NCBI RefSeq assembly: GCF_030362795.1
Contig: NZ_JAUCBM010000002.1
Location: forward strand, 186,001 to 250,000
Direction of reading: 5' to 3'
Source: Pseudochrobactrum kiredjianiae
Lineage (GTDB): Bacteria > Pseudomonadota > Alphaproteobacteria > Rhizobiales > Rhizobiaceae
Length of the DNA: 64,000 nucleotides
The first letter of the stretch is position 1, and each line of letters opens with the position of its first letter. The position numbers and the translations under genes were made by a program. Positions 1 to 64,000 of this stretch are shown here, in pieces. The notes beneath the pieces were generated by a model. It saw only the letters and a list, made by a program, of their open reading frames with translations. It ran no database searches and was not told the DNA's origin.

Positions 1-209
1 GAGTAACGGTAAAGCGAAGAATATGCGCATTTATTCGTTACAGGATTGAGAATCCTGCGTTGAAAGTCAAATTATTTATGGTTAATGAATATTAACCTTT
101 ATGCAACATCAGTGCAGGGTTCATTCGTCTTTATATGAAAGCTATGCCCAAGGTCGCGTTAAGTCTAACCGGCGTTTCAGTTGCGAAACGATTTATGGTA
201 TTCGATCAC

Positions 210-313
210 TAGAGTGTATAGCACTTAACCAGACACACAGCACTCGCTCTAGATTCTTTTAATTGTCGCATGTTCGCATTAGCTCAAATGCACCCATTTG
301 AGCCAGACATGCT
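210..313 (-). repeat. Dispersed palindromic repeat, copy D
   Basis: This is a full copy of the element also found at 14851, 25388 and 30518, but in the opposite orientation. It begins TAGAGTG, has CGCTCTAGATTCTTTT near the middle (the reverse complement of the joint seen in copy B), then the linker TTGTCGCAT, and ends with a second hairpin of perfect 9-bp arms (282-290 with 295-303). Rhizobial and Brucella-type genomes carry families of such elements; the family assignment is from memory and was not searched. Confidence 0.7.
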
Positions 314-432
314 GTTGGCGCGCTGATGCTATCTGATAATAGCGCTGAGCCAGATGAGTGCAAATACAACGTTGCTATTTAGGCTGAGTGAAAGATGTGT
401 GAGCCCGCATGATGCGGTTGTCATGTTGTAAT

Positions 433-448
433 GTTGACAGCTGTCAAC
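433..448. promoter_or_regulatory. Perfect 16-bp palindrome containing TGACAGCTGT
   Basis: GTTGACAGCTGTCAAC is a perfect palindrome just beyond the 3' end of the YigZ-family gene. Its core TGACAGCTGT recurs in the promoter operator at 1895 and inside the demethylase gene at 2299. It may be an auxiliary operator of the neighbouring TetR-type repressor (inference). Confidence 0.4.
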
Positions 449-460
449 AGCAGGTCGTTT

Positions 461-1063
461 TTAAAAACTCAAATCTTCGGCTTTGTCCGAAATCTGAACG
501 CGACCGGCAGTTACATCCGTCAACATGCGTAGGACATTGTCTTTGTGAATCACAGGAATTTCCAGACGAAGGTCAGCGCCGGTATTGTGAAATGTTTCGG
601 AACTAATGGTGAGGTGCTCGGTTGCTGCTAGTCGGGCTTTGATTAAAGCCAATTCTGAGAAATGCGTACGAATATAAATTGTTTCTGTCGGGATGAGTTC
701 AATAAGTTCTGCTGCCCGCAAACATAAAGCAGCGGTGCCGCCATAGGCACGGATTAACCCGCCGCTACCAAGTAGCGTACCACCGAACCAGCGCGTCACA
801 ACGACGACAACGTTGTCGAGTTCCAGTCCATCAATTGCTTGCAGGATTGGCTTGCCGGCAGTTCCGCTTGGTTCACCATCATCATTGAAACGATAGTTCT
901 GTCCGATGCGCCATGCCCAGCAATTGTGATTGGCATCACTGTAAGATTCGCGAGCGATGAAATCTTTGGCCGCTTCTTCATCCGCAACGGGGAAAGCAAT
1001 GGCCAAAAAGCGGCTCCTTTTAATTTCCTGCTCAAAAACCTCTCTCTGGCTCAAGTTAAACAT
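461..1063 (-). CDS. yigZ: IMPACT/YigZ family protein
   Basis: A 200-residue protein of the IMPACT (UPF0029) family, whose bacterial members are YigZ in E. coli and YvyE in Bacillus. The N-terminal fold carries the family signatures FNDDGEPSGTAGKP (about residues 59-72) and TRWFGGTLLGSGGLIRAYG (about 90-108). The C-terminal ferredoxin-like DUF1949 part fits the remaining 80 residues. Length is normal for the family. The eukaryotic relative regulates Gcn2; the bacterial role is not settled, with a translation- or nucleic-acid-linked function proposed. It stands alone: the TetR-type gene upstream on the same strand is separated by 100 bp. The family call is firm and the function is not. Confidence 0.9.
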   Translation of the reverse strand: MFNLSQREVFEQEIKRSRFLAIAFPVADEEAAKDFIARESYSDANHNCWAWRIGQNYRFNDDGEPSGTAGKPILQAIDGLELDNVVVVVTRWFGGTLLGSGGLIRAYGGTAALCLRAAELIELIPTETIYIRTHFSELALIKARLAATEHLTISSETFHNTGADLRLEIPVIHKDNVLRMLTDVTAGRVQISDKAEDLSF

Positions 1064-1163
1064 GGCAACTCAATTTCTGCGGATTATGACTATGGGGACA
1101 TAAGATGTTTATGCGCCCTGATAGCAGATAAAGCGGAGAGAGCAAAATCAGATGGAGCCATTG

Positions 1164-1790
1164 TCAATGATTATGACGGTGCTGAAAACTTTCTAATTCT
1201 TGCTGAGAGGGCAGGGCACCGGAAAAAATAGCCACATAGGAGGGAACACGTAAAAGCCGCGTTGCGGTATCCTCTTGCGTGTTCATGCTGATATAACCGA
1301 TCTGGGTCAGATAGAGCGCACGGGAGCGAACATCAGCAACCAGCGGCTCACTGCCATGGCGAATAAACATGTGTTTAATCGCTTCCATCCGCATTGTGTC
1401 GGCTTCAGTGAGTGCCTGAGCGACAGTGGGGGATTGTACGCCCCAGCTGCGGATAGCGTGCTCCAACTGGCTGTCGAAGAGATTGTTGTTCAGCCAGCAG
1501 TCAAAAAGATTGAGCGTTGCTTCTGCAAGGCTAGCGGCATGGAGTTGAGATTGGCCGAGCAAGGCGCTGGTATTCTTTTCCTGCCAGAGCAGGAGCAGGG
1601 CGTCGAGCAGAGCCTTACGATCTTTAAAAAACCAATAGAAACTGGTGCGGGAAAGTTTCAGCATTTTGGCCAGAGACAGGATACGAACATTGTCGATTCC
1701 ACCTTCAACGAGTAGCTGATAAGCGGCTTCAAGCCATAGCTCTTTTGAACCGCGCCAACCGCTTTCCTGTTCTTCAGTGACTACAGTCAT
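1164..1790 (-). CDS. TetR/AcrR-type transcriptional regulator
   Basis: About 208 residues with a classic TetR N-terminal DNA-binding domain. The recognition-helix region reads LAKMLKLSRTSFYWFFKDRK at about residues 40-59, followed by a ligand-binding helical half. The ATG at 1790 is preferred because the longer frame opens with a TTG at 1805 that lacks a ribosome binding site. It is divergent from the demethylase-like flavoprotein at 1947, and the 156-bp gap holds a 17-bp-arm inverted repeat that is a natural operator. By position it probably represses the flavoprotein gene and itself, responding to an N-methylated compound or its product (inference). The ligand is unknown. Confidence 0.88.
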   Translation of the reverse strand: MTVVTEEQESGWRGSKELWLEAAYQLLVEGGIDNVRILSLAKMLKLSRTSFYWFFKDRKALLDALLLLWQEKNTSALLGQSQLHAASLAEATLNLFDCWLNNNLFDSQLEHAIRSWGVQSPTVAQALTEADTMRMEAIKHMFIRHGSEPLVADVRSRALYLTQIGYISMNTQEDTATRLLRVPSYVAIFSGALPSQQELESFQHRHNH

Positions 1791-1868
1791 CCACCTAACT
1801 CTCAATTATACATATATTTATCAATAACTTATACTGCGCACGCCTGATAAGATTAGTACAACTGCGGT

Positions 1869-1913
1869 AAAATGTACACTGCTGTATATAAAATTGACAG
1901 CTGTGTACATTTT
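1869..1913. promoter_or_regulatory. Operator-like inverted repeat overlapping promoter
   Basis: Two 17-base arms (1869-1885 and 1897-1913) match as inverted repeats at 16 of 17 positions, around an 11-base spacer. The arms read AAAATGTACACTGCTGT and ACAGCTGTGTACATTTT. A TTGACA box (1894-1899) lies in the spacer and right arm, so bound protein would cover the -35 region for the gene at 1947. This is a likely binding site of the divergent TetR-type regulator. Confidence 0.75.
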
Positions 1914-1946
1914 GCATAGGCTTTCTCCAAAATAAGGGGAACGACC

Positions 1947-3983
1947 ATGCAAAATGATCCACTTTTACAGCCCTATCATCTGAAACATCTCACATTACGA
2001 AATCGAATTATCACCACATCGCATGAGCCTGCTTATCCGGAAGATGGTATGCCGAAAGATGCTTATCGCGCTTATCATGTGGAGCGAGCCAAGGCCGGTG
2101 TGGCCCTGACAATGACAGCAGGCTCGGCAACGGTGTCCCGTGACAGTCCGCCGGTCTTCAATAATGTGCTGGCCTATAAGGATGAGGTTGTGCCGTGGAT
2201 GAAGGCGCTGGCTGATGAATGTCACGATCATGGCGCTGCGGTCATGATCCAGCTGACCCATCTTGGCCGGCGTACCCGTTGGGATAAAGGCGATTGGTTG
2301 ACAGCTGTCACCTCGTCTCATGAACGGGAAAGAGCGCATCGGGCATTTCCGAAGCGGCTGGAAGACTGGGATATTGAGCGAATTATCAAAGACTTTGGTG
2401 ATGCGGCAGAGCGTATGCAAGCTGCTGGTCTTGATGGTATTGAGTTGCAGGCTTATGGCCATTTGCTGCAGCAATTCTGGTCACCGACAACCAATGACCT
2501 GACCAATGCCTATGGCGGATCGCTTGATAACCGGTTGCGCTTTACTTTTGATGTGCTCAGCGAAATTCGCAAACGCGTGGGGTCAGAATTTATCGTTGGC
2601 ATACGCTATACCGGCGATGAAATGCTGACAGATGGTCACGGGGTTGAGGAGGGGATTGAAATTTCCCGTCGCCTCAAAGACTGTGGAATGATTGATTTTC
2701 TCAATGTCGTGCGTGGTCATATTGATACTGATCCGGCGATGACTGATCTCATTCCTATACAAGGGATGGCGGGATCTCCGCACCTTGATTTTGCAGGAGA
2801 AATTCGTGCAGCGACGAATTTCCCGACATTTCATGCAGCTAAAATCCCTGATGTGGCGACTGCACGTCACGCCATTGCTTCGGGTAAACTGGACATGGTG
2901 GGTATGACCCGTGCGCATATGACTGACCCGCATATTGTGCGCAAAATCATTGAGGGCAGGGAAGAGGATATCCGGCCGTGTGTCGGAGCAAATTATTGTC
3001 TCGACCGGATTTATCAGGGCGGCGCAGCCTATTGTATTCATAATCCCGTAACAGGGCGTGAGCTGACCATGCCGCACACAATCAGTAAGGCTCAGGATAA
3101 GAAGAAAATTGTTATCGTTGGCGCAGGCCCTGCTGGAATGGAAGCAGCGCGTGTTGCAGGCGAGCGCGGCCATCAGGTTGTCGTTTTTGAAGCGGCTGAT
3201 CGGGCAGGGGGGCAAATCCGTCTGACGGCACAATCGCCACGCCGTCGTGAAATGATCAGCATTATTGATTGGCGCATGGCACAATGTGAGAGGCTGGGTG
3301 TTGAATTCCGCTTCAACACATGGGCAGAGCAGGCTGATATTGATGCAGAAAACCCTGATGTGGTGATTATTGCGACCGGCGGTTTTCCGCATACGGAAGT
3401 TCTGACTGAGGGCAATGATCTGGTTGTTTCCGCATGGGATATTCTGTCAGGTGACGTTAAGGCCGGACAAAATGTGCTGATTTATGATGATGCGGGCGAT
3501 CATTCTGCCTTGCAGGCGGCAGAAATGCTTCTCAAAGCCGGTGCCAAGGTCGAAATTATGACGCCGGATCGCAGTTTTTCACCGGAAATCATGGCAATGA
3601 ATCTTGTGCCTTACATGCGGAGCTTACAAAAAGAAGGTGTGACGTTCACAGTAACCTATCTACTTGATAAGGTTAGACAAAATGGCAATAAACTCACCGC
3701 ATATATCGGCAGTGATTATGGCGGGGTGGATAAACAACAGGATCACGATCAGATTGTCATTAATCATGGCACAAGGCCGCTGGATGATCTCTATTTTGAG
3801 CTGAAGCCGCAGTCTAAAAATCTCGGCGCTGTCAATTATGATGATCTGATTGAAGGGCGTGTGCAGCAGGTTAATGTAAACGGGCAGGGTAAATATCAAT
3901 TGTTCCGCATCGGTGATGCCGTTGCGGCACGTAATACTCATGCGGCGATTTATGATGCTCTGCGGCTCGTCAAAGATCTCTGA
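1947..3983 (+). CDS. NADH:flavin oxidoreductase, N-methylproline/dimethylglycine demethylase-like
   Basis: A 678-residue two-part flavoprotein of the trimethylamine dehydrogenase/2,4-dienoyl-CoA reductase family. Residues 1 to about 350 form the FMN-binding TIM barrel (old yellow enzyme fold). Cysteines at about 343, 349 and 363 (in CVGANYCLDRIY and YCIHNP) fit the iron-sulfur site. From about 390 a GAGPAG dinucleotide motif starts the FAD/NAD domain. The CVGANYC spacing differs from the CxxCxxxC of dienoyl-CoA reductase and resembles, from memory, the DgcA/StcD-type enzymes that demethylate dimethylglycine or N-methylproline. The start has a good AAGGGG ribosome binding site. It is monocistronic and divergent from a TetR-type gene, with an internal TGACAGCTGTCA palindrome at 2299. 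The substrate is inferred, not proven. Confidence 0.8.
   Translation: MQNDPLLQPYHLKHLTLRNRIITTSHEPAYPEDGMPKDAYRAYHVERAKAGVALTMTAGSATVSRDSPPVFNNVLAYKDEVVPWMKALADECHDHGAAVMIQLTHLGRRTRWDKGDWLTAVTSSHERERAHRAFPKRLEDWDIERIIKDFGDAAERMQAAGLDGIELQAYGHLLQQFWSPTTNDLTNAYGGSLDNRLRFTFDVLSEIRKRVGSEFIVGIRYTGDEMLTDGHGVEEGIEISRRLKDCGMIDFLNVVRGHIDTDPAMTDLIPIQGMAGSPHLDFAGEIRAATNFPTFHAAKIPDVATARHAIASGKLDMVGMTRAHMTDPHIVRKIIEGREEDIRPCVGANYCLDRIYQGGAAYCIHNPVTGRELTMPHTISKAQDKKKIVIVGAGPAGMEAARVAGERGHQVVVFEAADRAGGQIRLTAQSPRRREMISIIDWRMAQCERLGVEFRFNTWAEQADIDAENPDVVIIATGGFPHTEVLTEGNDLVVSAWDILSGDVKAGQNVLIYDDAGDHSALQAAEMLLKAGAKVEIMTPDRSFSPEIMAMNLVPYMRSLQKEGVTFTVTYLLDKVRQNGNKLTAYIGSDYGGVDKQQDHDQIVINHGTRPLDDLYFELKPQSKNLGAVNYDDLIEGRVQQVNVNGQGKYQLFRIGDAVAARNTHAAIYDALRLVKDL
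2299..2310. promoter_or_regulatory. TGACAGCTGTCA palindrome inside the demethylase gene
   Basis: A perfect 12-bp palindrome sharing its ten-base core with the promoter operator (1895) and with the site at 433. It lies 404 bp downstream of the promoter site, a spacing reminiscent of the auxiliary lac operator O2. It may be an auxiliary operator (inference). Confidence 0.35.
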
Positions 3984-4010
3984 GTTATGCAAAAGCAACG
4001 GTGTTAAGCG

Positions 4011-4028
4011 TCAAGCACCTTTGCTTGA
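4011..4028. repeat. Short hairpin downstream of the demethylase gene
   Basis: A perfect 7-bp stem (TCAAGCA with TGCTTGA, loop CCTT) starts 28 bases after the stop codon. It has no T-run, so it is at best a weak terminator or mRNA 3' end structure. Confidence 0.35.
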
Positions 4029-4185
4029 AATGGCCACGTCCAGAATTAAGGTCGTTCTTACACAACTGAAAACTGTGCGACTTAGTCTCTGATGATGCAA
4101 AGAATAATGCTTTTTAACGAACGAACGTTCAGGCTCCGATGGGCTCAATCGCTTTACACCTGCCATTGCATTTTGTGACAACAAT

Positions 4186-4225
4186 GACAAAAAGGCCGGA
4201 ACATCTGCTATGATGCTCCGGCCTT
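4186..4225 (-). terminator. Rho-independent terminator of gcvTHP
   Basis: Read on the minus strand, the stem AAGGCCGGA pairs with TCCGGCCTT and is followed by TTTTTG. It lies 44-80 bases beyond the gcvP stop. A second hairpin sits in between (listed separately). Confidence 0.85.
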
Positions 4226-4233
4226 CAATGGTT

Positions 4234-4259
4234 AAGGCCCTGATGAAAATCAGGGCCTT
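4234..4259 (-). terminator. Hairpin directly after gcvP
   Basis: Perfect 11-bp arms (AAGGCCCTGAT with ATCAGGGCCTT) around a four-base loop, 10 bases after the gcvP stop. It has no T-run on the minus strand. It may help protect the mRNA 3' end ahead of the real terminator at 4186-4225. Confidence 0.6.
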
Positions 4260-4268
4260 AGTTATTAT

Positions 4269-7073
4269 TTAGTCTGTATAAGCATCCATTGGCGGGCAGG
4301 AGCAGACCAGATTGCGATCGCCGCCCACATTGTCGATGCGCGATACCGGAGCCCAATATTTGGAAGCCGGATCCATCGTCTTCGCAGGGAAGGCCGCTTC
4401 CTTACGGGTATACGGATGTTTCCAGTCATCGAGCATGGTGTCTGCAACGGTGTGCGGTGCATTTGCCAGCGGATTATCATCCTGCGGCCACTCACCGGCT
4501 TCAACCTTAGCCGCTTCCTTGGCAATTGAAATCATCGCGTCGCACAGACGGTCGATTTCAGCCTTGGATTCGGATTCAGTCGGTTCAACCATCAGTGTAC
4601 CAGCAACCGGCCATGACATGGTCGGTGCGTGGAAACCATAGTCGATCAAACGCTTGGCAACATCTTCAACGGTGACGCCAGCTTTGTCTTTCAACACGCG
4701 GGTATCAACGATGCATTCATGCGCAACGCGACTGTTCGCACCGGTATAAAGGATCGGATAATGATCCTTCAGGCGCTCAGCAATGTAGTTGGCATTGAGA
4801 ATGGCCACTTCCGTTGCATTTTTCAGACCGGCGCCACCCATCATACGGATATACATCCATGTGATAACGAGGATAGACGCACTGCCGAATGGTGCTGCGG
4901 AAACCGCATTGTCGCTGCCTGCATTCACATGACCCGGCAGGAATGGTGCCAGATGTGCACCGACACCGATTGGACCAATGCCCGGGCCGCCGCCGCCATG
5001 CGGAATGCAGAACGTTTTATGCAGGTTCATGTGGCAAACGTCAGCACCGATATCGGCCGGACGTGCCAGACCAACCAGCGCATTGAGGTTCGCACCGTCG
5101 AAGTAAACCTGACCGCCATTCGCGTGAATGATTGTGCAGATTTCACGGATGGTTTCTTCAAACACACCGTGGGTGGACGGGTAGGTGATCATCAGAGCTG
5201 ACAGCGTATCGCGATACTGTTCTGCCTTGGCTTTCAGATCAGCCACATCAATGTCACCGTCTTCGAGACAGTTGACGACAACCACTTTCATGCCTGCCAT
5301 CTGCGCACTGGCCGGATTGGTACCGTGTGCGGAAGACGGGATAAGGCAGATATTGCGGTTCTCATCGCCATTGGCGCGGTGATAGCGGCGGATTGCCAGA
5401 AGACCGGCATATTCGCCCTGACTACCGGCATTCGGCTGCAGGGATACAGCGTCAAAACCGGTCACTTCACAAAGCCATGCTTCGAGATTGTCGGTCAGAA
5501 CCTTGTAGCCTTCCAGATGCGCCTGAGGTGCAAAAGGATGCAGACCACCAACTGTCGGCCATGAGACCGGCATCATTTCAGCGGCAGCATTCAGCTTCAT
5601 GGTGCAGGAACCGAGCGGGATCATCGCACGGTCAAGCGCCAGATCCTTGTCTGCCAGCTTGCGCAGGAAACGCATCATTTCGGTTTCTGAACGATAGCTG
5701 TGGAATGCAGCCTGTGTCAGGAAATGCTCGTCACGTGGCGCATCCGGCAACAGACGGGCAGCTTTTTCAACAGGCTTCGCACCAAACAATGCAACCAGAG
5801 CCAGATAATCATCTTCCAGCGAGGTTTCATCAAAAGTGACAGACACAGTATCAGCATCAATGACGCGGATCAGGCGGTCGCCTGCCAGAGCCTTGTCAGC
5901 ATAATCCTGTGCTTTGCCTTTAACAGTTACAGTCACTGTATCAAACAGCTGCTCACCGGCCAGTTCATAACCGGCAGCTTTCAGCGAGGCTGCAAAGCGG
6001 GCAGTGATCGCATGAACGGCATCAGCAATAGCCTGCAGGCCTTTAGGACCGTGCCAGATTGCATAAGATGCAGCCATGTTGGCCAGCAGTGCCTGAGCGG
6101 TACAGATATTCGATGTCGCTTTGTCACGACGAATATGCTGTTCGCGGGTCTGCAGCGCCAGACGATAGGCTGGACGACCATGTGCATCGAGCGACTGACC
6201 AACGATACGACCCGGAATGATACGGGTGAGGTTTTCTTTCACGCCGAGATAAGCAGCGTGAGGACCACCATTGCCCATTGGCACGCCGTAGCGCTGCATC
6301 GAACCGACAGCAATATCGGCACCCCATGAGCCCGGAGACTGGGTGATGGTCAGTGCCAGAGGATCGGCAACGGCCACAACCAGAGCGCCGGTCTGTTTGG
6401 CGCTGGCGATAATACGGGTGAAATCACCGTAAACGCCGCGTGTATCCGGCCAAGGAATGATCACAGCAGCGGTTGTGGTATCCACTTCGCCGCCAACTTC
6501 AATGATCATGCCATGCGGTTCTGCACGGGTGTTCAAAACGTCCAGTGTCTGCGGGTGCAATTCACCGGCAATCACCATTTTCGGACGCTTTTCGCGGTGG
6601 TGGCGATAGGCAATGCCAACAGCTTCAGCAACAGCAGTTGCTTCATCCAGCAGCGATGCACAGGCAACCGGCAGGCCGGTCAGCTCTGTTACCAGTGTCT
6701 GGAAGTTGAACAGCAGCTCAAGGCGACCCTGACTGATTTCAGCCTGATACGGTGTATAGGCTGTGTACCATGCCGGATTTTCAAACAGGTTGCGCTGAAT
6801 GACCGGCGGCACATGGGTGCCGTGATAGCCCGCACCGTAGAAGCTTTTGGCGACCACGTTGCGACCCATGATGCCGGACAGTTCATTGAGAGCTGCGGCT
6901 TCATCGAGCGGAGCAGGCAGGTTGAGCGCGCGGTCAAGACGAATTGACTGCGGCACAGCCTGACTGATGAGCGTATCCAGTGACGGCAGACCAAGCGCCG
7001 ACAGCATTTCCTGCTGTTCACTGGCGCGAGGGCCGATATGGCGCTCTACAAAAGGAAGTGATGATGATGCCAT
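4269..7073 (-). CDS. gcvP: Glycine dehydrogenase (decarboxylating), P-protein
   Basis: A 934-residue full-length P-protein of the glycine cleavage system. It decarboxylates glycine with pyridoxal phosphate and passes the aminomethyl group to the lipoyl arm of GcvH. The N-terminus starts with the family-typical FVERHIGPR. The PLP lysine is K686 in NLHKTF, followed by a glycine-rich GGGGPG loop. It is the last gene of gcvT-gcvH-gcvP, 3 bases after gcvH, so translation is probably coupled. Two hairpins follow, the second with a T-run. Several long antisense frames within it are shadows. Expression is expected to follow the glycine riboswitch at the head of the operon. Confidence 0.98.
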
Positions 7074-7076
7074 GAT

Positions 7077-7445
7077 TTAGCCAACCAGTGCCTGATAACC
7101 GGCAGCGTCAAGCAGGCCTTCCAGCTGGCTTTCATCGGAGACTTTCATCTTCCACAACCAGCCTTCACCTTCTGCCGCGCTGTTAACGAGTGCAGGATTG
7201 CCATTGAGCTCTTCGTTGATTTCAATGACTTCACCGTTGAGCGGCGCATATACATCGGATGCAGCTTTAACGGACTCAACCACAACAATGGCTTCGCCTT
7301 TTTCAACAACGCGTTCAACTTCAGGCAATTCTACGAATACGAGATCGCCGAGCTGTTCCTGAGCGTGGTTGGTGATGCCGACAGTTGCAATGCCACCTTC
7401 AACGCTGAGCCATTCATGATCTTCGGTAAAAAAGATTTTAGGCAT
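7077..7445 (-). CDS. gcvH: Glycine cleavage system H protein
   Basis: A 122-residue lipoyl carrier that shuttles the methylamine intermediate between P-, T- and L-proteins. The lipoylation site is K60 in [16 protein letters not shown], the usual ESVKA context, with the conserved DHEW near the start. It sits 4 bases after gcvT and 3 before gcvP. The L-protein (dihydrolipoyl dehydrogenase) is not in the window and is normally supplied from elsewhere. Confidence 0.98.
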
Positions 7446-7449
7446 GCGA

Positions 7450-8565
7450 TTATCCTTTGTGATAGCGAGGTTGAGTAAATGGAAGTGTATGGACGTCTAC
7501 AGGCACTTTATTGCCGCGGACTTCCGCAAAAAGACGCGCGCCCGGTTCTTTCAGATCGGCTCTGACATAACCCATGGCAACAGGGAAACCGGCTGAAGGG
7601 CCGAAGCCGCCGGAAGTGATTTCACCGATTTCGCTGCCGGCTTCATCAAACAGCTTTGTACCGGCGCGAACCGGCTGACGGCCTTCCGGCTTGATGCCGA
7701 CGCGGCGCTTTTCAGGGCCATTGGCAATCAGTTCCAACACTTTAGCAGCGGCAGGGAAAGCGGCTGTTTCACGCACGGCTTTGGTGATTGCCCATGTCAA
7801 ACCGGCGGAAACCGGATCAATGCTCTCAGTAATGTCCTGACCATGCAGGCAGAGACCGGCTTCAAGACGCAAGCTATCGCGCGCAGCCAAGCCAATCCAT
7901 GCAACGCGGGCATCGCCCAGCAGCGCTTTTGCCAGAAACTGTGCATCGCCAAGCGGGGCAGCAATTTCAAAGCCGTCTTCACCGGTATAGCCGGAGCGGG
8001 TAACGAACCAGCCTTGTTTTGGCTCAAAACCGTGCATGAATTTCAGCTCATCAACGCTGAAACCGAGATCAGCAGCGAGGCTCTTCATCACATCCGCAGC
8101 CTGAGGGCCCTGAATGGCCAGCAAAACGCGGTCAAGCGGCGAAACAGTGCAGTTCAGTGCGCTTGCTGCTTTCTGGAAATGCGCAATATCAACATCTGCA
8201 TTACCGGCATTGGCGACAATCATGAAGCGCTCGTCACCCAGACGGGTTACGATCAGGTCATCAATGATACCTGCATCATCATTCATCAGGAATGTATATT
8301 TCGACTGGCCTTCATTGAGTTTGGTGACATCAATCGGGCACAGCTTTGCAAACAGCGCTGCGGCATCGCTGCCGGAAACTTCAATGAGTTTCATATGCGA
8401 GATGTCAAACAGACCAGCCTGTTCACGTGTATGAACATGCTCTTTCATCACGCCGAGCGGATAAGTCAGCGGCATGTTCCAACCGGCAAAACCGCCGAAG
8501 CGTGCGCCGGATGCGGTATGTAATTCTTCCAGCGGAAGCGTTTTTAAAGAAGTTGTATCGCCCAT
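7450..8565 (-). CDS. gcvT: Glycine cleavage system aminomethyltransferase, T-protein
   Basis: A 371-residue T-protein. It transfers the methylene group from the lipoyl-bound intermediate to tetrahydrofolate and releases ammonia. The N-terminal GCV_T fold ([12 protein letters not shown]) is followed by a C-terminal barrel ending near FTQPRYHKG, and the length is normal. TGGAG lies 8 bases before the ATG. It is the first gene of the operon, and its leader holds a tandem glycine riboswitch and a short hairpin between riboswitch and start codon. The three genes degrade glycine to CO2, ammonia and methylene-tetrahydrofolate. Confidence 0.97.
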
Positions 8566-8590
8566 TTTTCACTCCAGAGACACACGTACG

Positions 8591-8610
8591 CCTTCCGCAA
8601 AAGCGGAAAG
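8591..8610 (-). promoter_or_regulatory. Leader hairpin between riboswitch and gcvT start
   Basis: CTTTCCGC and GCGGAAGG form a near-perfect 8-bp stem on the minus strand, between aptamer 2 and the gcvT ribosome binding site. There is no T-run, so it looks more like part of a translational or anti-sequestration switch than a terminator (inference). Confidence 0.45.
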
Positions 8611-8620
8611 CCATGATGTA

Positions 8621-8792
8621 CCCCTCTGTCGGAAGCCTGAGAGACTCGCAAGCCCGTAGAGACTTACTTACACCTTCGGCGCGGAGTTTCCCCCGACTTT
8701 CCAGAGTTGCCTTGCTGATCTGCGGTTCTTGGTACCTGAGAGATTTCGGGCGATTTCCCCTTCGGTGGCCGTTTCCGGCTCTCTCCCGCAGA
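8621..8792 (-). ncRNA. Tandem glycine riboswitch
   Basis: Read on the minus strand, the gcvT leader contains two glycine aptamers in a row. Aptamer 1 (about 8792-8720) shows GCGGGAGAG, the conserved CACCGAAGGGG and ATCTCTCAGGTACC. Aptamer 2 (about 8712-8621) shows CGCCGAAGGTG, a longer variable arm and GTCTCTCAGG, ending in GACAGAGGGG. The CCGAAGG and CTCTCAGG motifs in duplicate are diagnostic. Glycine binding is expected to turn on gcvTHP when glycine is abundant, as in the known family. Confidence 0.95.
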
Positions 8793-9176
8793 CAAACAGG
8801 AATCAGGACATTGTCCTCTCCTCGACATGCCTGCCTTTTATCGCAGCATGGAGGTGAAGTCATCTGGAATTATTTTAAGGGAGCACAGTTTGGTAGCGAT
8901 TGAATGTCGCGTCTTTTAAAAAGACGGTTTCAGCGGCGACACAGAATGCAAAATATAAGACGCCTGAGATTTTTCTGACGGAACTGATGCCGATAGGGAA
9001 ACTGTATGCAGCGGATTCGGGTGTTTTGTAAAAAAATGCTGCTTGGGTGTGGAGGTTTTGCACATTTCCACATGCAAAAAGCGCTGGGCTGAAAGAAATT
9101 ATCCCTTAAAAATCAAGGAAAACGGGGGTTTTTGAAAATAATTGGCTGCTCGCGCCATAATTTCTATTTTGGGTGC
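8793..9176. other. Non-coding gap upstream of the gcv leader
   Basis: About 380 bases separate the riboswitch from the tRNA promoter. The gcv promoter must lie at the left end on the minus strand, but no clear -35/-10 pair could be fixed. Nothing else supportable was seen; a short minus-strand frame (8875-9063) has no features of a real gene. Confidence 0.5.
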
Positions 9177-9204
9177 TGGACAGCTGAAAATTTAATGCTA
9201 TAAA
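9177..9204 (+). promoter_or_regulatory. Probable promoter of tRNA-Phe
   Basis: TGGACA (9177-9182) and TATAAA (9199-9204) are separated by 16 bases and lie about 58 bases before the mature tRNA, a near-consensus housekeeping promoter. Confidence 0.6.
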
Positions 9205-9262
9205 GCGCTCACATCAGACGGACACCAACACCGTCACGCTAGCCAAGCAGGCTTGCAGGGAT

Positions 9263-9338
9263 GCCCGGATAGCTCAGTTGGTAGAGCAGCGGATTGAAAA
9301 TCCGCGTGTCGGCGGTTCAAATCCGTCTCCGGGCACCA
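9263..9338 (+). tRNA. tRNA-Phe (GAA)
   Basis: A 76-base tRNA with a 7-bp acceptor stem (GCCCGGA with TCCGGGC), D-arm AGCTCAGTTGGTAGAGCA, anticodon loop TTGAAAA giving anticodon GAA, T-arm GGTTCAAATCC and an encoded CCA end. It decodes phenylalanine codons and stands alone between the gcv operon and the phenylacetate island. tRNA genes are frequent insertion sites, but no duplicated 3' end or integrase was seen nearby. Confidence 0.97.
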
Positions 9339-9426
9339 CTCTAAATCATTAAAATACGCATCATTTACCTTTAGAGAATTTTGACTTGATTTACATCAGT
9401 CATAAAAGTCACAATTTTGCTGTGCA

Positions 9427-9469
9427 TCTGAGATTAAACTCAGATATGAAAACCCGCATAAAGCGGGCT
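9427..9469. repeat. Pair of short hairpins after tRNA-Phe
   Basis: ATCTGAG/CTCAGAT and CCCGC/GCGGG stems lie close together in the 230-bp gap between tRNA-Phe and the end of the paa island. They may terminate one of the converging transcripts, but neither has a T-run. Confidence 0.35.
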
Positions 9470-9571
9470 TATGATAATCAACTATATAACATCGTAAAAT
9501 GTGATTGCGGTTGACCGCGATGAGGCGGTAGGGCTCAAGCCGAGTTGTATGCGTGGCTAGTCTAAAGCTAC

Positions 9572-11509
9572 TCAGGCTCTATCACTGGCAAACATTGGCC
9601 CGCCACGCCAGCGCGGAAAGCCGTAGCCGTGAATTTTTACCAGATCAATATCTACAGCATCCGTGGCAATGCCTTCATCAAGAATGACCTGCCCTTCTGC
9701 TGCCATCTCGCCCACAAGCGTTTCGGCAATCTTTTGGGATGACAGAGGAGTACTGCTCGTGACATGTGCTTTTAAAAGCGCTGTGACCTCAGCGGAAGGC
9801 TGTCCTTTGCGGCTGCCGTCAGTATAATCATACCAACCGCCGCCGGTTTTCTGTCCTTTGCGCCCTGCTTCAACCAGAATGTCACCCAATGTTTGCGGGA
9901 TAGTCTGCCCTGCGGCGCGAGCACCTTCACGCTGCAGATAAGCGATATCCAGCCCGCCCAGATCCTGTGCTTCAAACGGCCCCATGGCCAATCCGTAGCC
10001 ACGCATAGAGGCATCAATATCGGCAATATTATTGCCTTTGCGCAGCAAATTTTCTGCCGCAGCGCGGTAGCGCTTCAGAATGCGGTTGCCGATGAAACCT
10101 TCACAAATACCGGCACGTACAGGCATTTTTTTCAATTTGGCAGCGAGGCTGAAACCGGTGGCCAAAACTGTGTCTGATGTTTGTGGAACCGGAACAATTT
10201 CCAGCAGCTTCATAATGTGTGCGGGGCTGAAGAAATGCAGGCCAATAAAACGCTCAGGATGTGGCACTCCTTCAGCGATGGCACGCGGGTCAATATAGGA
10301 TGTGTTGGTTGCCAAAATTGCATCTGAACGGCAGACCTGTCCGAGCTTTTCGAACACAGCGCGTTTAACGCTGATCTCTTCAAAAACCGCTTCAATCACC
10401 AGATCTGCATCAGCGAGATCCGCATAATTACAGGTACCTGTGACCCCAGCAAAGCGCTCCTGAGCCTGGGCTTTACTCAGGCGGCCACGTTTGACACTGT
10501 CGTCGAAAATTTTGCGGATATTGGCAAGACCTCGCTCCACTGCGGCTTCATCCTGCTCGGTGAGGATAACCGGATAACCCGCCTCGCGCAAAGCAGCAGC
10601 AATGCCCGCGCCCATGGTACCGCCGCCGATAACGCCAATGGTTTTGAGGGTTACCGGAGTGATATCCTGCAATGCGACAGGTCTGGTCGCACCACGCTCT
10701 GCAAAGAAAATCCGGCGCAGGGCTGCGGCTTCGCGGGAGTCGCGGCGTTCAAGAAATGTGTGGCGTTCAAAGGCCATAGCTTCATCAAATGGCAGGAGTG
10801 AACTCTGACGAACAGATTCCAAAGCCATGAGCGGAGCGCTGGCACCACGTGCAGCTTTGCGGACATTTTCCTGCTGCGTCTGCCAGAATGCTTCATCGGC
10901 TTGATGAGCAGGACGTAAGGAGATTGGCTGTGGCAGCGATTGTAGCATGGCATTGCGGGCAAATGCCAGTGCGTCGTCTTTCAGGTCACCTTCGATCAGA
11001 GCATCAACCATCCCGTATGCGAGTGCCTGTTTTGCACGAACCGGCTTGCCGGATGTGATCATGGCAATCGCTTTTTCGAGGCCGATCAGGCGTGGTGTCC
11101 GCACAGTTCCGGATGCACCCGGAATAACACCTAATGTGACTTCCGGCAGCCCGAGCGATGCGCTTTCAACGGCGACACGGAAACGGCAACCCAGCGCCAC
11201 TTCAAGCCCGCCGCCAAGCGCAGAGCCATGAATTGCAGCCACCCACGGTTTCTTTGCAGCTTCGATTTTTGTTACCAGATCAGGTAAATGCGGCGGCTGA
11301 GGTGTCTGGCCGAATTCGCGTACATCTGCGCCCGCAATAAAGGTACGCCCTGCGCAAATCAGTACGACAGCTTTGACCTGATCGTCGGCATCAAGGGTGG
11401 AGACAGCATCCCACAATCCCTGACGCAGTGCCTGACCAAGGGCATTCACAGGCGGATTATCAACTGTAACGAGAGCGATTTCACCTTCACGGGTGATGGT
11501 AACTGACAT
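9572..11509 (-). CDS. Bifunctional enoyl-CoA hydratase / 3-hydroxyacyl-CoA dehydrogenase
   Basis: About 645 residues from the ATG at 11509, which follows the livF stop by one base. The N-terminal crotonase domain has an oxyanion-hole stretch GRTFIAGADVREF and both catalytic glutamates (GGGLEVALG, LPEVTLG). A NAD-binding motif IGGGTMGAG then opens the 3-hydroxyacyl-CoA dehydrogenase domain, with HFFSPAH and GFIGNRIL farther on. The architecture is that of FadB/FadJ. In phenylacetate degradation the reactions after ring opening need a hydratase (PaaF) and a dehydrogenase (PaaH); neither stands alone in this island, so this fusion probably does both. It is the last gene of the paaN-liv operon. 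A role in ordinary fatty-acid oxidation cannot be excluded. Confidence 0.9.
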   Translation of the reverse strand: MSVTITREGEIALVTVDNPPVNALGQALRQGLWDAVSTLDADDQVKAVVLICAGRTFIAGADVREFGQTPQPPHLPDLVTKIEAAKKPWVAAIHGSALGGGLEVALGCRFRVAVESASLGLPEVTLGVIPGASGTVRTPRLIGLEKAIAMITSGKPVRAKQALAYGMVDALIEGDLKDDALAFARNAMLQSLPQPISLRPAHQADEAFWQTQQENVRKAARGASAPLMALESVRQSSLLPFDEAMAFERHTFLERRDSREAAALRRIFFAERGATRPVALQDITPVTLKTIGVIGGGTMGAGIAAALREAGYPVILTEQDEAAVERGLANIRKIFDDSVKRGRLSKAQAQERFAGVTGTCNYADLADADLVIEAVFEEISVKRAVFEKLGQVCRSDAILATNTSYIDPRAIAEGVPHPERFIGLHFFSPAHIMKLLEIVPVPQTSDTVLATGFSLAAKLKKMPVRAGICEGFIGNRILKRYRAAAENLLRKGNNIADIDASMRGYGLAMGPFEAQDLGGLDIAYLQREGARAAGQTIPQTLGDILVEAGRKGQKTGGGWYDYTDGSRKGQPSAEVTALLKAHVTSSTPLSSQKIAETLVGEMAAEGQVILDEGIATDAVDIDLVKIHGYGFPRWRGGPMFASDRA

Positions 11510-11510
11510 A

Positions 11511-12212
11511 TCAAATTCCCAGATAGGCTTCACGGATTTTAGGATCTGCAATCAGTTCCTCAGCGGAACCTTGCATTGTGATGTTACCGGTTTCCATCAC
11601 ATAACCTCTGTCGGCAACTTTCAGAGCGCCATAGGCATTCTGCTCGACGAGAAGAATAGTAACGCCTAAGGACTTCAGACTGCTGACTACATCAAAAATC
11701 TGCTGAACAATAATCGGCGCCAGCCCCATCGATGGCTCATCCAGTAGTAAGCAGGCTGGCCGCCCCATCAGAGCGCGTGCCATTGCCAGCATTTGTTGCT
11801 GGCCGCCCGAAAGGCCACCGGCAGGCAGATTGCGTTTTTCTTTCAGGATCGGGAACATGGAAAAAGCATCTTCCATATCCTTCTCAACGCGGCTGTCGCG
11901 AAATAAAAACGCGCCAAGACGTAAGTTTTCCTCGACTGTCAGGTTCGTGAAAATCTGACGCCCTTCCGGCGACTGGGTTAATCCGCGCGACGGACGGCGA
12001 TAGGCTGAAAGCGTGGTGATCACCTCACCACGAAAATTAATGCTGCCGCCTGAAACCGGCTGCAAGCCGGAAAGACAACGCAGCAGGGTGGTTTTTCCGG
12101 CGCCATTGGCGCCGACAACCGTAACGATTTCACCGGAATCGACCGTCAGATCAATCCCGTGCAACACTTCAATACGCCCGTAACGCGAGCGCAGTCCCTC
12201 AACTGTCAGCAT
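11511..12212 (-). CDS. livF: Branched-chain-type ABC transporter ATPase LivF-like
   Basis: About 233 residues. Walker A GANGAGKTT, signature LSGGQQQ and Walker B LLLDEP are intact. The ATG at 12212 is preferred because GAGGAG lies just before it and the shortened protein begins with the usual LTVEGL. The start overlaps the end of livG by 14 bases. It powers the importer encoded by the next four genes. As part of the paa island it may energise uptake of phenylacetate or another aromatic acid rather than leucine (inference from position). Confidence 0.93.
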   Translation of the reverse strand: MLTVEGLRSRYGRIEVLHGIDLTVDSGEIVTVVGANGAGKTTLLRCLSGLQPVSGGSINFRGEVITTLSAYRRPSRGLTQSPEGRQIFTNLTVEENLRLGAFLFRDSRVEKDMEDAFSMFPILKEKRNLPAGGLSGGQQQMLAMARALMGRPACLLLDEPSMGLAPIIVQQIFDVVSSLKSLGVTILLVEQNAYGALKVADRGYVMETGNITMQGSAEELIADPKIREAYLGI

Positions 12213-12987
12213 GCGCGTTCTCCTCGCTGTAATCTGCACCCAGATAAGCCGCAATCACTGCCGGATTTTGACTGACCTCGGCTGGCAGGCCTTCCGTCAG
12301 TTTTTGTCCGTGATCGAGAACCACTATATGATTGGAGATGCGCATCACCATTTTCATGTCATGCTCAACCAGCAAAATCGCTACGCCGGAGGCGGCAACC
12401 TCGGCAATCAGCCGGTCAATTTCATCAGTTTCCACGGCATTGCAACCGGCCGCAGGCTCATCTAGCAACAGCACTGAAGGTTGCAAAGCCAGAGCGCGGG
12501 CAATTTCCAGCCGTTTCAGCGAGCCATAAGACAAGCTGCTTGCTTCACGCTCGGCCGCGCGTTCAAGACCGACTTTTTCCAGAAGCTGCATGGCATTGTC
12601 ACGGGCTTTGGCTGCTCTGCGTCGTGAATCTGGCAGAGACAGCAAATCGCTGATAACCGAGCCGCGCTCGCTTAAGTGAAATCCTGCAATGGCGTTTTCA
12701 ATCACCGACATATTCTGGAAGATCTGCAGGTTTTGGAATGTGCGTGACATACCACGGCGCGCCAGCAGATCGGGGCGCATACCGGTAATATCTTCACCTT
12801 TTAAGAGCACGCGTCCATGTGAAGGCTGATAAATACCGGAAATCATATTGAATAAGGTGGTTTTACCGGCACCATTGGGGCCGATGACGGATGTAATTTC
12901 ACCCTGTTTAACCTGAAAGCTGACATTATCAACGGCTTTCAGGCCACCAAAGCTGATGCCTAAATTTTCAATAGAGAGCAGGGTCAT
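12199..12987 (-). CDS. livG: Branched-chain-type ABC transporter ATPase LivG-like
   Basis: A 262-residue ATPase with Walker A GPNGAGKTT, a variant signature LSYGSLKR typical of LivG, and Walker B LLLDEPAAG. It starts within the last bases of livM (4-base overlap) and overlaps livF. It pairs with LivF as the cytoplasmic ATPase dimer of the importer. Confidence 0.93.
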   Translation of the reverse strand: MTLLSIENLGISFGGLKAVDNVSFQVKQGEITSVIGPNGAGKTTLFNMISGIYQPSHGRVLLKGEDITGMRPDLLARRGMSRTFQNLQIFQNMSVIENAIAGFHLSERGSVISDLLSLPDSRRRAAKARDNAMQLLEKVGLERAAEREASSLSYGSLKRLEIARALALQPSVLLLDEPAAGCNAVETDEIDRLIAEVAASGVAILLVEHDMKMVMRISNHIVVLDHGQKLTEGLPAEVSQNPAVIAAYLGADYSEENAHADS

Positions 12988-13943
12988 TCGCCGGTCCCCC
13001 TGAATTTGCGCAGTATGGAAGGCAGCAGGCCTTCACGTAAGAAGATCATCACCAGCATCATGACAAGACCAAGGATAAGCTGCTCATATTCGGCAAAAAC
13101 CGTCAGCACCTGCGGCAGAATTGTCAGAATGGCAGCACCCAGAATTGCACCGAGAACAGAGGCTGCACCGCCGAGAACGGCCATTGTCACCATTTCAATC
13201 GAGTGCATGAAACCGGCAATGTCAGGGGTAATGAATTTGTTTTGCAAAGCAATCAGCGAGCCTGCTACTGAGGCAAAGACTGCGGAGATGACGAAAGCCA
13301 TCAGTTTATAGCGGGCAATATCAATACCGACAGTTCGGGCTGCAATTTCTGATCCGTGGAGTGCGCGCAAAGCACGCCCCATCGGGCTGTTGTGCAGGTT
13401 TAGCACAACCCATGCACCGATCAGCAGCACGATACCGCAGAAATAGTACCAGAATTCGCCATTGCTCAAGTTCAGACCAATGGTTTTCAGCCAGCCGCGC
13501 AAACCCAGTTCCGGCACAGACATACCATCCGGCCCGCCGGTGAGATCGCGTTCATTGCTCAGTACCATAGAGACAAGAATACCAAAGCCCAGCGTTGCCA
13601 CGCCGAGATAATAGCCTTTCAGGCGCAGGATAGGGCGACCGACCAGATAGGCCAGTATAGCGGAAACAATTGCTCCCAAAACCACAGCCAGCCCCGGATG
13701 GATACCCAGATGCACAGGTGCAAGCGCACAGGCATAGCCGCCGATACCGGCAAAGCCTGCATGACCAAGGCTGATTTGTCCGGCATAGCCTGTGAGAATG
13801 ACAAGACCCAGAACAGCCAGCCCGTTGACGAAAACCAGAGCGCCGATGCGGAAATAAAAGCCTGACGGGAAGAACAACGGCGATAAAGCGATGATCGCAG
13901 CCAAAACCAGCAGGGTCAGTAGTTTAGCAGAAATACGGGGCAT
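12984..13943 (-). CDS. livM: Branched-chain-type ABC transporter permease LivM-like
   Basis: A 319-residue polytopic membrane protein with the LivM signature region GYAGQISLGHAGFAGIGGYA at about residues 52-71 and an EAA-like stretch SEIAARTVGIDIARYKL that couples to the ATPases. It overlaps livH by one base and livG by four. Length and hydrophobicity are standard for LivM. Confidence 0.93.
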   Translation of the reverse strand: MPRISAKLLTLLVLAAIIALSPLFFPSGFYFRIGALVFVNGLAVLGLVILTGYAGQISLGHAGFAGIGGYACALAPVHLGIHPGLAVVLGAIVSAILAYLVGRPILRLKGYYLGVATLGFGILVSMVLSNERDLTGGPDGMSVPELGLRGWLKTIGLNLSNGEFWYYFCGIVLLIGAWVVLNLHNSPMGRALRALHGSEIAARTVGIDIARYKLMAFVISAVFASVAGSLIALQNKFITPDIAGFMHSIEMVTMAVLGGAASVLGAILGAAILTILPQVLTVFAEYEQLILGLVMMLVMIFLREGLLPSILRKFRGTGE

Positions 13944-14815
13944 CAGACACGCTCCGTGGTTTTGTTGCCAAACAGACCTTGCGGCATGAAAAACAGCACC
14001 AGAAGAATAACGATAAAAGCGGCTGCTTCTTTATAGGTTGAAGACAGATAGCCTGCGGTCATGGCTTCGATCAGACCAATCAGGAAGCCGCCTGCAAGCG
14101 CACCTTTCGGGTTACCCATGCCGCCGAGCATTGCACCGGCAAAGCCTTTCAGCGCAAAACCAATGCCGACATTATAGGCGACCAGAGTGATCGGCGTTGC
14201 CAGCACACCGGCCAATGCGCCGATACCGGCTGAAAGTGCGAAAGACAGCGTCATGATAAAGGTCGTATTGATCCCGACCAGCTGTGCCGCCTGACGATTA
14301 TTGGATGTGGCAAGCACCGCACGGCCAAGCAGGGTGCGGGTGAAAAACAGCCACAGACCGATAAAGACCACCAAAGCGCCGCCAATGACCCACAGGCTCT
14401 GTGTCTGAATAGTCGCGCCGAGAATATTCAGCGGTGTGTCACCGGAAAAGGCCGGAAAACTATGGATTTGCTTGTCAAAAATGATTTGCGCACCACCCTG
14501 AATAAATACCGATGCACCGATGGTGATGATAATCAGGGACACAACCGGCGCACCGCGTGCCGGTTCAATGGCGAATTTATTGATCGCAACACCCAGAGCT
14601 GCTGTCAGAATAATGGCAATCAGCGCAGCCAGCGGCAAAGGTAAACCGGCGGCATAGGCTGCCCATGTGATCATACCGCCCAGCATGACAAATTCGCCTT
14701 GTGCGAAATTCACCACGTCTGAAGCATTATAGATGATCGTGAAACCAAGGGCGACCAGCGCATAAACTGCGCCGACTGTTACCCCTGAAGAAAGGAATTG
14801 CATAAATTCGGACAT
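13943..14815 (-). CDS. livH: Branched-chain-type ABC transporter permease LivH-like
   Basis: A 290-residue polytopic permease, with FAQGEFVMLGGM near residue 38 and the coupling stretch NNRQAAQLVGINTTFIM typical of LivH. It is separated from its binding protein gene by 183 bp carrying a hairpin and a copy of the dispersed palindromic repeat. That is unusual inside an operon and may set different levels for binding protein and membrane parts. Confidence 0.93.
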   Translation of the reverse strand: MSEFMQFLSSGVTVGAVYALVALGFTIIYNASDVVNFAQGEFVMLGGMITWAAYAAGLPLPLAALIAIILTAALGVAINKFAIEPARGAPVVSLIIITIGASVFIQGGAQIIFDKQIHSFPAFSGDTPLNILGATIQTQSLWVIGGALVVFIGLWLFFTRTLLGRAVLATSNNRQAAQLVGINTTFIMTLSFALSAGIGALAGVLATPITLVAYNVGIGFALKGFAGAMLGGMGNPKGALAGGFLIGLIEAMTAGYLSSTYKEAAAFIVILLVLFFMPQGLFGNKTTERV

Positions 14816-14850
14816 AAGCTCTCCGGCGTCTGTCTGGGATGGTGGATATC

Positions 14851-14953
14851 AGAGCATTTCCGGCAAAAGTGTGAAACGGTTTTGCGTCGGATAATGCGAC
14901 AAAACAAAGACTGAGAGCGGTTCTCCGATTCCGTGTTCATCAGAACCGCTCTA
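14851..14953 (+). repeat. Dispersed palindromic repeat, copy A
   Basis: A complete copy. It begins AGAGCATTTCCGGC with a first imperfect hairpin, has the linker GGATAATGCGACAAAACAAA, then a second hairpin GAGAGCGGTTCT ... AGAACCGCTCT. It lies inside the liv operon between the binding-protein and permease genes, and shares layout with copies at 210, 25388 and 30518. Confidence 0.85.
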
Positions 14954-14961
14954 GATTCTTT

Positions 14962-14984
14962 CCCGCCTGTGGTTGACAGGCGGG
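14962..14984 (-). repeat. Strong hairpin after the liv binding-protein gene
   Basis: Perfect 9-bp GC-rich arms (CCCGCCTGT with ACAGGCGGG, five-base loop) 14 bases after the binding-protein stop. There is no T-run, so it fits an mRNA-stabilising or partial attenuating structure between binding protein and permease. Confidence 0.6.
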
Positions 14985-14998
14985 AGCGGGGGCAGAGC

Positions 14999-16153
14999 TT
15001 ATTCAGCCAGTGTCCAGCCGCCGTCCTTAATTTCCAGCATACGGAACGCGGACAGGTCGAGACCCAGATGATCTTCCGGCGAGAAGGTGTAGATACCTGT
15101 GGCACCGGCAAGACCGCTAGTCTTTTCAATGGCATCACGAATGGCTTGTGGCTCGGCGGAACCGGCACGGGTTACAGCATCGGTGATGATGAGCAGCGCA
15201 TCATGCGCATAGCCGCCAAATGTGCCGACCGGCATTTTAAAACGGTCTTCAAATTTGGTTTTATAAGCGGTAACCAGTGGCTGCTGCGGATCGTCCTTGC
15301 TGAGAAGATCTGCAACCAGCAATGCAGTGCCTGGCAGGCGCACGCCATCTGCGGCCTGCTTACCAGCCAGCTCAATAAAGCCGGAAGAGGCAACGCCATG
15401 CGACTGATACAGCGGCAGTTCAATGCCAAGCTGATGATAGTTGCGGGTTACAATCGACGGTCCCTGACCAAAACCCGGATTGAGCACAGCCTGAATGCCG
15501 CCGGTATTGCGGATTTTTGTCAGCTGCGCTGTCATATCCGCATCTTTCGGATCATAGGTCTCATCGACAATGATCTCGATTTTATAGTCTTTGGCAACGT
15601 CTTTACACTGCGCTTCCATTGACGCGCCAAAGCCGTCGGTGCCGGAAATCAGACCGATTTTGCTGATGCCGCGCTTGCCCATATCTTCATAGATTTTCTG
15701 GCAGGCCATGCGGTCAGTATGCGGGGTTTTGAATGTATAAGCGCGCACCGGCTTGATAATTTCAATCGCACCGGCAAGGGCGATGAATGGAATTTCAGCA
15801 TCTTCGGCCACCGACAGGATCGACATCGCAGTACCGGTGGTGGTGCCGCCGATAATTGCCACAACCTCATCATCTTCAATCAGACGGGTTGCGAAAGTGC
15901 GTGCTTTATTGGCATCGCCGCCGTCATCATACATGACCAGCTTAATCTGCTCGCCATTGATGCCGCCTTTTTCATTCAGCTCAGCAATCAGCATTTCCAG
16001 CGTTTTGGCTTCCGGATCGCCCAAAAACGCAGCAGGGCCGGTTGCTGAAATAGAAGCGCCAAGGCGGATTTCTGCCTGAGCAGCGGACCAGCCACCTGCA
16101 AGACCGAGCGCCAGAATGGTTGCAGGAACCGTTGTTTTTAAAAATTTAATCAC
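14999..16153 (-). CDS. Branched-chain-type ABC transporter substrate-binding protein
   Basis: About 384 residues from a GTG at 16153 preceded by GGAGGAG at ideal spacing; the longer frame adds residues that are not signal-peptide-like. The N-terminus is a clean Sec signal peptide ending near AAQAE, followed by IRLGASISATGPAAFLGDPE, the mark of type I LivK/BraC-like binding proteins. It lies between paaN and the permeases in the phenylacetate island. This family also binds aromatic acids in several bacteria, so phenylacetate or a related compound is a reasonable ligand guess; amino acids remain possible. Confidence 0.9.
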   Translation of the reverse strand: MIKFLKTTVPATILALGLAGGWSAAQAEIRLGASISATGPAAFLGDPEAKTLEMLIAELNEKGGINGEQIKLVMYDDGGDANKARTFATRLIEDDEVVAIIGGTTTGTAMSILSVAEDAEIPFIALAGAIEIIKPVRAYTFKTPHTDRMACQKIYEDMGKRGISKIGLISGTDGFGASMEAQCKDVAKDYKIEIIVDETYDPKDADMTAQLTKIRNTGGIQAVLNPGFGQGPSIVTRNYHQLGIELPLYQSHGVASSGFIELAGKQAADGVRLPGTALLVADLLSKDDPQQPLVTAYKTKFEDRFKMPVGTFGGYAHDALLIITDAVTRAGSAEPQAIRDAIEKTSGLAGATGIYTFSPEDHLGLDLSAFRMLEIKDGGWTLAE

Positions 16154-16176
16154 GTTAGTCTCCTCCCAGAGTGTTA

Positions 16177-17820
16177 TTAATTTGTGGCTGGTCTGCGCCA
16201 CATTGCGCGGCGGAAACGGCTGGCCACAAAAGCGGTATCAGTCAGACAAGCATTGCCCGCAGGATTTGCACCGGTAACGTGGAAATCACTGAAAGCGGCA
16301 GATTGGTTGACGAAAATATTTCCTGTCAGATTGACCGACAGATTCACACCGCCCCGCGCAAAGGCGATGGCAGCTTGCTGAATGCGGGTTTCATCCGTGT
16401 CATAGAGTGCTGCGGTGATCGCACCTTTACGACGAGCCAGAGCGGATGCGGTTTGAATTGCGCTGGTGGCATCCTTTGCCGGAATGACGAAAATGATCGG
16501 ACCGAACCACTCATCCTCGGTCACCTTGTCGTTCTCCTGCATGGCAAGGATCAAAGGTGTGGCGCTGCGCGCTACAGGCAAAGATGCGGAGTCGCGGATG
16601 ATGCGGCCAAGTTTGCGGGCAGTCTGCACACGCTCGAGCGTTGCCGGATTGGCAATCGCGCCGCAAATACCTGCAGCGCGGTCAGGATCATTGAGCAGGC
16701 GATCAATCGCATCGCTCAGTCCCTGTGCAACTTGTTCAAAGCTCTTATGACCTTCATCAGTTTCGATGCCGTCTGCCGGAATGTAAACATTCTGCGGTGA
16801 GGTGCACATCTGACCGGAATAGAGCGCAAAGGAAAAGGCCAGATTATCGGTCATGGCTTTGAAATTATCGGTGGCGGCAATGGTAACCGTATTCACACCC
16901 GCTTCTTCGGTAAAAAGCTGTGCCTGACGGGCATGATCGCGCAACCAGCCGCCAAAAGCGCTGGAACCGGTATAATCGATGAGGCGAATATCGCTATGAA
17001 CTGCGAGTTTATCGGCAATTGGTGCCTCTGCACTGTCAATGGCGAGCAAAATCGCATCAACCGGCAGACCGGTTTCCGCAAAAACTTCACGGATGACCTT
17101 GATCGCAATCGCCAAAGGCAGCACTGCTGACGGATGCGGTTTAACAATTGTCGGATTGCCGGTGGCAAGACTGGCAAAAATCCCAGGAAATGAATTCCAT
17201 GTCGGGAAGGTGTTGCAGCCGATGGCCAATGCAATACCTTCAGGCACCAATGACCAGTGTTTTTCAATCCGCAATGGCGGATTTTTGCCCTGTGGTTTTT
17301 CCCAAGTGGCATGATCGGCAAAGCGGTTCATCTCTTCCCATGCCATTGCCACCGCTTCCAAGGCGCGGTCCTGCGCATGCGGGCCACCGGCCTGAAAAGC
17401 CATGGCAAAAGCCTGACCTGTGGTATGCATGACAGCATTGCCCATCAGGAAACTTTCGCGGTTGAGGCGTGCTAAAACTTCAAGCAAAGCACCAATGCGG
17501 GCTTTAGTATCTGTTTGGGCAAATTCATCGGCGGCAGCATTGGCTGCATCCATCAGTTGTTCAACAGTTGCTGCAGGATAAGTGATTCCCAAGGCTGTGC
17601 CATAAGGAGAGGTCTCAGCACCAAAGCGGGTGTTTTCAGGATGATCTGCAAGAATAAAAGGTTTGTTCAGCAGGCTTTCATAGGCGTTGAGCCCGTCTTG
17701 TTTTGCGGTTTCGCCATAGATCTTGCCTGAAGGGATTTCAGGATAGGGTGTCCAGAATTCACGCTTATGCAGTGCTGCCAAAGCAGACTCAAGCACTGGA
17801 AAATGGCGGTCCCAAAACAT
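16177..17820 (-). CDS. paaN: Phenylacetic acid degradation protein PaaN (aldehyde dehydrogenase family)
   Basis: About 547 residues from the ATG at 17820, with GAGGGA about 10 bases upstream. It belongs to the PaaN branch of the aldehyde dehydrogenase superfamily: the catalytic cysteine lies in SGQMCTSPQNVY, and FTEEAGVN occupies the glutamate region. Unlike PaaZ it has no MaoC hydratase domain. PaaN is associated with paa clusters and proposed to act on ring-cleavage intermediates, but its exact reaction is unsettled. It is the first gene of the paaN-liv-hydratase/dehydrogenase operon, divergent from paaG, with a PaaR-like operator between. Having both PaaN and PaaZ suggests specialisation or backup. 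Confidence 0.88.
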   Translation of the reverse strand: MFWDRHFPVLESALAALHKREFWTPYPEIPSGKIYGETAKQDGLNAYESLLNKPFILADHPENTRFGAETSPYGTALGITYPAATVEQLMDAANAAADEFAQTDTKARIGALLEVLARLNRESFLMGNAVMHTTGQAFAMAFQAGGPHAQDRALEAVAMAWEEMNRFADHATWEKPQGKNPPLRIEKHWSLVPEGIALAIGCNTFPTWNSFPGIFASLATGNPTIVKPHPSAVLPLAIAIKVIREVFAETGLPVDAILLAIDSAEAPIADKLAVHSDIRLIDYTGSSAFGGWLRDHARQAQLFTEEAGVNTVTIAATDNFKAMTDNLAFSFALYSGQMCTSPQNVYIPADGIETDEGHKSFEQVAQGLSDAIDRLLNDPDRAAGICGAIANPATLERVQTARKLGRIIRDSASLPVARSATPLILAMQENDKVTEDEWFGPIIFVIPAKDATSAIQTASALARRKGAITAALYDTDETRIQQAAIAFARGGVNLSVNLTGNIFVNQSAAFSDFHVTGANPAGNACLTDTAFVASRFRRAMWRRPATN

Positions 17821-17858
17821 CGTGATATCATCCCTCGTTATTGTTGATATTATTATTG

Positions 17859-17872
17859 ACCGTCCGGTCGGT
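17859..17872. promoter_or_regulatory. PaaR-type operator between paaN and paaG
   Basis: ACCGTCCGGTCGGT is palindromic at 12 of 14 positions and fits the ACCGACCGGTCGGT-like sites I associate with TetR-family PaaR repressors. It lies in the divergent 108-bp promoter gap, so one site could control both operons. A related site is at 29465-29476. Confidence 0.7.
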
Positions 17873-17928
17873 TTATGCAACAAAAAAAGAGAGAGCTCCG
17901 AAAATATGCCGGAGCAGGGAGTGAAATT

Positions 17929-18717
17929 ATGTCGGATACTGTTCTGGTGGATCTGGCTGACGGCGTTCTGTCTTTGACTTTGAACCGCCCTGAAAAGCTG
18001 AATTCATTTAACGAGGAAATGCATATTGCTTTGCGCGCAGCTATTCAGCGCGCACATGATGATAATGCGGTACGGGCGGTGTTTTTAACGGGGAGCGGCC
18101 GTGGTTTTTGCGCTGGTCAGGATCTCGGCGATCGCGATCCGCGCAAGGGTGGCGCGGCACCTGATCTGGGCAAAACCCTTGAGACGTTTTATAATCCGAC
18201 GCTGCGTCTGATCCGCTCATTAGATAAGCCGGTTATTTGCGCGGTCAATGGTGTTGCAGCCGGTGCGGGTGCGAATATTGCTATCGCATGTGATATTGTT
18301 TTTGCTGCAAAATCTGCCCGCTTTATTCAGGCCTTCTCAAAAATCGGACTGATTCCCGATGCAGGTGGTACATTTAACCTGAGCCGTATTCTGGGTGAGC
18401 CGCGAGCCAAGGCACTGACCATGCTGGCAGAACCATTATCTGCGCAGGATGCAATGGATTGGGGACTGATCTGGAAGGCTGTTGATGATGAGACCTTGCA
18501 GGCTGAGGCAATGGTAGCAGCACGTAAACTGGCATCAGGTGCAACATTCGGACTTGGGCTGACCAAGCGCCTAATTCAGGAAGCGGCAACCAACACACTT
18601 GACCAGCAGCTTGATGCAGAAAAAGACGCACAACAAAAAGCAGGCAAAAGCGCTGATTATGCGGAAGGCGTGACCGCTTTTCTTGAAAAGCGTCAGGCGG
18701 AGTTTAAAGGCCGATGA
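17929..18717 (+). CDS. paaG: Ring-1,2-epoxyphenylacetyl-CoA isomerase PaaG
   Basis: About 262 residues from the ATG at 17929 (GGGAG upstream); the longer frame starts inside the operator region and is unlikely. It is a crotonase-fold enzyme with oxyanion-hole stretches GRGFCAGQDL and NGVAAGAGANIAIACD and the PaaG-typical LIPDAGGTFNLSR. PaaG converts the epoxide made by PaaABCDE to the oxepin-CoA that PaaZ opens. It starts the plus-strand run paaG-paaI-paaK and overlaps paaI by four bases (ATGA). Confidence 0.93.
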   Translation: MSDTVLVDLADGVLSLTLNRPEKLNSFNEEMHIALRAAIQRAHDDNAVRAVFLTGSGRGFCAGQDLGDRDPRKGGAAPDLGKTLETFYNPTLRLIRSLDKPVICAVNGVAAGAGANIAIACDIVFAAKSARFIQAFSKIGLIPDAGGTFNLSRILGEPRAKALTMLAEPLSAQDAMDWGLIWKAVDDETLQAEAMVAARKLASGATFGLGLTKRLIQEAATNTLDQQLDAEKDAQQKAGKSADYAEGVTAFLEKRQAEFKGR

Positions 18718-19157
18718 AAAGTGCTTCAGAAATGACGCCGCAGGAGCTGGCAGAAGCTTCTGCCAAGGCTATGTGGGACGGAGATCATGCCAGCCAGAAG
18801 CTTGGCATGAAGCTGGAGCATGTCGCTCCCGGCGAAGCCACATTGTCGATGACGATTGCGGATTTTATGGCCAATGGGCACGGCAATTGCCATGGCGGGT
18901 ATATTTTTACACTGGCGGATAGTGCCTTTGCTTTTGCCTGTAACAGTTACAATCAGTTGACTGTCGCCCAGCAATGCTCGGTGAGTTACATCAATGCGGG
19001 CAAGATCGGTGACCGTTTGACGGCACATGCCCGTGAGGTGTCCCGTCGCGGGCGCTCCGGTATTTACGATATTCGTGTCGTCAATCAGGACAATGACCAT
19101 ATTGCAGAATTTCGCGGCCTGTCGCGCAGCGTCAAGGGAACGCATGTGCCGGACTGA
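18714..19157 (+). CDS. paaI: Acyl-CoA thioesterase PaaI
   Basis: A 147-residue single hotdog-fold protein of normal PaaI length. The key stretch GNCHGGYIFTLADSAFAFAC (about residues 57-76) carries the catalytic aspartate region. PaaI hydrolyses hydroxylated phenylacetyl-CoA dead-end products and so frees CoA when the pathway stalls. It overlaps paaG and is followed 30 bases later by paaK with its own GGGAGG ribosome binding site. Confidence 0.94.
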   Translation: MKSASEMTPQELAEASAKAMWDGDHASQKLGMKLEHVAPGEATLSMTIADFMANGHGNCHGGYIFTLADSAFAFACNSYNQLTVAQQCSVSYINAGKIGDRLTAHAREVSRRGRSGIYDIRVVNQDNDHIAEFRGLSRSVKGTHVPD

Positions 19158-19187
19158 TTTGCCGTATATAAGACCAGGGAGGTTCCT

Positions 19188-20498
19188 ATGAAAGCGCTGC
19201 CACCGGATCCAAAGATCCTCGATCCGATTGAAACTGCTTCGCGCGATGAAATCGAAGCGTTGCAGTTCCATCGCATGAAGCGTTCGTTAAAGCATTGCTA
19301 CGAAAATTCATCTTTTTATCGCAAACGCTTTATTGAAGCGGATGTTCATCCTGAAGAGCTGAAAACACTGGCGGATATTGCCAAGTTCCCTTTCACCTAC
19401 AAGCAGGATTTGCGCGATACCTATCCGTTCGGCATGTTCGCCGTTCCGCAGAACAAGGTTGTGCGGATCCACGGATCTTCCGGCACGACCGGCAAGCCGA
19501 CCGTTGTCGGCTATTCCCAGTCCGATATTGATAATTGGGCCAATCTGATCGCGCGTTCAATCCGCGCTGCGGGTGGCCGCTCCGGCGATATGTTGCACAA
19601 CGCCTATGGCTACGGGTTATTTACCGGCGGTATCGGTGCGCATTATGGTGCTGAGCGTCTGGGCTGTACGGTTATTCCGATGTCCGGCGGGCAAACGGAG
19701 CGTCAGGTTACACTGATTAATGATTTCCGCCCGCGCATTATCACGGTAACACCGAGCTATATGTTGTCGATTCTTGATGAGTTCCGCAGGCAGGGTCTTG
19801 ATCCGCGCCAGAGCTCGCTGGAGATCGGTATTTTCGGTGCGGAGCCATGGACCAATGCCATGCGTGAAGAAATCGAAAATGCCTTTGATATGCATGCTGT
19901 CGATATTTACGGCCTGTCTGAAGTGATGGGGCCGGGCGTGGCGATGGAATGTGTTGAGACCAAAGATGGTCTGCATGTCTGGGAAGATCATTTCTATCCG
20001 GAAATTATTGATCCTGTGACCTGTGAGGTTCTGCCGGATGGTCAGATGGGAGAGCTGGTCTTCACAACCCTGACCAAAGAAGCGCTGCCGATGGTACGTT
20101 ATCGCACACGCGATCTGACACGTATCCTTCCGGGCACAGCGCGTTCCATGCGTCGTATCGAGAAAATTACCGGCCGTAGTGATGATATGATCATCTTGCG
20201 CGGGGTTAATGTTTTCCCGACACAGATTGAAGAACAGGTTCTGAAATGCGCTGGTCTCGCACCGCATTTCCAGATTCAGCTGACCCGTACAGGCCGTATG
20301 GATTGTATGACCGTGCATGTTGAATGTACACCGGAGATGACAGATGATGCGGCACGCGCTAAATCTTCACGCGAGTTGTCACATCATATCAAGAGCATTG
20401 TCGGCGTTTCGGCTCAGATTGTTATCAAAGATCCGAATTCAATGGTGCGGTCTGAAGGCAAAGCCAAGAGGGTTGTCGATGACCGCCCTGTTGAGTAA
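19188..20498 (+). CDS. paaK: Phenylacetate-CoA ligase
   Basis: A 436-residue ligase activating phenylacetate to phenylacetyl-CoA with ATP, the entry step of the pathway. The adenylate-forming motif GSSGTTGKPTV (about 94-104) and the YGLSEVMGPG motif (about 240-250) are intact. The C-terminal domain contains GRSDDMIILRGVNVFP, typical of PaaK. It is third in paaG-paaI-paaK; a terminator-like hairpin follows before paaR. Confidence 0.97.
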   Translation: MKALPPDPKILDPIETASRDEIEALQFHRMKRSLKHCYENSSFYRKRFIEADVHPEELKTLADIAKFPFTYKQDLRDTYPFGMFAVPQNKVVRIHGSSGTTGKPTVVGYSQSDIDNWANLIARSIRAAGGRSGDMLHNAYGYGLFTGGIGAHYGAERLGCTVIPMSGGQTERQVTLINDFRPRIITVTPSYMLSILDEFRRQGLDPRQSSLEIGIFGAEPWTNAMREEIENAFDMHAVDIYGLSEVMGPGVAMECVETKDGLHVWEDHFYPEIIDPVTCEVLPDGQMGELVFTTLTKEALPMVRYRTRDLTRILPGTARSMRRIEKITGRSDDMIILRGVNVFPTQIEEQVLKCAGLAPHFQIQLTRTGRMDCMTVHVECTPEMTDDAARAKSSRELSHHIKSIVGVSAQIVIKDPNSMVRSEGKAKRVVDDRPVE

Positions 20499-20540
20499 GT
20501 GTTGTTTACACTACGACGCGATTTAAAAAGTAATTTTCAT

Positions 20541-20571
20541 ATCAGGGGGCCTTATTGCCCCCTGATCTTTT
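20541..20571 (+). terminator. Terminator after paaK
   Basis: A perfect 10-bp stem ATCAGGGGGC with GCCCCCTGAT (six-base loop), followed by CTTTTG. It lies between paaK and paaR, so paaR may have its own promoter. The T-run is short. Confidence 0.7.
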
Positions 20572-20610
20572 GCCGGTGAGGCATGATTTATACGGTAATA
20601 AGAGGGCACG

Positions 20611-21210
20611 ATGTCTCGAACCAGAGCCACTGATTTTGAAGAGAAACAACGCGGTTTGCTGATCAGCGCTGCAGAAGTTTTTGCCGATTTGGGTATGGAA
20701 AAAGCATCAATGTCATTGATTGCCAATCATGCCAAAGTGTCGAAATCACTGCTTTATCATTATTATCCGAGCAAAGATGAGTTGATTTTCGCGATTATCA
20801 CCACGCATCTGGAAGATCTGGTTGCGGCGATTGAAGCGGCTGATGATGAAACGCTTGATCCGCGCATACGCCTGCGCCAGTTGGTTGGCACTGTGCTTGA
20901 ATGCTATAAAGGCGCGGATAATGAACACAAAGTTCAGCTGAATGCCGCATGGGCTCTGCCGGATGAACAGCGTCAGCAGATTTATGCTATTGAGCGACGG
21001 ATTGTTAAGCGGTTCTCGCGTGTGCTGCGCGAGATTAATCCGGAGCTGGATAATGCCGAGCGGCCGCTGCTGACCCCTGTAACCATGTCCCTGTTTGGCA
21101 TGATCAACTGGGTCTATATGTGGTTCAAAGATGGCGGTAAAATTACCCGCGAAGATTATGCTGACGTTGCCACAACGCTGATCCTCGAAGGCATCAAGGC
21201 TGTTCGTTAA
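20611..21210 (+). CDS. paaR: TetR-family regulator of phenylacetate genes, PaaR-like
   Basis: 199 residues. The N-terminal TetR domain includes VSKSLLYHYYPSKDELIFAI at about residues 46-65. The C-terminal half matches the length of the PaaR family, which in proteobacteria senses phenylacetyl-CoA and represses paa genes. Its place in the middle of the island and the ACCG-type palindromes at 17859 and 29465 support this role. PaaX is also present at the far end, so two acyl-CoA-sensing repressor families probably share control. The paaR start has AAGAGGG upstream. Confidence 0.85.
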   Translation: MSRTRATDFEEKQRGLLISAAEVFADLGMEKASMSLIANHAKVSKSLLYHYYPSKDELIFAIITTHLEDLVAAIEAADDETLDPRIRLRQLVGTVLECYKGADNEHKVQLNAAWALPDEQRQQIYAIERRIVKRFSRVLREINPELDNAERPLLTPVTMSLFGMINWVYMWFKDGGKITREDYADVATTLILEGIKAVR

Positions 21211-21282
21211 AGTTTCTGCGTTCCGGCAGAAGCGGCATATAATTTAAAATAAATACCGAAATCCCCGCGCGGTATACATTCG

Positions 21283-21305
21283 GGCCCGACATAGGCTGTC
21301 GGGCC
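21283..21305. terminator. Hairpin between converging paaR and paaZ
   Basis: A perfect 9-bp stem GGCCCGACA with TGTCGGGCC around a five-base loop, between two convergent genes. It could act on either strand. No T-run is seen, so termination strength is uncertain. Confidence 0.5.
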
Positions 21306-21395
21306 GATATGGATAACCGGTCACCACTGCCTTCGGTTGAGTGAAGGCAGCAGGATCAATCACGGGAATAATCCCGTCTCAGGTGTAAACACGGC

Positions 21396-23468
21396 TCATT
21401 CTGCCACTTCAGGCAGAGGCCATGATTTTGCAACCATGGTCAGCACATCATATTGTGCAACAACGTCACCGCGCTGGTTGGTGACACAGCAATCCCAACG
21501 CACTTCGCCATGCTGTGCATTGAGGCGCGGATTGATCTCTTTACAGGTGAGGCGTACCTGCAATGTATCGCCGAAATAAACCGGCACGAGGAAGCGCAGA
21601 TTATCCACGCCGTAATTGGCCAGAACCGGCCCTGCATCCGGATGAACAAAAAGACCTGCCGCAAAACTTGCAATCAGATAGCCATGCGCCACACGGTCCT
21701 CAAAGAACGGATTGGCTTTCGCTGCTTCACTGTCCATATGAGCGTAGAAGGTATCACCGGTGAAATGAGCAAAATGCTCAACATCTTCCAGAGTGATGGT
21801 ACGCTTATCTGTAATCAGCTGATCGCCGATTTTAAGCTCTGCGAGCGATTTACGGAACGGATGCTCGTCCTGTTTTGCCGGTGCACCTTCAATCCAGCGG
21901 CCAGTAACAGCGGAAAGCAGTGTCGGTGAACCCTGAACGGCTGTACGCTGCATGAAATGTTTGACGCCGCGAATACCGCCCATTTCTTCGCCGCCACCTG
22001 CGCGACCCGGACCACCATGGATCAGACCGGCCAGAGGGGAGCCATGACCGGTTGAGGTCTTTGCGGTTTCACGGTTGCCGATCAGCACACGGCCATGCCA
22101 TGGCGCAACGCCAAGCACGGTTTTTTCTGCGGTTGCCGGATCATTGGTAAAGACCGAAGAGACCAGCGAGCCTTTACCTTTACGGGCAAGCGCAATGGCT
22201 TCATCCAGATCATCATAGGCCATAACAGTTGAGACAGGGCCGAAAGCTTCCACATCATGAATGGCTTCGGCCTCAAACGGTTTGTCTGCATAAAGCAAAA
22301 CCGGATTGAGGAATGCACCTTTTTCCGCATCGCCGGAGGCAATATTGATCACATCCGGATCACCGGCAACGATTTCAGCACCTTTCTGCAACGTGCGAAT
22401 ACGGTCACGGACTTCCACGCGCTGATCAAGGCTCGCCAATGCACCCATACGGATACCCTCATCCTGAGGCAGGCCGACCGCTGTTTTACCAAGACGTTCG
22501 CGCAGGGCAGCGATCAGAGCATCAACCTCAGAGCGAGGCGCAATCACACGGCGGATCGCTGTACATTTCTGACCGGCCTTAGAGGTCATTTCGCGGCAGG
22601 CTTCTTTGACAAACAGGTCAAACTCTTCTGTGCCTGCTTTGGCATCAGGAGCAAGAATTGCCGCATTGAGACTGTCTGCCTCCATGGTGAAGCGAACGGA
22701 ATTAGCAACAATAGCTGAATGGTTTTTCAGCATACGGCCGGTGCTGGCCGAGCCGGTGAATGTTACCACGTCCTGCTCTGTCACATGGTCGAGCAGATCG
22801 CCGACCGAGCCGCAGATCAGCTGCAATGCACCTTCCGGCAGAATGCCGGTTTCAATGATACGACGTACCATCAGTTCAGTCAGATAAGCGGTCTGGCTGG
22901 CCGGTTTGACAACACAAGGCACACCGGCAATCAGTGTCGGTGCGATTTTTTCCAGCATACCCCAGATCGGAAAGTTGTAGGCGTTGATATGCACTGCAAC
23001 GCCTTCCATAGGGGTGAGGATATGCTGACCGATAAAGCTGCCGTCACGGGAAAGTTGCTCAATATCACCTTCAGCCAGAACACGGGCATTCGGCAATTCG
23101 CGCCGTCCTTTGGACGAATAAGCGAGCATAGTGCCGATGCCGCCTTCAATATCGACCCAGCCGTCACTGCGGGTGGCACCGGTACGCAGGCTTTCCGTAT
23201 AGAATTCCTCTTTCTGTGCCATCAGCGCCAGACCCAGCTCTTTTAAAAGTTGGGCACGCTCATGAAAGGTCATATTCCGCAGTTTTGGGCCTGCAATTTT
23301 GCGGCCATAATCCAGCGTATCAGCGAAATTCACGCCTGTTGAATCAATAAGCGCTACCGGTTCACCGGTGGCTGCATCCAAAAGCGTCTGTCCTTGTTTG
23401 GTGCCGGCGACCCAGCTTCCATAGACATAGCTTTCAAGGCGGCGTGGTTGAACAGCCATATGGCTCAT
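21396..23468 (-). CDS. paaZ: Oxepin-CoA hydrolase / 3-oxo-5,6-dehydrosuberyl-CoA semialdehyde dehydrogenase
   Basis: About 690 residues from the ATG at 23468, preceded by GGAAGGAA. Residues 1 to about 520 form an aldehyde dehydrogenase with the catalytic cysteine in [10 protein letters not shown]. The last 150 residues form a MaoC-type R-hydratase domain ([27 protein letters not shown]) that hydrolyses the oxepin ring. This two-domain form is the true PaaZ. It lies at the end of the minus-strand epoxidase operon, 54 bases after the extra PaaA/PaaC-family gene. Confidence 0.96.
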
Positions 23469-23522
23469 TGCATTTCCTTCCAAATTCTTCATCGGGGGCA
23501 GGGCGCTATGGGATGGTCAATA

Positions 23523-24275
23523 TCAAAGACCAAGCGGGCTCAAAATCGTGCTACATTCACTCTGCCAGCGGCTGAGTAAGGCGCTGTTGGGGCTATGGCG
23601 CAGACCAAAACGCGCCAGAATTTCAAAACGACCGGATTGCGGATCGCCAAAACCGGCAGCAACACGCGGGCGCCAATAATCGATACTGGCTGCGGCTTCT
23701 TTCCGACCGGCATCTGTGCGGACAATGCTTGTTAGTCCTTCCAGACCAAGCTGCATATGGCGGGTTTCACGCGGTGCAATTTCACGGAAGACCTCGGCCA
23801 GCGGGGCGTAGGAAATGCGCGTAAACTCGGTCATCAAAATGCCGGTGGCAAGACCTTGCAGGACATTCATCACCACGGCATCTGTCCAGCTGATAATCGG
23901 GTAGTGAAACACCGAAACCCGCATATCACCTTCTTTACGGGTGGTGCCGAGGTCGCTGTCGCGCGGTGCACGTGCTGCCCAATCATATTGGGACTGGTAA
24001 CGGCGTTTATCGGTGCCGAAATCACCCATAATATTGAGAACACGCTCGGCATGATCGGCTTTTTCCAGCGTGATACGGCTGGCCGCAATACGCTCTTTAA
24101 TAGCGGGCGCGAAATTAATTGAGGATGCAAAACCCGCAGAGGCCGCCAGTTCACTGTCGACAAAGCTCGACATCATCCGCATCAGCTCGCCGCGATAGCG
24201 TGCAGGTACATTATTCGGAGCGGAGAGAACGCCGCCTTTTGCCAGATATTCTTCAATATTCATCATATCAGACAT
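23523..24275 (-). CDS. Additional PaaA/PaaC-family protein of unknown role
   Basis: 250 residues, recognised as phenylacetic-acid-catabolic (PaaA/PaaC, ferritin-like) family but neither the paaA nor the paaC of this operon, both present farther upstream. Candidate metal ligands can be seen: a glutamate in FVDSELAAS, glutamate and histidine in LEKADHAER, a glutamate in LMTEFTRIS and PRETRHMQLG. It could therefore be a third diiron-type subunit rather than a dead copy. It follows paaE by 11 bases with an AGGGGAAA ribosome binding site, so it is cotranscribed. The canonical epoxidase needs only PaaA, B, C and E plus PaaD. Its role is unknown: it could be an accessory or alternative oxygenase, or a regulatory subunit. 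Confidence 0.8.
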   Translation of the reverse strand: MSDMMNIEEYLAKGGVLSAPNNVPARYRGELMRMMSSFVDSELAASAGFASSINFAPAIKERIAASRITLEKADHAERVLNIMGDFGTDKRRYQSQYDWAARAPRDSDLGTTRKEGDMRVSVFHYPIISWTDAVVMNVLQGLATGILMTEFTRISYAPLAEVFREIAPRETRHMQLGLEGLTSIVRTDAGRKEAAASIDYWRPRVAAGFGDPQSGRFEILARFGLRHSPNSALLSRWQSECSTILSPLGL

Positions 24276-24286
24276 GGCATTTCCCC

Positions 24287-25363
24287 TTATTCATCATAGC
24301 TGACGACAACGCGGTCGCTCAGCACAGATGCCTGACAGGACAGGACGTAACCGGCGCGGACTTCGTAATCTTCCAGCGCGTGGTTGACGGCCATTTCGAC
24401 TTCGCCCTCGAGCACTTTACAGCGGCAGGTCGAGCAGACACCGGCTTTACAGGAGTAAGGTGCATCAAGATTGTTTGCGAGGGCAGCTTCCAGAATTGTC
24501 TGGCCGTTGCGTTCCATTGTAAAGCTGCGGGTCGTGCCATCCAGTGTCATCATGGCCTGCACACCGGCACCGGCTGTTGCGGCCTGTTTGGAAACAGGAC
24601 GCTGCTTGGCACGTCCTGGCTGACCGGAGGCGAAGAGTTCGAATTTGATCTGCTCGTCTTTCAAACCGTGTTCACGCAGGCTGGCGGCGATGCTCAGCAT
24701 CATCGGCTCGGGGCCGCAGATGAAAGCAGTGTCAATGGATGTCGGATCAATCCAGATACGGAACATATCCTTCAGCTTGGCTTCATCAATACGGCCTGTA
24801 AAAAGATCAATTTCCTGACCTTCCTGCTGCAGCACGTGAATGACAGAAAAACGGCCAAGATAGGTGTTTTTCAGGTCTTCCAGCACTTCGCGGAATATGA
24901 TTGAGCTGATCTGGCGATTAGCATAAATCAATGTGAAGCGGGATTTCGGCTCGCGTGCCAATGTGGTTTTGATGATCGATAGCAACGGGGTAATGCCGGA
25001 ACCGCCCGCAAAGCCCAGATATTGTTTTTCACCATCCGCTGTGATCGGCGTAAAGAAGCGCCCCATTGGCGACATGGCTTCAATTTCATCGCCAAGGCAC
25101 AGATTTTCATTCGCCCATGTGCTGAATGCACCACCGTCAACGCGTTTGATCCCGACCTGCAACAAGCCGTCATCCAGCCCCGCGCAGATGGAATAGCTGC
25201 GGCGCAGTTCTTCACCGTCGAATGCACGGCGGAAGGTCAGATACTGACCTTGTGTGAAGTTGAACTGTTCGCGGTCTTCATCCCGCGGGGTCAATGTCAG
25301 AACGACAGCATCGCGGGTATCGCGCTGAATATCGGTGACTTTAAGGGTATGAAAGCGTGCCAT
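24287..25363 (-). CDS. paaE: Phenylacetyl-CoA epoxidase reductase subunit PaaE
   Basis: 358 residues. The N-terminal ferredoxin-NADP reductase domain binds FAD and NAD(P)H. The C-terminal plant-type 2Fe-2S ferredoxin has CKAGVCSTCRC (cysteines at about 305, 310 and 313, and a fourth about 30 residues on). It feeds electrons to the PaaA diiron centre. It is separated from paaD by about 147 bases containing a dispersed palindromic repeat, an odd interruption inside this operon. Confidence 0.96.
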   Translation of the reverse strand: MARFHTLKVTDIQRDTRDAVVLTLTPRDEDREQFNFTQGQYLTFRRAFDGEELRRSYSICAGLDDGLLQVGIKRVDGGAFSTWANENLCLGDEIEAMSPMGRFFTPITADGEKQYLGFAGGSGITPLLSIIKTTLAREPKSRFTLIYANRQISSIIFREVLEDLKNTYLGRFSVIHVLQQEGQEIDLFTGRIDEAKLKDMFRIWIDPTSIDTAFICGPEPMMLSIAASLREHGLKDEQIKFELFASGQPGRAKQRPVSKQAATAGAGVQAMMTLDGTTRSFTMERNGQTILEAALANNLDAPYSCKAGVCSTCRCKVLEGEVEMAVNHALEDYEVRAGYVLSCQASVLSDRVVVSYDE

Positions 25364-25387
25364 TGGGTATCTTTCTTAAAACCGGCC

Positions 25388-25496
25388 TAGAGCATTTCAC
25401 AGTCAAGTTGGATCAACTTGGACAGTCTGGGATAATGCGACAAACAAAAGAATCTAGAGCGAGCACTGCGATTCAACATGAACGTAAACCGCTCTA
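25388..25496 (+). repeat. Dispersed palindromic repeat, copy B
   Basis: A complete copy: TAGAGCATTTC, first hairpin CCAAGTTGATCC-like (AAGTTGGATCAACTT), linker GGGATAATGCGACAAACAAA, then TCTAGAGCG ... CCGCTCTAGA. It lies between paaD and paaE within the epoxidase operon. Confidence 0.85.
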
Positions 25497-25510
25497 GAAC
25501 TGGCGCATCC

Positions 25511-26032
25511 TCAGATGCATTTGAAATAGTCAAAAGGCTCCAGACAATCTTTGCAGCGATAGCTGGCCTTACAGGGCGTCGATCCGAACTGGCTGATCTT
25601 TTCCGTATTGGCGGAGGAGCAGCGCGGACAGGTGATGGTTATATTGCCACCTGAAAGGCTGCGGGCACGGTCAAGCAGCACACCATTTGCGGCAGTACCG
25701 TCAACAGGCGGCGTAATGCCATAGACGCGCAGCTTTTCGCGGCCTTCTGCACTCAGCCAGTCAGTCGTCCATGCAGGAGAGAGCCTGCGTTCCAGACGGA
25801 GTTGTTCAATCCCTTTGGAGCGCAGTGCCGTTTCAATATCGAGATTGATGATGCTGGTGGCCGGACAACCGCTATAGGTCGGTGTAACCGTGACAACGAG
25901 CTCATCTTCCTGCCATGCAACATCACGGATGATGCCGAGATCAGTCAGGCTGATAACCGGGATTTCCGGATCGGGAACCTCGGCAAGCCAGCCCCAGATT
26001 TGATCGAGAGAGGGACGGGCAGTGTTCTCCAT
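25511..26032 (-). CDS. paaD: Phenylacetyl-CoA epoxidase maturation protein PaaD
   Basis: About 173 residues from the ATG at 26032. The N-terminal half is a MIP18/DUF59 domain (PDPEIPVISLTDLGI, TYSGCPATSII). The C-terminal half has paired cysteines (CPRCS, PCKASYRCKDC, KC at the end) that fit a metal or iron-sulfur site. PaaD is thought to help mature the iron centres of the epoxidase. It starts 5 bases after paaC; a GTG at 26074 is a possible longer start. Confidence 0.94.
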   Translation of the reverse strand: MENTARPSLDQIWGWLAEVPDPEIPVISLTDLGIIRDVAWQEDELVVTVTPTYSGCPATSIINLDIETALRSKGIEQLRLERRLSPAWTTDWLSAEGREKLRVYGITPPVDGTAANGVLLDRARSLSGGNITITCPRCSSANTEKISQFGSTPCKASYRCKDCLEPFDYFKCI

Positions 26033-26037
26033 GGCGA

Positions 26038-26886
26038 TTACCAGCTCGCACCGGGATAGGCGCGCTGCAACCACTGCAACTGTGTCAGCATATGCCCCAG
26101 ATGTTCGGTATGCATGCCCTGACGGCCGCCTTTATGGGCAAAGGTGCTGTCCGGAATATGCAGCGTCGCCTCATGAAGAACCGCACGGATTGTGCTTTCC
26201 CAGATCGGGCGTAACTCTGCCGGATCGGGTGCAATACCCTGTTCCGCTGCAGCCTTGTCGATCTCGTCAGACAGGAACATTTCGCCGGTATATGGCCACA
26301 AGGCATCCAGAGCCTTCTGCATACGGCGATGACTTTCGTCAGTACCGTCACCCAGACGAATGACCAGATCGGAGGAGCGCTCCAGATGATAAGCAACTTC
26401 CTTAGCAGATTTCTCTGCAATATCTGCAATGCGCTGATCAGACGATTTTTTCAGCGCTTTCATGAGTTCCAGATGAAAGGCGTCAAACAGGAACTGACGC
26501 ATCAGCGTATAGCCGAAATCATCATTCGGGCGTTCGGTGATGAGGAGATTTTTGAAATCCCAGGCGTCACGCAGGAAAGCCAGATCATCCGCCGAGCGGC
26601 CTTTGTCTTCCACTTCACCGGCAAGACCGAGCCAGAGCTGGGTCTGACCGATCAGGTCGAGGGACACATTGGCCAGCGCGATATCTTCTTCCAATGCAGG
26701 GGAATGCCCGCACCATTCGGACACGCGATGACCGAGGATCAGAGTATTATCACCAATACGGAGCAGGGTTTCAAAAGCCACATTACGTGTGCTCTTGTCT
26801 TCCGCAGGAGGACGCACATTGCGTACGATTTCTTCCTGTCTAGCGCGATCCAGTACCGGCGCTGTTTTACCGTGGGCAGCGCTCAT
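26038..26886 (-). CDS. paaC: Phenylacetyl-CoA epoxidase structural subunit PaaC
   Basis: 282 residues of the PaaA/PaaC fold. PaaC is the partner of PaaA in the epoxidase core and lacks a functional diiron site in studied examples. The sequence shows LILGHRVSEWCGHSP near residue 48 and LMRQFLFDAFHLEL in the core. The ATG at 26886 overlaps the paaB stop (TGATG); a GTG one codon earlier is also possible. It is the third gene of paaABCDE. Confidence 0.94.
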   Translation of the reverse strand: MSAAHGKTAPVLDRARQEEIVRNVRPPAEDKSTRNVAFETLLRIGDNTLILGHRVSEWCGHSPALEEDIALANVSLDLIGQTQLWLGLAGEVEDKGRSADDLAFLRDAWDFKNLLITERPNDDFGYTLMRQFLFDAFHLELMKALKKSSDQRIADIAEKSAKEVAYHLERSSDLVIRLGDGTDESHRRMQKALDALWPYTGEMFLSDEIDKAAAEQGIAPDPAELRPIWESTIRAVLHEATLHIPDSTFAHKGGRQGMHTEHLGHMLTQLQWLQRAYPGASW

Positions 26887-27170
26887 CACATGCTCCCTAC
26901 TTCTTCTGGAATGTCGAAGAATGTCGGATGACGATACACTTTGCTGTTGGAAGGTTCGAAAAGCGGGCCTTTTTCCGACGGGCTGGAGGCGACGATATCA
27001 TCCGAGCGTACCGCCCAGATGGAAACGCCTTCATTACGGCGGGTATAGACATCACGCGCATTATTGATCGCCATTGCAGCATCGGGTGCATGCAGGCTGC
27101 CGACATGACGATGGTTCAGCCCGTGCTGACCACGGATAAAGATCTCCCAGAGCGGCCATTCTTTGGACAT
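26886..27170 (-). CDS. paaB: Phenylacetyl-CoA epoxidase subunit PaaB
   Basis: 94 residues from the ATG at 27170 (the open frame extends farther upstream but has no family similarity there). EWPLWEIFIRGQHGLNHRHV and the following GSLHAPDAAMAINNARDVYTR are the PaaB signature. PaaB bridges PaaAC units in the epoxidase complex. It sits 26 bases after paaA and is coupled to paaC. Confidence 0.96.
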   Translation of the reverse strand: MSKEWPLWEIFIRGQHGLNHRHVGSLHAPDAAMAINNARDVYTRRNEGVSIWAVRSDDIVASSPSEKGPLFEPSNSKVYRHPTFFDIPEEVGSM

Positions 27171-27196
27171 GCTATTCTTCCTTATCTTGAGGGCTG

Positions 27197-28189
27197 TTAT
27201 TCGGCTGCAACGCGGGCAGAACGACTGGCAGCCTTGTCGGCATGCGCAACCAGTGCTTCGCGGAACCAGGCGCCATCGTCCCATGCTTTGACACGGGCGC
27301 CGAGGCGATCCGTATTGCAAGGGCCGTTACCACTGATGACATCGAAGAATTCAGTCCAGTCCGGCTCGGTAAAGTCGTAACCGCCTTTTTCTTCATTCCA
27401 TTTCAGATCAGGATCGGGAACTGTCAGACCAAGATATTCAGCCTGCGGAACTGTCTGATCGACAAATTTCTGACGCAGTTCGTCATTGGTATTCATCTTG
27501 ATCTTCCAGGCCATAGACTGGACAGAGTGCACGGAATCCTTGTCGGACGGGCCGAACATCATCAATGACGGATACCACATGCGGTTCAGCGCATCCTGAG
27601 CCATACGTTTTTGTGCAGGTGTGCCGGAAGCCATTTTCATCATCACGGCATAGCCCTGACGCTGGTGGAAGGATTCCTCTTTACAGATGCGGATCATCGC
27701 ACGGCTGTAAGGGCCGTAGGATGTACGCTGCAACGGCACCTGATTCATAATCGCCGCGCCGTCAACCAGCCAGCCAACCGCGCCCATATCGGCCCATGTC
27801 AGTGTCGGATAGTTGAAAATTGAGGAATATTTCATCCGGCCTTCGTGCAGGCGTTCAAGCAGATCATCGCGTGAGACGCCCAGAGTTTCAGCGGCAGAAT
27901 AGAGGTAGAGGCCGTGACCGGCTTCATCCTGAACCTTGGCAAGCAGGATCGCTTTGCGTTCCAGTGTCGGCGCGCGGGTGATCCAGTTGCCCTCAGGCAG
28001 CTGTCCGACAATTTCACTATGGGCATGCTGGCCGATCTGGCGGATCAGCGTCTTACGATAGCCGTCCGGCATCCATTCTTTCGGCTCGATCTTTTCACCG
28101 CGGTCGATACGCTCCTGAAAAGCGATTTCCTGCGGGCTCATCTCGGCGCGGTTTTTTGCACCTTCAGACGTTACAAGCTGTGCATACAT
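27197..28189 (-). CDS. paaA: Phenylacetyl-CoA epoxidase catalytic subunit PaaA
   Basis: A 330-residue diiron catalytic subunit that epoxidises the aromatic ring of phenylacetyl-CoA. The two ExxH motifs of the metal site are present in [17 protein letters not shown] and [14 protein letters not shown], and the length is normal. The ribosome binding site is GGAAAGGA upstream of the ATG. It is preceded by the thiolase gene with a 19-base gap, so paaJ-paaA-B-C-D-E-extra-paaZ probably form one transcript from the promoter near 29470. Confidence 0.97.
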
Positions 28190-28208
28190 AGCTGGCTGTC
28201 CTTTCCGG

Positions 28209-29414
28209 TCAGACGCGTTCGATAATCATGGCGATACCCTGACCAACACCGATGCACATTGTGCACAAGGCATAGCGGCCGCCGGTGCGATGCAGCTGAT
28301 ACATCGCTGTTGAGACCAAACGCGCACCGGACATGCCCAAAGGATGACCGATGGCGATGGCTCCGCCATTCGGGTTTACATGCTCAGCATCATCCGGCAG
28401 ACCCAGATCACGCAGTGTGGCTAATGCCTGACTGGCAAAAGCCTCATTCAGTTCAATCACATCCATCTGATCGATGGTCAGGCCGGCGCGCGCCAGAACT
28501 TTTTTGGCTGCGGGCGATGGGCCGATACCCATAATGCGCGGCTCAACACCAGCTGCGACCATGGCCACAATTCGCGCTTTTGGTGTCAGTCCTTGCGCTT
28601 TTGCGGCTTGTCCTGAAAGAATAGTCAGCGCTGCCGCACCGTCATTGACGCCGGAGGCATTGCCTGCGGTCACGGTCAGATCAACGCCGTTAATGGCTTT
28701 CAGTTTGGAGAGTGCATCTGCGGTCGTGCTTGGGCGGGGATGTTCGTCTTCGGCAAAGATTATCGGGTCGCCACGGCGGGGTGTAATTGTAACCGGAGCG
28801 ATCTCATCTTTAAAAAGGCCTGAAGCCTGTGCTTTTGCCCAGCGCGCCTGACTGCGTGCTGCAAATGCATCCTGATCTTCACGGGAGATATGAAAGTCAG
28901 CGGCCACATTGTCAGCGGTTTCCGGCATTGTATCGACGCCGAATTTTGCCTTCATCGCCGGATTGATAAAGCGCCAGCCGATGGTGGTGTCATAAACCGC
29001 ATTATTGCGAGAGAAGGCGCTGTCAGCTTTCGGCATCACAAAGGGCGCGCGTGTCATGCTCTCAACGCCGCCCGCGATAACGAAGTCGCAATCGCCGGAG
29101 CGGATAGCGCGTGCGGCCATGCCAATGGCATCCATACCGGAACCGCAAAGCCGGTTGACGGTGGTGCCGGGAACGCTGATCGGCAGACCTGCCAGCAACA
29201 CAGCCATACGGCCGACATTGCGGTTGTCTTCACCGGCCTGATTGGCGCAACCATAGATGAGATCATCAACGGCAGACCAGTCTACACCCGGATTTCTTTC
29301 AATGAGGGCTTTGAGAGGCAATGCTGCAAGGTCATCTGCACGTACCGAAGCTAATGCCCCGCCATACCGGCCAATTGGTGTACGTACTGCATCGCAGATA
29401 AAGGCATCTTGCAT
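28209..29414 (-). CDS. paaJ: 3-oxoadipyl-CoA / 3-oxo-5,6-dehydrosuberyl-CoA thiolase
   Basis: About 401 residues from the ATG at 29414 (AAAGGA upstream). The thiolase nucleophile cysteine lies in [11 protein letters not shown], the [11 protein letters not shown] motif is intact, and the C-terminal [10 protein letters not shown] holds the second active cysteine. In the island it performs the two thiolytic steps that release acetyl-CoA and finally succinyl-CoA. PcaF has the same fold and could share the name. It is the first gene of the long minus-strand catabolic operon. Confidence 0.94.
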
Positions 29415-29464
29415 TGCCTTGTCCTTTCCTACCCTGAGAAAGCCGAGTGAACTCCTCATTCATC

Positions 29465-29476
29465 GACCGCTTGGTC
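29465..29476. promoter_or_regulatory. Second PaaR-like site upstream of paaJ-paaA
   Basis: GACCGCTTGGTC is palindromic in its outer four bases each side and aligns with the paaN-paaG site (GACCG, three bases, GGTC, G). It lies about 50 bases upstream of the paaJ start, in the right place to repress the epoxidase operon. Confidence 0.55.
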
Positions 29477-29553
29477 AGGATTATACGGCCATTAAACATT
29501 ACAGCGCAAGTGATTTTTTAGAATTATTGTAATGTTTTGAGGTAAAACAAATT

Positions 29554-30396
29554 TTACCCTTGTTCTGACAAGGAAAGTCCGTGTTGACGGGCGGCCGTTT
29601 GCTGGGTTTTTGCGGGCAAGAGGCCATCCACACCTTCGCATTGTGAGGCAATCCACACCTCAGATTTAGGCGATAGTGCCTGATACAGACTGCGAAACAG
29701 ATCACGAGCATTGTGCCCCTGCCAGTCATCAGGCAGAGCCTCGGCTGGCAGACGCGGGTCGCGTAATAAGACGCTGCGATAGGCATGTACCAGCAAAAGT
29801 CGCGCCATCACCGCGTCTTCTGCGGAGAGCTGCGGGATTTTGCTATACAGCGGTTCAAACCGTGTCAGCAGATCACAATAGCGTTGATGCAGGATGGAGA
29901 GATCCCAGAACTGCGCAAGCCAGTTCATATCATCGGGATCAACAGCCCGCAAAAGCTGTGCGCCTTCCGGCAAAGCCTGTCCGCGATCCGGCCGGATAAA
30001 GACGGAAGACCCCATGCGTCCCATGCGCAGGCGCAAGGCTGCTGCATCAGGCAAGTCAGGGGCAAAAATGATTTGCCAGCCATTGATGACCGTATCGGGT
30101 TGATAAAGCAGTTTTGCTGCCTGATCGAATTCCTGCTGCGCAGAAGCATCAAGATTGTAATAGCTGCGCCGACCGTTGCGTTCGCCTTTCAGGCGCTGGG
30201 CGGTGACTAGGCGAGAAACAGCGGTTCTGACCACGGATTCACTCAAACCTGCGCGGTTACAAATTTCAATCAGCGAGCCTGTCCAGAGAATACCGCCTCG
30301 GGGCAGAACAATATCGCCGTAGACCGTGACGATGAAACCGGCAGCCCGCAATTCTTGTCCGTTCAGCAAGTCGGTGATGACAGTCTGTGCAACCAT
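29554..30396 (-). CDS. paaX: Phenylacetate operon repressor PaaX
   Basis: A 280-residue PaaX-family regulator with a winged-helix N-terminus (SLIEICNRAGLSESVVRTAV), a central domain and the C-terminal PaaX_C region. In E. coli and Pseudomonas PaaX represses paa genes and is released by phenylacetyl-CoA. It stands 139 bases upstream of the paaJ start on the same strand. No confident PaaX operator was found. It occurs with PaaR in the same island, which is unusual. Confidence 0.92.
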   Translation of the reverse strand: MVAQTVITDLLNGQELRAAGFIVTVYGDIVLPRGGILWTGSLIEICNRAGLSESVVRTAVSRLVTAQRLKGERNGRRSYYNLDASAQQEFDQAAKLLYQPDTVINGWQIIFAPDLPDAAALRLRMGRMGSSVFIRPDRGQALPEGAQLLRAVDPDDMNWLAQFWDLSILHQRYCDLLTRFEPLYSKIPQLSAEDAVMARLLLVHAYRSVLLRDPRLPAEALPDDWQGHNARDLFRSLYQALSPKSEVWIASQCEGVDGLLPAKTQQTAARQHGLSLSEQG

Positions 30397-31026
30397 AGGC
30401 CTGCTACCCTTTTAATCATTAGGAGTTCTTATTTGAACAGAATACCGGTTTTGTGGGAGATGAATTTGAGCAGGACATTTCATAGACCAGCTGTGCTGAG
30501 ATAGCAAAATTTGAAATTAGAGTGCATCCCGAACGGCGTAAAAGACTTTTCGGAACAAGATTTTCGTAAAACAAATGGAGAGAGCGGCTCAAGGCTGACT
30601 GATTAACTGGAAGCGCTCTAACGGCTGTAAGTCCGTGAATGAGGTGGGAGGTGGGATTTCACAGTTTAATCCTGTGCGCTCTCAGTTAGGAAAGCGATTA
30701 AATTGCAACCTATGATTGCTTCGATCTTTATAGTCAGCTTTGCTTATAAGTTAAAAATATCTGTTTTTGGCGTTGAGATGAATTTATTTTGGCTATAAAT
30801 TTGTAGTTTAATCAATGGATTAATAAAAACAACATCTCGAAGTTAAAAAATATCATTTCCAGTAAATTTTGGTTGCAATAAAAATACAACCTATGGTAGT
30901 TATTTTGCATGATAGCAGGTGTAAGGTTGTGTTGTTGAGTGCTCTCGGGGTGACAGAGCAGGACGTTGTGGCGGCAGCCATTTTTGATTTTAAAAATAAA
31001 TAAGAACTAATCATTTGGGGTGAGAA
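30397..31026. other. 630-bp AT-rich intergenic region
   Basis: It holds one copy of the dispersed repeat (30518-30620) and then about 350 bases of AT-rich DNA without coding signs. The right end must contain the promoter and ribosome binding site (GGGGTGAG) of the AraC-type gene. Confidence 0.6.
30518..30620 (+). repeat. Dispersed palindromic repeat, copy C
   Basis: A complete but more diverged copy: TAGAGTGCATCCCGAA ... TTTTCGGAA hairpin, linker TCGTAAAACAAAT, then GAGAGCGGCTC ... AAGCGCTCTA. It has the same length and order as copies A and B. Confidence 0.75.
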
Positions 31027-31971
31027 ATGAATAATTTAAACTTAAATACAGATGCTAATTCCGTTGCGCATCAACAAGGGTTTTTATTTCACGAAACTGT
31101 AGAAAATTTGAATGAAGGTATTTCAGATACATTCAAAAACTTAGTTCATCATCAAAATAAAATCGCTTATATTGTTAGTCATCGCGGTAAATTCAGTTAT
31201 CGCCACGATCATTGCACCGCAATCATCGTTCTCGCAGCAATCAAGGATCTGCACTGGTCGCTGCAAGGCAAATTCGGTGAGAGTTTTGATGCGCCTGCGG
31301 GTACCGTGCTGATTATACCGGCTTGCACTGAATATACCCTGCAATGGCCGATAGAAACCGATTATCTCCAGATTGCCCTTGATAATAATTTGCTACGTGA
31401 TTTGAGGGATATCAGTGGTGGTTTGTCACTCTCGGAACTGTTTCCGCACCCCTCAAGGTTGCCTAATCCCAAAGCCTTGCTGATTGCCAACTTGTTGCGT
31501 GCCGAATTGTTAAAAAATGCGCCGGTGAGTGCCGGTTATCTTCAGGCGCTGCTTGCCGTTTTGATCGTTCAATTGGTGCAAAACCATTCATTTCTCAGAA
31601 CATCCGGGGCTAAGCAGGAAAACGGTGGGCTCTCCTATCAGGCATCGCGCCGAATAGAAGCATATTTGCGTGAAAACTATATGCGCAAACTGTCTATCTC
31701 CAAAATGGCCAATATATTGGGTGTTTCTGGCGGACATTTTCTGACATCATTTCGCGAGAGCTTTGGGCAGACACCACATCAGTTTTTGCTGGCGCTTCGT
31801 TTAAGTGCGGCTGAGGATATGTTGACGAATACGGATATTTCATTGGCTGAAATTGCTGACAGGGCAGGCTTTTCCAGTCAGAGCCATATGACAACGGCTC
31901 TGAAAAAATGTCGGATGATAACGCCGGGAGAGCTGCGGCGTAAACGGGTTCGGGTTGGTAAAAAATCCTGA
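31027..31971 (+). CDS. AraC-family transcriptional regulator
   Basis: 314 residues. The C-terminal 100 residues form the double helix-turn-helix AraC domain (LSISKMANILGVSGGHFLTS and LAEIADRAGFSSQSHMTTAL, ending PGELRRKRV). The N-terminus has a cupin-like sensor part (HRGKFSYRHDHC, APAGTVLIIPACTEYTLQW). The first 50 codons are AT-rich. The LIV-type binding protein gene starts 328 bases downstream on the same strand behind a 10-bp-arm inverted repeat, so that gene is a plausible target. The effector is unknown; it could also act on the paa island. Confidence 0.9.
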   Translation: MNNLNLNTDANSVAHQQGFLFHETVENLNEGISDTFKNLVHHQNKIAYIVSHRGKFSYRHDHCTAIIVLAAIKDLHWSLQGKFGESFDAPAGTVLIIPACTEYTLQWPIETDYLQIALDNNLLRDLRDISGGLSLSELFPHPSRLPNPKALLIANLLRAELLKNAPVSAGYLQALLAVLIVQLVQNHSFLRTSGAKQENGGLSYQASRRIEAYLRENYMRKLSISKMANILGVSGGHFLTSFRESFGQTPHQFLLALRLSAAEDMLTNTDISLAEIADRAGFSSQSHMTTALKKCRMITPGELRRKRVRVGKKS

Positions 31972-32299
31972 GATGAAGCATGACGCGAATAAAGTCCTGT
32001 AATGCTGCCTTGGTTTGCTGGTCTCAGTTTCCCACTTTCTGGGATCAGTGAGGCAAAGTGTCAGTGTTTGGAAAGTAAGTTGACAGCGACCTGTATCATG
32101 GCGAAGATGCCGTAATAAGAGTTATATTGTGAAAATTTAAATATACTCTTATCCTTGTAGTATTTGATATTCATATCTGTACTATTTTATTAAAAATGAC
32201 AATGAATACAGATATTTATGAAACGTAAATATCTGAGCATACAGCATACGGGAATAACATGATTTAGAATATATTGAGTTTAAGTGGGAGGAATATTTT
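31972..32299. other. 328-bp gap between AraC-type gene and binding-protein gene
   Basis: AT-rich with no coding signs. It contains the inverted repeat 32209-32235 and a good GGGAGG ribosome binding site for the gene at 32300. Confidence 0.55.
32209..32235. promoter_or_regulatory. Perfect 10-bp-arm inverted repeat ahead of LIV-type binding protein
   Basis: CAGATATTTA and TAAATATCTG frame a 7-base spacer, 65 bases before the start codon. This is an operator or leader hairpin candidate for the orphan binding-protein gene. Confidence 0.5.
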
Positions 32300-33427
32300 A
32301 TGCGCTTGAAATTCTTGTCCGGTGTTGCAGTTGCAGCCGTTTTAGCCTGGACAGCAACCGCGCAGGCAGAGCTACTTATGGGTGTGGGAGCACCGATGAC
32401 CGGCCCGAATGCCACTTACGGGCAGCAGATTCTGAAGGGAGCAGAAGCTGCAATTGCTGAAATTAACGCCAATGGCGGTATTAACGGTGAACAGGTGAAA
32501 ATCGTCATTGGGGACGACGTTTCTGACCCGAAACAGGGGATTTCTGTTGCCAATAAATTCGCTGCGGATGGCGTAAAATTCGTCATCGGCCACTATAATT
32601 CCGGCGTGACTATTCCGGCATCAGATGTCTATGCCGAAAATGGCATCCTGATGATTAGCCCGGGTGCTACTAATCCAGCTTATACGGAAAAAGGTCTTTG
32701 GAATACGTTCCGTACCTGCGGACGTGATGACCAGCAGGGCATTGTTGCTGGTAATTACATCAACGATCATTTCAAAGATAAAAAAATCGCGGTCATTCAC
32801 GATAAGACCCCTTATGGTCAGGGACTAGCCGATGCCACCAAAAAGACCTTTAATGAACTCGGCGTGAAAGAGGTCATGTATGAAGGTGTGAACACCGGCG
32901 AGAAGGATTTCTCGGCACTGATTACCAAGGCCAAAGCGGCCGGTATTGATGTTCTCTATTGGGGCGGCGTGCATACTGAGGGCGGCTTGATTATCCGTCA
33001 GCTTGCAGATCAGGGGCTGAAGGTCACGTTCATTTCCGGTGATGCGATTGTTAACAACGAGCTGGCTTCTATTGCCCGTGATGCGGTTGTCGGTACGCTC
33101 AACACATTTGGACCAGATCCGCGTGTTGATCCGGCCAATGCCGAACTGGTGAAGAAGTTCCGCGACAGCGGTTTCGAACCGGAAGCCTATACACTTTATT
33201 CCTATGCGGCAGCACAGTCTTTGGCAGCAGCTGCCAAAGCTGCCGGTTCTAATGATCCGCAGGAAGTCGCCAAGGCGATGAAGGAAAAAGGTCCGTTCAA
33301 AACCGCTTTGGGTGATCTGGCTTTTGACGAAAAAGGCGATGCCAAATTGCCGGGTTATGTGATGTATGAGTGGAAGAAAATGCCGGATGGCAGTTTCACT
33401 TATGAACAGCAGAAGCAGGGTGGCTAA
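32300..33427 (+). CDS. LIV-type ABC transporter substrate-binding protein (orphan)
   Basis: A 375-residue periplasmic binding protein with a 24-residue signal peptide ending TAQAE. The mature start [19 protein letters not shown] is typical of Leu/Ile/Val-binding LivK/LivJ. No permease or ATPase is adjacent, so it probably docks onto a Liv importer elsewhere. It differs from the paa-linked binding protein and resembles true amino acid LivK more closely. A strong terminator follows. Confidence 0.9.
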
Positions 33428-33453
33428 ACTTAGTTAGTATAGAACGTCATTGG

Positions 33454-33490
33454 AAAAGCCGCCATTTGGAGCCAAATGGCGGCTTTTTTA
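33454..33490. terminator. Bidirectional terminator between convergent genes
   Basis: A long near-perfect stem, AAAAGCCGCCATTTGG with CCAAATGGCGGCTTTT, has A-run and T-run on opposite sides, so it ends the binding-protein transcript and the deoxyribose operon from the other strand. Confidence 0.9.
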
Positions 33491-33507
33491 TTCAGTGCGT
33501 ATTCGGA

Positions 33508-35904
33508 TTATGCACCATAAGGTACCCAGATGTTTTTAACTTGCACAGCACGGCGCAGATAATCACGTCCCTGACCTTGTGCTGTATCCAGCCAGTTACG
33601 CTGACGGCCATTATTGACCCATGTGGCTTTGAGGTTGCCGGCAGAGGCCTTCTCAACCATGGCACTGCCTGCCTGGGACCCGACATACCAGAGCGCGGAC
33701 ACAGCATCGTGTTCTGCCAGTGTTTTGGCCAGCACATCACGCTCGCCAGTGATGAGATTGACAACACCTGCCGGTACATCTGATGTATCCAACACCTGAT
33801 AGAAGGCACCGGCAATCAATGGGTGACGGCTGGACGGCACAACCATAGCACGATTGCCCATAGCGATTGCGGGTAAGATCAGCGAGATCATCGAGAGCAA
33901 CGGCAGTTCATCTGGGCAGACAATACCGGTGACACCCCATGGTTCGTTCATTGCCAGTGTGACATGACGCGACTTGGTCGAATGAACGGCGCCGTCAAAC
34001 TTATCGGCCTGTGCAGCATAGTAGAAAATACGACGGATTGAAGCGTCGAACTCTTCTTCTGCTTTCTTGTCCGTAACGCCGGTGCTTTTCACCAGCAGTT
34101 TAATGAACTCAGCACGGCGCTGCTCGAGATTTTCGCCCAAATAATACAGCACCTGCGCACGGTTATGCGCGGTCGCGCCACCCCATGAACCTGCTTTTGC
34201 TGCTGCCTCTACGGCATTGCGGATATCTTTGCGGTTGCTGAGTGGTGCCTCACCGATAACGATATTGCCTTTGCCGTAGACAGCATAACTTGCACCGCCA
34301 TCAGGGCGTGCCTGCTTGCCGCTGACATAGTTTTTCATCGTGCGGTCGATGGAACCGGCAGCCACTTTTTCACCGGCCACAGGCAGAGCGGAGAAAGAAA
34401 CGCTTTCGGTTTCTTCAGCGAGCGGCAGAGCTTTTTCCCAGTCGCTGACCAGATATTCATAAAGCCCTTCGCGCGCACCTTCACGACCGAAACCACTTTC
34501 ACGATAACCGCCGAAACTGGCACCGGCATCAAGCATATTGGTGCAGTTGATCCAGACAACACCGGCTTTAACGGAAGCTGCAATATCCAGAGCCGTGTTG
34601 ATATTCTCCGACCAGATGGAAGCAGCCAGCCCGTATGCAGTGTTATTAGCCAGTGCAATTGCTTCAGCAGGTGTGCGGAAAGTTGTTACGGCTGCAATCG
34701 GGCCGAAAATCTCGACCTGACAAACGGTTGAAGCCTGATCAACTTCGGTGAAGAAGCCCGGCGCGATGAAATTGCCTTTTGTGGGCAGGGCATTTGGCGT
34801 TTGCCACAGCGCGCCGCCTTCTTCTACGCCTTTGGCGATCAGCGCGGAAATACGTTTGACCTGCGTTGGTGAAACGATGGCACCGACATCGGTGGATTTG
34901 TCCAGCGGATCACCAACGCGAATGGTTTCAAGGCGCTTGCGCAGCTTGGCATAGAAGCGTTCCGCAATGCCTTCCTGCACCAGAAGGCGCGAGCCTGCAC
35001 AGCACACTTCACCCTGATTGAACCAGATCGCATCGACAACGCCTTCAACAGCGCTGTCGAGGTCGGCATCTTCGAAAACGATGAATGGCGACTTGCCGCC
35101 GAGCTCCAGTGACAGTTTCTTGCCGGAACCGGCAATCTGCTCGCGGATAATGCGGCCGACATTGGTTGAGCCGGTAAAGGCGACCTTGTTCACATCCTCA
35201 TGCCCACAAATCAATGCACCGGTTTCACCGTCGCCTTGCACAATATTGACCACACCGGCAGGCAGGCCGACTTCATGGCAGATTTCCGCAAAGGCAATAG
35301 CAGTCAGTGGCGTGAGATCGGCAGGCTTCAGCACAACCGTATTACCGGCAGCGAGCGCAGGCGCGATTTTCCATGCCAGCATCAAGAGCGGGAAGTTCCA
35401 CGGGATGACCTGACCGCAGACACCGAGAGGTGAGAAGCCACGGAACTCATCCTCCACCATCTCAGCCCAACCGGCATGATGATAGAAATGGCGGACAGCC
35501 AGCGGCACGTCAATATCACGGCTTTCGCGGATCGGTTTGCCGTTATCCATGCTCTCCAGCACGGAGAAGAAACGCTCGCGTTTCTGCAAATGACGGGCAA
35601 TCGCATAGAGATATTTGGCGCGTTCATGGCCGGAGAGTTTCGACCATTTGCCGAACGCGGCGCGGGCGGCTTTGACAGCCATATCAACATCTTCCGCGGT
35701 ACCTTTGGCAATACCCGCTAAGCGCTGTTCGGTTGCCGGGTTGATTACGTCAATAATTTGCTCGCTGCCTGCATCGGTAAAGCGGCCATTGATGAAATGA
35801 CCGAACGGAGCGGAATGATTTTTCAGCCATGCAACTACATCGCCATTGGCTTCGGGAGACGGGCCATATTCCATTGTATTCAGAATATCCTTGATCTGTG
35901 CCAT
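33508..35904 (-). CDS. ALDH16-type double-domain aldehyde dehydrogenase
   Basis: About 798 residues from the ATG at 35904 (AAGGA upstream). The first domain (about 1-500) is a complete aldehyde dehydrogenase with ELGGKSPF and catalytic cysteines around C301-C302 in GEVCCAGSR. The second domain (about 530-798) resembles the same fold but is short, and no cysteine is seen at the matching place. This layout is that of the ALDH16 family, in which the second half is a non-catalytic pseudo-domain. It follows deoC by 13 bases at the end of a deoxyribose-type operon. DeoC releases acetaldehyde, so oxidation of acetaldehyde to acetate is a sensible role (inference). Confidence 0.88.
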   Translation of the reverse strand: MAQIKDILNTMEYGPSPEANGDVVAWLKNHSAPFGHFINGRFTDAGSEQIIDVINPATEQRLAGIAKGTAEDVDMAVKAARAAFGKWSKLSGHERAKYLYAIARHLQKRERFFSVLESMDNGKPIRESRDIDVPLAVRHFYHHAGWAEMVEDEFRGFSPLGVCGQVIPWNFPLLMLAWKIAPALAAGNTVVLKPADLTPLTAIAFAEICHEVGLPAGVVNIVQGDGETGALICGHEDVNKVAFTGSTNVGRIIREQIAGSGKKLSLELGGKSPFIVFEDADLDSAVEGVVDAIWFNQGEVCCAGSRLLVQEGIAERFYAKLRKRLETIRVGDPLDKSTDVGAIVSPTQVKRISALIAKGVEEGGALWQTPNALPTKGNFIAPGFFTEVDQASTVCQVEIFGPIAAVTTFRTPAEAIALANNTAYGLAASIWSENINTALDIAASVKAGVVWINCTNMLDAGASFGGYRESGFGREGAREGLYEYLVSDWEKALPLAEETESVSFSALPVAGEKVAAGSIDRTMKNYVSGKQARPDGGASYAVYGKGNIVIGEAPLSNRKDIRNAVEAAAKAGSWGGATAHNRAQVLYYLGENLEQRRAEFIKLLVKSTGVTDKKAEEEFDASIRRIFYYAAQADKFDGAVHSTKSRHVTLAMNEPWGVTGIVCPDELPLLSMISLILPAIAMGNRAMVVPSSRHPLIAGAFYQVLDTSDVPAGVVNLITGERDVLAKTLAEHDAVSALWYVGSQAGSAMVEKASAGNLKATWVNNGRQRNWLDTAQGQGRDYLRRAVQVKNIWVPYGA

Positions 35905-35917
35905 AGTCGTAAATTCC

Positions 35918-36877
35918 TTATGCCGCAGCGTGACGGGAGAGGTCGGCATAACGGCCGGTCATATAATGTTCGAGCTGGCGCTCAATATCACCGAGCAATG
36001 AGGATGCGCCGATGCGAAATAAATCCGGCTGCAACCAGTCATGCCCCAGTTCTTCCTTCATCATCGACAGCCAGACGAGGGCTTCCTTGGCAGTACGCAA
36101 GCCACCGGCAGGCTTGAAGCCAATGATCTGGTCTGTGCGCTCACCATAATCGCGCAGTGCGCGCACCATTGTCAGGCTGACCGGCAAGGTTGCATTGACG
36201 TCTTCTTTGCCGGTTGAGGTTTTGATGAAATCGGAACCAGCCTGCATTGCAACCATAGATGCCTTGTAGACATTGGTCAGGGTTTGCAGATCGCCGGTGG
36301 CGAGAATGGCTTTCATATGCGCTTCACCGCAGGCCTCGCGCATGGCAGCCATTTCATCATAGAGCGCCTGCCAGTTTTGGGTCAGAACATGCTCGCGGGT
36401 GATGACAATATCAATTTCCTTTGCGCCTTCTTCAACCGCATAGCGGATTTCTGCCAGACGCAGCGGCAGCGGGATAAGGCCCGCCGGAAAACCAGTCGCA
36501 ACGGAAGCAACCGGAATATTGCTGCCTTCCAGTGCCTTAACCGCGTGCGGTACCATGGTCGGATAAACGCAGACTGCACCGGTGGTGATATTGGCATCAC
36601 TCAGCCCCAGTGCTTCCAGAATATCCGCACGGATCGGGTTTTTCGCTTTTGCGCAAAGGCGGCGCACACGACCTGCCGTGTCGTCACCGGCCAGCGTTGT
36701 CAGGTCGATACACTGAACGGCACGTACCAACCACGCGGCCTGATATTCCTTTTTCACCGAGCGGCGGGCGGGAAGTGTCGCGGCACGGCGCTCAAGTGCT
36801 GAACGGTTGACGTTGATATCGTCAAACCACTCTGTTTTGAGCGGTGTTCCGGCGTTACGTGTATGAGAAGGGCTCAT
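35918..36877 (-). CDS. deoC: Deoxyribose-phosphate aldolase
   Basis: 319 residues, longer than E. coli DeoC because of an N-terminal extension of the type found in many Actinobacteria and Alphaproteobacteria. The proton-relay and Schiff-base lysines sit in MKAILATGDL (K189) and FIKTSTGKED (K219, the likely Schiff-base residue). It splits 2-deoxyribose-5-phosphate into glyceraldehyde-3-phosphate and acetaldehyde. It lies between the PfkB-family kinase and the aldehyde dehydrogenase, which matches the order of reactions. Confidence 0.95.
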   Translation of the reverse strand: MSPSHTRNAGTPLKTEWFDDINVNRSALERRAATLPARRSVKKEYQAAWLVRAVQCIDLTTLAGDDTAGRVRRLCAKAKNPIRADILEALGLSDANITTGAVCVYPTMVPHAVKALEGSNIPVASVATGFPAGLIPLPLRLAEIRYAVEEGAKEIDIVITREHVLTQNWQALYDEMAAMREACGEAHMKAILATGDLQTLTNVYKASMVAMQAGSDFIKTSTGKEDVNATLPVSLTMVRALRDYGERTDQIIGFKPAGGLRTAKEALVWLSMMKEELGHDWLQPDLFRIGASSLLGDIERQLEHYMTGRYADLSRHAAA

Positions 36878-37036
36878 CGTATATCCGTATAGTTTGGGTG
36901 CAATCGGCGGTTTTAATCATAAAACCGTTTTCTGACAGGTTCCCGCCTACGGGGGAAGCCGGGAACCTGTCTGATCCGATGATTGCACCGGTTAAATTAA
37001 TGCACCACCATATCTGTGGGTGCAGCAGATTGAGGT

Positions 37037-37963
37037 TCAGCTATGGTTTTTACAGAATTCTGCAAATTCCTCGAGAGACGCATAGGATTTCTGCGTACCT
37101 GTTTTGGTGATGCTGTCGGCAGCATAGAGGCTGGCGCTTTTAAGAGCCTCCGCCACGTTGCCGTGTTCGGCATAGAACCGAGCGAAAGAGCCGATAAAGG
37201 CATCACCCGCGCCTGTTGTATCTTTCGGCGTGACTGTGACGGGTGCGATACTGACCACATTATCAGCGGTTATCAAACGCGCACCACGACCACCGAGCGT
37301 CACGATGACCGTGCGGATGCCTTTGGCAATCAGTGAGCGGGCAGCAGCAGTGGTCTCATCATCGGTTGAAACGGGCATGCCGGAAAGCAGAGCCAGTTCC
37401 GTCTCATTCGGTACAAGGAACGATACCTGACGGATGCGCTCTGGATCAAGATCAGCCGCAGCAGGTGCCGGATTGAGAATGGTTTCAATGCCGTTTGCCG
37501 CTGCAAAAGCGATGGTGTGGTAGACCGTCTCGACCGGCACTTCCATCTGCATCAGGATCAGGCCGCATTGTTTCAGATCTTCGGCAGCGTCATCCACATC
37601 CTGTGGCAACAGATCGGCATTGGCACCTTTCACGATGAGGATGGAATTTTCACCGCTCTTATCGACAAAAATTGGTGCGACACCGCTGGATTTGCCTTTG
37701 ATGACACCGACATGTTTGGTGTCGATACCCGCTTTTTGCAGATTGAAAATAGTATTGTCACCGAAAATATCATCGCCGACTTTGGTCACCATCATCACAT
37801 CGGCACCAAGGCGTGCTGCGGCAAATGCCTGATTGGCACCCTTGCCACCGCAGCCCATTTCAAACAAAGGGGCTTCCAGCGTTTCGCCCAAGAAAGGCAT
37901 ACGATCCATATAGGTAACCAGATCGACCATGTTAGAACCGACAACAGCGATTTTTTTCGACAT
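37037..37963 (-). CDS. PfkB-family sugar kinase, probable deoxyribokinase
   Basis: About 308 residues from the ATG at 37963. The PfkB signatures GCGGKGANQAFAAARLG (near residue 40) and DTTGAGDAFIGSF (near 250, catalytic aspartate) are intact and ribokinase-like. Because the operon carries DeoC and a DeoX-like protein, phosphorylation of 2-deoxyribose is more likely than of ribose. It stands 160 bases upstream of deoC, a gap without clear features. Confidence 0.88.
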   Translation of the reverse strand: MSKKIAVVGSNMVDLVTYMDRMPFLGETLEAPLFEMGCGGKGANQAFAAARLGADVMMVTKVGDDIFGDNTIFNLQKAGIDTKHVGVIKGKSSGVAPIFVDKSGENSILIVKGANADLLPQDVDDAAEDLKQCGLILMQMEVPVETVYHTIAFAAANGIETILNPAPAAADLDPERIRQVSFLVPNETELALLSGMPVSTDDETTAAARSLIAKGIRTVIVTLGGRGARLITADNVVSIAPVTVTPKDTTGAGDAFIGSFARFYAEHGNVAEALKSASLYAADSITKTGTQKSYASLEEFAEFCKNHS

Positions 37964-38032
37964 CGAAAATACTCTATCTCTCTGCTTTTCTTTATCTTGC
38001 TCCGATTGGCGCAAACCGTTCGGGGAAGAGCC

Positions 38033-39115
38033 TTAAAGTGCGGTAATCATCTGTTCAAATTCGTCGGCTTCTGCAGGTGCCAGATAGCCGAGGCGGACAG
38101 GGAAGCTTGCACGTTCCCCCGGAGCCAGCAGGCGCACATTGCCTTTGGCCTTCTCTGCCAGATAGCCCTCCGGTTCGCAGGTCGATGGCAGCGCAAAAGC
38201 TGCAACCTGTGCATCGCCATTGACCAGAACCCAACGCACACATTTCGGGAAATCTGCTGCCGGATAGGAAATGGCAAAAGCCTCGCCCTGTTCCAGTTTC
38301 ATCATCTGGTGAATGATGCCATTGTCGTCCTGCTTCAGATTGCGCAAATAGAAGACTTGCTCAGGATCATAACGATCTGGATCATCTAGCACTTCCATGG
38401 CAGCTGGATTTTTAGCCAGCTCATCAATCAGTGCCAGATAGTCAGGATTTGGTGTTACATGCGCGGGCACGGCAGTGCGCACTTTGGTATCTTCCGGCGA
38501 GAAGGAAGTTGGCTGAACAATACGTGCATCTTCATTATATGCGAAATTGACATGGCACATATACATCAGCTCCATCGGGGCATAGGAGAGGTTCTCAACG
38601 TCCATTTCGATGTCGAATAATGTGTCATCCGCATAAAGGCGCACGCTCGGCCGTGCCAGATAATGCGCGCCGAAACCCATCACATATTCATATTCGCCAG
38701 TCACTTCGACATAAGCACCTTGTTCGTCTTCACCGAAAATCAGACCGGCACTGTCCATATTGGCACAAGGCATTTCACCATGCGCCGCATGAGTATCCTG
38801 TGCAGAAGGCACACCATTGCGCAGCAGGCCGGAATGGAAAGCAAAACAGCCATAGGTCTCGGCAATCGTTTTGGCAGGGCGCGGCATAGCAAAGCTGTTG
38901 CCCATCGTCAGATCAACGCCGTCAAATTCCGCACCCCAGATCATCTGCCCCATATAGGGTAGCACGATCAGATGGCCGCGCTGATTTTCAATTATCAGTG
39001 CTTCAACGCCGGTGGCATAGCGGAATGCAGTGACGGTCAGACCGTCGGAGGATGCAATTTCATGCGGTTTGTCTGTGAAATCCTGACGGCGCAGCTGAAT
39101 GGAAATATCTTGCAT
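38033..39115 (-). CDS. deoX: DeoX-like DUF4432 protein (aldose mutarotase fold)
   Basis: About 360 residues. The fold resembles galactose mutarotase-like proteins of the DUF4432 family: an N-terminal GHLIVLPYMGQMIWGAEFDG stretch and histidines in LMYMCHVNFAY are visible. DeoX of the Salmonella deoQKPX deoxyribose operon belongs to this family as I recall it. The biochemical role is unproven; mutarotation or isomer handling of imported sugar is a reasonable guess. The ATG at 39115 comes 4 bases after the permease stop; a longer in-frame start is possible. Confidence 0.75.
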   Translation of the reverse strand: MQDISIQLRRQDFTDKPHEIASSDGLTVTAFRYATGVEALIIENQRGHLIVLPYMGQMIWGAEFDGVDLTMGNSFAMPRPAKTIAETYGCFAFHSGLLRNGVPSAQDTHAAHGEMPCANMDSAGLIFGEDEQGAYVEVTGEYEYVMGFGAHYLARPSVRLYADDTLFDIEMDVENLSYAPMELMYMCHVNFAYNEDARIVQPTSFSPEDTKVRTAVPAHVTPNPDYLALIDELAKNPAAMEVLDDPDRYDPEQVFYLRNLKQDDNGIIHQMMKLEQGEAFAISYPAADFPKCVRWVLVNGDAQVAAFALPSTCEPEGYLAEKAKGNVRLLAPGERASFPVRLGYLAPAEADEFEQMITAL

Positions 39116-39119
39116 GGCA

Positions 39120-40127
39120 CTACCTGTCTGAATTGCGGAAGGCATTGATTGCAATCACCAGAATGAGGAATGCCCCCCAGATGAAATCAATCAGATGATT
39201 GGAGAAACGCAGCATCTGGAAGCCGGATGACAGCAGCATTAGTGCCACAAGTGCAATGCCCACACCGAGTACGCGTCCTTTGCCGCCTGCCGGATTGGTG
39301 CCGCCGAGCACAGCAATCAGCACGGCCTGCAGCAGATAGGATGCACCGTAATCAGATTTTGCAGCATTGGTACGGCCGGACAGGATGATACCGGCCAGCG
39401 AGGCGAGCATACCTGTGAGCATGTAGGAATAGAGGATCATGCGATCCTTTTTCAGACCTGCGAAAACGGCCGCCTTGGGATTAGTGCCGATCAGCATCAG
39501 ATTGAGGCCGAGCGTGGTACGGCTGAGCAGCAGCGCAACAAGGCCGGACACCCCGACAAAAATGATGAAAGGGGTGGCAACACCAAAGATTTTGCCGTTA
39601 CCGATCATGTTCCATGCATCAGGAAAGCCAACAATTGCAGGGCCGCCGGTGAGCACCAGTGCCAAGCCCATAAACACCTGACCGGTGCCGAGCGTAGCAA
39701 GAATGGGCGTGATGCGCAATTTAGCGATCAATATTCCGTTGACCAACCCTGCCACCAGCCCCACCAGCAAAGCGAGTACCACACCGATCACCGTATAAAG
39801 CAGCATATTGCTGTCGGAGGATTGGGCAGCCTGCACCATGGTAGAGTGGAAGTAGACACCGGCGAGAATACCGGAAAGATTGGCAATGCCGACAACCGAC
39901 AGATCAATACCGCCGGTCAGCATGGCAATCATCATGGCAATCGACAGAATGCCGAGTTCCGGCATGATGTAGCTGATGGATTCAAAATTGTAATAGCGCA
40001 GAAATTTATCTGGATTGAGCCAGCTCATCGCCGCAAAAACCAGCACGGTGATAATCACCAGCTGCAGGATATTGCGATCCATATTGGCTGGGCTGAGGAA
40101 GCGGCGCGTATCAATATTTTTTTTCAT
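39120..40127 (-). CDS. Ribose-type ABC transporter permease 2
   Basis: About 335 residues from the ATG at 40127 (GGGGATAAAG upstream); a GTG at 40148 overlapping the previous stop is an alternative. It is a polytopic RbsC-like permease with GGIDLSVVGIANLSG and TLGTGQVFMGLALVLTGG. It forms the membrane pore together with the next gene; heteromeric permeases of this type also occur in rhamnose and autoinducer-2 systems. Confidence 0.9.
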   Translation of the reverse strand: MKKNIDTRRFLSPANMDRNILQLVIITVLVFAAMSWLNPDKFLRYYNFESISYIMPELGILSIAMMIAMLTGGIDLSVVGIANLSGILAGVYFHSTMVQAAQSSDSNMLLYTVIGVVLALLVGLVAGLVNGILIAKLRITPILATLGTGQVFMGLALVLTGGPAIVGFPDAWNMIGNGKIFGVATPFIIFVGVSGLVALLLSRTTLGLNLMLIGTNPKAAVFAGLKKDRMILYSYMLTGMLASLAGIILSGRTNAAKSDYGASYLLQAVLIAVLGGTNPAGGKGRVLGVGIALVALMLLSSGFQMLRFSNHLIDFIWGAFLILVIAINAFRNSDR

Positions 40128-40144
40128 ATCTTTATCCCCGCCGC

Positions 40145-41122
40145 TCACACCAGATTTTTCCGGTCACGCCATGCGGTAATTGCCGTGGCGATGATAATGA
40201 TGAGACCAACGACAACTTTTTGCCATGTGGTGTCGACTTTCATGATAATCAGCGAGTTCTTGACCATCACCAGCATGAAAACGCCGAACAATGTACCAAG
40301 CACCGAGCCGCGTCCGCCGAAGATCGACGCGCCGCCCAGCACAACTGCCGCAATGACTTCCAGCTCAAGGCCGGTAAAGTCACGCGGATTGGCGAGCCAG
40401 ATCATTGAGGAATGCAGCAGACCTGCAAATCCGGCCAATGCACCAGCCACACAATAGACAACGAAAATAGTTTTGGCCGTACTGAAACCAACGCGTTTTG
40501 CAGCTTCCGGCGAGCCGCCATAGGCATAAATTGAGCGGCCGGTCATGGTATATTTCAGCATCAGGTGGATGAGCAGCGCAATGCCCAGATAAACCAGCAC
40601 CATCGCTGTGAGGCCGAAATTGGTTCCGGTTGCTGATGTCATCGAGACAATATCAGTCTTGCCGAATTCGATCAGCTCTTTCGGCATCTTGTTGATATTG
40701 ACAATACTGGTGCCGACGAGACCCAGCACCAAGCCGCGCACGATGGAGCCGGTGCCGAGTGTCACGATCAGCGGGATCATGCGAAATTTATAAATGATGG
40801 CCGCATTGAAAGCGCCGAGGATCAAGCCGATTAATGTTGCCGCAATGAACGGGATGACCACACCATCATAACCGATGGCTACCATGGCTTTAACCGTCAG
40901 ATACATTGCGGCAATTGCAAAGGCGGTGAAAGACACGTCAATGCCACCGGAGATCATCACCAGTAGCACGCCGAGCGCCATAATACCGATCACGACATTG
41001 GAGCGCAGCAGGCCGAACATATTATCCAGCGACCAGAAGGCCGGATTGATAAAGCCGATCGTAATCATAGCCAGCAGCAGAACGCAGGCGATGATAAATT
41101 CTGTTGTTTGATAGAATTTCAT
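40145..41122 (-). CDS. Ribose-type ABC transporter permease 1
   Basis: A 325-residue RbsC-like permease, with GGIDVSFTAFAIAAMYLTV and TLGTGSIVRGLVLGLVGTS as family marks. It follows the ATPase gene by 10 bases and is directly coupled to the second permease. Together they should import a pentose, here probably deoxyribose. Confidence 0.9.
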   Translation of the reverse strand: MKFYQTTEFIIACVLLLAMITIGFINPAFWSLDNMFGLLRSNVVIGIMALGVLLVMISGGIDVSFTAFAIAAMYLTVKAMVAIGYDGVVIPFIAATLIGLILGAFNAAIIYKFRMIPLIVTLGTGSIVRGLVLGLVGTSIVNINKMPKELIEFGKTDIVSMTSATGTNFGLTAMVLVYLGIALLIHLMLKYTMTGRSIYAYGGSPEAAKRVGFSTAKTIFVVYCVAGALAGFAGLLHSSMIWLANPRDFTGLELEVIAAVVLGGASIFGGRGSVLGTLFGVFMLVMVKNSLIIMKVDTTWQKVVVGLIIIIATAITAWRDRKNLV

Positions 41123-41132
41123 GACCGGTTCC

Positions 41133-42650
41133 TCAATTCAGTGTTTTCAGCCGGTCATTGACGGCATCTTCAGTCATGATGCTGCCGGACAATTCATCCA
41201 CCAGCTTGCCGCGATGCATCACGACAACACGATTGCAATTCTGCACCAGTTCCGGCACATCATCGGAGATCATCAGCACAGCAAGACCGTTATCAGTCGC
41301 AAGTTTGCGGATAATCGCATGAATTTGCGCCTTGGAGCCGACATCCACACCGACCGTCGGGCCGTTGAGGATCAGCACTTTCGCGCCAGTCAGCAGCCAG
41401 CGGGCAAGCACCACACGCTGTGCATTGCCACCGGATAAATGATTGACCGGCGTATGCGGACCCGGTGCTGCAATCTGCATGGCACCGAACATTTGTTGCG
41501 TGACCTGATCGACCTTTTTTCGGTTGATGAACAAGCCGCTCACCATCTTGTCCAGCGAGGTCACAATGATATTGCGCTCAATCGACTGAGTGAGGAACAG
41601 ACCTTCCGTGAGGCGGTCTTCCGGCACATAGGCAATACCGAGATCAATGGCTTCACGCACCGATTTTGGGTGGATGGTTTTACCATTGAGCTGCATTGTT
41701 CCTGTGCATTGCGGCAGCATACCAAATAGCGACAACGCAAGCTCTGTACGGCCGGAACCAATCAGGCCGGAAATGCCGACAATCTCACCGGCCTGAAGTG
41801 ACAGGTTTACCCCGTCGAGCAGCACATTGCCGGTCGCACGATCTTTAGCTTTCAGATTCTCGACTTTAAGCACCGGCTGTGCGCTCTGGTCTTTTGCCTG
41901 CCACACATAGCTGTCCGGTTTCAGATCAAGGCCGGTCATCGCGCGGGTAATGGCTGGTTCGTCAAAATCGACAATCGGACCTTCGGCCACTTTTTTGCCG
42001 TTACGGAAAACGGTGAGGCGTTCGCTGATTTCAAGCATTTCGCGCATTTTGTGGCTGACAAACAGCACAGCAATGCCCTGTGCCTGAATATCGCGCACGA
42101 TTTTGAACAGCGCATCCACCTCATGGCGGGTCAGCGCTGTTGTCGGCTCATCCATGATAATGAGGCGCGCATCGGCCATGACTGCGCGGGCAATGGCAAC
42201 AATTTGTTTGCCGGAAGTTGGCAAAGTATCAACTGTGGCGTCAAGATTAATGCTCACACCAAGACGATCAAGCGCCTTTTGTGCCAGGTCTCGCACCTGT
42301 TTCCAGTTAACGGTTTTGCGCCCCTCAATCAGAAACGTATTGAGCGCGAGATTTTCGGCTACCGTCAGGTTTCCGAACAGAGAAAAGTCCTGATAAATCA
42401 CCTGCACACCGTGATGTACAGATTTGACAGGATTGAGTTTGCCGGCAGGCTTGCCGTCGATCAGAATTTCACCGTCCTGTGGATTATAAACACCGGACAT
42501 GACTTTGATGATCGTTGATTTTCCAGAACCGTTTTCACCGGCAAGGCAATGGATTTCACCGCGGCGGATGGTCAGCGACACATCGTCAAGGGCTTTGACG
42601 CCCCCGAAGCGCATGCCAATATTGCGCAGTTCTATCAGATTTTCAGTCAT
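41133..42650 (-). CDS. Ribose-type ABC transporter ATPase (double nucleotide-binding)
   Basis: About 505 residues from the ATG at 42650. It has two fused ATPase halves: the first with GENGSGKST and MDEPTTALT, the second with a degenerate Walker A (GLIGSGRTE), signature LSGGNAQRV and a Walker B-like ILNGPTVGVD in which the usual D-E pair is N-G. That asymmetry is normal for RbsA/XylG/MglA proteins. It is the second gene after the binding protein. Confidence 0.93.
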   Translation of the reverse strand: MTENLIELRNIGMRFGGVKALDDVSLTIRRGEIHCLAGENGSGKSTIIKVMSGVYNPQDGEILIDGKPAGKLNPVKSVHHGVQVIYQDFSLFGNLTVAENLALNTFLIEGRKTVNWKQVRDLAQKALDRLGVSINLDATVDTLPTSGKQIVAIARAVMADARLIIMDEPTTALTRHEVDALFKIVRDIQAQGIAVLFVSHKMREMLEISERLTVFRNGKKVAEGPIVDFDEPAITRAMTGLDLKPDSYVWQAKDQSAQPVLKVENLKAKDRATGNVLLDGVNLSLQAGEIVGISGLIGSGRTELALSLFGMLPQCTGTMQLNGKTIHPKSVREAIDLGIAYVPEDRLTEGLFLTQSIERNIIVTSLDKMVSGLFINRKKVDQVTQQMFGAMQIAAPGPHTPVNHLSGGNAQRVVLARWLLTGAKVLILNGPTVGVDVGSKAQIHAIIRKLATDNGLAVLMISDDVPELVQNCNRVVVMHRGKLVDELSGSIMTEDAVNDRLKTLN

Positions 42651-42746
42651 ATTATTCCTGCCTGTGACAGAACGGATATGTTCCCGCAGAGCTGGTAAAA
42701 ACAGAGGCGGCAACAAGGTTGCGACCGCCTCCGGCGCGTGACTTGA

Positions 42747-43793
42747 TTAGAAGTCGTATTCAGCCATGTTGTCTTTGGTTACACCAACCCAGCCTGCGCC
42801 ATAGAGCAGGTTTGGCTGTGCTGCATCCGGTGCGAGCAGCGCATTGTAACCGGCAAGGCCGAGGTCAAGACCAGCTTTAATCTGGTCGTTTTTCTTTTCC
42901 AGAGCGGCAACGGCCAGCATATTCATGGCATAACCGGCAACGGCAGGATCCCAGAACTGGATATACTGGATATCGTCGTTCTTGAGATATTCACCGGCAA
43001 CCGATGGCAGACCTGTACCTGCGAAGAAGACTTTACCTTTCAGGCCACCTTCAGCGATCAGACGACCGGCACCGGCAGACGTCGGCATCGGCGCACCCAG
43101 AATACCGGTAATATCCGGATAGGTGGTCATCGCTTCCTTCAGCTTGGTATAGTCGGTATTGGCGTCGTCATAGGTTTCCAGACGCTCGGTAGCCTGCGCC
43201 ATTTCCGGGAAATTGGCTTTCTGATATTCAATTGCGCCATCAACCCAGTCCATCTGGGACTTGGAAGTCAGACTGCCGACGGTGGCAACATATTTGCCTT
43301 TGCCGCCCATATATTCACCAAGCTGCTTCATCAGATTGGCGCCGTAAGCCTTGTTGTCAAAAGCTTCGATATCATAATCGACGTTTTTGATGTTTGAAGC
43401 TTCGTGGGAGATAACCACGATACCGCGTTCGCGTGCTTTTTTCAGAACCGGTTCAACCGCTTCCACGGAGAACGGCACGATGGTGATTGCGTCAACGCCC
43501 TGTGCGATCAGATTTTCAACAATCTGCACCTGAGCGGCCGCATCGGCCTGACTTGGACCAACCATCCATACATCATGGCCGGTTTCGTCTTTAAACTGCG
43601 CAACACCGTCACGCATACGGTCAAACCAGGCAATACCATCGACCTTAACAACGGTCGCAATGGTATATTTCTTATCATTGGCGGTGGTGATGAGGTCTTT
43701 ATTGACCTTAGATGTATCGATTACACCTTCCGCGAAAGCGGAGGGCATAGCAATCGACATTGCAATTGCGACAGAAGCCAGAAGTTTTTTCAC
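42747..43793 (-). CDS. Sugar ABC transporter substrate-binding protein
   Basis: A 348-residue periplasmic binding protein of the ribose/autoinducer-2 class (type I, peripl_BP_4) with a 21-residue signal peptide ending SAFAE. It is the first gene of the operon, so its promoter lies in the divergent gap with the DeoR-type gene. Similarity to LsrB/RhaS-like proteins is possible. The ligand is inferred from DeoC, the PfkB kinase and DeoX downstream to be deoxyribose or a deoxyribosyl compound. Confidence 0.88.
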   Translation of the reverse strand: MKKLLASVAIAMSIAMPSAFAEGVIDTSKVNKDLITTANDKKYTIATVVKVDGIAWFDRMRDGVAQFKDETGHDVWMVGPSQADAAAQVQIVENLIAQGVDAITIVPFSVEAVEPVLKKARERGIVVISHEASNIKNVDYDIEAFDNKAYGANLMKQLGEYMGGKGKYVATVGSLTSKSQMDWVDGAIEYQKANFPEMAQATERLETYDDANTDYTKLKEAMTTYPDITGILGAPMPTSAGAGRLIAEGGLKGKVFFAGTGLPSVAGEYLKNDDIQYIQFWDPAVAGYAMNMLAVAALEKKNDQIKAGLDLGLAGYNALLAPDAAQPNLLYGAGWVGVTKDNMAEYDF

Positions 43794-43831
43794 GTGATCC
43801 TCCCTGAAAAACCGTGCCTGTTAAACTCGAA

Positions 43832-43927
43832 TGATCGGGTAAATTCCTCAGCTTTGAGCTTTGGACGTCCCCCCGAAACATGATCGCTTTTTTATTTTGT
43901 TATTATCCGATCATTATGTTTTGATCG
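43832..43927. promoter_or_regulatory. Cluster of four TGATCG operator-like boxes
   Basis: TGATCG occurs at 43832 and 43881 (plus), as CGATCA at 43908, and again at 43922, the last two forming a CGATCA-8-TGATCG palindrome. They fill the divergent promoter region between the sugar operon and the DeoR-type gene and are likely its operators. Confidence 0.65.
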
Positions 43928-43983
43928 TTTCACTAAAATGTTTAATGTGTCAAGAGTGTAAAATTCATTGTAACGGGTAATGA

Positions 43984-44048
43984 ACATTTCCAGACAAAGC
44001 GTAAGCCGGTTTTGTGTCTGGAAATGTGTAAAGCAATAGACAGAGCAT
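43984..44048 (+). repeat. Half copy of dispersed repeat, copy E
   Basis: ACATTTCCAGAC and GTCTGGAAATGT form a perfect 12-bp-arm hairpin around a GCCGGTTTTG-like loop, followed by AAAGCAATAGACAGAGCAT. This matches the hairpin-plus-linker half of the dispersed element. It occupies the 5' leader of the DeoR-type gene. Confidence 0.6.
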
Positions 44049-44080
44049 TTGTCTTCGGTGGATCAGTCAGAGGAAAATCA

Positions 44081-44809
44081 TTGAGCAGAACCAGTCGCAG
44101 GGATGAGCGTCTTTCAGAGCTTGCCGGATTAATGGCAAATCATGGTGTTATGCGCCTGCGTGATGCTGCAGCACAGCTTGGCGTATCGGAGATCACAATC
44201 CGGCGGGATATGGCGCAGCAGAATGGCACCAACGGCGCTGTTTACGGCTTTCATTGCCTTGGCGGTTATATTATTTCTGCACAGGATGGTGCCGGCGGCA
44301 GCGATTATAGCCTTGAGCAGGAAAGTGACTGCCATGCAGTGGCCAAAGCACAAGCCTGTGCTGAGGCTGCCGTTTTGATTGAAGAATATGATACAATTTT
44401 CATCGATTGCGGTACAACAATGCCACATCTCGCCCGTTTGGTGCCCGAGAATAAATCGGTGACGGTTGTCTGCTATTCGCTCAATATTGCAGAAATTCTT
44501 TCAGCCCGTGAGGATGTGCGCCTCATCGTGCTTGGTGGTGTATTCCATCCCTCTGCGGCTTCTTTCTCCGGTGAGGAGGGGATCGAAACATTGAAGAAAC
44601 TCACCATTAATAAGGCATTTATTTCAGCCGGTGGTGTGCATGATACGCATGGCGTGACCTGCTCGCATTTTCATGAAGTGCCGCTCAAACAGATGGCAAT
44701 TTCACGTGCGGTCGAGTCTTATCTGGTGGTTGACAGCAGCAAACTCGGCAGAGTGCGTTCCGCAGCTTTTGCACAAATTTCGCAGTTCCGGCAGGTTTTC
44801 AGCGTTTAA
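44081..44809 (+). CDS. DeoR-family transcriptional regulator
   Basis: About 242 residues from a TTG at 44081, chosen because AGAGGAAA lies 7 bases before it and the protein then begins with the usual DeoR helix-turn-helix (RDERLSELAGLMANHGVMRLRDAAAQLGVSE is the span to about residue 38). The longer frame from 44012 starts inside the repeat. The C-terminal DeoRC sensor domain contains FIDCGTTMPHLARL. It is divergent from the deoxyribose-type operon, which it probably represses through the TGATCG boxes, with a phosphorylated pentose as likely inducer. Confidence 0.88.
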   Translation: MSRTSRRDERLSELAGLMANHGVMRLRDAAAQLGVSEITIRRDMAQQNGTNGAVYGFHCLGGYIISAQDGAGGSDYSLEQESDCHAVAKAQACAEAAVLIEEYDTIFIDCGTTMPHLARLVPENKSVTVVCYSLNIAEILSAREDVRLIVLGGVFHPSAASFSGEEGIETLKKLTINKAFISAGGVHDTHGVTCSHFHEVPLKQMAISRAVESYLVVDSSKLGRVRSAAFAQISQFRQVFSV

Positions 44810-44892
44810 TATTAAAATTAGCGGGCAACAGAGCGGACTGGTCACTTTTTTAAAATCATCTATGGTTCAGAGAGTTTAAAAATAGGTGACAC

Positions 44893-45411
44893 ATGCAGCT
44901 GACAGAGATTGTGACGCATACACCTTGGTGGGTGTGGGTTTTGCTGGTATATCTTGTCTATCGTGGGATATGCCTTCTATCCATGACAAATATCTCCCCT
45001 AAACGAATGTTACTGATGCCGTCTATTTTTCTGATTTGGGGCATCTATGGCATGTTTAACAAGCTTTATATGCCTTGGTCGGCGCTTTTTATCTTTGCAA
45101 TTGCATTGATTGTTGGTTTGCTACTTGGAAAAACTGTTATGGCAATGCAACCGCCTGCCATTTTCGACAGCACAACCGGTATGGTGCAGCGTCCCGGTTC
45201 TGTGGTGCCCATCATTGTTATTTTGCTGAATTTCGGCTGTCTTTATAGCCTGAATGTTTATGCCGGATATCACCCTGATAGTTTGAGAGAATTGAATTTT
45301 ACGGCAATTTACAGTGTGACGTCAGGTTTAGCTGATGGTTTTTTCTGGGGAATGTCCTTAACCATTTTAATGAAAGCATTTACTGGTTCAGTCATGCGTC
45401 CCGCTGGTTGA
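44893..45411 (+). CDS. Hypothetical multi-pass membrane protein
   Basis: 172 residues with about four to five hydrophobic segments (near residues 13-32, 40-58, 60-80, 105-125, 145-162). It resembles the small DUF6622-type membrane family, but the assignment is from memory. It has its own promoter region, no partner gene and no known function. Base use matches its neighbours. Confidence 0.7.
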   Translation: MQLTEIVTHTPWWVWVLLVYLVYRGICLLSMTNISPKRMLLMPSIFLIWGIYGMFNKLYMPWSALFIFAIALIVGLLLGKTVMAMQPPAIFDSTTGMVQRPGSVVPIIVILLNFGCLYSLNVYAGYHPDSLRELNFTAIYSVTSGLADGFFWGMSLTILMKAFTGSVMRPAG

Positions 45412-45519
45412 TCGCGTTTTATCGGGTGTTTTAGATTATTAATTCCCTCTCCGGCCTGTTCATCTGGTCAGGCAACTGTTAATCACGACATATCCGGAAT
45501 GTGATAACGGTTTAATTCA

Positions 45520-46650
45520 ATGACCTCGCCTGACAAAAACGGTAGCCGTCTGAGACGCACGGCAGACCGTCTTTTTGCGCCCTTGCTGGCTGGCGCAACC
45601 TTTCGTTCCCGTCTGATTGCTTCTGTCGGTATTATGCTCTGTGTTGCTTTTACCGGCGTGGTGAGTGCGTGGCTTTATGATCATACATCGCATTATGTCT
45701 TTCTGATCGCGCCGGTCGGTGCATCGGCCATTCTGTTGTTCGTCGTGCCATCCAGCCCGATGGCGCAGCCTTGGGCAATTATCGGCGGCAACACAATTTC
45801 AGCGCTGGTTGGTGTTGCAGTCTTTCACTTGGTGAAGGAACCACTGCTGGCAGCAGGGCTGGCCGTGGCTTTGTCCGTTTTGGCGATGTCGGTTGCGCGC
45901 GCTATGCATCCTCCGGGTGGTGCGATTGCACTCACGGCTGTTATTGGCGGACAGGCAATTACCGAGGCCGGTTTTCTGTTTCCTTTTGTGCCTGTAGCCT
46001 TGGATTCCGCGCTGGTCGTGCTGTTTGGCATTGTGTTTCATAAGGTTTTGCGCCGCCCTTATCCGCACACAATACCGGTGGTGAACCAGCATCAGACACA
46101 GGATACGCCAACGCAAATGCGGGGCGGACCGACTTCCGCTGATATTGATGCGGCTTTGTCCGAGATGCAGGAAAGTTTCGACATCACCCGCGATGATTTG
46201 GAAGTCCTGTTACGCCAGATCGAAATGCAGACGGTGATGCGCAATAATGCATCGGGTAAAACGGGGCCCGATTGCGCCTCTATCATGTCGCGTCATGTCG
46301 TGTCTGTGAAAGCAGATGACACGGATGATTATGCCCGATCTTTGTTGCTGAAACATAATATACGCTCGCTGCCGGTGGTGGATGAGGCGAACAAGCTGCT
46401 GGGTACCGTTGGTTTGCGCGAATTGCTGAAGGGTCAGGGTGCGGTTAGCGCGCTGATGATTGTGCCGCCGGTAGCCCAGCCGCAGGATGCAGCGATGAGC
46501 CTTTTGCCGGTGCTGACCAACGGGCGCTCTCATGCCGTTATTATAACGGATGTGGACAATCATGTGGTTGGCTTGATTTCGCAGACGGATCTGCTGGCCG
46601 CACTCGCGCGTCTGGTACAGCCAGTTATATCAGGCAAAACTATTGTATAA
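45520..46650 (+). CDS. HPP-family membrane protein with tandem CBS domains
   Basis: 376 residues. The first about 170 residues hold the HPP transmembrane domain (VGASAILLFVVPSSPMAQPW and ARAMHPPGGAIALTAVIGGQ, the source of the HPP name). After a linker, two CBS modules follow from about residue 248 (SIMSRHVVSVKADDT, NIRSLPVVDEANKLLGTVG, VIITDVDNHVVGLISQTDL). HPP proteins include nitrite transporters; the CBS pair probably senses an adenine nucleotide. The gene stands alone. Confidence 0.9.
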   Translation: MTSPDKNGSRLRRTADRLFAPLLAGATFRSRLIASVGIMLCVAFTGVVSAWLYDHTSHYVFLIAPVGASAILLFVVPSSPMAQPWAIIGGNTISALVGVAVFHLVKEPLLAAGLAVALSVLAMSVARAMHPPGGAIALTAVIGGQAITEAGFLFPFVPVALDSALVVLFGIVFHKVLRRPYPHTIPVVNQHQTQDTPTQMRGGPTSADIDAALSEMQESFDITRDDLEVLLRQIEMQTVMRNNASGKTGPDCASIMSRHVVSVKADDTDDYARSLLLKHNIRSLPVVDEANKLLGTVGLRELLKGQGAVSALMIVPPVAQPQDAAMSLLPVLTNGRSHAVIITDVDNHVVGLISQTDLLAALARLVQPVISGKTIV

Positions 46651-46771
46651 GATAATACAAAGTTGATTTATTTTATCCACTTACTTATAGCATAAAGGGC
46701 TATGGTGTGTTCAGAAGTGGCACGCCTGCTGTTCACAACGAAAATGTCTGAACAGCGACATGCTATTAGGC

Positions 46772-46803
46772 CCAGATGCTATCAGGGCCAGATGCTATCA
46801 GGG
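46772..46803 (+). repeat. Two tandem 16-bp repeats touching a ribosome binding site
   Basis: CCAGATGCTATCAGGG occurs twice without a gap, preceded by a third, degenerate copy (ACATGCTATTAGG). The final GGG continues into GGGAG, the ribosome binding site of the siderophore-interacting protein gene. Confidence 0.85.
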
Positions 46804-46814
46804 AGTGAGCATAG

Positions 46815-47600
46815 ATGACACAGGATCAAACCCCTCAGGTTCCGACGCCGCCAATGGGACGCCCGCAACTGCGCCAGTGGGAACTGACAGTAACGGCAGT
46901 GGCTGATGCGCCGGTTAATATGCGTCGTGTGACCTTTACTGCGCCTGATATTGCAGAATTTACCTATCGTCCGGGGCAGGCCATCGTGATGATGCTGCCA
47001 ACTGCTGACGGTGAATTTGGCCGTCGTGACTATACAATTCGCAGCCTTGATACAGAAAAAGGTCTGCTGGACGTCGATTTTTTCATGCATGGCGATGCTA
47101 ATAATCTGACACCGGGGCCTGCTTTTGCCCGAGATGCGAAGATTGGTGACAAGATCAATGTGCGCGGCCCGCGCGGCGGTGCTTCTTTCCGGGAAGATGC
47201 AGACTGGCATCTGATCACCGGTGACGAGTGCTGCCTGCCAGCTATTTTCCATATTCTCGAAACCATGCCTGCTAAAGCGCAGATGCATGTGCTGATTGAG
47301 GTTGATAATACCGATTCCGAAATCGCTCTGAATGATATCCGTGAAGGACTGACCGCAACGCAGATTACATGGCTACATCGCGGAGACATTAAAGCTGGCC
47401 CGAGTGATTTTATGGCGCAGGCCGTTGCCGGTTATCATCTGCCGCATGGCCGTGGTCATGCCATTTTGATCGGTGAGACCAGCAATGTGCGTAAGCAGCG
47501 CCAGAATTTGCTATCGCGTGGTTTGACCCGTGAGCAGATCGCTTCAGAAGGATATTGGCGTCCGGGTCGTATCGGCGGCCATGATCACGTTGAAGACTGA
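46815..47600 (+). CDS. Siderophore-interacting FAD-binding protein (ferric-siderophore reductase)
   Basis: 261 residues of the SIP/ViuB family. The FAD-binding barrel contains VTFTAPDIAEFTYRPGQA and GRRDYTIRS. The C-terminal SIP domain includes HLITGDECCLPAIFHILE and ends with the typical SEGYWRPGRIGGHDHVED. It reduces ferric-siderophore in the cytoplasm to free the iron. It heads an iron-siderophore uptake run. No convincing RirA or Irr box was identified upstream. Confidence 0.93.
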   Translation: MTQDQTPQVPTPPMGRPQLRQWELTVTAVADAPVNMRRVTFTAPDIAEFTYRPGQAIVMMLPTADGEFGRRDYTIRSLDTEKGLLDVDFFMHGDANNLTPGPAFARDAKIGDKINVRGPRGGASFREDADWHLITGDECCLPAIFHILETMPAKAQMHVLIEVDNTDSEIALNDIREGLTATQITWLHRGDIKAGPSDFMAQAVAGYHLPHGRGHAILIGETSNVRKQRQNLLSRGLTREQIASEGYWRPGRIGGHDHVED

Positions 47601-47647
47601 TAATCGAGACAATTCAAATTGAAATGTTCAGGTGAAGAGGAAATAAG

Positions 47648-48559
47648 ATGAAACGCATGACAGGACTTTTCGCAAGCATCGCTGCCGGTGCCCTATTGTT
47701 TGCAGGTGCAGCTCTTGCCGGTGAAGTCACCATTAAACATGCCCAAGGTGAAACAAAACTGCCGGATGTTCCGCAGAAAGTGATTACCTTTGATCTTTCA
47801 TCACTCGATACGCTGGATGCTCTGGGCGTTAAGGTTTCCGGTGTTCCGACCATCAAATTACAGGATTACTTAAGCAAATATGCTGCCGATGACTATATCA
47901 AGGTAGGCACATTGTTTGAGCCGGATTATGAAGCTGTGAATGCTGCCCAGCCTGATCTGATTATCGTTGGTGGTCGTTCCGCTGCTAAATATGCAGAGCT
48001 GGCCAAGATTGCCCCAACGATTGATCTGACAGCAGATGCTGCCAATTTTGTGAAAAGCTCGGAAGACAATATCCGCACGCTTGCCAATATTTTTGGCAAA
48101 GACAAAGAAGCGGAAGAGGCTCTGACTAAGGTAAATGCCAAGAAGGATGAGCTGAAAGCACTGACTGCCAAATCCGGCACCGGCCTTCTGGTTCTCACCA
48201 CCGGCGGCAAGATCAGCGCCTATGGTCCGGGTTCGCGTTTTGGCGTGCTTTATGACGAATTTGGTGTGAAGCCTGCCGCAGACGATATCAAGCCGGGCGG
48301 TCATGGTCAGCCGGTTTCCTTTGAATATATTCTCGAGAAAAATCCGGATTGGCTCTATGTCATCGACCGCGATGCAGCAATTGGCCGCGAAGGCGTTGCC
48401 GCTGAAAAATTCCTCGACAATGCAGTGGTTGCCCAAACCAATGCATGGAAAAATAAGCAGGTGATCTATCTGGATGGTTCGGCATGGTATCTCAATGCCA
48501 GCGGTCTGACCTCAATGGGTAAAATCGTTGATCAGTTGATCGCCGGTCTCAAGAAGTAA
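47648..48559 (+). CDS. Siderophore ABC transporter substrate-binding protein
   Basis: A 303-residue binding protein of class III (FatB/CeuE/YclQ-like), with a signal peptide ending near ALAGE. It continues TIKHAQGETKLPDVPQKVIT, and later KYAELAKIAPTIDLT and SEDNIRTLANIFGKDKE, the FatB-type pattern. A catecholate or petrobactin-like ligand is suggested by family. A terminator-like hairpin (48688) lies between it and the permeases, which may set higher expression of this component. Confidence 0.92.
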   Translation: MKRMTGLFASIAAGALLFAGAALAGEVTIKHAQGETKLPDVPQKVITFDLSSLDTLDALGVKVSGVPTIKLQDYLSKYAADDYIKVGTLFEPDYEAVNAAQPDLIIVGGRSAAKYAELAKIAPTIDLTADAANFVKSSEDNIRTLANIFGKDKEAEEALTKVNAKKDELKALTAKSGTGLLVLTTGGKISAYGPGSRFGVLYDEFGVKPAADDIKPGGHGQPVSFEYILEKNPDWLYVIDRDAAIGREGVAAEKFLDNAVVAQTNAWKNKQVIYLDGSAWYLNASGLTSMGKIVDQLIAGLKK

Positions 48560-48687
48560 TCCTGCAAAGGCGAATATCCGGCTGTGACAAGCGATCTTTA
48601 TGGATAAGCGGAGTAAATATGTCGTGTTTTGACTTTACCCCGCCGGTTCTTTCAGGCTAAAGCATCCAGATTGTCTGCAAAGCTTTT

Positions 48688-48726
48688 TAAAAGGCAGCAA
48701 TGCATTGTCACTGCTGCCTTTTTATT
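48688..48726 (+). terminator. Terminator-like hairpin after the siderophore-binding gene
   Basis: AAAAGGCAGCA pairs with TGCTGCCTTTT and the T-run continues TTTATT. It lies about 130 bases past the binding-protein stop and 80 before the permease start, so it may partly end transcription in mid-operon. Confidence 0.8.
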
Positions 48727-48805
48727 ATGCTTGTGTTGTTTCCACCGCTGATCGCTTGTGCAGCTATGTCTGTGAAGCGAAACGCTTAAAACGGTTGCCG
48801 TCCTT

Positions 48806-49765
48806 GTGAAGTTGATTGCTGCCACATGCCTGCTGATCGTTCTTGCGCTGATAAGCTTGTTTATCGGTGTGAGTGACGTGTCTGTACAAAGCCTGTTTGG
48901 TGATGAAACCGCACGGCGCGCGCAATTCGTTCTGGTGGAAACCCGTATTCCGCGCACCCTTGCGCTGATCCTTGCCGGTGCAGGGATGGCCGTTTCCGGC
49001 ACAATCATGCAGATTTTGGCGCGTAACCGTTTTGTCGAACCTTCAACTGCAGGTACGGTGGATTCCGCTTCCCTTGGTATTCTGACAGTCATGATATTGG
49101 CGCCGGGATTGCCGGTTTTCGGCAAGATGCTGGTGGCGACAAGTTTTGCACTGGCCGGTACTGCGCTGTTTATGCTGATTTTGCGTCAAATTCCGCTGCG
49201 CTCGCCGGTGATTGTGCCACTTGTCGGGATTATGCTCGGCGGGGTAATCTCGGCGATCACCACATTCTTTGCCTATCGTTTCGACCTGTTACAGTCGATG
49301 GGCGCATGGACAACCGGTGATTTTTCGGCCGTGTTGCGTGGCCGCTATGAATTATTGTGGCTGTCTTTCGGCCTGACCATTGCGGCCTATATTGCCGCTG
49401 ACCGGTTTACCGTCGCCGGTATGGGCGAGGCTTTTACGACCAATCTCGGTTTGAATTATCGCCGTGTTATGACTTTGGGTTTGACGATCGTCTCCATGGT
49501 CACGGCATGCGTGGTGACAACGGTGGGCATTGTGCCGTTTCTCGGGCTGATTGTGCCGAATGTGGTGAGCATGGTGATGGGCGACAGTATGCGCCGCTCA
49601 TTGCCGTGGATTGCCTTGCTGGGTGCCGGTCTGGTACTGATCTGCGATATGATCGGACGCACAATTAATGCGCCTTATGAAATTCCGGTCGGTACAATTC
49701 TCGGTGTACTGGGCAGTGCCTTCTTCCTGTATCTCGTTTTAAGGAAGTCGGCCCGTGGTGCATGA
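48806..49765 (+). CDS. Siderophore ABC transporter permease 1
   Basis: 319 residues, FecCD family, FatD/YclN-like. Markers are RIPRTLALILAGAGMAVSGTIMQ (spanning about residues 48-70) and GIVPFLGLIVPNVVS near residue 243. The start is a GTG; no strong ribosome binding site is seen. The end overlaps the next permease by 11 bases. It forms the membrane channel with that gene. Confidence 0.92.
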   Translation: MKLIAATCLLIVLALISLFIGVSDVSVQSLFGDETARRAQFVLVETRIPRTLALILAGAGMAVSGTIMQILARNRFVEPSTAGTVDSASLGILTVMILAPGLPVFGKMLVATSFALAGTALFMLILRQIPLRSPVIVPLVGIMLGGVISAITTFFAYRFDLLQSMGAWTTGDFSAVLRGRYELLWLSFGLTIAAYIAADRFTVAGMGEAFTTNLGLNYRRVMTLGLTIVSMVTACVVTTVGIVPFLGLIVPNVVSMVMGDSMRRSLPWIALLGAGLVLICDMIGRTINAPYEIPVGTILGVLGSAFFLYLVLRKSARGA

Positions 49766-50783
49766 AACTGTCTTCGCCGTCCAGGATCGCTCACAGCCGC
49801 ATAATGCACTGGCTGCGGAAAATCCGGCCAATCGCCGCAGCGCTTTGAAAAGACTGGCATTGCTCGCGCTGCTTGCGCTGATTGCAATCGCAGGCTTTAT
49901 GACCATTGGCGCTAAGGGCAGCTGGAGCTTTGTACTGCCGTTTCGTGGTACCAAGCTGGCCGCGATGATTTTGGTTGCTTATTCTATCGCTTTATCGACG
50001 ATCCTGTTTCAGACCATCACCAATAACCGGATTTTGACGCCCTCGATCATGGGTTTTGATGCGCTCTATGCGCTGTTGCAAACGGTACTGGTTTTCACGC
50101 TTGGTGCTCATGCCGTTTCCATGGCCAATCCGAAACTGATGTTTTTGGTTGAAATTGCGCTGATGATGGGCTTTTCCGGTCTGCTCTATCGCTGGCTGTT
50201 TGCTGGTGAGGGGCGCTCGCTGCATCTCTTGATGCTGGTGGGGATTATCTTTGGCGTGTTTTTCCGTTCCGGCTCCGGTTTTTTACAGCGCATTATCGAT
50301 CCCAATGATTTTGTGGTGTTACAGGACAGATTATTCGCGTCTTTCAACACGATTGATAGTCAGTTGCTGGGCTTGTCAGCCATGATTGTCGGGCTGATTT
50401 CAGTTGTAGCTTGGCGTATTGGCCACCGGTTCGATATTCTGTCGCTGGGGCGTGAAACGGCTATCGGGCTTGGTGTAAATTACAAACGCACCACGATGAT
50501 TATTTTGATGATGGTTGCAGTGCTGGTTTCTGTATCCACCGCTCTGGTTGGGCCCGTCACATTTTTTGGTCTGCTGGTGGCTAATCTGGCCTATATGATT
50601 ATGCCGGTGACGCGGCACCGTTATACCATTCCTGCTGCTGTACTGCTGGCTGTGATCGCTTTGGTTGGCGGGCAGCTTATTCTTGAGCGTGTGTTTGCTT
50701 TCAATACTGCCTTGGGCATTGTGATTGAATTTGTCGGCGGTCTGTTCTTTATTCTGATGCTGGTACGAGGAGTTGCCCGATGA
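49755..50783 (+). CDS. Siderophore ABC transporter permease 2
   Basis: 342 residues, FecCD family, FatC/YclO-like. The start is a GTG with TAAGGAAG 7 bases upstream. The protein opens with a 35-residue hydrophilic tail before the first membrane segment. FRGTKLAAMILVAYSIALST and VGPVTFFGLLVANLAYMIMP are family stretches. It overlaps the ATPase gene by four bases (ATGA). Confidence 0.92.
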   Translation: MVHETVFAVQDRSQPHNALAAENPANRRSALKRLALLALLALIAIAGFMTIGAKGSWSFVLPFRGTKLAAMILVAYSIALSTILFQTITNNRILTPSIMGFDALYALLQTVLVFTLGAHAVSMANPKLMFLVEIALMMGFSGLLYRWLFAGEGRSLHLLMLVGIIFGVFFRSGSGFLQRIIDPNDFVVLQDRLFASFNTIDSQLLGLSAMIVGLISVVAWRIGHRFDILSLGRETAIGLGVNYKRTTMIILMMVAVLVSVSTALVGPVTFFGLLVANLAYMIMPVTRHRYTIPAAVLLAVIALVGGQLILERVFAFNTALGIVIEFVGGLFFILMLVRGVAR

Positions 50784-51538
50784 TTGAGGTCAAAGCCGTC
50801 AGTAAAACCTATGGCGAAACTCTGGTGGTCAATAATGTTTCTGTGACATTGCCATCAGGCGGCATCACATCGATTATCGGCCCCAATGGTGCCGGTAAAT
50901 CCACATTGCTGTCGATGATCAGCCGTCTTATTCCGACGGATCAGGGTCAGGTACTGGTCGATAATATGGATGTGGCACGCACTGCCGGAGATGTGCTGGC
51001 AAAACGCCTGTCGATCCTGCGACAGGAAAACCATATGACTGCACGTCTGACCGTGCGTGATCTGGTGACCTTCGGTCGGTATCCGTATAGCAAAGGCAGA
51101 CCAACGGCAGAAGACGCCCAATTCGTGGCGCGGTCTATTCAGTATTTGAATTTGAGTGATCTTGCCGATCGATTTCTGGATGAATTGTCGGGCGGTCAGC
51201 GCCAGCGTGCCTATGTGGCGATGGTACTGTGTCAGGATACGGATTACACGCTGTTTGACGAGCCGCTGAATAATCTCGATATGAAACATTCGGTCGAGAT
51301 GATGAAGCTATTGCGTAAAGCGGCGGATGATCTGGGCAAGACCGTTGTCGTCGTGCTGCATGATATTAATTTCGCGTCCTGCTATTCCGACCATATTGTT
51401 GCAATGCAGAATGGTAAGTTGTTCTGTCAGGGCACACCGGAAGAGATTGTCTGCCCTGTGGTGCTGGAGACCATCTATGGTACGGTGTTCAAAGTGCAGG
51501 ATGTCGAAGGCAAGCGGATAGCCACCTATTTCATGTAA
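50780..51538 (+). CDS. Siderophore ABC transporter ATPase
   Basis: 252 residues with Walker A GPNGAGKST, signature [10 protein letters not shown] and a Walker B YTLFDEPLNNLD in which an F precedes the D-E pair. It is the FepC/FatE/YclP type and completes the importer. A hairpin with perfect 7-bp stem follows its stop. Confidence 0.94.
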   Translation: MIEVKAVSKTYGETLVVNNVSVTLPSGGITSIIGPNGAGKSTLLSMISRLIPTDQGQVLVDNMDVARTAGDVLAKRLSILRQENHMTARLTVRDLVTFGRYPYSKGRPTAEDAQFVARSIQYLNLSDLADRFLDELSGGQRQRAYVAMVLCQDTDYTLFDEPLNNLDMKHSVEMMKLLRKAADDLGKTVVVVLHDINFASCYSDHIVAMQNGKLFCQGTPEEIVCPVVLETIYGTVFKVQDVEGKRIATYFM

Positions 51539-51542
51539 AAGC

Positions 51543-51590
51543 TGCGCTGCTTCTTATCGATTCAGAAACAGCGCACTTCCTTTTACTTGC
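51543..51590. terminator. Terminator-like hairpin between convergent genes
   Basis: TGCGCTG with CAGCGCA, plus inner TTCT with AGAA, form a stem between the ATPase gene and the NTF2-like gene. CTTCCTTTTACTT follows on the plus strand, so the T-run is weak. Confidence 0.5.
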
Positions 51591-51996
51591 TGACCTGTGC
51601 AATCCAGTCATTGAGATTGTAGTAATTGCTGATGCGGGCAACTTTGCCGTCACGTAGCTCAAAAAACGCACCGGCAGGCAGCACATATTTCTGGCCTTTG
51701 GCTTCCGGCAAGCCTTCGTCTGTGGCCAGATATTCACCATTCACGATAAATTCCGCTGCGCCACGTGTGCCTTCCGCATTGGCCATGATTACCATTTCGG
51801 TGAGATTTTCCTTATAGGAACTGTTCATATGCGCCATGAAAGAGCGGAAATGCTCTTTGCCTTGATGGCGCTCGCCCTGATTAATGTCATGCACGACTTC
51901 ATCATGCAGCAGGTTGAGAAAAGTCTCCATATCCTGCGCATTAAAAGCATCATAATAGGCGCGGATAATCTGTGTTGCAGTCATTGAGGCGGTCAT
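51583..51996 (-). CDS. SnoaL/NTF2-like fold protein
   Basis: 137 residues: a single small alpha-beta cone domain of the nuclear transport factor 2/ketosteroid isomerase superfamily. Family marks are IIRAYYDAFNAQDMETFLNLLHDEV and the closing FFELRDGKVARISNYYNL. Such proteins include isomerases, hydrolases and simple binding proteins, so the activity cannot be told. GGGAG lies before the ATG. It is divergent from the GNAT/nitrilase pair. Confidence 0.85.
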   Translation of the reverse strand: MTASMTATQIIRAYYDAFNAQDMETFLNLLHDEVVHDINQGERHQGKEHFRSFMAHMNSSYKENLTEMVIMANAEGTRGAAEFIVNGEYLATDEGLPEAKGQKYVLPAGAFFELRDGKVARISNYYNLNDWIAQVSK

Positions 51997-52160
51997 GGCA
52001 ATGTCTCCCGAATATTTGCTGACCCTTCTTAAGCCTTGTGCGGCAAAAGCAAAGGCGTAAATGCGCAGGGAAATGGCACTTTTGCGTAATTCTTTGCCGT
52101 AACCAGTCCTGTTCTTTTAGGCGTGATCGCTTATAGAGAAAGGGAGCTGGAGGATAGTGC

Positions 52161-52754
52161 ATGACTGTCAGAATTGAGACCTATTCAGGCCGCGCTATCG
52201 CGCCTTATATTGACGATCTGGCACGGTTGCGCATGAAGGTATTCCGCGATTTTCCTTATCTTTATGACGGGGAAATGGATTACGAAGCCAGTTACATTGC
52301 GACTTATGCGCAATCTCCTGACAGTCTCTTTGTGCTGGCGATTGATGGCGCTGATGTCATCGGCGCATCTACCGGTATTCCGATGCGTGATGAAACACCG
52401 GCGTTCAAAGCTCCCTTTATCGGCCTTGGTTATGATCCGACTAAAATCTTTTATTTCGGGGAATCTGTATTGTTACCCACCTATCGCGGCACCGGCCTTG
52501 GCGTGCGCTTTTTTGAAGCGCGCGAAAACTATGCGCGCCAGAGCGGGGCGTTTACGACTTGTTGTTTTTGCGCGGTGGAGCGCCCTCAGGATCATCCGCT
52601 GCGACCGGCAGAATATCAGCCGCTGGACAGCTTCTGGAATAAACGCGGCTTCTTTCACCGTCCGGAATTACGCACACAGTATAGCTGGCGTGATGTGGGA
52701 GATGTTCATGAAACTGATAAGCCAATGTCATTCTGGGTGAAGGAACTGAGCTGA
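52161..52754 (+). CDS. GNAT-family N-acetyltransferase
   Basis: 197 residues. GNAT features are a beta-alpha core with ALDGADVIGASTG-like strands and the acetyl-CoA loop region YRGTGLGVRFFEARENYARQ at about residues 110-129. GGAGG lies upstream of the ATG. It overlaps the nitrilase gene (TGATG), a pairing seen widely in proteobacteria, so the two probably act on one unknown substrate. Confidence 0.88.
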   Translation: MTVRIETYSGRAIAPYIDDLARLRMKVFRDFPYLYDGEMDYEASYIATYAQSPDSLFVLAIDGADVIGASTGIPMRDETPAFKAPFIGLGYDPTKIFYFGESVLLPTYRGTGLGVRFFEARENYARQSGAFTTCCFCAVERPQDHPLRPAEYQPLDSFWNKRGFFHRPELRTQYSWRDVGDVHETDKPMSFWVKELS

Positions 52755-53632
52755 TGCTGCACCTTGCTTCTTGCCAATATGTGATTGAGTTGATTGAAAC
52801 ATGGGATGCCTATGAGCAGCATTTGCGTGCGCTCTGCGCGGATGCGGTGGCTCAAGGCGCGCAGGTTCTGCTATTGCCGGAATATGCGGGGCTTGTGCTA
52901 TCCGGTCAGTTAGAGCCAGAGGTTCGCAGTGATCTGCATGGTTCGATCTCTGGCATTCAGCCGCTTATTCCACGCTGGCTGGAGCTTTGTGAGGCAATTG
53001 CCCGTGAGCATAGGATTGTCTTGCAGCCCGGCAGTGCACCAGTGCTTGATGCGGATGGCAAATATCGCAATCGCGCATGGCTGTTCGGGCCGGAGGGTCT
53101 CATCGGGCATCAGGATAAAATCATTATGACCCGTTTTGAGCGCGAGCAATGGAGCATCAGCGGCGGTGTTGAGGATGTGCGTTGTTTTGAAACTGCATTT
53201 GGCCGGATCGGGATTCTGATCTGCTATGATAATGAGTTTCCGATGCTGTCACGTCGACTGAGCGATCAGGGCGCAGAACTGATTTTGGCGCCGAGCTGCA
53301 CAGATACGCTGGCGGGTTATTATCGCGTGCGTATCGGCGCGCAAGCGCGGGCGCTGGAAAATCAGTTTGCTGTGTTGGTATCTCCGACGGCTGGCGAAGC
53401 TCTGTGGTCACCGGCGCTGGATGAAAACAGCGGTCGCGCAGCGCTCTATGTGCCGTCGGATTATGGAATGCCGCCAAGCGGTGTTTTTGCTGAGAGCGAA
53501 ACGGATACAACAGCGGTTAGCCGCTGGATGCATTGCAGCATTGATCTGGCGCAGGTTCGTCGCTTGCGGGAGCAGGGGCAGGTGTTTACCCACCGCGACT
53601 GGACGGAGCAATTTATCGGCCGCGACGAGTAG
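52754..53632 (+). CDS. Carbon-nitrogen hydrolase (nitrilase superfamily)
   Basis: 292 residues. The catalytic triad is visible as E43 (LLPEYAGL), K122 (QDKIIMTRF) and C157 (LICYDNEFP). It hydrolyses a non-peptide carbon-nitrogen bond of an unknown amide. Start and stop couple it to the GNAT gene. The C-terminus ends inside a three-unit 27-base repeat coding RDW(T/P)EQF-like blocks; the stop codon lies in the middle unit and the frame stays open for a further 14 codons after it. Confidence 0.9.
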   Translation: MLHLASCQYVIELIETWDAYEQHLRALCADAVAQGAQVLLLPEYAGLVLSGQLEPEVRSDLHGSISGIQPLIPRWLELCEAIAREHRIVLQPGSAPVLDADGKYRNRAWLFGPEGLIGHQDKIIMTRFEREQWSISGGVEDVRCFETAFGRIGILICYDNEFPMLSRRLSDQGAELILAPSCTDTLAGYYRVRIGAQARALENQFAVLVSPTAGEALWSPALDENSGRAALYVPSDYGMPPSGVFAESETDTTAVSRWMHCSIDLAQVRRLREQGQVFTHRDWTEQFIGRDE

Positions 53633-53674
53633 GAGCAGTTTATTAATCGCGACTGGCCGGAACAGTTCACCACT
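53594..53674 (+). repeat. Three tandem 27-bp coding repeats across a stop codon
   Basis: Units 53594-53620, 53621-53647 and 53648-53674 each start with CGCGAC and code RDWTEQFIG, RDE-stop-EQFIN and RDWPEQFTT. A TGA follows the third unit. The TAG of unit 2 lies where unit 1 has acg and unit 3 ccg, and is one base from TGG, AAG or CAG. Confidence 0.85.
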
Positions 53675-53840
53675 TGACCGGTGTGATATCACAGCTGCAA
53701 CGCGCTCGTATTTAAATCGTCATATTAAGCCCCTATATATAGGCAGATAGGATAAATGGCGTGATGAGAAAGCAAGTTTTGCATAGCATCTGTGTAAATT
53801 TATAAAATCAGTTTCGATTTTTAAGATTATGCAGTAAAGA
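53675..53840. other. Intergenic region before the polyamine genes
   Basis: Apart from the palindrome CCTATATATAGG (53732-53743), nothing supportable is seen up to the structured leader at 53841. Confidence 0.5.
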
Positions 53841-53905
53841 AGGGTCACCGCAGTCAGGCGCCATATGCCACGCGGTTTCCTGCCCGCAGGATGACATTTT
53901 TCCCG
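53841..53905 (+). ncRNA. Structured leader of the polyamine operon, three-way junction
   Basis: Base pairing gives P1 (GTCA 53844-53847 with TGAC 53892-53895), P2 (CCGC 53848-53851 with GCGG 53872-53875, with an inner GGC/GCC) and P3 (TCCTGC 53878-53883 with GCAGGA 53886-53891), with almost no unpaired linkers. The flanking GGG and CCC can extend P1 across an internal loop. It ends about 38 bases before a TTG start. The speF motif described upstream of alphaproteobacterial decarboxylases is the best known comparison; identity is not checked. Confidence 0.6.
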
Positions 53906-53942
53906 CCACAATGCGTAACTGTAACGGACCGGACAAAACGAA

Positions 53943-55043
53943 TTGACGATTAACACCCCGTATTACCTCATCGATAAAAGCAAACTCCTGCCTAATCTGG
54001 AAAAGATCAAATATGTGCGTGAGCAGTCCGGCGCGAAATCGCTGCTGGCACTGAAGTGTTTTGCCACATGGTCTGTGTTTGATCTGATGAGCGAATATAT
54101 GGATGGCACAACGTCGTCTTCGCTTTATGAAGTTCGTCTGGGCAAAGAAAAGTTTCCGGGTGAAACCCATGCTTACAGCGTGGCCTATGCGGATGATGAA
54201 ATTGAAGATGTGCTGAAAAACAGCGACAAAATCATCTTTAACTCCATTGGTCAGCTGACCCGCTTTGATGAAGCATCGAAAAACCATATCCGTGGTCTGC
54301 GTGTAAACCCGCAGGTTTCCACATCGGACTTTACACTGGCCGATCCTGCGCGCCCGTTCAGCCGTCTTGGTGAATGGGATGCCGCAAAGATCGAAGCCGT
54401 GATGGATAAAGTCTCCGGCTTCATGTTCCACAACAATTGTGAGAACGACAAATTTGAGCGTTTCGATGAGATGCTCGGTATTATTGAAGAGCGCTTTGGT
54501 CATTTGATTGCGCGCGTGAAATGGGTCAGCCTTGGCGGCGGTATCCACTTTACCGGTGACAATTATCCGCTGGATAAGTTCTGCGCGCGTCTTAAAGCTT
54601 TCTCTGAGAAATATGGCGTACAGCTTTATCTGGAGCCGGGTGAAGCCGCGATCACCAAATCCGCGACGCTGGAAGTGACCGTGCTTGATACGCTGTTCAA
54701 CGGCAAAAATCTGGCAATCGTCGATAGCTCGATTGAAGCTCATATGCTTGATCTGCTGATCTATCGTCAGACTGCGAAGCTGGAGCCGAATACTGGCGAC
54801 AATGAAATTATGATCTGCGGCAAATCCTGCCTTGCCGGTGATATTTTCGGTGAATTCCGTTTTGAAAAACCATTGCAGATTGGTGATCGCCTCTCCATTC
54901 AGGATGTGGCCGGTTACACAATGGTCAAGAAAAACTGGTTCAACGGCGTTAAAATGCCATCCATCGTTGTCCGTCAGCTCGACGGAACAGAAGAGCTTGT
55001 CAAAGAGTTTACCTTTGACGATTTTGCTGCCGCTCTTTCCTGA
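53943..55043 (+). CDS. nspC: Carboxynorspermidine/carboxyspermidine decarboxylase
   Basis: A 366-residue fold III PLP decarboxylase of the NspC/CANSDC family. LALKCF at about residue 36 holds the PLP lysine, and CGKSCLAGD later supplies the partner cysteine region. It converts carboxyspermidine (or the nor- form) to spermidine. The start is a TTG: an in-frame TAA lies six codons upstream and no ATG comes between, so no other start is available. A structured leader precedes it. The dehydrogenase that makes its substrate follows about 220 bases later. Confidence 0.93.
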   Translation: MTINTPYYLIDKSKLLPNLEKIKYVREQSGAKSLLALKCFATWSVFDLMSEYMDGTTSSSLYEVRLGKEKFPGETHAYSVAYADDEIEDVLKNSDKIIFNSIGQLTRFDEASKNHIRGLRVNPQVSTSDFTLADPARPFSRLGEWDAAKIEAVMDKVSGFMFHNNCENDKFERFDEMLGIIEERFGHLIARVKWVSLGGGIHFTGDNYPLDKFCARLKAFSEKYGVQLYLEPGEAAITKSATLEVTVLDTLFNGKNLAIVDSSIEAHMLDLLIYRQTAKLEPNTGDNEIMICGKSCLAGDIFGEFRFEKPLQIGDRLSIQDVAGYTMVKKNWFNGVKMPSIVVRQLDGTEELVKEFTFDDFAAALS

Positions 55044-55054
55044 GGCAGATATAA

Positions 55055-55134
55055 GCAGTTTCAGGAAAAGTGGAAACCGGTTTTCCGTCCGAAACTGCGT
55101 TTAAAAAAATAGATCGTTTTGTTAAAAACGATCT
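55055..55134 (+). repeat. Diverged copy of dispersed repeat, copy F
   Basis: The first hairpin is GCAGTTTC ... GAAACTGC (perfect 8-bp arms, with GGAAA/TTTCC inside). The second is AGATCGTTTT with AAAACGATCT (perfect 10-bp arms). The two-hairpin layout recalls the dispersed element, but the linker is only weakly similar. It lies between the decarboxylase and dehydrogenase genes and may also act as a partial terminator. Confidence 0.5.
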
Positions 55135-55259
55135 AACTGCAACCGATGTGCTTTGTGCGGAGCAATCTGGACAGGGCGTCTCATTGATTAGTGCATAATC
55201 CTCATTTGAAAAGTCCTGAGATTATGCCGAAAAGGCTACTATGGAGCGTACCGCGTGAA

Positions 55260-56495
55260 ATGAAAAAAAATGTCCTGATTATTGGTGCCGGAGGCGTGGC
55301 GCAGGTTGTGGCGCATAAATGTGCGCAGAACAACGATGTTCTGGGTGATATTCACATTGCTTCGCGAACGAAATCTAAGTGCGATGATATGATCGCCAGC
55401 GTTCGTGAAAAGAAAAGTATGAAGGTTGAGGGCGTTTTAGAAGCCCATGCACTGGATGCTTTGGATATTGAAGCCACGAAGGCACTGATTTCCAAGACAA
55501 ATTCACAGATCGTGATTAATGTCGGATCGCCTTTCATCAATATGTCTGTATTGCAGGCCTGTATTGATACCGGTGTGGCTTACATGGATACCGCTATCCA
55601 TGAAGAACCGAACAAGATTTGTGAAACCCCGCCGTGGTACGCAAACTATGAATGGAAGCGCCGTGAAATCTGCGCTGAAAAAGGCATTACCGCTATTCTC
55701 GGCATCGGTTTTGATCCGGGTGTTGTGAACGCCTATGCCCGTCTGGTACAGGACGAGTATTTCGACAAGATTACCGATATTGATATCATTGATATTAATG
55801 CCGGTTCTCATGGCCGTTGGTTCTCCACCAACTTCGATCCGGAAATTAATTTCCGCGAGTTCACCGGTCGCGTTTATTCGTGGCAGAAGGGTGAATGGCA
55901 GGTCAACAAGATGTTTGAAGTCGGCATGGAATATGATCTTCCTGTTGTCGGCAAACAAAAAGCCTATATGACCGGCCATGATGAAGTGCATTCACTGGCG
56001 CGCAACATCGAGGGTGCAGATGTGCGCTTCTGGATGGGCTTTGGCGATCATTACATCAACGTTTTCAATGTGCTGAATAATCTCGGCCTGTTGTCTGAAC
56101 AGCCGGTTAAAACCGCTGAAGGTCTGGAAGTTATTCCGCTGAAAGTGGTCAAAGCTGTGTTGCCTGATCCGTCATCGCTGGCACCGGATTATACCGGTAA
56201 AACCTGTATCGGTGATTTGGTTAAGGGTAGCAAAGACGGAAAAGACCGTGAAATCTTCATTTATAATGTGGCAGACCACAAGGATGCCTATAATGAAGTG
56301 GGTTCACAGGGCATTTCCTATACTGCCGGTGTTCCGCCGGTGGCAGCCGCAATGCTGGTTGCCACAGGTGAGTGGGATTCCAAGACAATGGTCAATGTTG
56401 AAGAGCTTGACCCGCGTCCGTTCCTCACAACAATGAGCAAGCTCGGCCTGACCACATGGATCCGTGACGAGCAGGGCGAACGTCAGATTTTCTGA
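55260..56495 (+). CDS. Carboxynorspermidine/carboxyspermidine dehydrogenase (saccharopine dehydrogenase family)
   Basis: About 411 residues from the ATG at 55260, where the protein begins in the family-typical MKKNVLIIGAGGVAQVV with the NAD(P) glycine motif. A longer frame from 55191 adds residues unlike the family. It condenses putrescine with aspartate semialdehyde reductively to give carboxyspermidine, the substrate of the preceding decarboxylase. The two together provide the alternative, S-adenosylmethionine-independent route to spermidine typical of many alphaproteobacteria. A strong terminator follows. Confidence 0.92.
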   Translation: MKKNVLIIGAGGVAQVVAHKCAQNNDVLGDIHIASRTKSKCDDMIASVREKKSMKVEGVLEAHALDALDIEATKALISKTNSQIVINVGSPFINMSVLQACIDTGVAYMDTAIHEEPNKICETPPWYANYEWKRREICAEKGITAILGIGFDPGVVNAYARLVQDEYFDKITDIDIIDINAGSHGRWFSTNFDPEINFREFTGRVYSWQKGEWQVNKMFEVGMEYDLPVVGKQKAYMTGHDEVHSLARNIEGADVRFWMGFGDHYINVFNVLNNLGLLSEQPVKTAEGLEVIPLKVVKAVLPDPSSLAPDYTGKTCIGDLVKGSKDGKDREIFIYNVADHKDAYNEVGSQGISYTAGVPPVAAAMLVATGEWDSKTMVNVEELDPRPFLTTMSKLGLTTWIRDEQGERQIF

Positions 56496-56519
56496 TAAGT
56501 GCTGCTTTCGGTTTAGATC

Positions 56520-56552
56520 AAGCTCAGGGGCTCATGTCCCTGAGCTTTTTTA
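56520..56552 (+). terminator. Terminator of the polyamine operon
   Basis: AAGCTCAGGG pairs with CCCTGAGCTT followed by a T-run of six, 25 bases after the dehydrogenase stop. Confidence 0.92.
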
Positions 56553-56617
56553 TTGTGCGAGAACACAGATAGTTTACTATCGCACGATATCTGTCCGATA
56601 TCTGAGAAAGCGTGGTC

Positions 56618-57076
56618 ATGAAATTTTCCGGTCTTGCACAATTGAAGCGCCTGAGCGCACCATTTGCGGCGTTGATGGTACTTTCCGCCTGTAGTGTAAC
56701 GGTTGATGAGGGCAGGCCGCATCGCCCGCCCGTGCGACCGGACAGACCCCAAATGTGTACGATGGAATATATGCCTGTTTGTGGTGTGCGGAACGGAAAC
56801 AGCCGGACTTTTGGCAATAGTTGTCAGGCACGTGCTGAAGGCTACCGTATCGTAAACAGCGGTGAGTGCCGTGCTTCGCAGCCGCGGCCGCCGCAGTGGG
56901 GGCATCGTCCGGAGCGGCCATCGGGCAATTGGGGGCAAAACCGCCCACAAACAGCCTGTACCCGTGAATATGCTCCGGTATGTGCGACCAGCCGTGGTCG
57001 CAGCCAGACATTCCCGAATGCCTGTGTTGCGCGCAATGCCGGCTTCAACAACATGCGAAACGGCGCTTGCCGTTAA
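56618..57076 (+). CDS. Lipoprotein with two Kazal-type protease inhibitor domains
   Basis: About 152 residues. The signal peptide ends in the lipobox VLSAC, so C25 is the likely lipidated residue. Two cysteine-rich blocks follow with the Kazal pattern: CTMEYMPVCGVRNGNSRTFG ... CQARAEGYRIVNSGEC, and CTREYAPVCATSRGRSQTF ... CVARNAGFNNMRNGAC. A proline- and arginine-rich linker joins them. Kazal domains normally inhibit serine proteases; here the protein is probably displayed on the inner or outer membrane. It is monocistronic. The target protease, self or foreign, is unknown. Confidence 0.85.
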   Translation: MKFSGLAQLKRLSAPFAALMVLSACSVTVDEGRPHRPPVRPDRPQMCTMEYMPVCGVRNGNSRTFGNSCQARAEGYRIVNSGECRASQPRPPQWGHRPERPSGNWGQNRPQTACTREYAPVCATSRGRSQTFPNACVARNAGFNNMRNGACR

Positions 57077-57173
57077 CACTGTCCTTACCGCTTTCGGACT
57101 ATAGAGAATTTTGGGCTGCGGCAGGCTTTCACTGTCGCAGCGTAAAAATTTCGAACCTGTGGCGGATGAACAG

Positions 57174-58229
57174 ATGAATGGCCTCTATGAAGGTAAACGC
57201 CTGCTGAAATATTCAGTCATCCGCGCCGGGTTGGAAGCGATTGCACTGTTACGCCTCGACAAGCTTTTGCCTTCTGCTGCGCATAATGGATTGATATTTA
57301 CACTGCATCATGTGCGCCCTGCTGGGAGCCAGCAGAAATTTGCACCCAATGCTATTCTCTCAATCACACCGGAATTTCTGGAAGAGGCGATTAAACAGGT
57401 GCTGCAAGCAGGGATGATCCCTGTCCATGTACATGAGCTGCCGGAATTACTGCGCAATAATCCCGGAAATAAACGCTATGTTTGTTTTACGCTGGATGAC
57501 GGTTATCGCAATAATGCTGATTATGCGGCGCCTATTTTCCGTCGCTATCATATTCCCTACACGATTTATATTACGTCCGGTTTTGCCGAGCGCAGCCATA
57601 TTCTGTGGTGGGAAGTTGTCGAGCAGCTTTTGCGCCAGCAAGAGCGCCTGAATTTTGACTTTGGTGCGGGGGAGGAGGTTCTGCCCTTAAAAACCAACTT
57701 ACAGAAGATGGCGGCTTTTGCGCGTTTCGCGCAGTTTGTTGATACGCAGCAGGAAGATGAAGCGGTCCATCGCATTGCAGAACTGGCGTTGAGCCATGGA
57801 CTTGATCCGTTGCGGCTGACCCGCGATCTGATCATGAATGTTGCAGAGTTGCGGGCACTCCAAGAGCGCGATAAAGGGCTTGTGCATTTTGGCGCCCATA
57901 CAGTGAGCCATATTAATCTTAGCCGTTTTGATAAACAGCGTATCAAACAAGAAATAGAATTATCGGCTGCGTGGCTGAAAACTAATCTTGCATGTGCGCC
58001 ATTGTCTTTTGCCTATCCTTACGGATGGAAGACCGCGGTGAGTAAAAACACGTTTTCTCAAGCAGGTGATTCTGGTTTTTCAATCGCCGTTACTACCCAG
58101 CCCGGAATGTTGAAGCCGGCTGTTTTGAGCAATCCACAATCATTTCCGCGTGTATCTTTAAACGGATATTTCCAAAAAAAGCGCTATATCAGAGCGCTAA
58201 TCTCCGGTATCCCCTTTATAAATATATGA
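57174..58229 (+). CDS. Polysaccharide deacetylase family protein
   Basis: About 351 residues if the ATG at 57174 is used; a longer frame from a TTG at 57111 cannot be excluded. The NodB-type deacetylase core is visible: YVCFTLDDGYRNN (metal-binding aspartates near residue 107) and HFGAHTVSHINLSR (histidines near 240). There is no signal peptide. It belongs to the larger deacetylase proteins often found with surface polysaccharide genes, but no glycosyltransferases are adjacent. The substrate is unknown. Confidence 0.85.
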   Translation: MNGLYEGKRLLKYSVIRAGLEAIALLRLDKLLPSAAHNGLIFTLHHVRPAGSQQKFAPNAILSITPEFLEEAIKQVLQAGMIPVHVHELPELLRNNPGNKRYVCFTLDDGYRNNADYAAPIFRRYHIPYTIYITSGFAERSHILWWEVVEQLLRQQERLNFDFGAGEEVLPLKTNLQKMAAFARFAQFVDTQQEDEAVHRIAELALSHGLDPLRLTRDLIMNVAELRALQERDKGLVHFGAHTVSHINLSRFDKQRIKQEIELSAAWLKTNLACAPLSFAYPYGWKTAVSKNTFSQAGDSGFSIAVTTQPGMLKPAVLSNPQSFPRVSLNGYFQKKRYIRALISGIPFINI

Positions 58230-58410
58230 TAATTTAGGAATAGCCACATTATGAATATTTGTGATGCAGGCGATCAAAATTATAAATTTATCTAAATAAA
58301 ATTTTGCAGCTAAGTTTATCTCACAAGAGCAAGAAAATTTAGTTTGGCTCTTCAGTATCCATACGGGTAGCCATGAAAGTTCATACGGGGGCATGATTAT
58401 CATGGCGTTG

Positions 58411-58474
58411 CCGATTGTCTGTATAGCGCAGACAATCGGCGACGATAATCCTGAAATATCTTTCAGGATTATCT
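58411..58474. terminator. Two strong hairpins between deacetylase and ugp operon
   Basis: GCCGATTGTCTG/CAGACAATCGGC (58411-58441, perfect 12 bp) and GATAATCCTGA/TCAGGATTATC (58445-58474, perfect 11 bp, followed by TTTC on the plus strand) lie side by side between convergent genes. They probably end both transcripts. Confidence 0.7.
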
Positions 58475-58486
58475 TTCACACATACA

Positions 58487-59548
58487 TTATGCTGTCTTCT
58501 CAATCCGTTTGCCGTCTTTGTCGAAGCAATGGATGGCAGATTGACTTGCACTGATCTTCAAAACTTCGCCACTCGCAATCTGGCTGCGACCAGCAACGCT
58601 GAAGATGATTGCAGTATCATCGGCAAGACGCGCATGGACATAGCTTTCCGCACCAACCAGCTCAACAGCATCAACAGTCACATCAGTTGTGAAGCCACCG
58701 GCCTGTTCACCAAGGGTGAAACCCTCAGGACGCACGCCGATTGTCGTGGTCTCAGCTGGAATGATCGCGCTGAGCTGCTGCATCCATGAGGCAGACTTGC
58801 CTGATGCATCTTTGAGAGGCAGCAGGTTCATCGACGGCGAGCCGATAAATGTCGCAACAAAGGTTGTCGCAGGCTTTTCATAAAGCTCAATTGGTGTGCC
58901 GACTTGTTCAATATGACCGGCATTCAGCACAACCAGACGATCTGCCAGTGTCATGGCTTCCATCTGGTCATGGGTCACATAAACACTGGTCACACCAAGG
59001 GAGCGCTGCAAACGCTTGATTTCCACACGCATATGCACGCGCAGTTTGGCATCCAGATTGGAAAGAGGTTCGTCGAACAGGAAGGCTGCCGGTTCACGCA
59101 CAATAGCGCGACCCATGGCAACACGCTGGCGCTGACCACCGGAAAGCTGACGTGGTTTACGTTCCAGAAATTGTTCGATCTCCAGCGCTTTCGCAGCTTT
59201 GGTGATGCGCTGTTCAATCTCGGCTTTCGGCGTATTGCGGTTCTTCAGACCATAGGCCAGATTCTGGCGCACAGTCATATGCGGATACAGCGCATAATTC
59301 TGGAACACCATTGCAATGTCGCGTTCTGCCGGTTCCAGCTCGTTGACCACACGGTCAGCGATCGAGACGGTGCCGGAGGTAATGCTTTCGAGACCGGCAA
59401 TCATGCGCAGCAAAGTGGATTTACCACAGCCGGAAGGACCAACCAGCACAACCAGTTCGCCATCAGCGATTTCCAGCGAGATGCCTTTAATGGTCTCGAC
59501 ATTGCCGCCATAGACTTTTTTTACATTATCAAGAGAAATACGAGCCAT
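58487..59548 (-). CDS. ugpC: Glycerol-3-phosphate ABC transporter ATPase UgpC
   Basis: 353 residues of the MalK/UgpC type: Walker [10 protein letters not shown], signature LSGGQRQRV, Walker [16 protein letters not shown], then a C-terminal OB-type regulatory domain with IGVRPEGF. It is the last gene of ugpBAEC and overlaps ugpE by one base. Confidence 0.94.
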
Positions 59549-60396
59549 TATTTTTCCGTTTCAACAAGACCTTTGACGAACCATCGCTGCATCAGAACCA
59601 CGACGATGATCGGAGGGATGATCGCAAGGATCGTTGTCACCATCACAAAATGCCATGGTGTTGCGGCATCGGCGAAATCCACCATTTTACGCAAAGCGAT
59701 GATAATCGTGTTCATCTTTGCATCATTGGTGACCAGCAGAGGCCAGAGATATTGTGTCCATCCGAAAATGAACAGGATGACGAAAAGTGCTGCAATATTG
59801 GTTTTGGACAATGGCAGCAGAATGTCTTTCATAAAGCGCCACGGCCCTGCATTATCAATGCGCGCGGCCTCCACAAGTTCACCCGGGATCGTCAGGAAGA
59901 ACTGGCGGAACAGGAAAGTCGCCGTTGCCGAAGCCATCAAAGGCAGGGTCAGACCAGCATAGGTATCAATCATGCCAAGATCGACGATCACCTTATAGGT
60001 CGGCAGAATACGCACTTCCACCGGCAGCATCAGAGTGATGAAAATCATCCAGAAAAACACCATGCGGAAGCGGAAGTTGAAGAACACAATCGCAAAAGCA
60101 GAGGTGAAAGAAATGATGATCTTGCCGATGGCAATTGCCAGCGCCACGACTGTGGAGTTGAACAATAAGCGTTCAAGGCTCACACCAACAGTACGTTCCA
60201 CACCGCCGCTCAAAGCATCGCGGTAGTTTTCAATAAAGTGATCACCTGGCAGCAAAGAGATAGGAGGGCGGAGAATTTCCGCCGACGTCATGGTTGAAGC
60301 AATAAATGTATAATAAATCGGAAAGGCAACAATGATGATGCCGATAATCAGCGCCAGATGGCTGATTGCGATAGTAACGGGATTACGTTCAATCAT
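59548..60396 (-). CDS. ugpE: Glycerol-3-phosphate ABC transporter permease UgpE
   Basis: A 282-residue MalG-like permease with six membrane segments and the EAA loop [20 protein letters not shown] near residue 185. It follows ugpA by 9 bases. Confidence 0.93.
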
Positions 60397-60405
60397 TGTC
60401 TGACC

Positions 60406-61287
60406 TCAGGAATAATGCACGCGCTTTTCAACAAAGCGGAACTGGAACGCCGTAAGGGCAATAACGATCACCATCAGGATCACGGACTGTGCTGCTGATG
60501 AGCCGAGGTTAAGATTGACGAAGCCGTCATTATACACTTTGTAGACCAGTGTTTCCGTCGACTTGGCAGGGCCGCCGCCGGTAACAGCATGGATAATGCC
60601 GAAAGTGTCGAAGAACGCATAAACCGTGTTCACCACCAGCAAGAAGAATGTGGTTGGTGCGAGCAGCGGGAAAGTGATCGACCAGAACCGTTTCACACCA
60701 CGCGCGCCGTCAATCGCGGCTGCTTCCAGCAGGGATTTTGGAATGGCTTGCAGTCCGGCAACAAAGAACAGAAAATTATAGCTGATCTGCTTCCATGATG
60801 CGGCAAAGACCACCAGTGCCATCGCCTGATCGCCCTTCAACAGCGGGTCCCAGTCAAAACCGGCATTACGCAGCAGGTAAGCAAGCGTTCCCATCGCGGG
60901 CGAGAACATGAACAGCCACAAAATACCGGCAATCGCCGGTGCCACGGCATAAGGCCAGATCAGCAAGGTGCGGTAGAGATTTTTACTGCGCACGACTTTC
61001 TCTGCGGCAGTCGCCAGAAACAGCGCAACAGCCATCGACAGCACGGCGGTGGCAATACTGAAGAAAATCGTAATCTGGAATGAATGCAAATAATTCGGAT
61101 CAGCAAACAAAGCGGAGAAATTCTTCAAGCCGACAAATGTGCTGCGCAGACCAAATGGATCTTCGCGCATCATCGACTGATAAATCGCCTGACTGGCTGG
61201 CCAGAAAAAGAAAACAAAAGTCAGTACGAGCTGCGGTGCAACTAATAAATAGGGTAGCACCTTGTTGGGAAAAACAACACGCTGCAC
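60406..61287 (-). CDS. ugpA: Glycerol-3-phosphate ABC transporter permease UgpA
   Basis: About 293 residues from the GTG at 61287, preceded by AAGGAG; the longer frame upstream has cysteine-rich sequence foreign to the family. The protein starts [19 protein letters not shown] as UgpA does and has the EAA loop [19 protein letters not shown]. The ugpB gene ends 316 bases upstream, with hairpins in between. Confidence 0.92.
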
Positions 61288-61603
61288 AAAGATCTCCTTC
61301 AAATCGCAGTGCCCACACCGAAAAGGCGCATAAAAGGCACAGCAAGCTTTTGAAATGCTGCACAGTTCCTGTTGCAATGGACAGGCAGAGACTGTGCTGG
61401 TCAGTCAGAGTGCTTTCAGTTGAAGTTCAACGGCGAAAGCCCTCAGTCTCTTGGATTATCCGCATTATATTGCGAAAATGACGGAGCCGTTTTCGCGATG
61501 TATTCTGACATATAAGCCAATCCTCAAAAAGCATCCTGAAGATGGGTTTATATGCAGCATGAAGAAAGCCGCGCATCCCGTATGGGACACGCGGCCTGTA
61601 TCA
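61288..61603. other. 316-bp gap between ugpB and ugpA with hairpins
   Basis: On the minus strand a GC-rich hairpin (GCCGCGTGTCCC with GGGATGCGCGGC, about 61570-61597, followed by TTTCTT) lies directly after ugpB, and GCGAAAA/TTTTCGC flank a second stem near 61474-61500. They fit an attenuator that leaves the binding protein in excess over the membrane parts. No gene was seen. Confidence 0.6.
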
Positions 61604-62914
61604 TTAGCGGTTTGCTGCTTCAGCAATCGCTGCATTGCCACGCTCTACAGCGTTTTTCAGTGCAGTTTTCGCATCTTGTTTACCAGCCAGCATTGCTTCA
61701 TATTCTTCGTTAAGAATATCACGAACCTGCGGCAGGTTTACCAGACGAACGCCTTTGGAATTGGCGGTTGGTTCTTTGCCCATCATCTGCAGGATCGGTG
61801 TTTCGCGGCCCGGGTTTTTGTCGTAGAAGCCGGATTTTTTGGTTTCTTCATAAGCTTCCAGTGTTACTGGCAGATAGCCGGAAACCTGATGCAGACGTGC
61901 CTGAATGTCTGTCTGGGACAGGAAGTTGAAGAACTGGGCAATTCCCTTATATTCTTCATCGCTTTTGCCTGCGAAGACCCAAAGGCTGGCACCGCCGGGA
62001 ATAGTATTCTGCGGACGACCTTCACCTTCATAATAAGGCAGCTGGCCGATACCGTAGTTCATGCCGGATTTAACCACATCGCCAAGACCGCCGGACGATT
62101 CAGTCAGCATCGCGCATTCACCGGACGTGAAGAGCTGTTTGGCTTCGGAAGTGCGGCCGCCGTAACGGAATGCACCGTCTTTAGCGAGATCTGCGAGACC
62201 CTGAAAATGCTGCTCAAACAGAGGTGCATTGATTTCCAGTTTCACATCAAGACCGCCAAGGCCGTTTTCATTGGTGCCGTATGGTACGTTGTTCCATGCA
62301 GCGAAGTTTTCTGTCTGAATCCATGTCAGCCATGTGGACGTGAAGCCACAATTGGCAGCGCCACTGGTTTTAATTTTACGGGCGGCTTCAAAAACGTCTG
62401 GCCATGTTTTCGGTGCAACTTCTGGATCAAGACCGGCTTTTTTGAAAGCATCCTTGTTGTAGTAAAGGATCGGTGATGAAGAATTATACGGGAAGGATAG
62501 CATGGTGCCGTCCGGCTTCGAATAATAAGCAGTGATACCGGAAAGGTATTTCGCCTTATCGAATTTGAAGCCGCCTTTTTCCAGCACTTCAGCGACCGGC
62601 AGAACGGCGCCTTCAGCACCCATCATCACACCGCTGCCTGCATCAAAAACCTGCAAAATGGCAGGTGACTGCTTGGCGCGGAATGCTGCAATGCCCGCAT
62701 TCAGAGTTTCAGGATAGGTGCCTTTATAGACCGGAACGATTTTGAACTCGCTCTGGCTTTCATTGAATTCCTTGGAGAGCTGCTCAACAACTTCGTTGTT
62801 GGAACCGGCCATACCGTGCCACCATTGCAGCTCTGTTACTGCAAATGCGTTGGATGCAAACGCAACGGACATTGTTAATGCCGCTACTGAAACAGTCATC
62901 AGACGTTTGGACAT
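61604..62914 (-). CDS. ugpB: Glycerol-3-phosphate ABC transporter substrate-binding protein UgpB
   Basis: About 436 residues from the ATG at 62914 (AGGGAG upstream), signal peptide ending NAFAV. TELQWWHGMAGSNNEVVEQL and PFNSS-like sugar-binding loops (LSFPYNSSSPILYYNKDAF) are family marks. It binds sn-glycerol-3-phosphate or glycerophosphodiesters in the periplasm. It is the first gene of ugpBAEC. No clear Pho box was identified upstream, so phosphate control is not shown by the sequence. Confidence 0.93.
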   Translation of the reverse strand: MSKRLMTVSVAALTMSVAFASNAFAVTELQWWHGMAGSNNEVVEQLSKEFNESQSEFKIVPVYKGTYPETLNAGIAAFRAKQSPAILQVFDAGSGVMMGAEGAVLPVAEVLEKGGFKFDKAKYLSGITAYYSKPDGTMLSFPYNSSSPILYYNKDAFKKAGLDPEVAPKTWPDVFEAARKIKTSGAANCGFTSTWLTWIQTENFAAWNNVPYGTNENGLGGLDVKLEINAPLFEQHFQGLADLAKDGAFRYGGRTSEAKQLFTSGECAMLTESSGGLGDVVKSGMNYGIGQLPYYEGEGRPQNTIPGGASLWVFAGKSDEEYKGIAQFFNFLSQTDIQARLHQVSGYLPVTLEAYEETKKSGFYDKNPGRETPILQMMGKEPTANSKGVRLVNLPQVRDILNEEYEAMLAGKQDAKTALKNAVERGNAAIAEAANR

Positions 62915-63227
62915 GACTTCTCCCTGAAGTTCAATGAAACGAAACACCGGAAAAAACAGCTGCATTGTAACGTCTGTTCAGTACGGCGGTTCTGTGGTTG
63001 TCAAAGGCTCTTTCGTTTTAGCGCATATATCATTTAATACGAAAGAGAAAAGCACAATTGCGAAAGCTATTCACGCATAATTCTATGCACAGACACATTT
63101 TGGCGAAGAGTCTGTCACAAAACAAGCGATAATAAAATTACGTGCCGCAAAACTTCGATTTCAGAAAAACACAGCGGGCAGAGTGATTCTTTGCCATTTC
63201 CCGCCCTAAAACTCATAATTCAGGCAG
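62915..63227. other. Intergenic region upstream of ugpB
   Basis: About 310 bases without a gene. It must hold the ugpB promoter (minus strand). The inverted repeat at 63008-63047 is the one notable feature. Confidence 0.55.
63008..63047. promoter_or_regulatory. Inverted repeat CTCTTTCGT/ACGAAAGAG upstream of ugpB
   Basis: Perfect 9-bp arms with 22 bases between them, about 95-135 bases before the ugpB start. Two half-sites about two helical turns apart on the DNA could bind a dimeric regulator; it could instead be an RNA hairpin. Confidence 0.4.
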
Positions 63228-63255
63228 AAAAAAAGCCGGACTATAAAGCCCGGCT
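63228..63255 (-). terminator. Terminator of the sRNA candidate
   Basis: AGCCGG and CCGGCT enclose a 10-base loop and run into TTTTTTT on the minus strand. It could also serve the DMT-family gene upstream on the same strand. Confidence 0.85.
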
Positions 63256-63331
63256 GAATTTAAGAAGGCATTAATATGCCTTCGAGGGGAACACTTGCAG
63301 CGCGAAATGGGAGGAAGCGCGCCAGCAAGTG
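63228..63331 (-). ncRNA. Candidate small RNA with anti-Shine-Dalgarno loop, AbcR-like
   Basis: Read on the minus strand, about 104 bases form three hairpins. Hairpin 1 is CACTTGC...GCAAGTG with an inner GCGCG/CGCGC stem, holding the loop CTTCCTCCCATTT, which is complementary to ribosome binding sites. After the single-stranded TTCCCCTC comes hairpin 2, GAAGGCAT/ATGCCTTC, and hairpin 3 is a rho-independent terminator AGCCGG...CCGGCT followed by seven T. A promoter CTTGAA-18-CATATG (63366-63337) places the RNA start at about 63331, right at hairpin 1. There is no protein frame. Two CU-rich target-pairing regions and three hairpins recall the alphaproteobacterial AbcR (alpha-r15) sRNAs that silence ABC transporter mRNAs; the family name is inference. 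Confidence 0.75.
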
Positions 63332-63336
63332 AGCTT

Positions 63337-63366
63337 CATATGGAGCAAGGTTCAAAGAAGTTCAAG
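63337..63366 (-). promoter_or_regulatory. Promoter of the sRNA candidate
   Basis: CTTGAA (63361-63366) and CATATG (63337-63342), 18 bases apart on the minus strand, upstream of the first hairpin. The -35 fits the CTTG-type alphaproteobacterial consensus. Confidence 0.5.
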
Positions 63367-63436
63367 ATGCCAAGCGTGTTTTTTTGACCAAAGCGTAAAA
63401 TAATTTAGGATAAACCTTGCTGATAACCGCAAATGT

Positions 63437-64000
63437 TTAGCCGCGCCTTGCCTGCATAATACCTGCAATAACCACGAGACCACCGCAAATCTGCCAGATG
63501 CTGAGTGGTTCGGACAGCAAAATCCATGCCAATATGGCTGCGACAACCGGCTGGATCAGTAAGGTGAGTGAAGAGAACGCAACAGGCAGCCATGCGATCG
63601 CGAATGTAATCAGGCTTTGTCCCGCAGCCTGTGTCATCCATGCCAGCGCACAGACAATGAACCAGCCAAACAGTGTGAGCGGGAAATATTGCGTTTCAAA
63701 AACCAGCGCCAGCGGCAAGATCGTCAGGGTCGCGCTGATTGTTGTGTAGAGCATAATTGTGGATGTGGAAAAACGGCGGCGTGTAAAGCCGAGCATCAGA
63801 ATATAGGCGGCATAGAGAACCGCCGCGCCAAGCGCGACAGCATCACCTTTGAGGCTGCTATGGCCGGAAAGATCAGGGCCGCCTTTCAGGATCAGCACGC
63901 CGACAATCGCCAGCGCCAAGCCGCTGACGAAAATTTTGCTGATCTTTTGTTTGAGAAACAGCCACCCACCCAAGGCGACAAAAATCGGTGACAGGTTCAC
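63437..64000 (-). CDS. DMT-superfamily (EamA) transporter, 5' end cut by window
   Basis: The last 187 residues or so of an EamA-type exporter; its true start lies beyond 64000. Hydrophobic segments repeat about every 25-30 residues and the second EamA repeat ends with PVVAAILAWILLSEPLSIWQ and GGLVVIAGIMQARRG, typical of the family. Substrates of such proteins range from amino acids to metabolites and cannot be told here. Confidence 0.85.
   Translation of the reverse strand: MNLSPIFVALGGWLFLKQKISKIFVSGLALAIVGVLILKGGPDLSGHSSLKGDAVALGAAVLYAAYILMLGFTRRRFSTSTIMLYTTISATLTILPLALVFETQYFPLTLFGWFIVCALAWMTQAAGQSLITFAIAWLPVAFSSLTLLIQPVVAAILAWILLSEPLSIWQICGGLVVIAGIMQARRG

What the first reader, a model, noticed from the sequence alone, without database searches (positions are those of the whole stretch)
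63228..63366. Unannotated trans-acting sRNA candidate with exposed anti-Shine-Dalgarno loop
On the minus strand, a promoter (CTTGAA-18-CATATG) leads directly into three hairpins and a strong terminator over about 104 bases with no coding frame. The first hairpin presents CTTCCTCCC and the next single-stranded part TTCCCCTC, both able to pair with GGGAGG-type ribosome binding sites. The window is rich in ABC transporter genes with such sites (the LIV-type binding protein at 32300 has GGGAGG, the liv binding protein at 16153 GGAGGAG, ugpB AGGGAG). That matches what is known of AbcR sRNAs in Agrobacterium, Sinorhizobium and Brucella. It could be an AbcR member or a relative with a new position.
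Basis: partly seen in the sequence, partly recalled or inferred. Interest (0 to 1): 0.75.

Follow-up and report, generated by a model that had tools for sequence, protein, structure and literature searches.

The report
AbcR-family regulatory RNA beside ugpB
This is a real small RNA gene of the known AbcR family, which shuts down nutrient-uptake genes; what is new is mainly its place in the genome and a promoter that looks stress-driven, matching a gene copy whose controller is still unknown in relatives.

Summary
Window 63228-63330 (minus) encodes a ~103-nt, three-hairpin, terminator-ended RNA (z = -7.2) that passes the Rfam ar15/AbcR threshold (44.2 bits, cut-off 40). It carries both published AbcR pairing motifs, CUCCCA in the first loop and GUUCCC between hairpins 1 and 2. 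The host is a Pseudochrobactrum with two AbcR genes: one at trxB-vtlR with the VtlR box, and this one between an EamA-type transporter gene and ugpB. Among the 80 best ugpB loci kept (of 580), 4 have AbcR beside ugpB, all Pseudochrobactrum. In Ochrobactrum sp. Q0168 and nine genomes of an unnamed genus (g17), the matching copy lies beside gcvP with the same promoter layout, TTGAA-N17-CATAT, without a VtlR box. Sinorhizobium meliloti abcR2, reported RpoH1-dependent, has that layout too. I infer a stress-sigma (RpoH) input for this copy, orthologous to Brucella AbcR1, whose regulator is reported unknown. The best predicted target in the window is the gene at 32300 (Atu2422-like GABA-binding protein), whose ribosome-binding site contains UGGGAG. 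The ugpB leader is not a special target. Known family; new position and a testable regulator hypothesis.

The parts
63228..63330 (-). AbcR (ar15) sRNA gene, about 103 nt
   Evidence: Rfam RF02345 44.2 bits, model 1-112 of 112; fold z -7.16; conserved in 9 of 9 Pseudochrobactrum sequences aligned
63338..63366 (-). promoter CTTGAA-N17-CCATAT (-35 63366-63361, -10 63343-63338)
   Evidence: one of 2 exact matches in the 4.46-Mb genome; both hexamers invariant in 9 of 9; same layout in the 10 gcvP-linked copies
63382..63398 (-). conserved upstream element TTACGCTTTGGTCAAAA, possible activator site, about 20 nt upstream of the -35 box
   Evidence: the only exact match of TTNCGNNNTSGTCAAAA in the genome, near matches no more frequent than the reversed control
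63292..63331 (-). stem-loop 1 presenting the first anti-SD motif
63308..63313 (-). motif M1 CUCCCA (aSD1) in the loop of SL1
   Evidence: sequence; motif defined in PMC5461406 (passages)
63287..63292 (-). motif M2 GUUCCC (aSD2) between SL1 and SL2
   Evidence: sequence; PMC5461406 passages, PMC8844928 passages
63264..63283 (-). stem-loop 2
63228..63255 (-). intrinsic terminator, stem 63255-63234 and T tail
63437..64000 (-). EamA/DMT-family transporter gene upstream (cut by window end)
   Evidence: PF00892; named in L032, L033
61604..62914 (-). ugpB, downstream neighbour; start codon about 313 nt beyond the sRNA end
32285..32290 (+). UGGGAG in the ribosome-binding site of the 32300 gene, complementary to M1: predicted target site
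32300..33427 (+). LIV-type/GABA-binding protein gene, best solved relatives 3ip5/3ipc (582.7 and 580 bits): predicted target

Best explanation
It is the second AbcR sRNA of a Pseudochrobactrum. Shown by sequence: a conserved promoter of its own, a three-hairpin RNA of about 103 nt, two exposed anti-Shine-Dalgarno motifs and an intrinsic terminator. Inferred: with Hfq, the motifs pair with ribosome-binding sites of transporter mRNAs, above all the Atu2422-like GABA/branched-chain amino acid binding protein at 32300 (UGGGAG against M1), blocking translation and exposing the mRNA to decay. Inferred: this copy is driven by a heat-shock-type sigma factor (RpoH), while the sibling at the vtlR locus is driven by VtlR, so one shared target set receives a stress input and a VtlR input. 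It is orthologous to the gcvP-linked copy of the Ochrobactrum/Brucella group (Brucella AbcR1).
For: Rfam ar15 above threshold. Fold z -7.16. M1 and M2 exact (PMC5461406). SL1 encloses M1 with at least 6 pairs in 117 of 117 distinct copies, with several pair types at every stem position (copies were chosen by motif and many are close relatives). Two copies in own genome and in each of the 7 genus genomes, own included. Hfq gene present; one RpoH gene over the family cut-off and a second RpoH-like gene below it. Copy A has GCAT-N3-TG-N3-T in 7 of 7. Copy B has [CG]TTGAA-N17-[CA]CATAT in 17 of 17 sequences of Pseudochrobactrum (7), g17 (9) and Q0168 (1). S. meliloti abcR2 has ATTGAA-N17-CCATAT, reported RpoH1-dependent (PMC8844928 passages). 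The 32300 leader pairs best of 55 (-23.8 kcal/mol; 0.33% of 3000 random stretches as strong). TGGGAG lies 3-19 nt before the start in 19 of 23 leaders of its homologues against 4 of 169 leaders of other loci, one of the 4 being the 32300 gene itself, and in 2 of 55 window genes, both LIV-type binding proteins.
Against: No expression data. CTTGAA-N17-CCATAT also fits the alphaproteobacterial sigma-70 consensus quoted in PMC8844928 (CTTGAC-N17-CTATAT) at 10 of 12, so the sigma assignment is not settled. The putative groESL promoter of the genus reads CTTGAC-N16-CCTATAT in 6 of 6 loci, not this form. In 9 of the 10 gcvP-linked copies the first base of the -35 is G, not C. Of 117 copies, 7 have both promoter features and 15 neither. 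M2 is mostly unpaired (5 of 6 or more) in only 38 of 112 copies folded. The leaders of the 32300 family are related, and their starts were picked by a rule that favours SD-like sequence, so 19 of 23 is not 19 independent events. ABC genes as a class do not pair better (p = 0.40). Brucella itself was not examined, so the AbcR1 orthology rests on published orientation and replicon. One paper states that VtlR regulates AbcR1 in B. abortus (PMC8844928), against AbcR2 in PMC7486931 and PMC9751625.
Confidence: 0.8

Rival explanations
1. An AbcR sRNA as above, but transcribed by the housekeeping sigma-70, with the conserved upstream TGGTCAAAA element binding an unidentified activator.
For: 10 of 12 match to CTTGAC-N17-CTATAT (consensus in PMC8844928). 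The upstream block TTTTACG...TGGTCAAAA is kept in 7 of 7 Pseudochrobactrum genomes and the TSGTCAAAA core in 8 of 10 gcvP-linked copies.
Against: The -35 TTGAA and the CCATAT -10 at N17 are those of S. meliloti abcR2, reported RpoH1-dependent. Near matches of the upstream element in the genome are no more frequent than the control (27 against 32).
Confidence: 0.35
2. The RNA is a processed 3'UTR of the upstream DMT-transporter mRNA rather than an independent gene.
For: Same strand, beginning about 105 nt after the DMT stop codon.
Against: Its own promoter block is conserved and accompanies the RNA in a different neighbourhood (gcvP/efeU) in other genera.
Confidence: 0.05
3. The element acts in cis on ugpB, as a leader or attenuator.
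For: It lies upstream of ugpB on the same strand.
Against: A strong terminator ends it about 313 nt before the ugpB start codon. 76 of the 80 ugpB loci kept show no AbcR beside ugpB. The ugpB leader pairs no better than random stretches.
Confidence: 0.03

Closest known systems
Brucella abortus AbcR1/AbcR2 (PMC5461406, PMC9751625, PMC4211561; passages read)
   Same: M1 CUCCCA in SL1 loop, M2 GUUCCC between SL1 and SL2; two distal copies; one copy under VtlR
   Different: Second copy sits between a DMT transporter gene and ugpB, 55 kb from gcvTHP; in the Ochrobactrum-type genomes it is next to gcvP. Brucella sequence itself not examined here
Sinorhizobium meliloti AbcR2 (PMC8844928, passages read; L244)
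   Same: TTGAA-N17-CCATAT promoter without a VtlR box; two aSD motifs; three hairpins
   Different: Tandem with abcR1 beside lsrB; RNA body groups with another lineage (one clade of the 10 RpoH-type copies tested rejected, p-AU 0.00017)
Agrobacterium tumefaciens AbcR1 (PMC7486931, passages read)
   Same: Same family, anti-SD motifs, target class including the Atu2422-type GABA-binding protein (PMC4211561 passages)
   Different: AbcR1 there is VtlR-activated and tandem; this copy lacks the VtlR box
NfeR1 of S. meliloti (named in PMC8844928 passages)
   Same: Anti-SD sRNA acting on ABC binding-protein mRNAs
   Different: Described as 115 nt with three identical aSD motifs; not compared by sequence here

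Membership tests
AbcR / ar15 (RF02345) | Covariance-model score above the curated threshold | tested here: met
   44.2 bits, cut-off 40, full model 1-112
AbcR / ar15 (RF02345) | M1 CUCCCA unpaired in the loop of the first hairpin | tested here: met
   in 109 of 112 distinct copies folded at least 5 of 6 bases are unpaired
AbcR / ar15 (RF02345) | M2 GUUCCC single-stranded between hairpins 1 and 2 | tested here: met
   all but its first G unpaired in the window RNA. Across copies at least 5 of 6 unpaired in only 38 of 112; the folds include untranscribed promoter bases, which may explain part of it
AbcR / ar15 (RF02345) | Three hairpins, the last an intrinsic terminator | tested here: met
AbcR / ar15 (RF02345) | Multiple sibling copies per genome in Brucellaceae/Rhizobiaceae (PMC3712013 passage) | tested here: met
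   2 in own genome, 2 in each of 7 genus genomes
AbcR / ar15 (RF02345) | Represses ABC-transporter binding-protein mRNAs by pairing at the SD | tested here: inconclusive
   Strong predicted site at 32285-32290; no class-wide enrichment
AbcR / ar15 (RF02345) | Expressed and Hfq-bound | not testable with these tools
   Hfq gene present only
VtlR/LsrB-activated AbcR | GCAT-N3-TG-N3-T upstream of the promoter | tested here: not met
   Absent in the window copy (L002); present in the sibling copy 7 of 7
RpoH1-dependent AbcR (S. meliloti abcR2 type) | CTTGAA-N15..17 and an RpoH-type -10, no VtlR box | tested here: inconclusive
   CTTGAA-N17-CCATAT matches the S. meliloti abcR2 layout but also sigma-70 at 10 of 12
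RpoH1-dependent AbcR (S. meliloti abcR2 type) | Transcription lost without RpoH | not testable with these tools
   -

The most novel reading that the evidence does not exclude
A stress-sigma-driven AbcR copy has arisen or been rebuilt independently in at least two lineages (Sinorhizobium/Shinella, and Brucella-Ochrobactrum-Pseudochrobactrum). In each case a VtlR/LsrB-driven and an RpoH-driven gene then feed one shared target set, and in Brucellaceae the stress copy moves as a self-contained promoter-plus-RNA cassette to new sites. Brucella AbcR1, whose regulator is reported unknown, would be RpoH-dependent.
Probability: 0.4. Interest if true: 0.55.

Novelty: new member of a known kind. Interest (0 to 1): 0.35.

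Why it matters
The family is well known, so the gene itself is not a surprise. It matters because a 2022 review (PMC9751625, passages read) lists the regulator of Brucella abcR1 as an open question, and the promoter shared by the copies that I take as its orthologues points to one testable answer, RpoH. It also suggests crossed names: by promoter and locus, Brucella AbcR2 corresponds to rhizobial AbcR1 (VtlR/LsrB), and Brucella AbcR1 to rhizobial AbcR2. The RNA bodies nevertheless group by lineage rather than by promoter type.

Tried and rejected
Tried without result. (1) Upstream element TTNCGNNNTSGTCAAAA as a regulon marker: 1 exact match and 26 one-mismatch matches in the genome against 32 for the reversed control, so no regulon. 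(2) RNAalifold consensus on a mixed alignment of 36 copies (A4) gave only 10 pairs, probably because the variable hairpins were misaligned; I folded copies singly instead. (3) An earlier alignment (A3) and the first vtlR-copy alignment (A2) held minus-strand loci unturned; both were discarded and redone. (4) A regular expression for the RpoH-like promoter was wrong and found only one copy (L014); corrected. (5) The pattern CTTGAA-N17-CCATAT with up to one mismatch gives 28 genome sites against 9 control sites, but I did not assign genes to them. (6) A first tree of 32 rows had long branches; 6 rows (L009_A, L009_B, L014_B, L024_A, L030_A, Phyllo_B) were dropped for the tested tree of 26. The groups tested were named after seeing the first tree, and Rhiz_G035_B was left out of the 'all B' group (10 rows).

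Considered and rejected: ugpB as the adjacent target (average pairing); cis-acting leader; 3'UTR product.

Counts to read with care. One search searched these 80 by a motif pattern: 4 have AbcR beside ugpB (L054, L055, L056, L131). Two other pattern hits (L097, L105) lie downstream of or inside ugpB and are not AbcR-like. Some loci (for example L077, L094, L109) hold little upstream DNA. One search examined 394 genomes of a larger family (305 with a match, 289 over the cut-off) and listed only part of the matches. In one search, 10 of 10 g17/Q0168 copies have gcvP beside them and 9 of 10 also efeU (L227 shows none within its 2-kb flank). The strict VtlR box is in 8 of 10 of their sibling copies. 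Gene starts were chosen by a simple SD rule. The 55 window genes were all scanned with Pfam (50, the last 5, none of these 5 an ABC gene). One search counted only ATG starts. The 23 leaders come from 14 of the 20 loci that laid out of 44 matches.

Papers: passages only of PMC5461406, PMC7486931, PMC8844928, PMC9751625, PMC4211561, PMC12772402, PMC4843759, PMC4167512, PMC3712013, PMC3927594, PMC3747064; all others search listing only. That 3ip5/3ipc are Atu2422 is recalled, not printed.

Full report
What is there. On the minus strand, 63366-63228 holds CTTGAA-N17-CCATAT followed by an RNA of about 103 nt ending in a GC-rich hairpin that runs into 7 T. Its fold is -46.1 kcal/mol, three hairpins, z -7.16. 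Rfam ar15 matches over the full model with 44.2 bits against a threshold of 40. The first loop holds CUCCCA and the linker GUUCCC, the M1 and M2 motifs defined by mutagenesis in Brucella abortus (PMC5461406, passages) and overlapping the aSD1/aSD2 motifs of S. meliloti (PMC8844928, passages). A simple sigma-70 consensus scan lists no minus-strand promoter here.

Host and copies. The flanking DNA matches four Pseudochrobactrum records of plasmid class, 433-464 kb, two of which I inspected. The own genome has two AbcR genes, as has each of the 7 genus genomes, own included. Copy A follows trxB and a LysR gene (vtlR) and precedes a permease and an aspartate aminotransferase gene; it carries the VtlR/LsrB box GCAT-N3-TG-N3-T in 7 of 7. 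The window copy (B) lies between a DMT transporter gene and ugpB in 7 of 7 genomes and both plasmid records inspected.

Position. Of the best 80 ugpB loci kept from 580 found in genome contigs, 4 have AbcR beside ugpB, all in the Pseudochrobactrum group; Ochrobactrum sp. Q0168 is among the 76 without. In Q0168 and in nine genomes of genus g17, copy A keeps its place beside the aminotransferase gene (10 of 10). Copy B lies convergent to gcvP with efeU beyond it (10 of 10 gcvP, 9 of 10 efeU). In G300, an assembly of 3 contigs, copy A is on a 2.31-Mb contig and copy B on a 1.56-Mb contig. This matches the published B. abortus arrangement: AbcR2 on chromosome 1 and VtlR-activated, AbcR1 on chromosome 2 with flanks drawn '-> <- ->' (PMC4211561, PMC9751625; passages). 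In the window, gcvTHP (4269-8565) has no AbcR beside it. So the copy and gcvTHP are still on one contig but 55 kb apart.

Promoter. Copy B of Pseudochrobactrum and of g17/Q0168 shares [CG]TTGAA-N17-[CA]CATAT in 17 of 17 sequences, although the neighbourhoods differ. An upstream TSGTCAAAA is kept in 7 of 7 Pseudochrobactrum genomes and 8 of 10 others. S. meliloti abcR2 reads ATTGAA-N17-CCATAT and is reported RpoH1-dependent (PMC8844928). Over 117 distinct AbcR copies in the loci I fetched, 72 have a relaxed VtlR box only, 23 an RpoH-like promoter only, 7 both and 15 neither. These are related sequences, so the split is descriptive. The sigma assignment remains an inference: the sequence also fits sigma-70 at 10 of 12, and the putative groESL promoter of the genus, read by eye, is CTTGAC-N16-CCTATAT in 6 of 6 groES loci (7 genomes searched, one incomplete genome without a hit). 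The own genome has one RpoH gene over the family cut-off and one RpoH-like gene below it.

Descent. In a tree of 26 RNA genes, Rhizobiaceae copies A and B group together, apart from the Brucellaceae-side copies A and B (100/100). One clade of the 10 RpoH-type copies tested is rejected (p-AU 0.00017). One clade of Pseudochrobactrum B with g17 B is not rejected (p-AU 0.44). The groups were named after a first tree, 6 long-branched or related rows were dropped, and the alignment is short. Either the second, stress-promoter copy arose independently, or the RNA bodies were homogenised within lineages.

Targets. The leader of the 32300 gene pairs with the M1 loop at -23.8 kcal/mol, the best of 55 leaders in the window; 0.33% of 3000 random stretches do as well. 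Its protein's best solved relatives are 3ip5/3ipc at 582.7 and 580 bits, which I recall as Atu2422, the A. tumefaciens GABA-binding protein controlled by AbcR1 (PMC4211561 passages). Homologues and paralogues of this protein in 13 searched genomes gave 23 distinct leaders from 14 loci, of which 19 contain TGGGAG, the exact complement of M1, 3-19 nt before the start. Among leaders of my other loci it is in 4 of 169, one of which is the 32300 gene. Among the 55 window genes it is in 2, the 32300 gene and the second LIV-type gene (start 16153, -16.2 kcal/mol, rank 7); ugpB pairs at -12.7, rank 30, as 49% of random stretches do. ABC genes as a class are not enriched (18 against 37, p = 0.40). The five binding-protein genes are (p = 0.025), but not without the 32300 gene (p = 0.083).

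Mechanism. Shown: RNA architecture, exposed motifs, conservation, complementary SD. From the literature on relatives (passages): Hfq-stabilised AbcR RNAs pair at SDs of transporter mRNAs and lower their translation and stability. Inferred here: the same action, and a stress input for this copy.

Print. Searches for Pseudochrobactrum with sRNA (4 papers), abcR1 with RpoH and Brucella (3 papers) and AbcR with Ochrobactrum and sRNA (2 papers) listed nothing that, from the listings and the passages I read, describes this locus or assigns RpoH to Brucella abcR1. The library holds open-licence papers only, and the Rhizobiales AbcR review (10.1111/mmi.13869) was not held. PMC8844928 compared PabcR2 with predicted homologues in several alphaproteobacteria in a supplementary figure that I could not see, so part of the promoter comparison may already be in print.

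Verdict. A real, ordinary member of a known sRNA family, in a new genomic position, with a useful regulator hypothesis.

Noticed in passing
L054 (JAHREI010000003.1) and G001:C3: A contig titled Bacillus subtilis strain SK6B4 is a Pseudochrobactrum sequence (UgpB 98% identical, same AbcR locus); the record title looks mislabelled.
   Followed up: partly
window 8713-8798 (-) and 4269-8565: Glycine riboswitch upstream of a gcvTHP operon; a second aptamer-like stretch follows it, suggesting a tandem riboswitch.
   Followed up: no
L041, L042 (G007, G010): AbcR-like genes at the vtlR locus with an altered first loop (CUCCCGGC) scoring 41.4 and 29.6 bits: the Rfam threshold misses some divergent members.
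   Followed up: no
L244 (CP090106.1): A 3.72-Mb S. meliloti record named pSymB carries the lsrB-abcR1-abcR2-arsR locus described as chromosomal in strain Rm1021; replicon name probably swapped.
   Followed up: no
L225 (Phyllobacterium pellucidum, G421:C7): Second AbcR copy with CTTGAA-N17-CTATTT in yet another neighbourhood; no gcvP, ugpB or vtlR match within the 8 kb fetched.
   Followed up: partly
window 21396-30396: A phenylacetate degradation (paa) cluster with a PaaX regulator, by Pfam.
   Followed up: no
G020, G393, G350: Some relatives carry up to six AbcR matches per genome.
   Followed up: no
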